DNA of 64,000 nt, taken from the NCBI RefSeq assembly GCF_032854445.1, contig NC_088303.1, positions 34,823,265 to 34,887,264 of the forward strand, read 5' to 3'. The notes under the pieces were generated by a model. The model was not told the origin of the DNA. It did not search any database and saw only the letters and a list, made by a program, of their open reading frames with translations. This document shows positions 1-64,000 of the stretch, piece after piece (within the stretch, counting starts at the first letter, position 1; every line of letters begins with the position of its first letter). Both the position numbers and the translations under genes were made by a program. The DNA is from Liolophura sinensis. Lineage: Eukaryota; Mollusca; Polyplacophora; Chitonida; Chitonidae.

Positions 1-104
1 CCGCTATCAATATCAACAATATCACTAAAGAAGATTGATATTTTGCAGACAGAATACAGAATATATACAAAAATACAATTCTTTTTATCTATTAAAGCAT
101 GTTA

Positions 105-731
105 AAGATAGCTCGGTAGAGCTGTGATTACGTATACTATCACAGCTCTGTGTTGTTTCATAAGGTTACCTTGAACACCTCTGTACTTCCCTTGCTGGCT
201 TCACAATACTACTGCAGGGCACCAAAAAAATTGTCTGTCCATAGTCACCCTCGACTCAGCTATCAATTCCAGGCAGGTGTTCCCATATGTCATCAACAGT
301 AAACCAGCACAAGCAGGAAACTATTGTGGAAACTGGATAAATTCCTACTCTACCTTCCATGTTTGAGTGCGTACTCCTCACAGCCCATACAAGGGAGATA
401 ACTACTGACACTTCTACCATATTGTGTAGATTAAACTTTTCTACAATTTTGTTGATTTGAGAAATGTTTTTAGTCATCAGTGTTGATTATGGTTCCCTCT
501 AGGTCACTACTGGTGAGACTGATCCTAAACCATTAGCAAGAATGCATGTCAAAAGGTCTAACTTGCCCTAATAGTGGCAGTGGTAATTGTATACATGATT
601 CCCCTCACTGTGAGGAGTATGCAGTTGTATACTGAAGCCAGCATAGGACGTGTAGAGGTGTTCAAGGTAAGCTTATGAAACAAGACAGAGCAGTGATAGT
701 ACAGGTAATCACAGCCCTATAGAGTTAGATA
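105..731. mobile_element. Foldback/MITE-like element with ~100-bp inverted arms
   Basis: The stretch at about 105-206 is repeated in inverted orientation at about 630-731. Read as reverse complement, the right arm matches the left through the GGGCTGTGATTAC, TACTATCAC, CTCTGT, TTGTTTCATAAG and TTACCTTGAACACCTCT blocks, with scattered mismatches (roughly 85% by eye). About 420 bp separates the arms and has no coding signal. This arrangement is typical of non-autonomous foldback or MITE elements. I could not define a clean target-site duplication, so the outer ends are approximate. No transposase is visible. Confidence 0.5.
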
Positions 732-2047
732 AACACCAAGAGTCATTTCGCAAACAATAGGATTCAATTTTCAGTTCAAGTCAGTATTTCACTGTCGTTA
801 TATTGCCAGAACTGTAGAATGTTCCATGTGCTGTTGTCTGGCATTTAAACGATAATGTTTTGCCTCATAAGAGGACGTCAGTGTTGCTGTTGTTGGATGG
901 TGGCATGGGAGCATTTAACCGCGCATGCGTCACAGCTTGCGACAGAATGTCGGTCTATATTTCTTGTTTACTGAATGTCTACCCACTGAGGTATATATGT
1001 ACCTCCATTGTCTACCATGGTTATGTCTCACAATGGGAGTTTTACCAATAAAGCCAGGATGAAACTTGCAGGCTCCTTCCTTCATCTCTGTGGCAGCAAA
1101 TGTCCCCAGGCAGTTAAGGCACCTGCTACCTTCAGCCAACGCTCGATGTCCTTTTATCTTTGTCCCCGAGTTGTGCCTTTAGAGGAGTAACAACAACAAC
1201 AAAGACATTCTCAGCAACACCTTTTTGTCAACTCGACATGTGCATGGTTTTCTCATTACACAACTGTTAAAGAGATCCAAAGGAAATAAGCCCACACTAA
1301 CGGCTTGTAGAGCCTAATGAGTGGATGATGCTCATGTGGCGGTTTGCGCGCTGCAGTGTTCATTAAAAACCACTTGACTTCCACCAATATGTTATGCATA
1401 TCTGCACATCACATGGTGGAAAATTCATCAGTAACCTGTCAAGGACCGGGGGTTTTCGCTGCCAGTAGTGTAGATTCCTTCACCGTTAACACATGCAAAA
1501 TTCTTGGGCATGGTGTTAAACACTAATTAAATTGACCTCGCCATCTAGACTTGGTCTACTATCAGAAGAAATGTGGATGTTCAGCACTGAGACCCAGACT
1601 ACCTCATGGTTGAAAACGAAAGTTACAAATCTGATACTTGGACTTGACGAACTAAATCTTAGTACATGCAGTAACATATGTAAATGCATCATTTATGGTA
1701 TATTACAAAGGATGATCTAATGAAGAAATTATTTTATCCACTGCCAAGCATGACTGAAAAATCCATTTTTAGGTCTCCCGGGTTTGCGAAAATTTATATT
1801 TTGTATACTGATACTTACATTTTATGCTGCTGAGTTCTTTTCCTATGATATTCAGCCTTGTTCAGATTCTTGATATCCTGGAAACCTGCAGAAAACACAG
1901 CCGAATACAGTCCAGTTCTGAATACAAAATCTACAGTGAAATAAATTCAATATTGATCACCCTTAGCATATTTAAATTAATATATTGATAGTCAGGACTT
2001 GGATCTCTGCAGACAGGGAGTTTCATAACAGTCCTGAACAGTTAATG
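732..2047. other. Non-coding stretch, nothing recognised
   Basis: Only short chance reading frames (about 60-70 codons) occur here, overlapping on both strands. I see no splice-framed exon, no known domain and no clear repeat. It may be intergenic sequence or a long intron of an unseen gene. Confidence 0.4.
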
Positions 2048-2049
2048 TA

Positions 2050-2277
2050 CAGGGTGTCCCAGAAATCGTGCACCATCCAGGTTGAGGTTGAATGCTTGAG
2101 CGATGTGTTGCCCCATCTCTTCCAAACATAAAAACCAATTCAACTCTTCTTGTACTGTTAGTTTATTAGCCATAATTAACTCTGCAAGAGAGAAAAAAAA
2201 AATTAAAATCAGAATTAAATCTGAAACACAGAAAAAACATGAAAATCAGGATGGTGCAGAACTTCTGGGACACCCAG
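2050..2277. mobile_element. Tc1/mariner-type MITE with ~30-bp terminal inverted repeats
   Basis: The 228-bp element begins CAGGGTGTCCCAGAA and ends TTCTGGGACACCCAG, perfect 15-bp termini. The inverted match continues with slight divergence through GTGCACCATCC / GGATGGTGCA. Each end is flanked by the dinucleotide TA (2048-2049 and 2278-2279), the target-site duplication expected of Tc1/mariner superfamily insertions. The interior is A-rich and has no transposase, so this is a non-autonomous element. Confidence 0.7.
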
Positions 2278-2663
2278 TACATTCACAGGGCCGGCGGAAT
2301 GTTAAGGAATTTGAGTGAGGGGCGTGGCAGCTTCTGTATATCGTTTTCCCTAAGCTGAGGATTGTCATTACGAAATAAAATCACGAAGTGTCACTTTGTA
2401 GGGTTTTAATGTGGAACGACTCTCTATGAACTTTCAAGATTTAAAACAGAACTGTAAGGTATAAACAACCTATGGGAGAATTCAAGCTAAAATTTACAAA
2501 AATGTGAAAAGGTAAGAGTTGCTGAGGCTGAAATGTGGAATGACTTTCTAGAATATGTTTACATTCTCTATAACTTTATAAAGTTTCAAACAGAATGTTA
2601 CATGAAGGCTACAAGCATTTTATAGGAACATTATGCATACAGAAACTCAACAATTCTTACATA

Positions 2664-3730
2664 CTAGTACATTTTCATAGTTGCAAATATGTTCATTTTC
2701 TGTATTTCCACCTTAGGGATGATAAATATTTTGGTCAGCCATGAATTACCTCCCTTCGCCTGAGACTGCTCATGGTTCTTCCTTTTTTCACGAGCCAGTA
2801 AAGAGGACAAGCGCTTTTTATTCCTTAAATCATCGTAGTCTCTCACCTGAAATAATTCAGTTCTTCTGAATTTGGGAATCTGGGTAAAAAGTGTTCTTTA
2901 ATAAAATAAGCTTAATAAAGTGTGGGCATAGTGCACTAAAGTTAAAACTAAACTTAAGTTTCTGTTTAGGTACTTGAAATGAATCGCAAACTTACTATAC
3001 TAATACATATTAAATCTAAAAAAGGGGGGCATGTTACAGTTTTTTTATAAAATGTCAGAATAACTTTGCAAAAAACATGTACTGAAATTCATTCAGTCCG
3101 TCCATGTCATAAGACATTGGAACATGCCTCCACACAGAATGTTAACATAATAAATTAAATGGTTTTGTCATTTTGAAATAGGACAAAAATTACGATGAAA
3201 ACCGTTTAAACGTACTCGTTGCTCATGTATTTTTCGTTTTTCTGTGACTTTCCTTGCTCTTTCCCTCAGTAAGGTTCTGGCCATATCTAAATTTGCCACA
3301 GAACCACTTTCAATTCGAATCATTATGTGCTGAGCATCAGAAATCATTTCACGACCCTGTAGCTTTATGCTACACTCTGTTTTCTTCCTGATTTCCTGAA
3401 AACCCTGTCCACATTTTCCAATTAAAAAACCAATGTAGTCCCATGGAAGGTTTAGCGCCAGGACAGTTGTCAGCTTGTCATTTTTCGAATTTGTACGACA
3501 TGTGGGATATGTCTGATCAAACTCTGAGTTGACTATCTTTGCCAGCATGACAACCAGTCTTTTCAATCCATCTTGATTCACAATTTCAAGGGACTTAAAA
3601 CTATCCAGTAAGACTTTCGCAGAATGACTAGAAAAAATATTTTCTTTGTCCAGTCGGCCTTGTCCAGGATCCAACAATTTTTGGACTTGAGTGTATGACT
3701 TGGAGAATTCATGGTCAATGAAGTCACAAT
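2664..3730 (-). CDS. KH-domain RNA-binding protein, partial (3' exons)
   Basis: The main exon starts at 3730 after a T-rich tract ending TTTACAG and enters in phase 1. It encodes about 190 residues with a type-I KH domain whose core reads LPWDYIGFLIGKCGQGFQEI; GKCG is the GxxG loop that contacts single-stranded nucleic acid. The domain continues through IKLQGREM and ends in a basic helix (TLLRERARKVTEKRK). Two 3' ends are possible: read-through to TGA at 3168-3170, or splicing at GTACGT (exon end 3216) to an exon starting at 2846 after TTTCAG. The second option adds in frame a charged tail beginning VRDYDDLRNKKRLSSLLARE and reading to a stop at 2664. Upstream exons are not identified, so the N-terminus is missing. 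KH proteins act in RNA binding, splicing or translational control; the exact family is not recognised. Confidence 0.7.
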
Positions 3731-4090
3731 CTGTAAAAAAAAAAAAAAAAAATAATGATAATAATAAATAAATAAAAGTCAGAATTAAGGATATATAATA
3801 CGGTAAATTCCATATGGCACTATATTAAATCTCTTACATTTTTTGGTAATGTTTAAATACAGCTTTCTAAGTCAGAAAAGACGACTGGGAGTAAGGTGAA
3901 TTAAAATTAAATAAAAATTTATTTTTTCACCATAACAATGGTTATAGCCATTTTATTCTTATATTTAACATATCCTGACTTTAGGTGTTTAGAAATCCCT
4001 TTCATATACATGTACATTACAAACCTCATAAATTTATTTGTGGACTCAAATTGTTTAAGGGCCTTGCCATCCAACCCATCTGACAAGTTC

Positions 4091-4192
4091 TCCAGTAAGG
4101 CGTAAGCTTAGCCATGAAGTCGTGTGTTCGAATCCCGCTTATGCCGTTTTGGCTAAGTCTTTGTCATTTAGGCGATTGCCTTACTGGCTTTG
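4091..4192. repeat. Nested inverted repeat around a tRNA-like B-box
   Basis: CCAGTAAGGC at about 4092 pairs with GCCTTACTGG at about 4182, and inside it CTTAGCCA pairs with TGGCTAAG. The loop carries GTTCGAATCCC, a perfect RNA polymerase III B-box. No A-box or full cloverleaf is present, so it is not a functional tRNA gene. It looks like part of a tRNA-derived retroelement or another element with an RNA fold. Confidence 0.35.
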
Positions 4193-4310
4193 GATGTTTC
4201 CTCTTGTCGATCTCTTTCCAATTTCTTTTCCCTTGTCACCATCAAATAATTAGTTATTCTCGATTGTGGCGCATAATCCACTTATTCGTATGCTTAATTT
4301 AGACCTATAC

Positions 4311-4440
4311 GATGGTGGGAGGAACTTGAAAGCCGGAAAGAGCCCGGTAGACACCCATGATACGGAGAGGAAGTCAGCATGATCTGACCGCGACCGAATT
4401 CGTGAGAGGCTCCTAAATTAATGTGCTGCGCTGGCAAAGC
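4311..4440 (-). mobile_element. Diverged tRNA-derived SINE (family A), minus strand
   Basis: In reverse orientation this shares the family-A landmarks: GATGGTGGGAGGAA, CGGAAAGAGCCCGG, ACACCCATGA, GGAGAGGAAG, GTGAGAGGCTCCT and GTGCTGCGCT. It is heavily mutated and lacks the AATAAA-type tail, which marks an old insertion. Confidence 0.55.
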
Positions 4441-5729
4441 TTTACCACACGGACGCCTTTACCCCTAGTACTAATATTGAAAATACAAAAATATGAATAA
4501 ATGCTAACCTTGCGCTGACTGGTCTTTGTTTTGACAGGTACACAGAATCCCGCCGATCCTGGCTGACTGAGAGTGTGTCAATTTCCCGGCTCTCCTCAGC
4601 TGATTGAGGACAAACTCAAGTCGACATCTAAAGCGACTTCCATGCTTCAAACAGTTCTCCATGATTTCTGTCACAGCGATCGGTCCCTCCTTTTAACAAC
4701 AACACCTGTATGCCTGAAAGATGGAAGCCTAGCTGTAAGCGTACAAGTGTATGTCCATGGTTTTACCACAGTACAGAGCTCTAAACTCGCTTAGAAGGCT
4801 TTTTTAGGCGTGTATATCACATCATGGTGACATAGTACCTGATATATTTATCAATTTCCGCATGGTGACGACTTGAAGATTGCACCACATTGCAAAGCCA
4901 TAAACAAACAATACCATGTGCTGCTTGTTCTCAGGGAGCAGTCATTGTTCTGATGACATCCTGACCCCGACTAGGTCACTTGCCGCTCAGCACCCCACCC
5001 ACCCCCACCCCCACCCCTCCGGTACAATGAGGTATTAACATAGCTATCTACTCTTATTTATGTGGTAGTTAAGACGATTGTGTTATGTTGATATACTTGG
5101 TTGTAGTACAAGTGTTGCCTCCATCATGGAATTAAACACAAGGCGTATAGCCACACGTGAATATCCGGCTACGTACATGTATACAAGTCACAGCTCAGTC
5201 AGCAAAAAATCCCAGCATAGGGGCCTATAGGCTGCATATATTTGGACCAGGAAGCAGACCTACATAGGCTTTAGTACACATGTATCAGTGTAATAGTTTT
5301 CAGGGGCTCATGTTTTTTAACCGATGTGTTTATTACGCATATATATTTTCGTATAGTCGAATATTATATTTTAAGGCAGGTGTCCAGGTATTGCGACCAG
5401 CTGCAGGCATGCATTCTACAGAATCTATGTATACCAACATGTGACGAAGATGACTTTGCCATTGTCTGAGACTAAGCAATCATATGTTTGTTTATTTATT
5501 GGTTTGCAATGTGTTCGTAGTCTTAATATGCAACAATATTGGTGAAGGAATCGGTCATAGCAAAATAATGAGTGATAATTTTAAACATTAATGAGATTTA
5601 TGTATAATTATTACACTTATGACTTTGGCCTGGTTTATGTGACGAGAGGAATTATCATAGGTTACCTATTTACGACAATAGTGAGTAGAAATACATGCTG
5701 GACAGCGAATTTGGATAGATTATATTTTC

Positions 5730-5768
<39 letters not shown>

Positions 5769-6078
5769 TTCATTTATTTATTTATTGGGTTCATACATTC
5801 AGTTATTTATTTCCTGGGGAGTATTTATTCGTGAAGGAAAGTGTAGGCTTTTACACTTTTTTTTTTGGTGTTAGAAATAAAAATGCATTTTTTCGTTATC
5901 CTTTATCAAATGGATAATTTTTTCCAATAATATTAATTAACCATGAGGTTTGAGCGTCATGCTTGCGTGAACTGCATGCATGGATTCAATTCCTATCTGG
6001 CCAGGTAACCACAAATTGAAAATGGAGACCTTGTTGGTGTATCTGTTTCAGGGTAGGCTACTGTGACTTGCTTGGGTA
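4441..6078. other. Non-coding stretch with a (TTTA)n microsatellite
   Basis: No convincing exon is seen. A C-rich run lies near 4995-5022 and a (TTTA)n microsatellite of about 60 bp lies at about 5728-5788. The 108-codon frame across the microsatellite is low-complexity Leu-Ile-Phe-Tyr and is not considered coding. Confidence 0.45.
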
Positions 6079-6085
6079 CTCATGA

Positions 6086-6250
6086 TTTATTTATTTATTT
6101 GATTGGTGTTTTACGTCGTACTCAGGAATATTTCACTTATACTACGGCGGCCAGCATTATGGTAGGTGGAAACCGGGCAGAGTCCGGGGGAAACCCACGA
6201 CCATCCGCAGGTTGCTGCAGACTTTCCCACGCACGGCTGAGAGGAGGGTG
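6086..6250 (-). mobile_element. tRNA-derived SINE (family A), 5'-truncated
   Basis: The tail-first order (TTTATTTATTTGATTGGTGTTTTAC, then CACTTATACTACGGCGGCCAGCATTATGG) puts this copy on the minus strand. A 7-bp CTCATGA direct repeat (6079-6085 and 6251-6257) brackets it. The tRNA-like head is missing, as expected from incomplete reverse transcription. Confidence 0.75.
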
Positions 6251-6552
6251 CTCATGACACTGATGCGTTTATTTATTTCATTCGGATTTAACTCATGCGC
6301 AAAATATTTGATTGATAAATGCGACCAATTTGAGGAGAAAAGAAGATAAGAAAATGTCATCTTCATTTAAGCAAGCGAGCAGTGTCCGACATCATCTATC
6401 TTGATTCACTGAGCTTTCCTTCATAAATATGCATGGTTCACGACCCAATCAGTTTCCACGTTACAAAGGTCGACATACTCCTCACTTATTGACATTGATA
6501 TTCAATACAACAACATGAGATGAGGCTGTATTGAGTGTATGCTGTGTATGGA

Positions 6553-6622
6553 GTGAGTGAGTGAGTGAGTGAGTGCTTGGGGTTTAACGTCGTACTCAAC
6601 AATTTTTCAGTCATATGACGAC
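6553..6622 (-). mobile_element. SINE family B tail fragment with (GTGA)n end
   Basis: This 70-bp piece is the reverse complement of the 3' end of the full-length family-B SINE at 43344 (GTCGTCATATGACTGAAAAATTGTTGAGTACGACGTTAAACC, then CACT repeats). The exact 11-bp duplication CTGTGTATGGA flanks it at 6542-6552 and 6623-6633, so it is a genuine, severely 5'-truncated insertion and not only a microsatellite. Confidence 0.75.
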
Positions 6623-6633
6623 CTGTGTATGGA

Positions 6634-7302
6634 ATAAAGCTGTTTCACACAAGACGCAGGAGTCTTGGTGCAAAAGATCGGGTCATTTGGAGGTAAAATA
6701 GGCTTGATTGAAATTAGTGGCAAAAGACAACATAGGTTACATCATCGCTATCACAGGTATTGTCTGATAGCACATTGACTTTCCGCTGCCTGTTCGTTTC
6801 AGTAGGAGCACATCGATCACCGTTCATAACACTGCTTATTGCTGTTGTATAATGTGTCAATGAATAAGTCCGAACGTGTATGCATTTGCTTCGAAATATG
6901 GAAATACGGACTTATAAGGGACAAGATTCGCTGAAAATGCAATGGCAGAATTAAGTACGCTTTGCCATAAACCATAGGTTTAGTAGATTTCTGAAGACTT
7001 CTATAGCGCGTATCAGCCTTGCTGACAAGAAGATGCGAGTAGAATGCGCCATGGAAATATTTTTTGTTAAACGATCTGAGTGGAAATGGTTTGAGCGTGA
7101 TGATCGGTAGGCTACAGGGTGCTTATTGCTTGCGGCACGGGAAGTGGCGCTTTAGGTGAACAAGCCAGCTTTCCAGCGAGGCGCAACCACAAAAACCACA
7201 CAACTGATTCAGTTCTGTTAAGCGGTTAATCTTATCGAATCGAAACTTGGTACATGGCGTCAGATGTACATGATGACAAGTTACAGGTCAAGTTCGATTT
7301 TC
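6634..7302. other. Non-coding stretch, nothing recognised
   Basis: I see no exon, repeat or RNA gene in this interval. Confidence 0.35.
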
Positions 7303-7597
7303 GAGGTCTCCGTGGCAGAGTGATTAGGTTGCTAGCGCGACACAATCATATGTTTGGGCGAAGTCGTTGAGAGGTTAAGCCACCCAATAAAGTCGCTGTG
7401 AGTTCAAGCCAACCAATATCGTCGCTGTGAGTTCAAGCCCCGCACTTGCAAGTTCCACTGCGGTCGTTCGAGGGAAGGCTGCAGCAACCTGCAAATCTGC
7501 CCGGCTTCCTCCCACCATAATGCTGCATGACCACCGTATAAGTGAGTCATTCTTGAGTACGGTGTAAAACACCAATCCAATAAAAAAATAAATACGT
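7303..7597 (+). mobile_element. Diverged near-full-length SINE (family A)
   Basis: It starts with a tRNA-like GTCTCCGTGGCAGAGTG head (A-box region) and contains GCTGTGAGTTCAAGCC (B-box) twice, because a short internal segment is duplicated. It ends in TTCTTGAGTACGGTGTAAAACACCAATCC plus an A-rich tail. Substitutions and the internal duplication mark it as older than the copies at 17.5 and 35 kb. Confidence 0.65.
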
Positions 7598-8721
7598 TCC
7601 AAATAAATACGATTTCCAGGCACTTAATTTGTGTCTTGTTTTTGCTTTTCTTTCAAAACGATTGGCTATTCTGAATTGGATCTTGCATGGTTTGTGACTT
7701 GTCCTCATGAAGCTGTGTAGGTAACAAGTTGGAGTTTCGCTGTGTTCCATGTGGAACAAATTATGGCCATTTTTGTTCTGTTTTTATGAATATAGTTTTT
7801 ATATCCTGACGGCTTCGACCACTAGGGTACATGCATTCCTCGTGCAATAATTCCAGAATGCTTGTTAACATGGCTCCAAGAAGAATCTATATCCGACTCT
7901 TGTTTGAACGAAATTTATAAACTATTAGCCGGTCTCTGTTTTGTGGCGACCTTAAAAAGGCCGGTATATTTCACCCATCGCTACAGAATCTACATGAGCA
8001 GGTTAAGAATCCTGCAAATGGCTTTCAGGCCAAATGTCTTTTGGTCAAATTGTGAAAATTTGAACTTCTAAACTGCTCGTACTATCTGTTTTTGTTATTT
8101 GAAATTATAAAACTGTTATTAGATGATAATGAGAGATATTTTCAGTTCCCTCTGTTATTAAACAAAAGTTGTAACAAATCTTTATTGTTTTATTACGTAT
8201 TACGTTAGGATTTATTACGTATTACGTGACGATTTTCTGTGGATGTGTAGTCATATAACACGTATGTAGTACACAAGGACTGCAAAGGTACGATGTCTTG
8301 TACTGCAGCTTGATATATCTATGTAGCCCGTGAAATCTCCAGTGGTATCACAGGGTATAATTGATTTGTTTTGCCTTGTACTGGTGCAGTTAATTCCTAG
8401 GAATGGACGCGCCGACACAATCCAATGCGTGCTTGTAAGTATGAAGCTCAGTTGCTGTATAGACAATGGTGTAATAGCTGCAGGGTACAGGAGATTTCCC
8501 TGGATGTTTCACTGACTATAAGGTCAAAAATTAGTAACAAGTGATTGTCAGCTTCATCCAAACAATGGAAGAAAAGTTCAAACTTTGCAATCGTCTTATG
8601 GAAGCATTTATACCATATAAGAGGTATGCCGATTGGTGTTGATAAATACTGGTTGTCCGTCGTATTAGATTCTCCCGGATTCTGTCCAATTTCCTCTCAT
8701 CATAAAATGGCCGCCCTTGTA
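7598..8721. other. Non-coding stretch, nothing recognised
   Basis: Short frames of 60-70 codons occur on both strands without splice-site support. A direct repeat of TTACGTATTACGT near 8194-8226 is the only pattern noted. Confidence 0.35.
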
Positions 8722-8965
8722 TAGTTATTTATGTGAGTGGTGTTTTGCTCAATATTTCACTTAAATACGACGGCGGCCAGCATTATGCTGGGGGGAAACC
8801 GGCCAGAGCCGGGGGAAACCCACAACAATCTGCAAGTTGCTATCAGGCCGGAGTGGAAGCCAGCATGAGCTGGACCTGAACTCACAGCTACTGCATGAGC
8901 CGCAGTCGTGTAAGTAAACTCTTCTTGAGTGTGGCGTAAAACACAAATCAAATAAATAAATAACT
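8722..8965. mobile_element. Composite of two SINE (family A) pieces in opposite orientation
   Basis: The left part (about 8722-8898) is a minus-strand copy lacking part of its tail motif. The right part (about 8898-8965) is a plus-strand 3' end (TCTTGAGTGTGGCGTAAAACAC, then AATAAATAAATAA). The two abut inside the tRNA-like region. This could be a nested insertion or an inversion during reverse transcription. Confidence 0.6.
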
Positions 8966-9891
8966 GAATAAAGCTCCAAACTCCTTAGAAAGGTCATATA
9001 TTATACAGGAGACATTTTAAAGGTTTTAGGGAATATTAATAGTACCTCAAATGTAGTTATGTAAAGGACGTCATGAATTGTTGCATGGCCTTCGAAAATT
9101 GTGAGACACGGTTTGACGTTCTTTGTAGAAGACGGTCTATCTCTAAGTGAAATATTTCCAGTGTTCCGTGTATTAGATTGTTGTTCACGATTGTTTCATT
9201 TGTTCGATAGCGGTGAGTTTTATGGGTGGAGGAAGTTGGAGAATCTGGAATACACAACCAGCCTTTGCCAAGGTACTGACGAACTGACATGTGTGTAACG
9301 TACAGACAGGTACACGATCTTGATGGTCAAGTATTGGTGGTTTGTTGAAGACAAGTGGTCTTCAACGAACATAAATCTGCGCAAACGACCACACGACCGT
9401 CTCGGACCGCTTATTGTCACAAAGCAGTGCGAGCGGGTGGGGTTATTCAGAAATTCCCTGTTCAGGGCGTTGAACTCCCACCCCAATTGCCGTGGTGATT
9501 GAAAAGTGAACATCTTAACCACACACAACCGTCACAACCGTCTCACTACTGTTTGGATGACAGAATGCAACGCCGTGCTATCAACAAAGGGAGACAAGTG
9601 TCACAAGGTTCTCGTAAAGAGCTGTTAATCACAATGGCTATATTACCTTAAAGAAAAAACAAGAGCGACACACAGTTTACATAAATCATTCGACAGCTTT
9701 CTTCAGTATATTATCAATGGCGGCGATATGTCACAATGTTTCAGGCAAAAGAAGGCGCACTTCGAGGATCTGTTGTCACAGAGCAACGTATTCCCAAATT
9801 ATCGTCTCAGCGCAAATTTATATTTGGCTTTTACTAAACGAAGATAAATGTAAACTGGTTTATAAGTCTTTGAGTCTTATAGGCTTCGCCT

Positions 9892-12800
9892 TCACTTACA
9901 CCCTGCCTTCAGCTCTTTGCTGCTGTTCTGTAACTGCTGCGCTACGGCGTTTAGCCCCACACTGGCCAAACCTTCACAAAATATGTAAAAACCTTCATCA
10001 GGGAGCCGCGGCATTAATTTGAGAAGCTTTTCACTCCTCTGTGAGGAAGACGGTTGTTGTCGGAGCTCTGTGGCCATAGCGATGTCCATAAAACCTCTCG
10101 AGTAAAGTAGGTCAATAACTGGAAGTGTGTAAATGAGTTGCCCAAGAATCACGTCCTTGTTCCGTTTCAGCACCTCCCTGTGAATGGCAGACATCTTGAC
10201 GAAGGCATCTTCAGCTGATCGTCCGCTCGAGGAATCTGATAAGAAAGAAACAGACCGTTATTTTCTTATACTGGAAATGTTTTGTGAAAATAATATCGTG
10301 CAGCTTTGCAAGGAATCAGCAGGAGATGAAAACGTGTAATATTGTAATATTATATGAAATGCAGCAACACGCAAAACTGGAGGTAGACTTAAATCATGCG
10401 TACTCTGTCGCTCCACTGTTCACGAAAAATTGGAGGAAATATTGCTTTAACACTGAAATGATCAATTCGGGAAACCTCAATGGCTCAGAAAACAAATCGA
10501 CTACGTGTAGCCTAGCAACCTGGACTCATTTCACATCGATGGAAAGTCGTAAGAAATGGAATTCATGGTAAATAAGTGGGATGTTTTAAACGTCAGGCGC
10601 TAACTTATAGTTTGGTGTCGTGTGTTGGTTTGGAAACACAATATCTACTCACCGTTAGAGTGGACTTTACCGGGAGAGAAGTTTCCTTCAGCCCTCGAGG
10701 AATTATTTGACGATCCACCCGTTGACGGACAGGCGTCTGTGAAGAGAGAAATACTGATGGTAAACTTTCAGCCTGAATCTGAGATGTAATTAAATTGAAG
10801 GTAAACACGAAGAAAATCTAGTATGCCATGTGAAGGTATGGAATAAAGTTCCTGTATGTTAGCAGCGTATGTTATTTGCGTGAGTGAGTGTGTTTAAAAC
10901 ATTGCTATAATCAGATTTAATCGTTGCTTGTATAGTCATCTTCATGACACTTTTATAAATCTCAGCATAAGCATACACTCAATTATCAAAGCCCTAGTAG
11001 CCTATCCCCAGTGCATTCGTATCTTACGTTCACAACAGTACTGTTGAAAGCTTCATATCTTTTAGCGAATTTTCTGCGTATATTCTGCTTTTGATGCGAA
11101 AAATTTTAACCTAAAATTAGTCTTTATAGTATAGATTGGTGTAGAAACGTTTGACGGATAACTGAAGTAACTTACTTTCTGGCGATTTTCCCGTCAGTTT
11201 CAGAATACTTTCGATGGCAATGAGAATATCCCGTGAACAGTGACGTAGCTCTTCCGTCACGACATTTCTGACGTCATCAACTGTGCGCGTCAAGTCTTCT
11301 TGGGTGAATTCTTTCTTCCTCTGTGTAACCGGCACCGTGGTGTCATCCAGGTCGATGAATCCGGAGTCGTGAAGTCTTTGTAACGATACGGTTCCTGGTC
11401 GAGGGATATAACGGGCTGAAAATGTTAAACAAATTTTTAGCTGGAGTGTTTCAAACTTGTTAACGTCATAACAATTTCTCCCGCGCTAAAGTATACCAAT
11501 TAACCTCTTTAAACTAAAAACGATTTAAAACGTTTGGCTCTGTTTCCACAAAAACCGCCGTTGTTTACCTTTGTTCACCAGCAAGTATATCTAGCTGACA
11601 AAGTGAATAGATAATTTAACTGTGTATGGTGGACAGAACAGAGCATATACCTGTGCTAGTCGAGATCTACGTGCTTAGGGTATTTAGTATATTAGAGAAT
11701 ACACCAGAAATGTAAGAAATTACACTGGAGAGGGAATGGTAAAATCATCACATTTTACATGCAATTTAACAATTCAAATTCCCGTCAACATCAAATTGCT
11801 CCTTTGCGGCTAAGAATTCTTTAAGGTATAGTAAATTTCGCTTTTCTCCATAACGTTTCCTTTGTCAAAAAGCTTCGCGCTTTGCCATATCATGAACTTT
11901 GAAAAACTTCTCAAAAGTCAATAAAATACTTTTCATCATGTCGAAATAAATTTCGGATTACTTGACTAGGTATATTTGACAGCTCAGCAATTTCATTGTT
12001 GTACCATATGATCGTGTGTCTGGGTTGAGGATATATAGTAGGCTGCGGATCCTATTTAGCTGTCAGGCGAAAAATTCCAGAGGATGGCTATGAGCAAAAA
12101 TATAAGTACGGCATGTATAAAAAAAACTTACTCGGGTTAATAAGGTCGATGGCCTGGCGAATGGCTGACGCTAGGTACTTTGGCAACTCTGTGTGATGTT
12201 CAACTATTCCCTGGGTGATCACGTGATTACAGTGACGTAACAGCATGTGCAGAGAACGTGAGGCGGGTGTTGGGTTCTGGTAGATGACGTCATCAATCAG
12301 TTCCACTTTGAGCTCCTTTGCGCAGAAGCACCAGAGAGGAGATATTTTCTCCGAGAGACGTTTGAGAAAATTCCACTCAGAATTAACTGTAAGATGTAAC
12401 AGAAAATTATTTCACACATTTCATTTCGGGGAAGAAAAGGCTCCCCAAAGAAACGCTCCGTATATATACTAAGACGTATACATATACTGGAGCCGGATAA
12501 AATAATCATATTTCTTTTGTAGCTATTAAACATCTTCCTTCTTTTCGGTGCTTAGAGCTTACGACAATGTCAACGATCTGGGATGATATCATCCACCTCA
12601 TAACAAAATTGAACTTTCGTGACATACAATATAAACGCTCATTAGCCATACGTCGTAAACCCTATCCCCCCACCTCCTAAAATTAACAAAGGCAAATTAA
12701 AACCCTGAGGCCATATTCACCTATTTCATTAACTTTCCTTATTAGATAGTCCTGGCAATAACAGGTTGAGGCATTAACGTTGGTCAGATACACTGGCCAG

Positions 12801-15800
12801 AAATTGTCTTCCTAAATAATAATTGCAATATTGAACAAGTGTTCATTCACACGCGCAAGCACACGAACAGCTGTTTTTGTTTCACGTCGGTATGTGTTTA
12901 TGCCGATACATGTGCCACATCTGTGCACCTACGATTAACTCACCTGTAAATTCTAAGTGCAAAAGCTCGCTCAGGTATCCCTTCCGGAGGCGTCCTACCA
13001 AAGCCACGTGGAGCAACCTGTCATAATCCACTCGTGTCCGCAGATATGCAATGAGCAGCCGAATCAGCTTATCTGCGCGGTTGTTACTATTTCGAATCAG
13101 CCTATCACACTCCAGCTGGTTGGGGACGACACGGACGGCTGTGAGGTAGGTGACGAGGGCCACGGCGAGTGGGTAGTCATCAATCTCATCTACCAAGATC
13201 TGTTCATGGAGCGCCACGGCGGGGACACCTGGAAGGATTTCATTCATAAGTTTATTTATTTATTTATCTGATTGGTGTTTTACGCCGTACTCAAGAATGT
13301 TTCACTTATACAACGGCGGCCAGCATTATGGTGGGTGGAAACCGGGCACAGCCCGGTGGAAACCCACGACCATGTGCAGTTTGCTGCCAGACCTTCCCAC
13401 GTATGGCCGGAGAGGAAGCCAGCATGTGCTGGACTTGAACTAACAGCGACCGCATTGGTGAGAGGCTCCTGGGTCATTACGCTGCGCTACATTCATAAGT
13501 GAATGACTTTACAATGCAGTAATATAAACATAAACCTCGTCGGGCAACCCATTCCGTTCCGTGATTGGCCTATCATTGACTGGCATGTTAACGCCTATTG
13601 TAAATACAGTAATGTATCTCTCCTACTGATATGCTGATGGAAGGAGATAAAGCTCCGCAGTCAACCTGCCCAGTTAAGCTTATCTGCTAATTTGGCAGGC
13701 AAATTTTTGTTAGTTCTACCCCTGCACTTCTCCGCCCATCAGCATATCAGAAGGAGAGGTTCCACACTGTCCCTTTCCCGATTTATACACCGTTAGTCTC
13801 TGAATTTGACTGTCTCATTGGAAATTAGATACAATGCTCCACATAAACAGGGTTAATAATATTATATAAAGCTTTATTGACGAGTTTAACCCGAGCTAAA
13901 AGAGATCAAAATATGCCGATTCGAAGCCGCTCGTAGTGAGATCAATTAAGTCTAAGTACCAGTGGTTTGTAGTTGTTTACAGAGACCATTGGCGTCTGAT
14001 CAAGTGGCGTGGTGCTATTAGTGGGCAAGTCGGGCTTGAGGCTTAAATATCGTTCGAGAAAAGAACTTATTTGAGCTTTTGATAAGGGATAATTTGTGTA
14101 CTGCAACAGCTACATACTCCTAAAAAGATGCATTGCGAGGAGTCGTTAAGTTTGCTTACATATACTGTGATTCTGGCCGGGGGTATCCACTCTGCCAAAG
14201 TGCTGCCGCTATTGAAGTATCATGCACAAAGACACCAGTTATGATACTAGTACTCCAGGCAGGTCTAATCAATACTATTTCTTTGCTCTAATCTCTCACA
14301 ACTGAGTGCCAAGTACTATCTTTAAAGTCTTTGGTATGATCTTTGGTATGAGCCTGGGTTTGATCTCAGGTCATCCGACCTCGGCTTTGAGTGTGGAATT
14401 AGGTAATACCGTTGAATCTTCGCATGTGACAAGTTATAAGCGTATACTGGCACAACTAAGTGTCAGACAAAACTGGTGTCAGTGACTACGATCAGGAGTT
14501 TTAAAGACCGAGATTTTATCAGACCCATTAAACACTCAGGTTAGCAAATCGTAATTAAGTTGCAGTGCATGTTTTATGTATGACTAATTTTCCTAATATA
14601 CCATTGTAACCAAGGTTGGACTTGGGAGACAGATGTGATAACATCTAAAGACATAAATATAAGTTACTACGTATGTATCAAGTTAGCCTACATAACAATA
14701 AGCCTTCGGCGATCTTAGTACCTCACCTATAGCTTTGCCTTTGTCTTTTGGAGGTAATGATCTAGGCTTAGACTAAAACACAACACAACAAAGTAACAAT
14801 GACATGGGTCATGACGAATGAACCATGTAAGTGCAACGACGCTGCGGTCGGCACGTCTGTTGCCATCGTCAGTTGTTGGTATGCTTCGGTTAACCTCAGG
14901 TAAAATCTGAAGGCTTCTCCAAGAGAACTGAACAAAAACACCACATCCCATGCAGTTTCGGTTTATATATTTCAAAAGTTCTCTGATAAAAACTTGCTGA
15001 GCTGCTACTCTTTTTAATACTTTGTCAAACATAATTAAGATCTAAGAATGGGCGATTGAACATGATACCAGAGACAATTTGTTCACTCCCTCCAGATGGT
15101 TTTTAAGCCTTAATAAGTATACGTCACTTCCCATTGCAAAGTTTGCCTAGATTGCTTATGGGCCTCTTACTATATTTCTGAAAGTTTTCTCTTTCACAAG
15201 CATTTTACAGTTGCTGTCACTTCTATATGAACATTAATTACATGCGAATCTATTTCGACGTGACAATATTCAGTGGTAAGATGCGCGACGTCAGCCACGA
15301 AGCACTCGAGACCTAGTTTCATTCCCTGCCTTGGACAAGGAATTTGTGGTTTTCTCTGTGCTGATCGAATGTATATATATGACATGAGTGACAACTGGAA
15401 ATTGATGGCTCCCATAGGGCTATATTTGCAGACTTATGTTTGTTGAAGACGACCTGTATCCGCCAATAGGGCCTTCAATTGTTTATCGTGGTACTATGCA
15501 TGTACTTTGTTTGCTGGACTAATTCATATGATTGTACATTACATGTAATGGCAATACAGTATTTTGAGCAATTCTAGACCAGTGACTTTGGACATACTGC
15601 AATTAACATTATTGCATGCATTTTCTACCGAATTCCGCTTAAGCCATGGCGCTACCGGACATGTACAGTATGAATACAATCGCAACTGAGGTAAATGGAC
15701 AAGGAGCCATATTTAACTGGTTACGTTGATCATTTGCCAGCTGTCACACTGTCGTCGTTTCTCTGCTTTTCATCTGCATGCTGTAGTCTTTTATATCTGA

Positions 15801-16346
15801 TCTCCTTGAACAACAAAACCGGTATCGATTATATTCGTGAAAAATTCTCGAGTATGACTTTGAACAATTACACTGTAACAAATATATAATTGCGACCTCG
15901 TTTAAATGTTAAGGAAGGAAGCAGTGGATTCAGTTGTACAGTGTGCGGCATCACGTCAGAGAAGACCAAGGGGGACATTCTTCCTAACTATAGTAAACAG
16001 AAGAAATAAACAAACATGCCAACCAGCTCTTTCGTGTCCCCTCCTTGCTGAACCAGGCCAGGAACAAAACAAATCGACCATTGCTGGATTCGAACCTTAA
16101 TTCTCAATGAGGTGTGTCTATTATACTTCGGCTGTTTTCTTTCGTTCAGGTGCCATACTCTAGACCATGTGAAAGTCTATACTATACTTGTCTCTAGCGC
16201 TCAACAACATATTACACAACTTTTACGCTGTCATAACTGATATTAAATTACGATTACAACACTTAGCTTTCACTGATCACTAGGGCTGAACGCTTATGGT
16301 GTCCTTGACGCATTTTACTTTAGCAGAACTTACCAGTGTAGGCCAT
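9892..16346 (-). CDS. CARD-domain protein with N- and C-terminal death-fold domains, 6 exons, 406 aa
   Basis: Exons in transcription order: 16346-16334 (ATG plus four codons), 13228-12944, 12386-12132, 11415-11176, 10736-10653 and 10235-9892 (stop TGA). All junctions are GT-AG, all five introns are phase 1, and the lengths sum to 1221 nt. Residues about 15-95 look like a CARD (VTYLTAVRVVPNQLECDRL, KLIRLLIAYLRTR, YDRLLHVALV). Residues about 308-395 are a clearer CARD (VLKRNKDVILGQLIYTLPVI, LLYSRGFMD, FYIFCEGLASVGLNAVAQQL). Between them are two helical segments I cannot assign and a Ser/Asn/Gly-rich 28-residue linker exon. CARDs mediate homotypic assembly in apoptosis and innate immune signalling. 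No caspase, NB-ARC or kinase domain is visible, so this is probably an adaptor. The 13-nt first exon is inferred from Kozak, donor and phase agreement; an ATG at 13247, in frame, is the alternative start. Confidence 0.75.
13252..13489 (-). mobile_element. SINE (family A) inside intron 1 of the CARD gene
   Basis: A 5'-truncated minus-strand copy, bracketed by the exact 11-bp duplication CATTCATAAGT at 13241-13251 and 13490-13500. It lies in the same orientation as the host gene, and its A-rich 3' end stops 24 nt upstream of exon 2. Confidence 0.85.
13501..16333. other. Intron 1 of the CARD gene, no second gene recognised
   Basis: In the model this is intronic. Two open frames on the minus strand (14727-15032, starting MFDKVLKRVAAQQVFIRELL, and 15194-15415) have no splice-phase support and match no family I know. 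They could be alternative exons but are not annotated as coding. Confidence 0.4.
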
Positions 16347-17536
16347 CCTGACGAGGGACACGAGGACCTAGTTGCCGCCCAGAGCTTCCTGGGGCTTAAC
16401 CAAACCCAGAATGTAATCCAGGTAAATCCAGAGACAAGGCAATCACCACTTCAGGAACAGAACCAATCAATAATTAATCCCACCACAGGTGACGTGGTCA
16501 ATGGTAACAATAAACATTTCTCAGATCAAGCTATTTTCCGTTGATTTCTTAATCAGAGGAATCTATATCTGGGGTCGGTATTTAAATGAGCAATACCCCG
16601 CGAGTCACGAGAAATGATTGACATGTTCACGCAGTAGGCACTAGCGCGCACTTCGTTGGCCGACACTGCAGCGCCTGGCTCCAAGAAGTAGGCTTTCGAA
16701 CAATATCCTTAACCCTCTTCAATGCTGTTGTTATTGACACCTGTTTAAAATAAACATCCAGACTTTCTTTCCTGCTCTCTAGCAATCAAAACATGTACGG
16801 TGTTGGGAACAGTCGTGTCACTTAGTTGAAACTCTCTCAGCTGGAAAGACTCGTTAAAATTAAAGGTCAACTATGCTTGGGCTCTAATATGACAGACGGG
16901 TTCCGTTAACGCTTTACGCCAACTTGCTCCTTCTACTTCACTGACCAGGCTGTAAAGTATGCAACATCTATTTATGAAGTCAGTCCTTGAACTGTATGTA
17001 TAAACGCACATTCATACTGTGCATACGCAAGGCAAATGGTCGGTCTCGTTATAGCTAGATTCAGACCCCTTTAATCCGTGATGTCTTAAAAACAAATTGT
17101 AAGGGCTGTAGACTTAGTCCAGCCCTTGGCACGGGCCTGTTTACTCTCTTACTCTAACCAGGACGATATGTGTCCCATTGTTAGCGAGTGTTTCGATGGC
17201 TAAAGAGATCGGAGCTATCTTTTGAAATATAAATGCTCAGTGCAGTGGTTCACAAAAGAAGTCATTTAGTGGAGTTTCGATTCCTTTACTGATAGCTTTT
17301 CTTCCGTGTTAAATGCCGTTTGTTGACTCTCTTATCTCCCTGGTGCCGGCACAACACACAGAGAAGTCCGACTTTGGGCGATGTCGAAGACTGAAAACTT
17401 AAGCTGAATTCACTCAGAACAAAACATTGACGTACGAACGTATATGTCGAGATGAACTTAATCAAGAATTGGACTTTTATAGGGGAAATTGTACAGACAG
17501 AATGGCAACCCAATATGGAGACCCATAGCACTGAGG
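16347..17536. other. Upstream flank of the CARD gene, nothing recognised
   Basis: This should contain the 5' UTR and promoter of the minus-strand CARD gene. I cannot place a TATA box or initiator with confidence. Confidence 0.3.
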
Positions 17537-17548
17537 TATGACATAGGT

Positions 17549-17811
17549 GGGGCCTCCGTGGCTCAGTTGGTTAGCGCGCTAGCGCAGCGTAATGACCCAG
17601 GAGTCTCTCGCCAATGCGGTCGCTGTGAGTTCAAATCCAGCTCATGCTGGCTTCCTCTCCGGCCGCATGTGGGAAGGTCTGCCAGCAACATGCGGATGGT
17701 CGTGGGTTTCCCGGCTGTGCCCGGTTTCCACCCACCATAATGCTGGCCGCCGTCGTATAAGTGAAATATTCTTGAGTACGGCGTAAACAACAGTCAAATA
17801 AATAAAATAAA
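17549..17811 (+). mobile_element. Full-length tRNA-derived SINE (family A)
   Basis: The head GGCCTCCGTGGCTCAGTTGG is tRNA-like, with A-box TGGCTCAGTTGG and B-box GAGTTCAAATCC about 55 bp downstream. It is followed by the conserved body (CTCATGCTGGCTTCCTCTCC, CACCATAATGCTGGCCG, TATAAGTGAAATATTCTTGA) and an AATAAA-rich tail. A 12-bp duplication TATGACATAGGT flanks it (17537-17548 and 17812-17823). High similarity to the copies near 35.1 and 35.4 kb suggests recent activity. Confidence 0.9.
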
Positions 17812-18409
17812 TATGACATAGGTATTAAGGAGATGGCAAGACGTATAAATAACCTGTATACACAGGACACTCAAAGTAGTAAAGTCCCGCAAAATCTCGC
17901 ATTATGTCATGTTATATATATGGTGTCTAGTGAACAGTACTGTAAAGAAGCTGACAAGTTCCACATATACAATGGTACAGTGTACATTATATAGGCCACT
18001 GAATTTTGATTGACTCTACGCCACTTAACCTGCGCTGACATGTCTCTCTTTTCGTATGTAAGCAACTGAACGTGGAGAAAATTGGCCGGGTAGAGGAATA
18101 GTTTTGTGCGGCCGTTATACCATGTAGGTAAAATACTCTACACGTGTACTTTCATGATTATTCATGGTTTAAAATGATGTCATAGCTGCTCCGAACCAAT
18201 CATCAGCGCATTCTTTGGTCACGTGACTCAGGTTAAAACTCATAAGATTTTACCATAAAAAAGGAAAAATATAGTTGTTAGGTAAGAAATTGTTTTTTAA
18301 AAAGTAACCGGAATGTGTCTAGCCTTGAAACACGATAGTTTTAATACCCTGTAGTATCTTAAACTCCATCTTAGAATCGCAAAACAAAAAAACAAAAAAA
18401 TCAACATTT

Positions 18410-18478
18410 CGTGCTAGCCGCCGGCGTATATGTGAAATATTCTCATATACGCCGCAAAACGCCAATCAAATAAATAAA
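18410..18478 (+). mobile_element. SINE (family A) 3'-end fragment
   Basis: Only the last ~70 bp of the family remains (GCTAGCCGCCGGCGTATATG, then GCCAATCAAATAAATAAATC). Its usual GAGTACGGCG block reads CATATACGCC, so GGCGTATATG and CATATACGCC form a perfect 10-bp stem with an 11-nt loop. Confidence 0.65.
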
Positions 18479-18479
18479 T

Positions 18480-20845
18480 CAAGTAAATTTAGATCAAGGT
18501 TAACCTTAATATGGCCACTGACCATGGTCATTCAGTTGGCTTAGGCTTGGAGTACATGTGGCTCTCATTTTATACCCCGTGCTTATATCCATGTTTTGAG
18601 GGTCAAAGTGAATAGGATTTGTCTTGGCTCAATAGATCCGATTTTCGTAACGCTGTAACACCTATGTGTTATAATACAGTATTAAGAAGAATCTAATATC
18701 GTAAAGGAATATTCATAAACAGGAAATTAAATATCATAAACGAAGCAAACGCAATATTACGGCTGTAGAAACAAGGTGTCGATATTGTGTGCAATGAGGG
18801 CTGTTGACTCCGGAAACTCAGTCACGATGGGTTCTGTTCGTTGGGCTGCTGTGACGATAAGCGGTCGAATGGCCTCTTTAGGTCATGAAGAGTCTGAGGT
18901 TTGTTGAAGGTCGCCACCACTAGAAAAGGGCGTGTGCGACGCACGTAGGCTTGTTTAGACTTAGCTGCACCACTTCTGTCCTCGCGCGGAGCTATCTAAG
19001 CAGCATTTGACTATAAAATTGTTCAGGTGTTGGTTAGAATCATAAGTTGTGCATACTTTACATAAACAGAATGCACGTGTATGAAGTTTTATTAGAAAAA
19101 AAGATTTAGACAGACTTTTTTGTTTTCTGAGATCACTTCCTGCTGGATCACCGTGACACCAGTGAGCTCGGCGCGTTGTTTAAGATCTCTGTACATAATT
19201 TACTTGTGGTGGCAGTGATGTAACGCAAACGTGGAGAGCGGCGCATGCGCTGTAAGGAGTGTGAATGGCCACCTCTCTTGCACCAGTGTGGCGTGCAAGT
19301 CTATATATCATATGTGGTCGAGTTTGTCAGCAATATCAGAGGTCGGTGGTGTATATATACAGGAGTACAAGTGAAGTGAAATGAAGAAAGTTATGCCATT
19401 TTACTGACATTTTCCGTCACTGTTCGGGAGATTTCCAAAATGACGTCATCGATGAACTAAATGAGAAAGCGAGACCTGCTGAGTGCCCGCTCACTGGCTC
19501 GTGTACCCCACAGATTTGCTCGGACACCTGTCACCGTAAACGTCATGACTGCAGGCTATTTAATTCCGGACTGACCTCTGGGGTCTTCGGCAAACTGTAG
19601 CTTAAATGCGTTTTTCAGCCCAGGAAGAAAGCGGGGAAGCATTTGTCCTTTTATACGTTTTATGGGACACATCCTAAACTGCATGTTATGAAGAAGGAAA
19701 AAATAAAAACAACAAGCATTTCATGTATTCTTTAAATATGAATGAATGATTTAATTAATCATTCAATCAATCAACCGTCTTATCTTATAGCGTACAATAT
19801 CCGATAAAAAAAGATATACCAAGGAGAAACCCAGTAACGATTAGTTGACAATGAAGCCACGGTAATCTCCCTTGTAATGCAGTTATATAAGCACATTATT
19901 CAGCGTCATATAAGTGAAAAATGGGAAACTTTTAGTTAATTGGTGGCCTACAGCGCACGCGGTCAATGTACGTCACATCTTAAATTTGTACGTGTACGTG
20001 TGGCCATAAAACGCTTCAACTGCACACAAGCACTGTTGAGTCACGTGCAACGTAAAGCGCGTTGTGTTTTTAGAGCACTGTGGACTTCAGCCATATCAAC
20101 ATGTCAATCAATCAGTCAATCAAGTTTCACTTCAATATACAGCCAGATTTGGTGTGTAAATACTGACCTCAGTGATTTGCTGCGCAGGTGTGAAAGAAAT
20201 CAAAACATTCCCGCTGATTGTGTGGAAAAGGTGTAAGTATATAACAATGCCTTTAGCAAACAATAATGATTAATATGTAACTCATCAAATGTAAATAAAG
20301 TGTACATCAAATATTGTTACAGTCGGCAAGAGGGAATATCTATCGATAAATAACAACTCTGCAAGGCACATCAAAATATAGCTGAACCAGTCATGAGCTA
20401 ACTACAAGTGATATAGGCCTACAGCCATGTTGCGTGACAAGTGGGATTTACTGTCCTTTTAAAATCTCCCAAGAGTGGGACCATAGTAAAAATACGGATT
20501 AAATGAATAGTTGAAAATGTTATATGTAACAGTCACACCAGCCTATTTTCCTAATACACATGTTGATGAATTCACGCCAGTTTTTCACACCTCTCTTTCA
20601 TCACTGATACCGCAGAAACCTATCAAACTTTATGATGCAACCAGTCATACACGCATTCATATCTGTCGACCATTTAAACAAATGTTACAAATGATTAAAA
20701 CACGTTGAGGTAACATTGAAATTTAGGGGCAAGTCAAAATTTTCCACACGGGGCCGGATAATATCGATAGTCACGGTATACTGCATATTGTCTCGATATC
20801 ACAGTAACCTAGCTTTCTTCGCGGAATGTTCAGCACTGGGCGGTA
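18480..20845. other. Intergenic stretch, no gene recognised
   Basis: It lies between the CARD gene and the 3' end of the minus-strand CRAL-TRIO gene. A 98-codon plus-strand frame at 19940-20236 has no recognisable domain. Some of this interval is probably 3' UTR of the CRAL-TRIO gene. Confidence 0.35.
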
Positions 20846-23800
20846 TCACAAACCGAGCTCCGCCACTTCATCATGATCGGCCTCTGATAGCATGCGGAAG
20901 GATTCCTGTGGTATTTCTTTCTGTCGCACTCGTCGGGACTCGTCTATTCCGAACTTTCCTGAGCTTAATGTGAGCAGCCAATCGCGAACTCGTGGTGAGC
21001 TCATTTCTTTCCGAAGGTTCTCTACAAATGTAAAAATTGAATAAGTAGACACGTACAACTAAAAAATTAAATGGCACAGCTATATGGCTACTTTTCTCAG
21101 ACAAACAAACTTTGTCTAAAGCTATAACACGTGTATTCCACCTCTGCTTCACACTATAATGCTATTATCCAGAATTTCCAGCTCATGCTGGCTTCCCCTC
21201 CAGCCGTAAGCGGAAAGGTCTGACAGCAACCTGCGGATGGTCGTGGGTTTCCGCCGGGCCCTGCCCGGTTTCCTCCCACCATAATGCTGGCCAAGGTCGT
21301 ATAAGTGAAATATTCTTGAGTAGGGCGTAAAACACCAATCAAATAAATAAATAAATTATCCAGAATTTAGTGAGATCATCACTTCTCCTGTCAACTTTTT
21401 GGCAACTTTTTACATAAATCTCGTCGCAATAAGACGTTTTAAACTGAACAATTTAATTTTTCCAAAAAATTAGAATAAACTGGTTTTACGATGTTTAATG
21501 AAAAAGGCCCAATGTACAGTTCACAGTCTCTACGAAACAGGTTTTCACATGTCATTTAAAAGCTTATTTTTTAACTGTAGGAACTAGACGACCAGGTGGC
21601 ATATGTAACAACTGCTATTTTAAGATGCCTACATTAAAATTTAAACTTCTTGAGCCATAAACTATCAGTAGAAATTTAAATTTTCATAAATTTGTGTTAA
21701 TACCACATTATTAGAAATGTGCATTTGAATCCTTACAATCCAAACTAAACCGTCAAAGTACGTTCCACTGACTGAAGTCAAAGTTGGCTTTGTGGGTTAA
21801 ACAGGTCTTGGTGTGTCAAGCACAATATTTAGGGCTAAAATTTAAGCTAAAATTTACCGCAACACATAAAAATGGACATATTTCATTCAATAAATTCTCC
21901 AATGATTCTAGACAACTGTCTCACTCACCAACGATGGCATCTATTGGCCCTGCGTTTGGACCTGTGTAATCGTCCGGCAGGTACTCTTCAGGTAGATGTG
22001 ACATGTCGATTTCTTTGTACACGGACACCAGTGAGGAGTGGGTGAAAATCTAAAACATGGTGGACTGATTGGGTAAGCACACTTAACGAAAGCGAAATAT
22101 TGGGGTATGCACAAGTAATGAAACTGAGACACTGTTTGAGCACAATGAATGAAAGTGAAACATTAGGGTAAGCACAAGTAATAAAAGTCAAACACTATGT
22201 AAGTACAATTAATGAAAGTGAAACACTGTGTAAGCACAAGTAATAGAAGTGAAACACTATGCAAGTACAATTAATGAAAGCAAAATATTGGGTAAGCACA
22301 AGTAATAATAATATTGGGATATGCACATGTCATGAAACCGAGACACTGTGAGAGCACAATGATTGAAAGTGAAACATTGAGGTAAGCACAAGTAATAAAG
22401 GTCAAACACTATGTAAGTACAACTAATGAAAGCGAAACACAGTCTAAGCACAATTAATCAAAGCAAAAACACTGGGTCAGCAGAGGTAATAAAAGTGAAA
22501 CACTGTGTCAGCACAATTAATCAACGTAAAACACAAGGTAAGCAGAAGTAATAAAAGTGAAACACTGTGTCAGCACAATTAATCAAAGTAAAACACTGGG
22601 TAAGCAGAAGTAATAAAAGTGAAACACTGTGTCAGCACAATTAATCAAAGTAAAACACTGGGTAAGCAGAAGTAATAAAAGTGAAACACTGTGTAAGCAC
22701 AAGTAATAGAAGTGAAACACTGTAAGTACAATTAATGAAAGCAAAATATTGGGTAAGCACAATTAATCAAAGTAAAACACTGGGTAAGCAGAAGTAATAA
22801 AAGTGAAACACTGTGTCAGCACAATTAATCAAAGTAAAACACTGGATAAGCAGAAGTAATAAAAGTGAAACACTGTGTAAGCACAATTAATAAAAGTGAA
22901 ACACTGTGTAAGCACAATTAATCAAAGTGAAACACTGGCTAAGCAGAAATAATAATAGTGAAACATCCCCATCGGTGCTCAGTGTTCAGGCAAAAGATCC
23001 ACACGAATTACGGTTAAAGCAATGCCGGATATTAAAGCTTATATGTGACTGTTGAAACTTGAAAATGAGGAAGTGATAAATTACTGATGGTGAAAGTGTA
23101 ACAATTAACTAGCAACGTGAAAAGATTAATCTATAGAGCAATCGAGTGATAAAGGTACAGTCTTTAGTTCTTTATGTACACAACCAAGAACGAAATGGAC
23201 TTACTCGCTTCTGGACTTTTTCTGGCAAAAGCGGCCTAGTTATTTTGAAAAGTGTTTCACCAACTGATCCCATGTTGTAATTGTGAACCTCCTTGGTTCG
23301 AATCGGATAAATTCTCTGAAAATTGAAACATAGAGAGCTTTTACCTCATGCACCTTTTTTGGAACATACAATAATCAATGTATTTGACTAAACTAAATAA
23401 ATAAATGGCCAAAAACTAAACACTGCGATATAATGTACAACTTAATGTAAAAAGACATCGTTTACTATACACGTCATTTAATTGAGAAGTAGAAAACTGA
23501 TTATATTATATTATACTCACTGACAATATGGCAGCGTTTTTCTTCATTTTGTTCATGCCATGAAATCCCATGTGTTTCATGGTCATGCCTGTGAAGTCCA
23601 TGAGAACCACAAACCCATGAATCTGTGTGAGTTCGTCCATGAGAAAGTAATCCGACAACGCCAGGCCCGTCTTGATGACGTCATCTGAGGTGTAATGTTT
23701 GTTGGACGTGTCTACGACACCTGCAAGCGGAAGATAACAATGCGCATGTCATTTTCACCTGTCTAAAAAAGGGGTGCCAAAAAAAGTTGTACATCTGGCG

Positions 23801-26314
23801 AGAGCATAACCTTATGGGTGAAAGAAATCCGTGTTATTACGCAAATTATGTAGATAGGCGATGACAAGTTCATTAAATATGAAATCGAATTCAACATGTA
23901 GTTCAGTGCCTATAAAAGTCTCGCACGGATATGTCAAGGGAAATACAAGTTATTTAAGTCGATCTATCCATGTTACGTGTTTCGTATGTCTTCAAGAATT
24001 GAGGGATTATTTTTTATCATTGTTCAAACATTTGATTCTGCGACGTATTTTATGAAATGTGAAATGAATAAAATTTTGGCAGGGTTGCGACTAATTGTCA
24101 TCATTCCCGAAGTGTTTTAAACTATGCATTAATCTGGAGTTTTATAAACAAGAATCAAATAAAGTAAATAAATTAATTAACCACTGCTTAAACCCGATTG
24201 TTTATATTATTCACGATGGCTTGCAATATTTCATTTATATCCCTTTTTCTTGCGAACTGATAATATATCATGTGCTTGGACGTCGGGCAATTACCTACAC
24301 TTACACTATCAGTATAGCGCAAGCTAAAGGTTTCGGACAGCTGCCAAGTAGCGTATTTGTTGAAGAAATAACTATATGCTCCTCCCATTATGTGGACTAC
24401 ATCTAGTCTTAATTATTGATGTTCACCTACCAGGTCGTCCCAGCAAGATTAGTCTCCCCTTCTTATCTCTTTTGGGGAGTGTAAGATAGGACCTGAAAGA
24501 ACATCGGTAAGCACACTTAACGAAATGCACACTTAACGAATTCAGGTGAATGTAGAGCGCATTATCTTCGATCGAAATATCACTTAAACAAAAAGACATT
24601 TTAACTTTTATGAAAGTTATTAAACCCACATATAAAATCTCAGAAATACATGATATATATGAGAAATCAGCAACTTCCTAATTCTTTGAGCTCATTACTC
24701 CTTTTGAAGCACTTCCAAAACTTACATTTTCCAAAAATATATTAAATATCATAGTCAATAATCAAGTTTTACGAATTTTACAAAGATTTAATGGGCTTAA
24801 TTTCCCCTGAGATTATTACATAACTAGAAGCGGTTTGAGATGAAACAGTTTACGTAATGTAGAATGTGTTGGTGTATGCACCCTTTACCCATTTTCCAGG
24901 ACTTTCTGAATAGCTGGGTCGTGGGTATCTATATTCGCCAACCAATCCGGGTACTTCGTCCGCGTCGTCCAGTAATGGTCGATAGCTTGACGTGCAAACA
25001 CTTGACTGAACTTACGCATGCGCAGAAAGGACAGGAGGAATACGGCATCTGAAAAATTTACCAAAAAAGGATTTATTTACAGATAAACATATGAAAAGCT
25101 GAAGTTTATTCTATTGCTGGAACATGCGCTTTGGCAAGTTTTAAACCAGATTTCATTCTTGCTTTTCAAAATTACTCTGTTGCTATTTTTTAAATAGCTG
25201 TCACAAAAATACAGTATACATAATAAAAATAAAGGGAAAACTTATATTGCAGTTCTTAAATATATGACCAAATCATAATGGTCTCACGTGGACGGCCAAA
25301 TCTACCCACACCAAACCTACCCACTGGCGTCTCACACCAAACCTACCCACAGGCCTCTCACATCAAACCTACCCACAGGCGTCTCACATCAAACCTACCC
25401 ACAGGCGCCTCACAACAAATCTACCCACTTGCCTCTCACACCAAACCTACCCACAGGCCTCTCACACCAAATCGACCCATATGGGTCTCTCACAAAATCT
25501 ATTGGCGTACAACACTGAACCTACCCACGGCGTACATCACCAAATCTGCACAAAGGCGTCTTACACAAAACCTAACTTCTGATACCATCTCATACCAAAC
25601 CTACCCACGTACGCACACGAAATCTAACCATGGGCGTACAACACCAAACCTACCTACGGGCGTACAACACCAAATCTATCCACATGCGTACAACACCAAA
25701 TCTATCCACATGCGTACAACACCAAATCTATGCACTGGCATAGAACACCAAACCTACCCACGTGCGTACAGCACCAAATTTATCCACAGGCGTACAACAT
25801 CAAATCTATCCAGAGGCACACAACACCAAACCTACCCACGGGCGTACAACACGAACCTACCCAAGGGCATATAACACCAAACCTACCCACGGGCGTACAA
25901 CACCAAACCTACCCACGGGCGTACAACACCAAACCTGCCCAGGGGCGTACAACACCAAACCTGCCCACGGGCGTACAACACCAAACCTACCCACGGGCGC
26001 ACAACACCAAACCTACCCACAGGCACACAACACCAAACCTACCCACAGGCGTACAAAAACTAACCTATCCACACGCGTACAATATCAAACATACCCAGGT
26101 GCACAAGACATACCCGTTGGCTTAAAGCATCAAACCCACCCATTGGTGTTCTTAGCCAGCTCTTGTGACTCCGTATCCATCTCCGGAACTCTTCCAGCTG
26201 ACTCTCTCTTTCCGAAGGAATCTCATTTAGGTCTCTCTGAGCAGTTTTTATTGATTCTTCATCGAGGGTGCAGACGTACTTATTTTCTTTGACCTTGTCA
26301 ATCTGAAATGCCAT
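20846..26314 (-). CDS. CRAL-TRIO (Sec14-like) lipid-transfer protein, paralogue 1, 7 exons, 334 aa
   Basis: Exons: 26314-26140, 25048-24889, 24492-24431, 23720-23521, 23315-23205, 22049-21929 and 21021-20846; CDS 1005 nt, all GT-AG, phases 1,2,1,0,0,1. Residues about 35-110 are the CRAL_TRIO_N helical region (LEEFRRWIRSHKSWLRTP, FLLSFLRMRKFSQVFARQAI). Residues about 115-285 are the lipid-binding fold: LPKRDKKGRLILLGRPG, IHGFVVLMDFTGMTMKHMG, then IYPIRTKEVHNYNMGS, RPLLPEKVQKR and LPEEYLPDDYTGP. The family binds small hydrophobic ligands such as tocopherol, retinal or phosphoinositides and carries them between membranes. Here the usual LP-E-Y-GG signature reads LPEEYLPDD. The 5' boundary has an alternative: TTTCAG lies just inside the ATG, so the first codons could instead be intron. 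The 58-codon last exon has a longer acidic tail than the paralogue. Confidence 0.88.
21178..21354 (+). mobile_element. SINE (family A), 5'-truncated
   Basis: It starts inside the body (CCAGCTCATGCTGGCTTCCC) and ends with an AATAAATAAATAA tail. A 14-bp duplication ATTATCCAGAATTT flanks it (21164-21177 and 21355-21368). It lies in intron 6 of the minus-strand CRAL-TRIO gene, antisense to it. Confidence 0.85.
22074..22965. repeat. ~31-bp satellite in intron 5 of CRAL-TRIO paralogue 1
   Basis: About 0.9 kb of imperfect tandem copies of a unit like GTGTAAGCACAATTAATGAA + AGTGAAACACT. Variants alternate AAGTAATAA with ATTAATCAA, and TGTGT with TGGGT. Some copies form a two-unit higher-order pattern. 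An isolated piece of the same repeat (GGTAAGCACACTTAACGAAA) recurs at about 24507, just upstream of exon 3 of the same gene. Confidence 0.85.
25278..26130. repeat. 26-bp minisatellite in intron 1 of CRAL-TRIO paralogue 1
   Basis: Roughly thirty tandem copies of a 26-bp unit (ACCTACCCACGGGCGTACAA + CACCAA). Copies toward 25278 carry CTCTCACAC instead of GTACAACAC. Because 26 is not a multiple of 3, open frames of 131-198 codons appear in every plus-strand frame; these are repeat artefacts. The array stops within about 10 bp of the exon 1 donor. Confidence 0.9.
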
Positions 26315-26524
26315 GCACAGCTTTGTTTTACCACAGAAAGAGATATATAAAATGACATTCTTGTAATTGAATTATATCATCATTATAATTTACGCCTACG
26401 AGATACTCACCAGTATATTAGGTTCTTAATTAATATTTGCTTAATAAGTAATAATAAATCATGACAATAATTAAGCATTTATCTCATGCAATTCTAAAGT
26501 TTACTGACAAAAGCCAAACAACCC

Positions 26525-26554
26525 CAAAAAACAAAAAAAACAAAAAAAAAAAAC

Positions 26555-26585
<31 letters not shown>

Positions 26586-26600
26586 ACAAAAAAAAAAACC
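26525..26600. repeat. A-rich (CAAAA)n low-complexity tract
   Basis: A run of A with spaced C residues, upstream of CRAL-TRIO paralogue 1. A similar tract lies in intron 2 of paralogue 2 near 56020-56090. Confidence 0.8.
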
Positions 26601-26711
26601 CCCAAAAAACGTGTAAATAAAGTAGAAAATACACATGGAGCACTATGACTTAGATAGGCATATCTGTTCTGTGTTGTAATTCTACAGAGACATACACGTA
26701 CAGTATACGTT

Positions 26712-26990
26712 TAATTTATTTTATTTATGCGATTGGTGTTTTACGGTGTGCTCAAGAACATTTCACTTATACGACGGCGGCCAGCATTATGGTGGGAGAA
26801 AACCGGGCACAGCCCGGGGGAAACCCATGACTATCTGCAGGTTGCTGCGAGACCTTCCCACTTACGGCCGGAGAGGAAGCCAGCATGAGCTGGACTTGAA
26901 CTCACAGCGACCGCATTGGTGAGAGGCTCCTGTGTCATTACGCTGCGCTAGCGGGATAACCGACTGAGCCACGCAGCCCCCACCCCACCA
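26712..26990 (-). mobile_element. Near-full-length SINE (family A), minus strand
   Basis: Read on the minus strand it begins GGCTGCGTGGCTCAGTCGG, a slightly mutated tRNA head, carries GCTGTGAGTTCAAGTCC, and runs to the AATAAATT tail at about 26715. No certain target-site duplication was identified. Confidence 0.8.
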
Positions 26991-28064
26991 TGGCGGATTA
27001 ATTCAAGCATAACGAAAACGTATTCTTATATCGTTGCCTTCCTCAGATGTCTCAGTTTTATATGGATAGACTGTATATTTAATTAGGAAAAAAAAACTGA
27101 ACTGTGGTTTATTAATATAGCATATTCCCGAGTTTTATCAAATATATAATAATTAATATATTATAAATGTCCGTGATTTATGCAGTGCAAATTATGTCAG
27201 TTATAGGCGAAATTTCATATCTTTGTTCAATGATGGATTATCCCCGCGATGTGGTAATCTTTTAAATTAAAATCACAAAAATACAATAAATTACGAGGTC
27301 AGAAAGTACAGCACAGTTTGTGTAAACGTCAGTCCAACGCAAACTGGCTAATCTTGTTACGACGACACCTATAGCTCAAGTAAGGCTGACAGCCATACGG
27401 GTGCTGACATCTGTATAGACCTACCATGGAATCGCGGGATATCCCACCTGCCGCGCCGTTCTCCGACATCGTCGCCTTTACACCAATCGCGGGATATTTG
27501 GTCCAAGAGTTCACTGGATTTTTAATCTGTGTAGGCAAAACAATAAGGGGTGTCAATTACTTCAGCGATATTTTAGAAAAGCAATTAACGAAACGCGAAA
27601 AATATTTTAGGAAAAGTTCACGAGAACGGTGTTATGAAAAAAATTCACGGACAACCTTCTGAAATTAGAATATAGGAGAAAAATCGATAAGGGTCGGGTT
27701 CGATCCATCAACCATCGGGAGATCAGCATCAACCCAAACCTATACACAATTGACAGTTAAAGCTATAAGGCAGTCAGGCTGCTTCATTTCTGAACAAAAT
27801 TGCAACAATAACCCTTGAACACGCCTTGTAAACAAATCCTTCATAGCTTTGTAACATAATAGCAAGTCTCTAAACAACCTCTAGGCCAACACACTTAACC
27901 TCAGTATCAACATCTGTCTTGTAAAAAAAGAACACTGGGTTTCTATAAATTTATATAAAGTAAAGCTCTAAATTAACTATTAAAGAATTGCCAGATGCAT
28001 TATTGTACAAAACATAAATACTTTTGGTACTTTATCAATGGAGCTATCAACAAATGCCCACTGC
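26991..28064. other. Upstream flank of CRAL-TRIO paralogue 1, nothing coding recognised
   Basis: AT-rich sequence with one GC-richer island at about 27420-27500, in which AATCGCGGGATAT occurs twice. It may contain the paralogue 1 promoter or a non-coding first exon, but no start site can be assigned by eye. Confidence 0.3.
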
Positions 28065-28076
28065 CTTTGGTGGGTC

Positions 28077-28281
28077 TCGTATCAGTATAATGGCTCGGGC
28101 GGAGCAGCTTACTTGCCTTCGGTAAGTCGTCTCAGTGAAGCAGCACTAAATAAAAGAGCGGTGGAAATCCGTCCTGCAACAAGGAGGCACATTACACGTA
28201 CATGCACCCTAATTGTTCCTTCGTCGTTATATGACTGAAAAATTGTTGAGTACGACGTTAAACCCCAAGCACTCACTCACT
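28077..28281 (+). mobile_element. SINE family B, 5'-truncated copy
   Basis: Matches the body of the full-length copy at 43344 from CGTATCAGTATAATGGCTCG through TTGTTGAGTACGACGTTAAA to a CACTCACT tail. The exact 12-bp duplication CTTTGGTGGGTC at 28065-28076 and 28282-28293 defines the ends. The tRNA head is missing. Confidence 0.85.
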
Positions 28282-28293
28282 CTTTGGTGGGTC

Positions 28294-31200
28294 GGGTTCA
28301 TATATATCACATACATATGTTGTTTACATCGGAAGAATTAGCAGCTGGTTTTAAGGGGTTAAAAACTCGATCACAGATGCTGTTCTGGAACTCACAAGTC
28401 TGTGTAAACTTCGTAAATCAGTAGAAGATATGAGCTGTGTATACCTATTTACTTAACTAACTACTTACCAATATGCGTTTTACTTTTGTGTTTTACGACC
28501 ATCTCACCTCTATATCTATATAAGGTGTGTTATGAGCTAGTCGATTCCTGTCTTATACTACTCACGTGCAGTGAGATGTGTTCACGTGCAGTCATGTGTA
28601 AACTGGGTCAAGGTAGAGGAATGTAAACATTTAATACATTATTTAGTCCGCGTGGCCCGAGAAGCCGCATAACCTTCCCTCAACCCCTCTCATCTTCACC
28701 GATACGGTAGTTATACTGCATAGGATTACATATCAAGGCGCTTCCCATACCCTAGGGTAAGGCACACCTTCAACTGACCGAATTCCTCACATTGTGTTGG
28801 CACCAAATTGAAGGATTCGATCCTCACTCGTTTAATGTTGTTTATGTCGGTGTCAAATAGCCCTGGGGTCGGGGACCGTCCTGGGTCACATTCACGAGAT
28901 TAACGAGGTGAAGAGGGTTTGTTTTGAGCGTGATGATAAAGGTTGTTTTGTGGTCAATACAACCGTATAGAAGTGCATGAGACAGTTGTGAGGTAATGGT
29001 GAGGTGTTTGCATGAATTTGTCATGAATGGAGTGACAAGGGAGTGGTTGTCGGGGACTAGTGTGGTCAGCAATAAAATTGCGAAGCCAGGACAAAAACCC
29101 CGGCGGACAAAAGCTCCGTCGTTTTGATTAACCGACAAAACATATGCGACAATCTAACAAACATATTTATTGACGGGAATTCATGTAGCGTGACTTTGCC
29201 TTTCATGTAAAAAACTGTCCAATCAAAGCGTAACCCAGCCTTTCACTCGGGTTGCTTTCCTCTCATAAGTGTTATACACGTATGTTTTCAAAACAATATT
29301 GCCAAAAACAGCTGTCTTGAATGTCTCTGATATAATTATCGAATACTTTTCGTCCAGCAGATATAAGTTTATTCTACCACTATTCCTAATTTGTTTGGAC
29401 GAAATATTTCAGCATGGCATACAGGTTACAGCTGACTACAATTCATAGTATCATCTCGCAGCTACCGAAAGGTATGCATTTTGAGTCGGTTAACCGGCAT
29501 CTTATGTACAATTTTTAAAAATTTTATTATTCAGAAATTTAAACCAAATCAGACTATAGTTCACAAAAAAAAATTTTTGAATACTTTTGAGCAAGAATAA
29601 AAAACAATTTACTTTTACAAGTTACTGCGTATTTTTTCTATTTTATATGACCTACATGAATGTATGTGATCAGTGATTAGTGATCTTAACGTTAAATCGG
29701 AAGCAATCTATATTAATTGCGTAAATTAAAATTTATATATTATTCCCCGAAATCGGGAAAAACGAATGTTGGTTGCATGTTTTTTAATTTCTACACTCTG
29801 AAAGATTGAAACAGGCACGTTTTGTGTCTTTTGTTTTCTGAGGGTAAGACCATCACCGCTACAAGTATTTGATATCAACCATTTTCTTTAGAGGTGTTTT
29901 TAGAACAGGAAAACAAATTCTAACACAAGGTGCGATACAGCAATTGTTTACCATACTTGTAGACTTCTTTAGTTTTCAGGTAAGCCTGAAATGTAGGTCG
30001 GGCATCCTGTATACCGCTGAGAGATATATACCTGTTTTCGATGTCGTCAAAAACGGTTAGAATACATGGTGATTGAACGAGAAAGAAGGGCTCTATAGAT
30101 TGCAAACATGTATTAAAATCTGAAACGTCATTTCATGAAGAATGGTTTAAAACAGAAGAAAACTTTAAAAAATGACACTACAGGCTGAAAAGAGCACATT
30201 TTTCCCCATCTGGTGGTGCCTGCTGCATAATTTTGCGATTTTTCCTCGCCATACACATAAAGCCTGAAAACGGCAAAGCTGGCATGAATCGCTGAGTTCA
30301 TCGCGTCCTCCATCTTTAACACCCTGTAATTTATGCTGGGGGTGTGCTGCCTCTCAGCCAGTGAATTTTGTTAAAACTGCCGGATTGTTCGTGTAAACGC
30401 GGGACCTACGTCCAACATTCCGGTTTCCCGATCGTCAAGAGGAAAACGAACTGTACTGTTTGCTACAATCTGGGAAGAATAATTCAACCGGAAATGTACG
30501 AACTGCACTTCGGCGGTTTCCGACGCCAAGTCTCCTCCTAACACAGAAGACTTCAGGACTAGTTCTTAGGCAAAGTGGAGTCGTCCGCAGAGGATTTCGG
30601 CGCTGACTTTATTTATAATTTATCAACTTGAGCTAGATATAAGATCTTTTTTTATGGCATGCACCTGCGAGGAGAGTTCATAATCTTTTTAATGGTATTT
30701 GTTTGATATTTAAATTTTCTTCTCCTTTAAGTTTCTCAAACGACTTATGTCATTTACCATATACACTTAATACTGACTGAGAGGCTTATGTTCGCCGGGT
30801 TTTTTTTTCTCCGCCGAGGGTTTTGTTCGCGGGTTTTTTGTCCCGCGGGGCTTTTGTCCGCCCCCTAAAACTGCATATCGCGGGCTACGCCCAATATATA
30901 AAGGTATTTTTCATAAGATGAGCCAAGTCCATGTTTATCCAACGTCTTAAGACTTAAGTCCAAATTTAAACACTCAAATGATTAAAATCTTTAAAATTTG
31001 TACACTGATTCTTTACTGTAGAGCAATGCATCAACTAAAATCTGAGTTACTTCATATTTGGATTTTCTAAGCTCTTTCAATTTATAACTTAAATCAAGTT
31101 GCTTGATAAGTATGAGCCCATAGCTCCAAATGGTAGATTGCTAATGGCCACATTATAAAATGACCTGCTATTATTTAAATGGAACATAGAAAAACTACAG

Positions 31201-31650
31201 ATGGTTTTCTATTTAAATCAACGCAGTTTTTGCTCTTGTATGAAGTAAATGTATAATTGCACTTTGTTGCAAACTACACGGTAATGCACAGTACATTTTA
31301 GCAAATCTTTATAAAATTTGCTGGGCATCTTCATCTGGACATAAAAATTTAAATAACTAAAGAAATATGCAAGGCTAAACAAGTTTGTCTAATTCGAGCC
31401 CTTAAAAATTTCAACAAGTTTTTTGAAAATGAGCGTAAGAGTAAAACCAGTCTAATCACGACAGTGCTTGTCTGCAATGGAGTCTGGTAAAAAGCATATG
31501 ACCTGCTGACATCAGTTGTCTACTTACCTCGATGTGAACTACATGTAAAGTCGTTCAAGCTTGCAAACGGTGTAGTCAATTAAACTACAACAGTTAGAGT
31601 TCCCTTCTGAGGTGTTTTCTGCTGACTCTGCTAATCAGTTAAGGTGAAGT
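28294..31650. other. Mostly featureless stretch with two GGACAAAA-rich segments
   Basis: No exon is recognised. Two segments, 29089-29140 and about 30790-30870, share a GCGGACAAAAGC-CCCG motif in opposite orientation and could be the ends of a degraded DNA transposon about 1.8 kb long. A 98-codon minus frame at 28842-29138 has no recognised domain. Confidence 0.35.
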
Positions 31651-31909
31651 AATTAACAATTGTTGTCATCAGTTTTTTCGCAACTAGGACACTGGGTCCA
31701 GGGGGATTTGAACCCATGGTTTAGGGCGTTCTCGAAACGTAATACCGTTTCAGAACGTATAAACAGGTAATATAACAGATAGAATATGTTTATGAAATAT
31801 ACTGGGCAATTTTCGTGCTTGTCTCGTTCCAAGACAATTACGTGTAGAATGTCTTGCAAAAGATAATTTTAAGCAAGAAAGTATTTCATATCACCTCTTA
31901 AAGAGCTGG

Positions 31910-34500
31910 GACCTCTTCATTTCCTGGAGTTCAAGACAACGACAACTTCACTATCATTTCTAATAGTTGCCACTATGGTTAGCATGCTGGCGCAGCAGGA
32001 TGTCAAGTTGAATATGAGAGCATATTATGTTATTTAGCTGAAATTTGTTGTTAGCACAATAACTTACCTGGAATTTACGTTGTCGAGCAATAGTTTGACC
32101 TGCTTGCATCAGAAATATCAATTTTGAAGAGATTTTAAATTTTGACAAATGATCGTTCAGTGATCCCTGAGCCTGGTCTGGAATAATGACGGTCACGTCA
32201 TTGGAAAGCTTTAAGCAGATGCTTAAGGAAACTGTACAGTCCAATAAAATGCACACCACCGTTGGTGTCGCACAGGCATTATTTAGACCACACCATGCAA
32301 AAATTCCTTGAATGTGTTACTTTTGTGTGCCAAGTGAATGTAGACTATTCCACAGCTGATTTATAGCACCGTGGATCGTCAGTGGTAGGTATTATAAGCG
32401 GCTCTCTCAAGCTTCTTGACACATGCATGTAAGGGAATATCTCTTCATTACATACGCATCATTAAGCTACGGATATACCGCCTATATAAAAGCATTAGGT
32501 AGTATTGAAGTTACATGGGAAAATCATGGAACGAACCATCTGTGCCTAGAACCGTCTTTATATTGTTTTAAGTAATTTGTTTTCATATACTGTCTATAGG
32601 TGAAGGCATACCTGTTATTGCAAAATGAAGTGTGCTTTTGCAACACAGTTTACAAACATGCAGTAGTTTATTTACCTATGCAGGTGCCTTTGCTATATAT
32701 GCCCTGTCGCGCTATCCCGAGGTAGAGAGCATATACATTTTTTATATTGTCTTTCAAACAAAGAACTTATCAAAAATAACAAGTTGGTGCCCCTGGACTG
32801 GTTTATGGCTGCTAATTAGGTCTCCACATTGATGTCCTGTTAACGAAACCATGTACTTTATGGGTTGTTTGTTTGTTGGTATGTTTGTAATAAAGAACTA
32901 TATTTTTTCTTTCATCGTCGCGAGGAATAAATTAAGATATTCGTGTAAAAAGGAATGTTTCATTAAATATTTAATTATAATGGGACAAACGTTCGCCGAG
33001 AGACTATACATAAAAACTCCATTATCAAATCATGGGTCGTGTATATATGAGCCTTTTCGAGACTGTTTAAACGTGTTTCGTTGTAATATACAGCCATTAC
33101 ATCTACGTAATACACTACAGTTATTGTTATTTCACCGTTTGCAATTTAGTTACCACAAACGGTGTACCCACTGGACATATACATGTATATATATTATAGA
33201 GTAAATATTATTCGTTAAATATGAATACCATTTACATTTCACGACGGTGTCCCATTCATTACGGGAACTTTTCAATTTGATAGTCGTTTAGTGTTAACTC
33301 TCTCAAGAGATCGACATACCACATCATAGTATGTTACGTACACATATGCTATATATATTTGCACCGAAGCAACCAGCGCTTGACATATGCATTTATGCCG
33401 AGGCAGCAATATTACTATTAAATCATCAATTTATTTGATTGGTGTTTTTTTTTTACTTAAAAACATTTCATTCTTACGAGGGCGGATAGCATTATATGGT
33501 GGGAAGAAACCGGACAAAACCCGCAGAAACTCACTGCATACACATGGAACTGTGATATAGAAGAATATAATTAATTTCATCTGCAATATAACCAAAACTG
33601 GCTAAAATATAAAACATGCTCTGATTGAAATCAGTGATATTTCTGTTACCAATTTTGTGCCATCAAACTCGATTTTCTATTATCGGAGGTGTCTTTAAAA
33701 TTGTGCCTTATGTAGCAGACAGACCAGCGGGGAATTTTGCAAGATAGACATATATGCTTGAAATATCTGAGGGCAAAATAGGCTCGGATTATATTCTGTT
33801 TATATACTATGCAACAGTTTGAACTGAATCACACTACTGCCTACGGACATGCAATCTGAAACTTAATTAAAACTGATATCATGATAAAACATGGCAATTA
33901 TACAGTAAATTTTGCATTCTTGTTAACCGTATGAGCTGAAAAGTTTACTCCCAGTATGCATTGTCTTGTGTGACGGACACTGTTTATAAGTCCACAGTAC
34001 CACCTTTTACTCATAGGAGAGTTTGCTTCTCTCGAAACCTGACCATTCGCGAGAAATAAAATTTGGGTACCATATACATGTAGAAATTTCTCGTATATTT
34101 TTGCCTTCTCTTACCTTCCACAATAGCTTCAATACTCATGTGTACGTGAAGGCCTTCTTTAGGGGTAAGGACAGATGCCATAACGACAATGGGCTTAAAT
34201 CTATTTACTCTCAACTGTCCATGGTTTTATGAGGAGGGAAATGTGTATACTTATGTTAATTTCCAAGAAGACTTTCGAACTGTAGCAACTGTATCAGTGA
34301 AGGTTGACAAATAATTATATGAAATATACACGCAATTTTTGCGTTCGTCTTGTTCGGAAAAATGTGTAAAATGGTTTACTGCATACAAGAAAATAATTCT
34401 AACCAAGAATGTAAATCATGTCACCTCTTAAAGATATGAATGTATCCGAGAGTTCTTCCAGAAAACTAAGCTTTGCTTTCATATTTATCAATTCCCGTGG
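31910..34500 (-). other. Possible exons of an unrecognised minus-strand gene
   Basis: Three open segments end at good donors on the minus strand. The one ending at 32068 (about 75 residues, including SNDVTVIIPDQAQGSLNDHL, ending ARQRKFQ then GTAAGT) is the strongest. The others are about 34220-34115 (FKPIVVMASVLTPKEGLHV, then GTAAGA) and about 34490-34440 (AKLSFLEELSDTFISLR, then GTGACA). Their phases do not link simply, and no domain is recognised. They could be exons of one gene with missing pieces or decayed copies. Confidence 0.25.
33429..33542 (-). mobile_element. Diverged SINE (family A) 3' part
   Basis: Minus-orientation landmarks are TTATTTGATTGGTGTTT, ACATTTCATTCTTACGAGGG, GCATTATATGGTGGGA and AAACCGG. 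Head and middle are missing. Confidence 0.6.
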
Positions 34501-34620
34501 GGATCTGTGTGGCCCAGTGGTTAGCCTGCTAAAGCGCGGCACAAAAACTTAGGAGCCTCTCATCAATGCGATCGCTGTGAGCTCAGCTCTAGCCCATGCT
34601 GGCTTCGTCTTTTCCGAAGA
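34499..34620 (+). mobile_element. SINE (family A) 5'-head fragment
   Basis: GGATCTGTGTGGCCCAGTGG, then GAGCCTCTCATCAATGCGAT and CGCTGTGAGCTCAG, followed by CCCATGCTGGCTTCGTC. This copy keeps the tRNA-like head and lacks the body and tail, the reverse of the usual 5' truncation. Confidence 0.65.
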
Positions 34621-35059
34621 TATTTTGAACGATGATACCTGTATCAGTGATGTTGACAGCATATAATTATATTAAATATATAATTATAGGTTGTCCACGT
34701 AACATCTACGGTCGCCGAAACGAAAACATACGTAATCTACACCTGATAAATAATATCGCATGTGTTAATCCGTAATCCTGTCACTGATCTAAGGCAAATA
34801 GTCGCACGGATTTCTCGCAGGAGTGAAACTGGTTATTTTAGGGCAAAATGATTGACACTGCTTAACTTTATATAAACGTTATCCGGAAAAGGTTAGTCTT
34901 CCTTTTTATACACTGTTTTGGCTATATACACTTTGCTGTCACTGGTTCTCCATTCATTCAATACCTTATATTCTCTAAACTTTACACTGAAAAGTGGCCC
35001 TAAACCTTGTCAAAGGCCAGATATTAAGCATAATATACAATTAGGTTCTTTGTCCCTTA

Positions 35060-35324
35060 GGGCCTCCGTGGCTCAGTTGGTTAGCGCGATAGCGCAGCGT
35101 AATGACCCAGGAGCCTCTCACCAATGTGGACGCTGTGAGTTCAAGTCCAGCTCATGCTGGCTTCCTCTCCGGCCGTACATGGGAAGGTCTGCCAGCAACC
35201 TGCGGATGGTCGTGGGTTTCCCCGGGGCGGGGCCCGGTTTCCACCCACCATAATGCTGGCCGCCGTCGTATAAGTGAAATATTCTTGAGTACGGCGTAAA
35301 ACACCAATCAAATAAATAAATAAA
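35060..35324 (+). mobile_element. Full-length SINE (family A), first of a tandem pair
   Basis: Complete head (GGGCCTCCGTGGCTCAGTTGG), B-box GAGTTCAAGTCC, body and AATAAATAAATAA tail. Flanked by TCTTTGTCCCTTA at 35047-35059 and 35325-35337. Confidence 0.9.
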
Positions 35325-35337
35325 TCTTTGTCCCTTA

Positions 35338-35604
35338 GGGCCTCCGTGGCTCAGTTGGTTAGCGCGCTAGCGCAGCGTAATGACCCAGGAGCCTCTCACC
35401 AATGCGGTCGCTGTGAGTTCAAGCCCAGCTCATGCTGTCTTCCTCTCCGGCCGTACATGGGAAGGTCTGCAGCAACCTGCGGATGGTTGTGAGTTTTCCC
35501 CGGGCTCTGCCCGGTTTCCTCCCACCATAATGCTGGCCGCCGTCGTATAAGTGAAATATTCTTGAGTACGGTGTAAAACACCAATCAAATAAAATAAATC
35601 AAAA
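35338..35604 (+). mobile_element. Full-length SINE (family A), second of a tandem pair
   Basis: Same family and orientation as the preceding copy. It begins directly after the shared TCTTTGTCCCTTA and is followed by a third copy of it at 35605-35617. Several internal differences separate the two elements (for example ACCAATGTGGACG in the first versus ACCAATGCGGTCG in the second, and GTGCGGGC-region indels), so they are not an immediate duplicate. Confidence 0.9.
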
Positions 35605-35617
35605 TCTTTGTCCCTTA

Positions 35618-36689
35618 AGTATAACTTCCATTGATAAAACCCCACCAGATAAATGTATGTACCAAGAAGCGAGCATATGCTTGGTGACTTAGGGACCAAA
35701 CAGTGCTTGTATATATTTATATCAGTTGATATACAAATAGTCACAAAGTGTTAAGCTATATGATCAATAATTCCTATAAACACACAATGATTTACATGGA
35801 ACTGTCCAGACTGCTGACAACTGCAAGTATCCTACACGAGGTCGGTGACTCTCGTGTGGCCTTTGGCGCAGTTCTACGTTCTGTGAAGACTTGTAGTTTT
35901 CCACTAATACAATGAGCAGGTGTGTCCATCACACAAATAATTGTCAGTATCTTTCTAAAGGTGGGTTGTTTTCGCCCGAGTACAATGGTTTCCTCGACCT
36001 ATAAAGCTGACCGCCATCGTTTACGAAAAATATTCTAAACATTTTATGTTGGTGGTAGCTCCAATAAATGTCAGATTGCCCTATATAATATTATTAATGG
36101 TGTTTGCATGTGTATAGTGCGCTCCTAGCATACCACATGTATGCGGGTCAAGACGGGGGTTCCCCGGACTTTCAAACCCACATAGCGGATTCGTTCTGAA
36201 CGAAGAAAATTAGAAACAGAAAATACATTCAGCCATATATGTCTGTGTATATATATATACAAATATAACCAGCAGGCTCACCAGCGTATCCATGTTCTAG
36301 CTCCGGCTACATTTCTCACGACCACAAAAAATCGAGACGCTGCTGGCTGAAACAAACTCTTAGTTGACCCCACGGCTATAAATACCGTGTCTTACTCCAG
36401 CCATCTCTTCTTTTTTATGTAGAGGCTGATGCAATATCACAATATGAGGGTCGGGGATATATTTGTAAAGGCCAGGTGCATTGGGTTAAAATTTAAAATT
36501 AAGTCATTATTATTTTCGACTGCAGGTGATCAATGGCTACAACACATTGCTAAAAGTAGACGCCGTCTTACATGCAGGCTGTTCGTGAAGTGATGGAATC
36601 AGACAGACAGACAGACGGGCACAGCGGCTTGTAGATCTGCTTGCCGCAGCGAAAATGGTATCCCACTTTAACTAGAAAGTTATACATTT
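35618..36689. other. Non-coding stretch, nothing recognised
   Basis: No exon, RNA gene or interspersed repeat identified, apart from a short (AT)n at 36247-36258 and (CAGA)n at about 36600-36614. Confidence 0.35.
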
Positions 36690-37062
36690 ACGTACTGCCA
36701 CGCCTATGCAACGTACTTAGAGACCTATACCATGTACATCGAGGCCTACGTAACGTACTGCGAGGTCTATGTAACGTACTGCGAGGCCAATGTAACGTAC
36801 TGAAGAGACCTATACTATGTACATCGAGGCCTACGCAACGCACTGCGAAGCCTATGTAACGTACTGCGAGGCCAATGTAACGTACTGAGAGACCTATACT
36901 ATGTACACAGAGGCCTATGTAAAGTACTGCGAGGCCTATGTTACGTACTGCAAGGCCCATGTAACGTAGTGCGAGGCCTATGTTAAGTACTGCAAGACCT
37001 ATGTTACGTACTGCAAGTGTAACGTACTACGATGCCTGTGTAACGTACTGCGAGGCGTATGT
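36690..37062. repeat. 21-bp minisatellite
   Basis: Imperfect tandem copies of GAGGCCTATGTAACGTACTGC, with longer variants containing AGAGACCTATACTATGTACA. As 21 is a multiple of 3, both strands show open frames of 70-90 codons; these are repeat artefacts. Confidence 0.85.
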
Positions 37063-39300
37063 ATTTACAGTCAAGATCAGTCATTCCTTTTATTTGATTC
37101 TTAATTCTGTGACCTGTCTGAATTAGGCAGTTAACGGTCATGGAGTTTAATACCATGCACAAAACCATGAGTTGAAACTAAGCATTCCTTTGCCTTACCC
37201 CATTTAAAAGAACGACAATTTGGAGGTCATTACACTTTGCAGTGTTTATCTACCCAGCCGACGTTTTAGACGGCTTGTGCATGTATGCTATATAACATGT
37301 GGGTGTGTCGATATATGCAAGTATGGGGTAGTGGAACAGACTGTGTCTGGTGAATGGTGGAAACAGTGACTTATACTAATGCTACTCGCGTGCCTCTGTT
37401 TGCCCATGTATAGGTAGTGGGCAAATGAGCTGGTGTAACGACCTAATGTCATGCTGTCGTTCACTCACCTGAATATGCTATCCTGATCAATGGCGCGGCG
37501 ATTTGACAAACGTAAATTGTACCCATTTTTTACCCATGCACAGCACTTCCTGTCGGTGTCAGCAAGCCTACATGCATATGTAGGCTACCCGACCATGACA
37601 CGACGCTTTCTCAAATCCACATGCTCGTGGGTATGTGGCATGAAATGTTAGATGAACTAACAGTATAACGCTGTATCAACATCGCCTAAACATTAACGGC
37701 AAATAGGCCTATGTAACACACTGACCCGACTGAAAACTAAATAGCATGCCCTATATATCTAAAATATATCAGGTCGAATCGATATGATATTTAGTAGTAG
37801 GCCTTTAAAAGGATATGGCATATAATATTACATATAATGCTTGACATGGGCTTCAATTAATACGTTCCCACAAATGTATACAAAGATAACACCACACTTA
37901 AAATATGTATGTCTTGGTGTTATGTCTGTAGGCCTACTGTGGCTTAACAACATGTTGAGAAGGTCTGGGCTAAACACCTACCTGTGTGGAGTAAGGACGA
38001 ATTCCAGGTAAACATACTACCTCGGGGTTACGGGCTATGTATATAATGTTCTTTACAGGCCACTGATCACAGTGTTGACCATATCGCTGACTGAGACACA
38101 CACCCTGAACTGTGTTAGTAACCTCCGGTGCTCAACGCACATATAGTTGTCATTTTGTATTCACGCGTCGTCGACCACGGGGGAGCAGTCATTATTTCAC
38201 GGGCGTTATAGATTCACATTGTTTTTATGCTTAGAAAGATTGCTGCATGTGCTTGTTCTATGCTTGATCCATTTAAACAAGCTTAAATATGTCCGAAGGC
38301 CTAACTTTGACATAATACCAAAGTATTTGGTAAAGTAAACTATACTTAAAATTGAACATTTACCGAAGCTGCGATATTTCTATCTCGTGTAAATTTCACT
38401 TTGCAGACCGCCTCATTTGAAACCACTAGCCCATAGCTATCCGTATTCGACAGCAGCTCCCATATACAGCTATAACTTGGCGTCAGTAGAGGCCTGTCAG
38501 ATAACCTGCGAGATGCGGTGATTTCCTTTCAGCACTGTCTGGCTCCCGCAACCCATGACGTTGACCGCCATATTCGTAAGCACTTAAGTAAATAACACAA
38601 GCGAGATGTCCCATCTCGATACATGTGACTCTTAATTCACGTAATTCTTCTGTATGCAGCCGTATGATGAGTCTGAGTATAGTCAAATTGCTTAGACAAT
38701 ATTTAAAATATTGCAATATATTGCATATTTTTGTTTGGAAATTGGGCTACCCTTATCTGAACGTTGCAACGTCAATTGCTTTGTGAGAAATGCGAAGAAA
38801 AAAACTAATGTCTTCATGGACTATATCGTGTATAATAATTTCCTACACATGGCCTTCTGAGTTATGTTTTGTTTCCAGCCTTACGTAAAACTTGTTCAGG
38901 GAATATCATGATATAATTAAGTCGAATTCGGAGATTAGGACCTTCATGCCATGTGTCTTTCAAGAAGGTCGGGCCACATTTAATTAAATTGAAATGAATT
39001 CTTCAGAAATGTAAGCATACTGTGAAGTGGCCACAACGTTTACCGCCATTCTGAATTTAGAAGCTATTAGATTACGACCCCTTTTAGTACCTATCTTCAC
39101 CAAGTATCGCTGACACCCTATTAATGAAAAACTGGAGCAATTTACCTTGCGCTGTGTGCACATATACAGTTTCCATACACCTTTTCAAGTTTAAAAGTAC
39201 ATATTTAAACAACCCACAGCGCACGATCTGCTCCTTAAACTCACATTAAATCTCTACTATGTCAGGCAAATCACAGAAACAACTATTGGGATTGGTATTT
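37063..39300. other. Non-coding stretch, nothing recognised
   Basis: Short frames only. No family recognised on either strand. Confidence 0.35.
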
Positions 39301-39308
39301 GGGACTGG

Positions 39309-39653
39309 TCAGCCACTGACCAGTGGTGATGAGACTTCATTATCAAAATGAGTGTGATCTGTGCTTGGGGTAGCCGGCTCCATGTTTAGCGGCGGCAGTG
39401 ATGTGAAGTGAATGTGGCAGCGGAGCAGACACTGTAGGGAGTGTGATACAGTCAGGTAGCTTTCGTGTTTCGGTAACCTAAATTTCTTCCATAAAGAAAA
39501 CCAGCTTTTTGAAGTGTCTTTAATTGCGGTGCTTTGAATGTATAAGGTGCTATAAATCAAAGACAAGAATGTGGAGCATGTGACATAAAGGAGTACGACA
39601 ACAACCCACAATAAGTAGTGTGGTCCTCTGAACTTCTCATGGCAGGTCTGCAC
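39309..39653 (-). other. Unrecognised ORF with one hydrophobic segment, cut by the duplication breakpoint
   Basis: A 114-codon minus-strand frame. Near its start is a strongly hydrophobic stretch (LLWVVVVLLYVTCSTFLSLI) that could be a membrane segment or signal anchor. It opens with GTG, not ATG, and could be an internal exon. The left breakpoint of the 7.57-kb duplication (39600) falls inside it, so the second duplicate carries only its first ~18 codons. No family recognised. Confidence 0.25.
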
Positions 39654-40311
39654 GTGTCATGAAAAGACGCGGTGAACTATCTTGGTGCTTTGAGGCTTAG
39701 GCCAAGTACTGGTAGCTACCATGTCATTTTAATGTAATTCCGTGGGACGTCATTACTACATGGTGTCAGCAGTGAGGCAGCATCATAGATATGTAGATAT
39801 GCACAATCGTAATACAATGGAACGATGCTGAAAGATAAAAGTTAAACCGACCAAGCTGATAAACAAATAAACAAACAAATTATGTCACCGAGAAAAAAAT
39901 ATCATATTAGCCTTTTAGGACAGGAGAATGGGTGAAAAACCAACTATGCATGATTCTATGCAGCGCAAACTGATTCGGTCAAGCATATATATGGTGACGT
40001 TGCAAGTCTTGACAAGAGCAGTCGGTATTAAATACAAAAAGGAAGAACTTGGAACAGTTTGCCAACATGATTTTACACTACTCGGATTCCATAATCTCGG
40101 TTTCCACAGATATAAATTTAATTTTATTTAATGAGGAACTGCATTTTTAATGAGTTGTATTTGTCTTTTCTCCAAGCCCGTACATTAAACAGTTCTGTTA
40201 TGCATGTAATTAATTACTTTTCACAGAATAAAGTGTAAAACCAAGAAATAAATTTTAACAAATAAGCTACAATGACATTACCTTGTGTTAATTACTACGT
40301 ATAAAAGGAAC

Positions 40312-40556
40312 GGGCCTGGTGGGTTTAGTATGCTAGTGCAGCACAGCGACCCGGGAGCCTCTCACCAATGCGGTCGCGGTGAGTTGAAGTCCAGCTCATG
40401 CTGGCTTCCTCTCCAGCCATACGTGGGAAGTTCTGCCAGCAACCCTGGATGGTCGTGAATTCCCCGGGCTCCCTCCATAACGCCGGCTTCTGTCGTATAA
40501 GTGAAATAATCTTGAGTACGGCGTAAAATACCAATCAAATAAATAAATAAATAAAT
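40312..40556 (+). mobile_element. SINE (family A), diverged, in duplicate copy 1
   Basis: The head has become GGGCCTGGTGGGTTTAGTATG. The body keeps GAGCCTCTCACCAATGCGGT, CTCATGCTGGCTTCCTC and TTGAGTACGGCGTAAAATACC, with an (AATA)n tail. Confidence 0.8.
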
Positions 40557-42548
40557 AAATATAAAACCAATGTATGCATCCGATAGTTCGACGACAGAGC
40601 AGGAACAATTTCTTTCAGTGTGATGCCGCTATATCCCCAGTACCATCTGTGGAATCATAATGGCTCGATAGTAACCTTGAGCCACGTTTACACAGAACTA
40701 TGGTTCAGTCGGCTCGTCGAACCCACCTTGTCGAACTAAATTAAAACATGCGCTATTTTCATTCGGTTATGCCATAGTCAGAATTCGTCCAATCCCTGTT
40801 AACTTCAATCACATGATCAGAAAATGTGCACATCTGTATTTGACTGTATCTTTGTCTCCATTTTATACAGCACAACGACCAACCCATCAAATATAATTCC
40901 TAAAACACATAGAGTATACAGATCATATCAAGAGTATACACTAATCAAATCCTTTTTAATTATATGGCATTATCTTGTAAGACAATGGAATGGGTAAGAA
41001 AATGCAGAACTTTATAAATTTTAAACTTAATGTCGCAGACTATGGCGCAGACTGTTACTTTGGGACAGTAACAATGTTTTAGCTTTTTATTGATATGAAA
41101 TATGATTTTTTCAAAAAGCACACCTGGTGAAACAGAAAGAGATATGCACGTTTTAGTCCATGCCATTGTCTTAGAACATAATTAGATTAATCTTAATGGT
41201 TTTATATATGTTGTATATACTCAGTGTCTAAAGGACAAGACGATACCTGGCAAAAACATATTTCAATCGGAAGCAGGATACTAAAGTGGTCTAAAAAGAA
41301 TCATACTTTATCATTTTAATGAGATTTCACCAAATAACACGTAGAACAAAGTAAACATACCTCACAAATTGCTGATATGAGTCGAGGCAGCTATCTTGAG
41401 AACTTTCTCCACATTTTTTTTCAAACAGGTTGCTATCAAACTGAGCGACTTAAGCTTTCACGCAACCTTTACACATTCACTTAATAAAGTGGCATGTGAT
41501 AACACAGAACTACTGCATAAGACATCATTTTGAGATCGTTTACAACGATTTACTTACGCGTAGCCGAAAGGCCATTTCGCAAAGTGTTGTGGGCAGGTCT
41601 GTATCATTTACGGACCACCACAGACATAAAAACAGTTGATTTACATTTTTATTGTTGTTCATTTTAGAGTTTAGCGTTTAGCAGTTTCTAACGAACAAAT
41701 ATCAGAGTTAGTGTAAAATTCATTAGGGATGCCGAAAGTTTATGGGAATGAGACAACCGCATCTCACCGGATAAAGCTTAAAATTATTTAAATCTTATGA
41801 TATAATTTTTTTTCTCTGAATTTTTTACAACTGAATAATTTAAATTTTGCTCCTTCTTCTTTCTCGCATGCAAGGGATATTTTTTCTGTTTTTTTTTATT
41901 GTTTTATAAAATACAGCAAAATCATTGCAACGCCGTGTTCAAGCTGAGGTGCTTTCTCTAGCGTTCGCGATAACTAAATCAACACTGCTTTCATCTTAGA
42001 AGCCACCACTACAAAATTGAAGCATAAAATCCAGCGACAATCGAATGTCTGAATCAGCCTCAGTTTTGCTTAGAGTTAGTTTCACTTGTTTCAGAATTGA
42101 GCATGAATTTACTAGTACAACAATCCTATTATAATTTTGTAAATATTTAATAGGGGGTCAAATCACCAGCACAACCCCTCTGGAGGCTACGACCTGAATC
42201 AGGAATACCTTGGCCGTGCATCTGCGGCTAGGCTACTTAAACATGGTCGCTGGAGTTCCTTGTAAATGATTAGTAGGCCCGCTGTATCAGCAGTTCAGTG
42301 CAGATGTGTTGAAGCTGTTGAAGTTTTACCAAACCTTTACTGGGCCGAAAAAAATCTAAAAAAAAAAAAAAAAAATTAATGCCGGTTTAAGATACTTTGA
42401 ACGGTAGTTTTTCAGTGGACATTAACATTAGTCAGGTGCTGTCTTTCACTTTAATGACGATTATTTTAAGCCTTTTATCATTGGGTATATGTTTTGTATA
42501 AAGTATGTTTTGTATAAAGCTCCTGACAGCAGGAGACCTAACTTTCGG

Positions 42549-42800
42549 ATCACGTGACTGCTATGGCGACGCAATGCCTACACCTGCACGAAGCTCTCTT
42601 GACATGAAGATCTCGTGATTACTATGGCGACACAATGCATACAATGCTCGTTTCACTTGCACGAAGCTCTCTTAACATGAAGATCTCGTGGCTGCTGTGA
42701 TGGCGCAATGCCTGCGGTGCCTCTTCACTCGCTCGAAGCCCTCTCAAGGTTAAGAACACGTGACTTCTAGATGCAACGTTAAGATCATATAACTGCCAGG
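42549..42800. repeat. Imperfect ~68-bp tandem repeat, duplicate copy 1
   Basis: About four units carrying the order GATC(T)CGTGACTGCTATGGCG, then GCAATGCCTACA, then TGCACGAAGCTCTCTTGACA. The last unit is diverged. The same block lies at 50130-50381 in copy 2. Confidence 0.65.
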
Positions 42801-43343
42801 ATGACGTTATGCACACGGCGCTGTTTACCATGGTAATTGTGTGCACGTAACGCTAAAACAGCGCCCTGCAAGCGTGCACTGACCGTCGTTATATAAGTGA
42901 AATATTCTTGCGAGACTACAAGACTATACAATGAAATAAATAAATTCCAAATGCAGTGAAGCCTGAGTGCTTTTCATATGATATCCAGGTTATGTTTGGG
43001 TTAATAGAGCGTTTCGAGTACGGTGTACAGACACAGTTACACAGTGCGTGAGTGGACTCTAGGCACTAGCGGATGACTATATAGGTGGGCCACGAAATGC
43101 GTGTGGAAACAAACCATACAAAAGGCTCCCACAAGAAGTAGAACAGCAGCTTAGCGACCTATTTGTGCAGGTAAGGCAATGTTAACGACTTAAGGTGTAA
43201 TGAATAATCGCAAGTTAGACTCGCAGAAATGTCATGGCATTAGGCCTGCATGGTAGTCATGATACGCCACAAATCCTGCACCTACATCATCGCCTTTCTC
43301 TATGCACATGTGTACATAGCATGGTACACTTCTATAGTTGCTC

Positions 43344-43700
43344 GATAGCACAGTTGGTAGAGCGTCCGCTTCGGGACCGGTAGATCCAGGATCAATCCTT
43401 GATCGAGTCACACCTAAGACTTTAAAAGAGGAAGTTGTAACTTCCTCGCTTGGCGTTCAGCATGAAGGGGATAGTGCAACGACTGGTTGACCCGTATCAG
43501 TATAATGGCTCGGGCGGGGCGGCTTACTTGCCTTCGGTAAGTCGTCTCAGTGAAGCAGCACTAAATAAAAGAGCGGTGGAAATCCGTCCTGCTACAAGAA
43601 GGCACATTACACGTACATGCACCCTAAAGATTCCTTCGTCGTCATATGACTGAAAAATTGTTGAGTACGACGTTAAACCCCAAGCACTCACTCACTCACT
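43344..43700 (+). mobile_element. Full-length SINE family B with tRNA head and (CACT)n tail
   Basis: It starts GATAGCACAGTTGGTAGAGC (A-box) and has GGATCAATCC in the B-box position. It continues through a body containing GCTTACTTGCCTTCGGTAAG and GTTGAGTACGACGTTAAACC, and ends CACTCACTCACT. The 12-bp duplication CTATAGTTGCTC at 43332-43343 and 43701-43712 gives exact ends. The GAGTACG(A/G)CGT-AAAC 3' motif resembles family A, so both may be mobilised by related LINEs. Confidence 0.9.
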
Positions 43701-43799
43701 CTATAGTTGCTCCATAGGTTGCGTATTCACAATTTTTTTTTACTTCTTTAGTAATTAATTCATGTTAAATATTGCATTAATTTCTTATGTCACGGTGTT

Positions 43800-45380
43800 C
43801 AGGTCTATGTGGGTGGAGTCTACCTAAACAATGTTCTATTCCTATGATTGATTCCATAAGTTTTGCTTTATAAAATGACTTGTCCATAACAACGACAGCT
43901 TTACCTTTGTCTGCTTCTGTTATAATAATGTTAGGATTTGATCCAAAATTATCCAGAGCTGACTTCTGTGCAGATGATAAATTTGACATGGCTTTTGATG
44001 TAGATTTGAGGGGAATCTTTTGCAAATTATCTAAAAATGTTTCCAGGTTATCGTCGTCACTGGTGCGTGGCCTGAAAGTGGATGGGTTTTAAGCAAGAGA
44101 TTCGTCACTCACGTTATCGTTAATACCAGGCGGGGCCCTGTTGCTTAACCTAACCGGTTTCGCCCGACTTGTTTGTGTCGTTTCGGGTACGTTTCTTGTG
44201 TTCCGTTGTATCCGGCTCTGTTTACGTCCACCGTCTTTATCAGTTCTTACTCTCGGTTAGTCAACCATATGCATTAATTCACTCATTCGTAGTTGTCTGC
44301 TAAACTCACGTATGTCTGTCTACAGATCTTCAGTGTTAGCTGGTGGCGTTGGGGTGAAGTCAAGTCCTAATTTTAATACATAATCTTCTCTTTGATAGCC
44401 TCAATAACCTTCATCCCCAAATATCCTTCACAATGGAAGTATATTCTAAGTCAATACCCTTTTTAGACATACTTGTCTTGAAAGAGGGGACTCAACTGAT
44501 CAACTGATATTTATCGAAAACCCACGGACACACAACTCTATCTTCAATTTAGTTCGAATCAACCGCGTCATACTCGGGAAAATATCCCATATTCCCTTGC
44601 CAGAAGAATCTGTACAATAGTAAACGTAAAATCGAAACAAAATGAAAGATTAATAGAACTTAAATCATCTCAACGCAGCATGGGTTACCCGGAAGGATTA
44701 ACTGACAAAGGAATTAGGACCGCTCAGGGTCATTCAATGACTGAACTGAGGGAACCCTCACATAAAAAACCTGACGAGAAGATAATTCCATCTGTTTCAC
44801 ACATAATCCCAATAGTAACAACATCTTCCCACTCATTGTGAATACCTTACCAGTTCTAAAAAAACAGTGACAGGATGAAAGATGTTCTAGCCAAATCTGA
44901 GGTCATTAATGGCAAACAACTGGCTCCAAGCCTCAAAAAAAATGTTAGCTCGCGCTCACTTTTCAGAAAAATCTGACGCCATCGGTCTCTAAATGCAATT
45001 CACCTAGATGTGGAGCATGCATACACATGTTAGATAGATCAAGCTTTCAGTTTGAGAGAGAAGATTCTTTGTTTAATGTAAAATTTGACATGTGCTGCAC
45101 TGTAAAAATGTTGTATATGCACTTGCTTGCATGGGATGTGGCAAACAATATACTAGCCAGACCTAAGATTTCCGTTCCAGATTGACGCTACATCGACAAC
45201 ATATCAACAACGAAGAATATTGTTATCTTCTAGTCAGTAAGCACATACGCTCATGCGCATTGTCATTGACTCCCTCCTTTAAAGTCTTTCCATTTTATAA
45301 AGTATTAAACTGAAATCAAGCCACCTTAGATGTAAAAGAAACTTTCTTCATAAATAAATACAACCCATGTCTCAATGGTA
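43800..45380. pseudogene. Decayed Penelope-like retroelement with inverted 5' part, duplicate copy 1
   Basis: On the minus strand at about 44340-43860 lies the upstream part of the ORF (FGSNPNIIITEADKGKAVVV and MDKSFYKAKLMES), the conserved start of the Penelope reverse transcriptase. On the plus strand, from about 44430, lies the downstream part: MEVYSKSIPFLDILVLKEGT (RT), CNSPRCGACIHM (Cys motif), VVYALACMGCGKQYTSQT and RSRLTLHRQHIN (GIY-YIG endonuclease), ending ETFFINKYNPCLN near 45377. The central palm with the catalytic YxDD is absent, and several stops and frameshifts are present, so it cannot be active. Confidence 0.8.
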
Positions 45381-45528
45381 ATCATCGGCCCTAATATCGT
45401 ACCTAATAATATCATGATATACCACCTGCTTGTATGGTTTATGTTGATTAATTTTGTCAAACCAGTTCATTTTTTTACTCATTATATATATATTACTCAC
45501 TGTATATGTACAAATATTATGTCACAGA

Positions 45529-45594
45529 TTATCCGCAGGGTCATCCGTTCGATGTTAATAAAGACGCATCCTCACTTGTCGCCCTGCGGATAGA
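45529..45594 (+). repeat. Hairpin-forming inverted repeat downstream of the Penelope relic
   Basis: ATCCGCAGGG near 45531 pairs with CCCTGCGGAT near 45583, a perfect 10-bp stem with a loop of about 45 nt. It lies 150 bp beyond the GIY-YIG ORF and may belong to the element's 3' UTR. Repeated in copy 2 near 53112-53172. Confidence 0.5.
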
Positions 45595-46149
45595 CACTCT
45601 TAGGTAATCTATTGTTCGCTACTTAACAGCTTTATACATGTACGACCGGTTTAGCCTCATTTCGCCTACTTTCACACCTTTATGAGTCTCATTTCGCCTA
45701 CTTCAGATTTTTCGGACAGGCATCCTGTAGATGGCTGGGGGCACGCCCCCTAATGGGTTCCTACTGAACGTCTCTCACTCATCGGCTGAGTGAACTTAGT
45801 AGAAGCGCAATGCTCACTGAAGTCTTGATGGTGAATACCGTTTGCATCAGAGTGACACTGGCAGAACTTTACTCACTTATCACAATAAATACGATCGCAG
45901 ACGTCGAGACAATCATTAAGTAACATCATGGCAGCAGTGCAAGCACCTTGTTCCCAGCAACACTTTATCCATGTATTATGCCATGTAACTAAACTACTGC
46001 CTGTTAAGACATGTACGCAACATGTTCCTTAGTTACTTGTAAAACATATCCTATATAAAGACCTCTGTGGACATTCATATTCCTATTCCTTGAAATTAAT
46101 ATGAAGTTTGAAACTGCAGTTGGAATATAACAGGATGTAGTTAAGAAGT

Positions 46150-46210
46150 CGTTTTATTATTTTTTTCCTATATAAATTCTCCTCCATCAGGGGATCTTTC
46201 TCTATTTCTT

Positions 46211-46274
<64 letters not shown>

Positions 46275-46315
46275 AAGAAATGAGGAGAATTTATATAGGA
46301 AAAAAATAATCCTGT

Positions 46316-46357
<42 letters not shown>

Positions 46358-46360
46358 CGT
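46150..46360. repeat. (AT)n array inside an imperfect palindrome, duplicate copy 1
   Basis: TTTTTTTCCTATATAAATTC + TCCTC on the left is inverted on the right as GAGGAGAATTTATATAGGAA. Both arms also carry TATTTCTTCAAA / TTTGAAGAAAT next to about 55 bp of (AT)n. The left arm has an extra CATCAGGGGATCTTTCT. A second (AT)n lies just to the right. The matching block in copy 2 is 53733-53940 and differs in (AT)n. Confidence 0.75.
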
Positions 46361-47893
46361 CCAAACCCGGATGGAATATTCCGGATTCCAAAGGAGAGTC
46401 AGTAAATACAGAATCCACAATTAAGATGGAGTCCTTAATCTACAGATGTCAGTCCAATAATGTGTAACTTTTCAGGGCGGACGGTTTGACATTAATGTCC
46501 ATGATGCCGAGCAGGTGATATATGTTTCCTCGGAAATATACACAAAGTCACTTTCAGGGTAAACAGGGATGAAATGTACCTCATGGCACAAAGAGACAAT
46601 GGGCGATACAAGCGCCAAAATAACGTCTCCAAAAAGTAGCAAGTGGCGAAACAAAGCTCACAAAGTGCTGCGTACAAAAAATGGAGTATGAATGTCGAAT
46701 GACGTGAAAGCCGATATCTCCAAACCCAGCAATATCCTTCACAGTGAATGATAGTAAATATGGCTGATCTCAAGTGGATTTGAATGAATGACTGCCCACA
46801 AGTGGACTGGAATAAATGACTGTGAGCTTCACAACCCCGTCGCTCATATTTATAGACTGACGTGAAAGAAAATTCTGGATGGCTTCATCGTAAACATGTT
46901 TACAACACCAATACATATTTCCAGAATGTGTACCCTATGTACAATGACATTAAACCCATAAACACCTAAGCCTTAATAACGCTCGACTGAATTACAGTGC
47001 AGGCTGTAATGTAAACAAATGGGAAATGTAGGCCAGACAATGACTCAGAAAGAATAAAGAAAATATAGTACAATGTTTAAAGACGGATTCGTTACAATAG
47101 TGAATGGTTACCAATTGATTACAGTCTGGTATCAGCTATCTAACTGCTTGATTGTGGCTGTGACTGATATAATAATATAATAACAACCCACAATAAGTAG
47201 TGTGGTCCTCTGAACTTCTCATGGCAGGTCTGCACGTGTCATGAAAAGACGCGGTGAACTATCTTGGTGCTTTGAGGCTTAGGCCAAGTACTGGTAGCTA
47301 CCATGTCATTTTAATGTAATTCCGTGGGACGTCATTACTACATGGTGTCAGCAGTGAGGCAGCATCATAGATATGTAGATATGCACAATCGTAATACAAT
47401 GGAACGATGCTGAAAGATAAAAGTTAAACCGACCAAGCTGATAAACAAATAAACAAACAAATTATGTCACCGAGAAAAAAATATCATATTAGCCTTTTAG
47501 GACAGGAGAATGGGTGAAAAACCAACTATGCATGATTCTATGCAGCGCAAACTGATTCGGTCAAGCATATATATGGTGACGTTGCAAGTCTTGACAAGAG
47601 CAGTCGGTATTAAATACAAAAAGGAAGAACTTGGAACAGTTTGCCAACATGATTTTACACTACTCGGATTCCATAATCTCGGTTTCCACAGATATAAATT
47701 TAATTTTATTTAATGAGGAACTGCATTTTTAATGAGTTGTATTTGTCTTTTCTCCAAGCCCGTACATTAAACAGTTCTGTTATGCATGTAATTAATTACT
47801 TTTCACAGAATAAAGTGTAAAACCAAGAAATAAATTTTAACAAATAAGCTACAATGACATTACCTTGTGTTAATTACTACGTATAAAAGGAAC

Positions 47894-48137
47894 GGGCCTG
47901 GTGGGTTTAGTATGCTAGTGCAGCACAGCGACCCGGGAGCCTCTCACCAATGCGGTCGCGGTGAGTTGAAGTCCAGCTCATGCTGGCTTCCTCTCCAGCC
48001 ATACGTGGGAAGTTCTGCCAGCAACCCTGGATGGTCGTGAATTCCCCGGGCTCCCTCCATAACGCCGGCTTCTGTCGTATAAGTGAAATAATCTTGAGTA
48101 CGGCGTAAAATACCAATCAAATAAATAAATAAATAAA
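47894..48137 (+). mobile_element. SINE (family A), duplicate copy 2
   Basis: Sequence-identical counterpart of the element at 40312, carried by the tandem duplication and not an independent insertion. Confidence 0.8.
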
Positions 48138-50924
48138 TAAATATAAAACCAATGTATGCATCCGATAGTTCGACGACAGAGCAGGAACAATTTCTTTCAG
48201 TGTGATGCCGCTATATCCCCAGTACCATCTGTGGAATCATAATGGCTCGATAGTAACCTTGAGCCACGTTTACACAGAACTATGGTTCAGTCGGCTCGTC
48301 GAACCCACCTTGTCGAACTAAATTAAAACATGCGCTATTTTCATTCGGTTATGCCATAGTCAGAATTCGTCCAATCCCTGTTAACTTCAATCACATGATC
48401 AGAAAATGTGCACATCTGTATTTGACTGTATCTTTGTCTCCATTTTATACAGCACAACGACCAACCCATCAAATATAATTCCTAAAACACATAGAGTATA
48501 CAGATCATATCAAGAGTATACACTAATCAAATCCTTTTTAATTATATGGCATTATCTTGTAAGACAATGGAATGGGTAAGAAAATGCAGAACTTTATAAA
48601 TTTTAAACTTAATGTCGCAGACTATGGCGCAGACTGTTACTTTGGGACAGTAACAATGTTTTAGCTTTTTATTGATATGAAATATGATTTTTTCAAAAAG
48701 CACACCTGGTGAAACAGAAAGAGATATGCACGTTTTAGTCCATGCCATTGTCTTAGAACATAATTAGATTAATCTTAATGGTTTTATATATGTTGTATAT
48801 ACTCAGTGTCTAAAGGACAAGACGATACCTGGCAAAAACATATTTCAATCGGAAGCAGGATACTAAAGTGGTCTAAAAAGAATCATACTTTATCATTTTA
48901 ATGAGATTTCACCAAATAACACGTAGAACAAAGTAAACATACCTCACAAATTGCTGATATGAGTCGAGGCAGCTATCTTGAGAACTTTCTCCACATTTTT
49001 TTTCAAACAGGTTGCTATCAAACTGAGCGACTTAAGCTTTCACGCAACCTTTACACATTCACTTAATAAAGTGGCATGTGATAACACAGAACTACTGCAT
49101 AAGACATCATTTTGAGATCGTTTACAACGATTTACTTACGCGTAGCCGAAAGGCCATTTCGCAAAGTGTTGTGGGCAGGTCTGTATCATTTACGGACCAC
49201 CACAGACATAAAAACAGTTGATTTACATTTTTATTGTTGTTCATTTTAGAGTTTAGCGTTTAGCAGTTTCTAACGAACAAATATCAGAGTTAGTGTAAAA
49301 TTCATTAGGGATGCCGAAAGTTTATGGGAATGAGACAACCGCATCTCACCGGATAAAGCTTAAAATTATTTAAATCTTATGATATAATTTTTTTTCTCTG
49401 AATTTTTTACAACTGAATAATTTAAATTTTGCTCCTTCTTCTTTCTCGCATGCAAGGGATATTTTTTCTGTTTTTTTTTATTGTTTTATAAAATACAGCA
49501 AAATCATTGCAACGCCGTGTTCAAGCTGAGGTGCTTTCTCTAGCGTTCGCGATAACTAAATCAACACTGCTTTCATCTTAGAAGCCACCACTACAAAATT
49601 GAAGCATAAAATCCAGCGACAATCGAATGTCTGAATCAGCCTCAGTTTTGCTTAGAGTTAGTTTCACTTGTTTCAGAATTGAGCATGAATTTACTAGTAC
49701 AACAATCCTATTATAATTTTGTAAATATTTAATAGGGGGTCAAATCACCAGCACAACCCCTCTGGAGGCTACGACCTGAATCAGGAATACCTTGGCCGTG
49801 CATCTGCGGCTAGGCTACTTAAACATGGTCGCTGGAGTTCCTTGTAAATGATTAGTAGGCCCGCTGTATCAGCAGTTCAGTGCAGATGTGTTGAAGCTGT
49901 TGAAGTTTTACCAAACCTTTACTGGGCCGAAAAAAATCTAAAAAAAAAAAAAAAAATTAATGCCGGTTTAAGATACTTTGAACGGTAGTTTTTCAGTGGA
50001 CATTAACATTAGTCAGGTGCTGTCTTTCACTTTAATGACGATTATTTTAAGCCTTTTATCATTGGGTATATGTTTTGTATAAAGTATGTTTTGTATAAAG
50101 CTCCTGACAGCAGGAGACCTAACTTTCGGATCACGTGACTGCTATGGCGACGCAATGCCTACACCTGCACGAAGCTCTCTTGACATGAAGATCTCGTGAT
50201 TACTATGGCGACACAATGCATACAATGCTCGTTTCACTTGCACGAAGCTCTCTTAACATGAAGATCTCGTGGCTGCTGTGATGGCGCAATGCCTGCGGTG
50301 CCTCTTCACTCGCTCGAAGCCCTCTCAAGGTTAAGAACACGTGACTTCTAGATGCAACGTTAAGATCATATAACTGCCAGGATGACGTTATGCACACGGC
50401 GCTGTTTACCATGGTAATTGTGTGCACGTAACGCTAAAACAGCGCCCTGCAAGCGTGCACTGACCGTCGTTATATAAGTGAAATATTCTTGCGAGACTAC
50501 AAGACTATACAATGAAATAAATAAATTCCAAATGCAGTGAAGCCTGAGTGCTTTTCATATGATATCCAGGTTATGTTTGGGTTAATAGAGCGTTTCGAGT
50601 ACGGTGTACAGACACAGTTACACAGTGCGTGAGTGGACTCTAGGCACTAGCGGATGACTATATAGGTGGGCCACGAAATGCGTGTGGAAACAAACCATAC
50701 AAAAGGCTCCCACAAGAAGTAGAACAGCAGCTTAGCGACCTATTTGTGCAGGTAAGGCAATGTTAACGACTTAAGGTGTAATGAATAATCGCAAGTTAGA
50801 CTCGCAGAAATGTCATGGCATTAGGCCTGCATGGTAGTCATGATACGCCACAAATCCTGCACCTACATCATCGCCTTTCTCTATGCACATGTGTACATAG
50901 CATGGTACACTTCTATAGTTGCTC

Positions 50925-51281
50925 GATAGCACAGTTGGTAGAGCGTCCGCTTCGGGACCGGTAGATCCAGGATCAATCCTTGATCGAGTCACACCTAAGA
51001 CTTTAAAAGAGGAAGTTGTAACTTCCTCGCTTGGCGTTCAGCATGAAGGGGATAGTGCAACGACTGGTTGACCCGTATCAGTATAATGGCTCGGGCGGGG
51101 CGGCTTACTTGCCTTCGGTAAGTCGTCTCAGTGAAGCAGCACTAAATAAAAGAGCGGTGGAAATCCGTCCTGCTACAAGAAGGCACATTACACGTACATG
51201 CACCCTAAAGATTCCTTCGTCGTCATATGACTGAAAAATTGTTGAGTACGACGTTAAACCCCAAGCACTCACTCACTCACT
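50925..51281 (+). mobile_element. SINE family B, full length, duplicate copy 2
   Basis: Counterpart of 43344-43700, with the same CTATAGTTGCTC flanks at 50913-50924 and 51282-51293. Confidence 0.9.
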
Positions 51282-51380
51282 CTATAGTTGCTCCATAGGT
51301 TGCGTATTCACAATTTTTTTTTACTTCTTTAGTAATTAATTCATGTTAAATATTGCATTAATTTCTTATGTCACGGTGTT

Positions 51381-52961
51381 CAGGTCTATGTGGGTGGAGT
51401 CTACCTAAACAATGTTCTATTCCTATGATTGATTCCATAAGTTTTGCTTTATAAAATGACTTGTCCATAACAACGACAGCTTTACCTTTGTCTGCTTCTG
51501 TTATAATAATGTTAGGATTTGATCCAAAATTATCCAGAGCTGACTTCTGTGCAGATGATAAATTTGACATGGCTTTTGATGTAGATTTGAGGGGAATCTT
51601 TTGCAAATTATCTAAAAATGTTTCCAGGTTATCGTCGTCACTGGTGCGTGGCCTGAAAGTGGATGGGTTTTAAGCAAGAGATTCGTCACTCACGTTATCG
51701 TTAATACCAGGCGGGGCCCTGTTGCTTAACCTAACCGGTTTCGCCCGACTTGTTTGTGTCGTTTCGGGTACGTTTCTTGTGTTCCGTTGTATCCGGCTCT
51801 GTTTACGTCCACCGTCTTTATCAGTTCTTACTCTCGGTTAGTCAACCATATGCATTAATTCACTCATTCGTAGTTGTCTGCTAAACTCACGTATGTCTGT
51901 CTACAGATCTTCAGTGTTAGCTGGTGGCGTTGGGGTGAAGTCAAGTCCTAATTTTAATACATAATCTTCTCTTTGATAGCCTCAATAACCTTCATCCCCA
52001 AATATCCTTCACAATGGAAGTATATTCTAAGTCAATACCCTTTTTAGACATACTTGTCTTGAAAGAGGGGACTCAACTGATCAACTGATATTTATCGAAA
52101 ACCCACGGACACACAACTCTATCTTCAATTTAGTTCGAATCAACCGCGTCATACTCGGGAAAATATCCCATATTCCCTTGCCAGAAGAATCTGTACAATA
52201 GTAAACGTAAAATCGAAACAAAATGAAAGATTAATAGAACTTAAATCATCTCAACGCAGCATGGGTTACCCGGAAGGATTAACTGACAAAGGAATTAGGA
52301 CCGCTCAGGGTCATTCAATGACTGAACTGAGGGAACCCTCACATAAAAAACCTGACGAGAAGATAATTCCATCTGTTTCACACATAATCCCAATAGTAAC
52401 AACATCTTCCCACTCATTGTGAATACCTTACCAGTTCTAAAAAAACAGTGACAGGATGAAAGATGTTCTAGCCAAATCTGAGGTCATTAATGGCAAACAA
52501 CTGGCTCCAAGCCTCAAAAAAAATGTTAGCTCGCGCTCACTTTTCAGAAAAATCTGACGCCATCGGTCTCTAAATGCAATTCACCTAGATGTGGAGCATG
52601 CATACACATGTTAGATAGATCAAGCTTTCAGTTTGAGAGAGAAGATTCTTTGTTTAATGTAAAATTTGACATGTGCTGCACTGTAAAAATGTTGTATATG
52701 CACTTGCTTGCATGGGATGTGGCAAACAATATACTAGCCAGACCTAAGATTTCCGTTCCAGATTGACGCTACATCGACAACATATCAACAACGAAGAATA
52801 TTGTTATCTTCTAGTCAGTAAGCACATACGCTCATGCGCATTGTCATTGACTCCCTCCTTTAAAGTCTTTCCATTTTATAAAGTATTAAACTGAAATCAA
52901 GCCACCTTAGATGTAAAAGAAACTTTCTTCATAAATAAATACAACCCATGTCTCAATGGTA
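51381..52961. pseudogene. Decayed Penelope-like retroelement, duplicate copy 2
   Basis: Counterpart of 43800-45380 with the same inverted 5' part, missing central RT and stop codons. These lesions therefore predate the tandem duplication. Confidence 0.8.
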
Positions 52962-53791
52962 ATCATCGGCCCTAATATCGTACCTAATAATATCATGATA
53001 TACCACCTGCTTGTATGGTTTATGTTGATTAATTTTGTCAAACCAGTTCATTTTTTTACTCATTATATATATATTACTCACTGTATATGTACAAATATTA
53101 TGTCACAGATTATCCGCAGGGTCATCCGTTCGATGTTAATAAAGACGCATCCTCACTTGTCGCCCTGCGGATAGACACTCTTAGGTAATCTATTGTTCGC
53201 TACTTAACAGCTTTATACATGTACGACCGGTTTAGCCTCATTTCGCCTACTTTCACACCTTTATGAGTCTCATTTCGCCTACTTCAGATTTTTCGGACAG
53301 GCATCCTGTAGATGGCTGGGGGCACGCCCCCTAATGGGTTCCTACTGAACGTCTCTCACTCATCGGCTGAGTGAACTTAGTAGAAGCGCAATGCTCACTG
53401 AAGTCTTGATGGTGAATACCGTTTGCATCAGAGTGACACTGGCAGAACTTTACTCACTTATCACAATAAATACGATCGCAGACGTCGAGACAATCATTAA
53501 GTAACATCATGGCAGCAGTGCAAGCACCTTGTTCCCAGCAACACTTTATCCATGTATTATGCCATGTAACTAAACTACTGCCTGTTAAGACATGTACGCA
53601 ACATGTTCCTTAGTTACTTGTAAAACATATCCTATATAAAGACCTCTGTGGACATTCATATTCCTATTCCTTGAAATTAATATGAAGTTTGAAACTGCAG
53701 TTGGAATATAACAGGATGTAGTTAAGAAGTCGTTTTATTATTTTTTTCCTATATAAATTCTCCTCCATCAGGGGATCTTTCTCTATTTCTT

Positions 53792-53857
<66 letters not shown>

Positions 53858-53900
53858 AAGAAATGAGGAGAATTTATATAGGAAAAAAATAATCCTGTTA

Positions 53901-53941
<41 letters not shown>

Positions 53942-54944
53942 CGTCCAAACCCGGATGGAATATTCCGGATTCCAAAGGAGAGTCAGTAAATACAGAATCC
54001 ACAATTAAGATGGAGTCCTTAATCTACAGATGTCAGTCCAATAATGTGTAACTTTTCAGGGCGGACGGTTTGACATTAATGTCCATGATGCCGAGCAGGT
54101 GATATATGTTTCCTCGGAAATATACACAAAGTCACTTTCAGGGTAAACAGGGATGAAATGTACCTCATGGCACAAAGAGACAATGGGCGATACAAGCGCC
54201 AAAATAACGTCTCCAAAAAGTAGCAAGTGGCGAAACAAAGCTCACAAAGTGCTGCGTACAAAAAATGGAGTATGAATGTCGAATGACGTGAAAGCCGATA
54301 TCTCCAAACCCAGCAATATCCTTCACAGTGAATGATAGTAAATATGGCTGATCTCAAGTGGATTTGAATGAATGACTGCCCACAAGTGGAATGGAATAAA
54401 TGACTGTGAGCTTCACAACCCCGTCGCTCATATTTATAGACTGACGTGAAAGAAAATTCTGGATGGCTTCATCGTAAACATGTTTACAACACCAATACAT
54501 ATTTCCAGAATGTGTACCTATGTACAATGACATTAAACCCATAAACACCTAAGCCTTAATAACGCTCGACTGAATTACAGTGCAGGCTGTAATGTAAACA
54601 AATGGGAAATGTAGGCCAGACAATGACTCAGAAAGAATAAAGAAAATATAGTACAATGTTTAAAGACGGATTCGTTACAATAGTGAATGGTTACCAATTG
54701 ATTACAGTCTGGTATCAGCTATCTAACTGCTTGATTGTGGCTGTGACTGATATGTAATTGATGGGTTACGAACTTGTTCAGAGATGCATTATCTTATTTG
54801 CAACATGGTACAACTGGAAAACGGTATACATGTACATGTGTAGCCAACACTGCGGTAATCAACCAGTTCGTGCTGACGAACTACTACTGTAGTCTGTCTC
54901 AACTGTTGGTTAGTCTCAATTGTTCATGCGCAAAAATATCACTC

Positions 54945-55040
54945 CTCTGTTTTGTCTCACCACAATTCTGGCCTCCGCCGAATAACTGAATTATCCTTGA
55001 GTAGGGCTTAAAACATCAGTCATATAAACAAATCAATGTC
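54945..55040 (+). mobile_element. Diverged SINE (family A) 3'-end fragment
   Basis: TCTCACCACAATTCTGGCCTCCGCCG and TTATCCTTGAGTAGGGCTTAAAACATCAGTC correspond to the family-A 3' end. It lies just upstream of exon 1 of CRAL-TRIO paralogue 2. Confidence 0.55.
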
Positions 55041-55107
55041 TTTTCACTGCACACTCCAAGAAGCTTAACACATTTGTTTGTCTTGCGGTGTTGTCTATTC
55101 CTCACAG

Positions 55108-58100
55108 GCGTCAGATAGTTCACTCTCTCGTTCACACGAAATTTGCACAACCTTACCAAGCATGGCCCAGACATCCCTCGGAAACACTGACTATGTGAGT
55201 AACATGGATGACTTCACGCTGTCCAAGGCCATCGATGAATTGCGGGAAGATCCCGTTGATCGGCTGGCGGCGCTGCAGGCCTTTCGCGAGTGGATAGGCA
55301 AACAGAAGGCCTGGCTTCATACACCCACTGGTGCGATTTGTTCTTACAATCTCCCTTTAATTATAAATTTTTAACGAATGCATGGATTATAGAACTATGC
55401 CAACTTAATTACAGTCTGTTTTCACATACTTTTAAAGTGATTGTGCTGGTTTTTCGGACAGATTAAAGTGATTTTTATGTTAGAATTTGTATTATATGTA
55501 CAAATACAAGGATAATATTCTCAACTGATTTTGATTAACTTTAAAATCTAAAGTCTCCAGTATGCAGTCTTATTGAGCAACATGATTCGTCAACAATGAT
55601 GAACATTAAACTTGTTTTGGAAGAAGACGGGTGAATTGCCACGTTAAGTCCTACTTTCGATGCTTACAATTATTGTAGGCATACTAGTATACGATAAAGT
55701 CAATATGTGATTCAAAAAACTAACTCTTGGCTGTTTGTATTCATAGAAAGTCCATTACAAAAAACATGTGTTCATGTTTTGTTAACAGATGCCAACTTTT
55801 TGATGTCCTTTCTGCGCATGCGCAAATTTAGCCAAGTGATGGCACGGAAAGCACTTGTAGACTATTGGACAGCACGAATGGAGCGTCCTGGTTGGTTCAA
55901 AGACGTAGACCCGGCTGGAGACCTCATCCAAAATGTGATCGGCGAAGGGTAAGGAAATAGATGTGAAATGTATTTCTTTTTCTGTTACATTTAGTATTTA
56001 TGTTGTCAGCCCGTGTATGAAAAAAAAACAAAACAAAAAACAAAACAAAAAAAAAAAAACAACAAAACAAAAAACAAAAAAAAACACAAATGATCGATAT
56101 GCGGACAGAAGGTGGGAGGCATACGCATTTCAAAATTGCACACCAAGAACATGAAGTCACCAACCAAAACAACAGCAACGTCCCACAGATCGGTTTGTCG
56201 CCAATAAACCGATGCCATGTAAAAAGAAGTCAATAGATGGACAATATGATGAAATGGAAAAAAATTATATACAGTATTCCGTTATCGATGACATTTTATG
56301 GGGTAGCTATATGATTATGCTTTAAGGTGTAACTTTGCTTTCAACATAATTTGGTTATGTGACGACGAAATTTGACGATATCTGGCCACAATTTTAACAC
56401 ACACTCAACCATATTGTGTTTAACCCATGCATTTTCTCAAACTAAGAGAAACGGACACTTTATACAGAGACCACACAAGAGCTGGTATGACTTGTATACG
56501 GTAACATTGAAATGTCAAAGCAATGTGATTACCAACCTAAGCGAAACATATGACAAGACAGCAGTGACAAATCCGAAACTGTGTCTGACAATAAATGAAT
56601 CGATTTTTTTCTCCATTTCATATTTCATCAGAAGACTACTCTGCGTATTTTTACATATCTGTATATTCACAAACATAAACCGTACAGCGATATTGTAATT
56701 TTAAAACGTGCACAGATGACACACACATGTAGAAGTTCTGAGAGATGTTGGGTTGTCCTTTGGTTTACAGAGCCCTTCTGGTTCTTCCCGGAAGAGACAG
56801 AGAAGGACGCACGGTTCTGTTTGGACGGCCAGGTAAAGTGAACTGGGACTCTGCTTGTAAGATATTGCGTTTTCAGTTGGTTTACACTGTCCTTCTGGTT
56901 CTTTCTGGAAGACACTCGAGATCACGCGCCTTTCTACGTGATGTTACGGTACCGAGACAAGGCTCGTTTATATTTGGGTGCTAACAGCGCAGTTATCCCC
57001 CCCCCCCCTTTTGAAGATAATTGTTGATAGATTCATTGAGTCTAAATCTGTGTCAGTGGTATTAAATCAAGCACCTGCATCTGAATTAATCAAACACATC
57101 CAAAATAAAATGAACTATTTACTCACGTATTAGCTATTAATATTAATATTATTAGCTATGAATATTAAGTATTCAACATGGCGATGTCCACGAAAGACGG
57201 CATGAAAAGAGAGTTCGAAGGAGTAATCGCGTATGCCAAGGCCAGCGGTAGTGTTTCTATAGAGTTAAAGGTAAAGCTTGTCACCGCTCTTGGTGCGGCA
57301 TGTGAGAAAAGAGATATTGCAGTCTTATCGACTGGGTATGGTAAAAGTCTTGTATATCAGCTTTTTGCCTTGGGCCATCCAGCGTCTAGAACACAGTGAA
57401 GAACTCACGATAACTATTATTGTATCCCCTGTGAATTCTGTGATGCAAAATCAAGTGGAAATTGTGGAAATATATTTTAATTGCCATGGTTCAGCTTCAG
57501 CACGAACGGAGATAATAAAAATACCCACGAAGCTTGTAAATAGCGCACTGCTCAACAGTTCGGTACGTTCGTCATCGCGTGCAGCTGTTTACGTAAGGCG
57601 AAAGTCATCTCAGATAAGGGAAAGTAATGCACGAGCGCTGGATTTTGACGTCGCTGTTGTAAAAAGTATGGCGCCCAAGTGTATTAGAGATGTAATTTCA
57701 GCAGAGGCAGTATAGGTACACCTCTATTTAGAATGCCTGGAAGACACAAAGAGGGACGCACGGGACTGTTTGGAAGGTCAGGTAAGGTGAATTTTGCCCC
57801 TGTTAGTAAGATGTATTGTCCGATGGTTTATAAAGCCCCTCTGCTTCTTCCGGGAAGAGACAAGGAGGGGCGCACGCTTCTGTTTGCACCGCCAGGTAAG
57901 TTGAACTGAGTCTCTGAAAGCTGCTCTATTGTCACAGAGCTCTCCTGCGTTTTCCCGGAAGAGACAATAAAGGATCCACGGTTCAGTCTGAACGGCCAGG
58001 TAAGGAAACTGTGTATCTGTTTGTAAGGTGTTGTATTTGTGCATTGGTTATAAGGCCCTTCTGGTTCTTCCGGGAAGAGACAAGGAGGGGCACACGCTTC

Positions 58101-59057
58101 TGTTTTGACGGCCAGGGAAGTGTAACTGTGTCTCTGTAAGCTTGTAAAGTGCTCTAATTCCCTATGATCTTCGTTCTTCCGGGAACAAACAACGAGGTAC
58201 GCACGGCTCTGTTTGACTCAGGACAGAAGTACATATATGACCATTTCAAGATTCATATACTGATTGTTTAAGCAATCTAAGTTGAGATCTCCATTGATTA
58301 GTTCCTGTTTTAGGTAGAATCAACACTTCAGGAAAAAACTACTCAGCTGACGATACGTTTAAGGCCGCGTTTTCTGTGGCGGACTATCTGTTACGAGACG
58401 AAAACGTCCAGGTTAATGGATTTGTGTCGGTGACGGACTTCACGGATTTTAGTCTGCGTCATAACAATTTCAACGGGGCCGGAAATACCCGACAAAATGC
58501 CGCAATTTGGTCAGTAGGTATCAATGAGACAAAGTAGACCGTCGTTTAGGACACGACAAGAAAACTTAAAATTTAGTTTTTTTTCAAATTATAGATCGTT
58601 AAAAACATTATTTTTCATTCAAGAATTTTTTAACACAATAAGTACGATTAAATATAACACAGGTATAGTGCTTTATTACATACCATATAAATTAAGAAAT
58701 GAAGTATTTGGCTGCATTAATTCAGGGAATGTGTGCTACGAATAAAATTACAATGCTTCTTGATACAGACAATGGTAAACTGCCTCATAATAAAGTCAAG
58801 GGTCTGTGACGTATGCGTACAGTGTACGTAATTCATGGTTTGATAGGATATTTTTGTGTGACCACTTTCATGTTGTCGACGTGTAACAGTAATTTTTTAT
58901 TATCCATTACAGAAAGTATACCCAATCCGAGTTAAAGAAATCCACCACTACAACATGGGCAAGTTTGGAGAGTTAGCGTTTACGCTGGCTAGACCATTTC
59001 TGCCCGAGAAGATTCAGAAACGAGTATGCGTCTTACATGTTAAAATACAATGTAGGC

Positions 59058-59144
<87 letters not shown>

Positions 59145-62100
59145 AAAAGAAAATACTTAGGCTATGCATCGGTAATTAATTCTCTTAGTATATCGCATGT
59201 CAATTACACGTACATGATAGAGCCATGTTCAATCCTTATGTCTGTTTCTGTACCCATCCAGTCACTCATCCATCGAACCAGTCATCCATCGAACCAGTCA
59301 TCCATCCAGTCACTCATCCATCCAGTCACTCATCCATTCAGTCAATCATCCATCCAGTCCCTCATCCATCCAGTCACTCATCCATCGAACCAGTCATCCA
59401 TCGAACCAGTCATCCATCCAGTCACTCATCCATCCAGTCACTCATCCATCCAGTCACTCATCCATCCAGTCAATCATCCATCCATTCACTCATCCATCCA
59501 GTCACTCATCCATCCAGTCACTCATCTATCGAACCAGTCATCCATTAAACCACTCATCCATCCAGTCAGTCATCCATCGAACCAGTCATCCATCCAGTCA
59601 CCCATCCATCCAGTCACTCATCCATCCAGTCAAGCATCCATCCAGTCACGCATCCATTCAGTCACTCATCCATCCAGTCAATCATCCATCCAGTCACTCA
59701 TCCATCCAGTCACGCATCCATCGAACCAGTCATCCATCAAACCACTCATCCATCCAGTCACTCATCCATCGAACCAGTCATCCATCGAACCAGTCATCCA
59801 TCAAACCACTCATCCATCCAGTCATTCACCCATCCAGTCACTCATCCATCCAGTCACTCATCCATCGAACCAGTCATCCATCAAACCACTCATCCATCCA
59901 GTCATTCATCCTTCCAGTCACTCATCCATCCAGTCACTCATTCATCCCGTCACTCATCCATCCAGTCACTCATCCATCCAGTCACGCATCCATCGAACCA
60001 GTCATCCATCAAACCACTCATCCATCCAGTCACTCATCCATCCAGTCACTCATCCATTCAGTCACTCATCCATCCAGTCACTCATCCATTCAGTCAATCA
60101 TCCATCCAGTCCCTCATCCATCCAGTCACTCATCCATCGAACCAGTCATCCATCAAACCACTCATCCATCCAGTCACTCATCCATCGAACCAGTCATCTA
60201 TCAAACCTTTCATCCATCCAGTCACTCATCCATCCAGTCACTCACCCATCCAGTCACTCATCCATTCAGTCACTCATCCATCCAGTCACTCATCCATCCA
60301 GTCACCCATCCATCCAGTCACTCATCCATTCAGTCACTCATCCATCCAGTCACTCATCCATTCAGTCACTCATCCATCCAGTCAATCCTCAATCCAGTCA
60401 CTCATCCATCTCATCCATCGAGCCAGTCATCCATCAAACCACTCATCCATTCAGTCACTCATCCATCCAGTCACTCATCCATTCAGTCACTCATCCATCC
60501 AGTCAATCCTCAATCCAGTCACTCATCCATCTCATCCATCGAACCAGTCATCCATCAAACCACTCATCCATCCAGTCACTCATCCACCCAGTCACTCATC
60601 CATCGAACCAGTCATCCATTAAACCACTCATCCATCCAGTCATTCATCCATCCAGGCAGTCATCCATCCAGTCACTCATCCACCCAGTCACTCATCCATC
60701 GAACCAGTCATCCATCAAACCACTCATCCATCCAGTCATTCATCCTTCCAGTCACTCATCCATCCAGTCACTCATTCATCCCGTCACTCATCCATCCAGT
60801 CACGCATCCATCGAACCAGTCATTCATCAAACCACTCATCCATCCAGTCACTCATCCATCCAGTCACTCATCCATCGAACCAGTCATCTATCAAACCACT
60901 CATCCATCCAGTCACTCATCCATCAAACCACTCACCGGTTCAGTCACTCATCCATCCAGTCCCTCATCCATTCAGTCAATCATCCATCCAGTCACTCATC
61001 CATCCAGTCACTCATCCATCCTGTCACTCATCCATCGAATCAGTCATCCATCAAACCAGTCATCCATCAAACCACTCATCCATCCAGTCACTCATCCATC
61101 CAGTCATTCATCCATCCAGTCACTCATCCATTCAGTCAATTATTCATCCAGTCACTCATCCATCCAGTCACTCATCCATCGAACCAGTTATCCATCAAAC
61201 CACTCATCCATTTCAATCACTCATCCATCGAACCAGTCATCCATCAAACCACTCATCCATCCAGTCACTCATCCGTTCAGTCACTCATCCATCCAGTCAC
61301 TCATCCATTCATTCAATCATCCATCAAACCACTCATCCATCCAGTCACTCATACATCCAGTCACTCATCCATCGAACCAGTCATCCATCAAACCACTCAT
61401 CCATTCAGTCACTCATCCATCGAACCACTCATCCATCCAGTCACTCATCCATCCAGTCACTCACCCATCCAGTCACTCATCCATCCAGTCACTCATCCAT
61501 CGAACCAGTGAACCATCAAACCACTCATCCACCCAGTCATTCATCCATCCAGTCACTCATCCATCCAGTCACACATCCATCCAGTCACTCATTCATCCAG
61601 TCACTCAGCCATCCAGTCACTCATCCGTTCACGCACTCATCCATCCAGTCTCTCATCCATCCAGCCACTCATCCAGTCACGCACTCATCCATCCAAATAA
61701 GTCACCCCTTTAATCACTAATCAGCATTTTTGACATAAATAAAATGCCAAGTAAACCAACAAATAAATAATAATAATAAATAAGAATTTTTCAAAACTAC
61801 ATTTAGCACATGGTTTATGGTTTATAGTTTCAATGATTTCGTTTGATATTTGCATGCCTACTGCAGATATTTAACCACAGTCACCTGATGTCCTTGTACG
61901 AGTACATTGACAAGTCTATGTTACCTGACGAGTATCTGCCAGACGACCACGAGGGTCCGAGCGCTGGATCCACGGAGTCTCTTATAGGTATGGGACCGAG
62001 ATATTTCAGGACAGAGCTAGTTACATAAAACTAACCTATAACGTTACTTACTCGTAACTACCGTGGTGACACGCTGCTTATAGTAACGGAACCTGGTTGT

Positions 62101-63552
62101 CATAGATAACGTAGCGTGACGCGCAGCTTAGAGTACTTACACGTAAGTACCGTGGTAGTAGAGTAATAGAACCCGGTCGTCATATAGTGAACGCAGCGTT
62201 ACTTACACGTAATGTATCCCGGGGCCATGTATCTCTGTATATATTACGCCATACTTAAGAATTGTCACAGATACGAGAGCAGTTAACCTTTCTAAATCGT
62301 TTTATTTACCCATCCGGGCCAGGTGTTCAAAAGTGTTTTAAAGTTAAGCTAGGTTTTACAAAGTACATGACACTTTAGTCTGGACTGAAGTTAATAATGT
62401 GAAAAAGCCTTCACACATTTTTGAAAAACTGGATCATGGGGCTTAGACGTTTTACCTTGAAACGCTGTCTTGAACTTGTCCAAAATTAGGCTTCATTTAG
62501 TCCTGAAGTAATTTTGCATATCACCGTGTTGTTTGTCAGGAACAAAGAACGTATAAGGCCATACACAAATAACTCAAAAGTAACTGGCGCTTACAAACTT
62601 CCAGATCACGCAAATTCGAATTACTGGACAGAATTACAGGGCTGCACTCGGCTGCATTTCCTCAAAAAATTATGATCTTAAAGATGAAGTGAAACCTGTG
62701 TACATGCCGTACAACATTTTGGGGACAAAACATTCAGAAAGATCGCGTTCCAGACTTGTAAATACACCAGTACATCTGTGTTCTGAAATTTAAGTTGGGA
62801 AGAAGGAAATCAATCTCAAGGTGAGCCTGGCGTGGCTTTCACGTAACTATAACATGCTAACTTCATAAATAACATATGACATTTTTCACAAAAGCGCGTA
62901 ATCATCATTAACTGTGTTATAGATAGTGTAATTCATTTATTTGATTGTTTTCAACGGCATACTCAAAATGGTCTACATATACATGTACAATGGTGGTCAT
63001 TTTTATGGGGTGGGGGAAACCGGAATGTTCGGGGTAAACCACCGATCTTTGGCAAGTAACTGCCGTAAGTTCCACCTGTGCAACGGCGCAAGCGACCCGA
63101 CGGTTGTCGTCGATGGCTGATTGTCACGAAAGCACTAGCAGCCGTAAGGTGTTTTAGGTGTTATGTTGGCATGGTAGTTACCTTGGTCGTGCGGTTTGTG
63201 AAACGGATTATCTGCATAAACCGTTTCGTTAACGGCCCTTGCTGTTTTTTTTTACAATAGTCTCAGTCTCTTCTTTCAAACATTATAATTCTAACAGTTA
63301 TTGCCTTTGTGAAGGTTATTGTTGCTGTGGCCTACTATTACCGAATATTATGTAAGGACGCCGGCATTCAAAAGTTTATCGCTCAATATATCCTGGTTCC
63401 TTTTTTCTTCAGCAAATTTACAGAGAGAGTTATCCAAACCAAGCACGCGTGACTACATACGGATGTTGTCCAGTGGTGAATACGGCATCGTTAAGCAATA
63501 TCAGCCCCCTGAAGAAGAGTACATGACGTTCTATAGGAAACTGGAGGGCTGA
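55108..63552 (+). CDS. CRAL-TRIO (Sec14-like) lipid-transfer protein, paralogue 2, 7 exons, 320 aa
   Basis: Exons: 55108-55330 (coding from ATG 55162), 55789-55948, 56771-56832, 58314-58513, 58913-59023, 61867-61987 and 63413-63552 (TGA). CDS 963 nt, all GT-AG. CTCACAG before 55108 implies an upstream non-coding exon. CRAL_TRIO_N covers about 30-105 (FREWIGKQKAWLHTP, FLMSFLRMRKFSQVMARKAL). The lipid-binding fold follows: LPGRDREGRTVLFGRPG, VNGFVSVTDFTDFSLRHNN, VYPIRVKEIHHYNMGKFGEL, RPFLPEKIQKR and LPDEYLPDDHEGP. Exons 2-6 equal those of paralogue 1 in length and phase. Exon 3 has further tandem copies downstream, of which 57938-57999 could substitute for it. A possible polyadenylation signal AATAAA is at 63854. 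Probable role: intracellular carriage of a hydrophobic ligand; ligand unknown. Confidence 0.88.
56771..58224 (+). repeat. Tandem array of the 62-nt exon 3 (seven copies) in CRAL-TRIO paralogue 2
   Basis: Unit = 62-nt exon plus ~45-55 nt intron. Copies: a 56771-56832 (TTTACAG acceptor, GTAAAG donor, open); b ~56888-56949 (acceptor now TTTACAC, no donor); c 57720-57781 (good GTAAGG donor, acceptor displaced by 4 nt); d 57834-57895 (open, GTAAGT donor, acceptor TTTATAA); e 57938-57999 (TCACAG acceptor, GTAAGG donor, open); f ~58054-58115 (in-frame TGA, donor GG); g ~58163-58224 (degenerate). Copies share the CGGGAAGAGACA-AAGGAGGGGC-like core encoding PGRDKEGR. Only a and e can be spliced in frame into exon 4. 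Paralogue 1 has one copy. Confidence 0.85.
57178..57715 (+). pseudogene. RecQ-type helicase fragment inserted in the exon-3 array
   Basis: An ATG at 57178 opens a frame of 73 codons containing RDIAVLSTGYGKSLVYQLFA, a Walker A motif (TGYGKS) in the context typical of RecQ-family SF2 helicases. The next RecQ block (TIIVSPVNSVMQNQVEIVE) is in another frame, so there is at least one frameshift. Later helicase motifs (DEAH, domain 2) are missing. It is a partial, non-functional copy lying between array copies b and c. Whether it came by retrotransposition or within a larger element cannot be told. Confidence 0.65.
59060..59142. repeat. (TA)n microsatellite in intron 5 of CRAL-TRIO paralogue 2
   Basis: About 80 bp of uninterrupted TA, starting 36 nt after the exon 5 donor. 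Confidence 0.95.
59248..61700. repeat. 2.4-kb satellite of 16-bp units in intron 5 of CRAL-TRIO paralogue 2
   Basis: Three 16-bp variants recur: CATCCAGTCACTCATC, CATCGAACCAGTCATC and CATCAAACCACTCATC. The second and third often occur together, in that order, before runs of the first, which gives a higher-order structure. Three units make 48 nt, so the frame stays open for over 800 codons of Ser/His/Pro/Ile repeats; this is not a gene. The array lies between exons 5 and 6. Confidence 0.95.
62930..63070 (-). mobile_element. Diverged SINE (family A) in intron 6 of CRAL-TRIO paralogue 2
   Basis: Minus-orientation remnants: TTCATTTATTTGATTGTTTT, ACGGCATACTCAAAATGG, GGGGGAAACCGGAATG and CAAGTAACTGCCGTAAG. 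Old copy, ends approximate. Confidence 0.5.
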
Positions 63553-63715
63553 GACGCCCAATCTCGATCATAACGACATTAGTGGCGCCATTGAATATAT
63601 AGGTGTCATTCATTGCATTGTAATGCAGAAGGAACATTGGAATGGTAACGTGCGCATATAGCCCGGATTATTATGGAAGCATCAGGTCAGTTCCAAGGTT
63701 ACTCAAGTTATGACT

Positions 63716-63790
63716 CGATTTGGAAATGAGCCCCGGATCTACTTTTTCCGAAGCACGCGCTCTAACCATCACGCCATTTTGACCCGAAAG
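63716..63790 (-). mobile_element. tRNA-derived retroelement head fragment
   Basis: On the minus strand GGCGTGATGGTTAGAGCGCG resembles a tRNA A-box/D-arm, followed by TGCTTCGGAAAAAGTAGATC. The downstream half has no good acceptor stem, so it is a SINE-head remnant and not a tRNA gene. It lies in the presumed 3' UTR of CRAL-TRIO paralogue 2. Confidence 0.4.
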
Positions 63791-64000
63791 CCATGTTCAC
63801 ACATGTTGGTGGAACCGACTTTGCTGACTGTAAGTGTTGAAATTACCATAAGGAATAAACTGGATTCAGTGAACGCAAAAGAACGATTGCTTCATGAAGT
63901 ATAATGCTAAATGCCTGTGGATATTACTGTAGTCAATGGCCTTATGAAGAGAAGGCTGTTTTCAGTCTTTTCAGCATATACTTTTATATTAACTGGATCT

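Follow-up and report, generated by a model that had tools for sequence, protein, structure and literature searches.

Tandem copies of a complete exon in a CRAL-TRIO gene of Liolophura sinensis, probably an old minisatellite decaying around one working exon

The window analysed here is a stretch of 64,000 nt from Liolophura sinensis (NC_088303.1, positions 34,823,265 to 34,887,264, forward strand), and positions refer to this window unless another locus is named. Its + strand carries an apparently intact CRAL-TRIO gene, alpha-TTP/CRALBP-like, comprising exon 1 (coding part of 169 nt, 55162..55330, matched by a paralogue exon 1), exon 2 (160 nt, 55789..55948, phase 2 at its end), exon 3, exon 4 (200 nt, 58314..58513) and exon 5 (111 nt, 58913..59023). 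A probable last coding exon (IFNHSHLMSLYEYIDKSMLPDEY..., 61867..62028, +), with an uncertain 3' end, was placed by a weak tblastn match (E 7.5e-4) and by reading the frame. The protein joined from exons 1-5 matched PF00650 with E 9.5e-21 and 74.6 bits, above the gathering cut-off of 22.6, which makes it a CRAL-TRIO protein, and it matched the PDB entries 3hy5 (CRALBP, E 9.1e-15) and 1r5l (alpha-TTP, E 1.4e-13). The start of the matched domain is encoded by exon 3. The CRAL-TRIO domain is common to alpha-tocopherol transfer protein, retinaldehyde-binding protein 1 and the host protein, and the host gene is one of at least nine relatives on a single contig. The intron preceding its last exon also holds a long 16-nt minisatellite (CCATCCAGTCACTCAT, 59254-61700), within which reading frames of up to 844 codons resemble repeat artefacts.

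The CRAL-TRIO genes found on this contig (C9 of a 609-Mb genome) were the host, a second gene in the same window (winA, - strand, exons 1-5 at ~26278-23205, exon plan as in the host) and L041 to L047, so that eight paralogues were available for comparison. Exon 3 measured 62 nt between AG and GT in the host and in seven of the eight. The eighth, L046 (exon 3 at 6632-6693), had no AG acceptor at the expected place, its exon 2 was not found by tblastn, and it is possibly a pseudogene. Self-searches at E 0.05 revealed no second exon 3 in any of the eight paralogues, and open-licence PMC papers yielded no described case of exon duplication or mutually exclusive exons in CRAL-TRIO or alpha-tocopherol transfer protein genes.

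In the host gene, intron 3 holds an array of tandem exon 3 copies with their splice-site flanks. A repeat search with the copies in register placed the array at 56771-58224 with a spacing of 104-117 nt, and the best extra copy gave a blastn E of 1.15e-11 when searched within the window. The repeated unit consists of the acceptor side, exon 3 and the donor side, and is thus a tandem repeat spanning the exon-intron boundary. These results, together with the coordinates, bear out the initial annotation, which had described exon 3 as multiplied with its short intron; its count of seven tandem copies did not hold, as we found six. Copy a (56771..56832, +) is the presumed working exon. Copy bc, in two parts, is described below. 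Copy d (57834..57895, +) has an open frame and AA in place of the acceptor AG; copy e (57938..57999, +) has an open frame; copy f (58054..58115, +) has AA for AG, GG for GT and an in-frame TGA; and copy g (58163..58224, +) has lost acceptor and donor and is heavily diverged. Tandem Repeats Finder did not call the array because the copies are too diverged, and the sole inverted repeat listed there was the exon's own near-palindrome, between copies. A genome search with 57716-58240, in which very common words were skipped, returned two matches, one being the query and the other the a-b part of this array, and hence no array copies outside the window for this query.

The segments that had been read as copies b and c form the left and right halves of a single copy, into which a dispersed repeat of ~0.82 kb (56913..57736, +) has inserted. 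The left part lies at 56888..56915 (+) and has AC where the acceptor AG is expected; the left edge of the insert is uncertain by ~3 nt, so the two overlap. The right part, from the duplicated target onward, lies at 57737..57781 (+) and keeps the donor gtaagg, while the stretch 57720-57736, which the exon alignment had put in copy c, is repeat sequence. Joined, the halves make exactly 62 nt with an open frame and no stop, the acceptor being lost and the donor kept. It is this insertion, together with the joined 62-nt exon, that reduces the count to six.

A search with 56960-57740, in which 40 of 249 candidates were scored, gave 45 matches, counting that in the window itself and the fragments of a single copy. 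The inserted piece matches at many genomic places and is therefore a dispersed repeat, present at no fewer than ~40 places among those scored, its own included. Seven of nine fetched repeat copies aligned in one piece, starting at window positions 56912-56918; six of these seven ended at 57729-57736 and L057 ended earlier, while L056 and L059 aligned in two pieces. The insert is flanked by CTGGAAGACAC on both sides (56905-56915 and 57737-57747), and the ends of the other repeat copies suggest that about 8 nt of it is a target-site duplication. On reading of the flanks, L055 had a perfect 8-nt duplication; those of the others were imperfect or none was clear. The repeat ends look like CATTC...GAATG. 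One reading frame of the repeat was examined and had no Pfam match; any similarity to helicase-like reading frames is no more than an impression.

The window also holds a 7.57-kb tandem duplication (39600-47170 and 47182-54753) with 99.92% identity, which is either very recent or an assembly duplication. Such a possible assembly error nearby could cast doubt on the exon array as well. However, the exon copies differ pairwise at 7-29 of 62 sites and one of them carries an insertion, whereas assembly errors yield near-identical copies. We therefore regard the probability that the array is an assembly artefact as close to negligible.

The matrix used to score splice signals was built from the nine family genes (44 donors, and 34 acceptors after exon 3 of L046 had been left out). 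Copy a scored 7.8 for its acceptor and 7.8 for its donor, and copy e scored 1.8 and 10.9, respectively. Three of the 34 real family acceptors scored below that of copy e when each was left out in turn. The donors of bc (10.9) and d (12.3), neither of which has an AG, and that of copy e all exceed the donor of copy a. The results showed that AG, an open frame and GT are present in both a and e, as had been noted initially, and that on paper copy e can be spliced, though its acceptor is weak. The acceptor was lost in four of the five extra copies, leaving e as the sole spliceable one. The stepwise loss that had been described as exon birth and decay is evident on the side of decay (bc and d lost the acceptor only, whereas f and g lost both sites, f also having a stop); for exon birth we found no evidence.

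Tandem exons that are used in a mutually exclusive manner are known from, for example, OGDH (4a/4b), Dscam and arthropod muscle myosin. The array shares with them equal length and phase, short gaps and one extra copy with all signals. It is unlike them in that no peptide conservation was seen and one of five extra copies is spliceable. Tandem exon duplication itself is common, with ~10% of animal genes affected according to a 2002 survey cited in PMC9013439. A sequence rule described in PMC3228551 for candidate mutually exclusive exons asks for similar length, splice sites, frame and homology, and copy e alone of the five extra copies agrees with it in length, phase, splice sites and homology. 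The initial annotation had suggested that gaps of ~45-55 nt between adjacent copies, short for an intron, could enforce mutually exclusive use. Gaps between adjacent copies do measure 42-55 nt (a-b 55, c-d 52, d-e 42, e-f 54 and f-g 47 nt, from the coordinates), but a and e are not adjacent. They are separated by 1105 nt, which rules out steric exclusion and is far above the steric threshold that PMC7969005 gives for OGDH, a distance of ~50 nt from the 5' splice site to the branch point. Because the exon is 62 nt long, including both a and e would shift the joined frame into a stop at codon 191, and skipping both would bring one at codon 111. Only the reading frame, penalising a+e, would thus be able to make the two exclusive.

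These features make copy e a candidate for a true alternative exon that replaces a, with exclusivity imposed by the reading frame: it keeps AG, frame and GT, its donor is stronger than that of a, and both a+e and double skipping end in a stop. We assessed whether copy e is constrained by codon positions, peptide and survival. Copies a and e differed at 4/6/3 sites of codon positions 1/2/3. For comparison, three tandem exon copies, of 31 codons each, in a myosin heavy-chain gene of this genome (L060 208-1387, G000:C1:26642207-26643386) lie in a stretch originally fetched as a control for another question. Their differences are mostly at third positions (4/0/15, 4/1/19 and 0/1/16 pairwise), and they are likely to be functional alternative exons, judging from this pattern. 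Fisher P values for a-e against these pairs were 0.0033, 0.0015 and 9e-5, respectively. All pairs of a, bc, d, e and f summed to 44/46/40, against 8/2/50 for myosin, with a nominal P of 1e-11 that is inflated because pairs share changes; the copy set in which c was counted separately gave 53/44/57, compared with 44/46/40 for the set with bc joined. The dN/dS of a-e was 2.52 on 2 synonymous changes, which are too few to call positive selection.

The peptide of copy e is 61.9% identical to that of a (13 of 21 residues, 8 differing). The change of VLF to VQS reported initially is correct, and it brings Q and S into the strand at two positions where seven of eight paralogues (L041 has T) and all eight, respectively, carry hydrophobic residues. 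In addition, the GR turn reads GS in copy e, where six of the eight paralogues have R. Against a profile of the eight paralogue exons, copies a, d and e scored 40.9, 32.3 and 14.3, and the paralogues, left out in turn, scored 19.5-55.0; copy e thus falls below all eight and below d. We then simulated drift from the six-copy consensus, a proxy for the ancestor, with the 14 substitutions of e and no stops (2000 runs for each of three transition biases), and 69-75% of runs reached the peptide score of e. Relative to the consensus, e has 10 nonsynonymous and 4 synonymous changes, and 8.8-9.3 nonsynonymous changes are expected without selection. This drift test is weak, since copy a, presumably constrained, was also not separated from drift (P 0.27-0.30). 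Depending on the indel rate, drift is expected to leave 0.87-2.02 of five copies intact, with a probability of 0.63-0.94 for at least one, so that chance would be expected to leave one of five decaying copies intact. In a comparison of exon with intron divergence, the exon mismatch was 0.255 with c counted as a separate copy, and the intron mismatch was 0.20 downstream and 0.23 upstream against 0.22 for shuffled intron; pairwise intron alignments were no better than shuffled.

Thus, none of the three tests (codon positions, peptide, survival) showed a sign of constraint on the peptide of copy e. Singly, each is weak on an exon of 62 nt and ~20 codons, and weak selection on e or its splice sites could escape. 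The proposal that e is used alternatively, and could thereby alter ligand contacts, found no support: there is no third-position excess, Q and S occupy hydrophobic strand positions, the peptide scores under all eight paralogues, drift equals its score, and its intactness is expected by chance. We consider it highly improbable that e serves as an alternative to a. According to the initial annotation, neutral evolution of e together with exclusive use of a in RNA would reduce the array to a decayed duplication; as regards the former, the substitution pattern of e agrees with neutrality in the tests applied.

Another reading, which the codon-position test does not touch, is that copy e, together with the strong donors of bc, d and e, lowers expression by serving as a poison exon or splicing decoy. 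The peptide of a poison exon need not be conserved, because inclusion with a gives a premature stop (codon 191, out of frame), and a constraint on splicing alone would escape both the codon-position and the peptide tests. The donors of bc, d and e (10.9-12.3 against 7.8 in a) also agree with this reading. On the other hand, nothing indicates conservation of splice sites, with the acceptor gone from four of five extra copies, and amphioxus arrays of this type reportedly leave splicing undisturbed (PMC3087553, PMC3902484). We judge this role of copy e to be very unlikely.

Those amphioxus arrays, termed 'mirage' minisatellites, are described in the globins BflGb6/BflGb9, in Adh3 and in TnC, with similar repeats in PGBD5; the globin paper considers that repeat copies could serve as cryptic sites, while regular splicing is reported undisturbed (PMC3087553, PMC3902484). 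Like the exon 3 array, mirages as described there repeat an exon-intron boundary in tandem, with AG/GT retained in part of the copies, and their units, 10-160 bp long, are comparable in length. The exon 3 array differs in that its unit takes in the entire 62-nt exon with both boundaries. Its copies are also more diverged, at 11-47% of exon sites between pairs, whereas BflGb6 units are given as 81-100% identical.

Repeats seeded on exon edges were also present elsewhere in the genome. In L041, a 64-nt unit containing the last 19 nt of exon 1 and the donor occurs in 10 copies, 8 of them with GT, the genuine site included, and a 49-nt unit containing the acceptor and the first 17 nt of exon 2 occurs in ~30 copies with 94% matches; 26 matches to the acceptor-bearing pattern, the genuine site included, were counted. 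Intron 1 of this gene (G000:C9:32844500-32853500, reverse-strand coordinates 879-1520 and 2678-4157) thus holds two minisatellites whose units derive from the gene's own splice sites, most copies with GT or AG, and these arrays are more striking than that of exon 3. The array that follows exon 1 of winA (26-nt unit, ~30 copies, window 25300-26100) includes the exon's donor edge as a diverged unit, with 19 of 26 matches, a level reached by none of 500 shuffles and none of 551 other 26-mers of the locus. Weaker repeats of exon 1 were seen in L045 and L046 by blastn and by eye, and two self-matches of 13-16 nt in L044 look like chance. Clear exon-edge arrays were present in two of the eight other family genes (L041 twice, and winA) and in only three of the 34 family introns tested, the host's included, a small share that counts against the explanation preferred below.

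In the myosin stretch L060, the 3' edge of one of nine exons (GTTGTTG followed by GTAAGT) is repeated with a unit of ~30 nt at 2545-2733 (G000:C1:26644544-26644732). There are six copies of GTAAG/GTAAA, with GTAAA in one and the presumed genuine site included. Each unit holds a donor-like site and TAG or CAG, and together they form a row of micro exon-intron units. Exon-edge arrays are thus found in no fewer than two unrelated gene families of this genome, CRAL-TRIO and myosin.

Taken together, we hold with considerable confidence that the exon 3 array would be an old mirage-type minisatellite that captured the whole of exon 3 and is decaying neutrally around the working copy a, a reading that rests on genomic sequence. 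Exon 3 and a few tens of nt of intron on each side were probably amplified in tandem in the manner of a minisatellite, perhaps by replication slippage or unequal crossing-over. Copy a would be the working exon, and the other five copies would be removed with the intron and drift without selection. A later insertion of the dispersed repeat would have split one copy (bc), and copy e would be a chance survivor of drift, spliceable on paper and unmaintained. It is unlikely that copy e is spliced in, whether as a replacement for a, giving a second isoform whose lipid-binding fold has a polar strand, or downstream of a, where it would break the frame as a poison exon; were this so, a CRAL-TRIO gene would have gained a new regulated exon from a mirage-type minisatellite.

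As it stands, the array is a clear case of a minisatellite capturing an entire exon, with stages of decay side by side. If exon-edge arrays prove common here, two old ideas could be examined in this genome: first, that new introns and exons arise from splice sites duplicated in tandem, and second, that numerous decoy sites are ignored by the spliceosome. Intron 1 of L041, with its many donor-edge and acceptor-edge copies, is an example.
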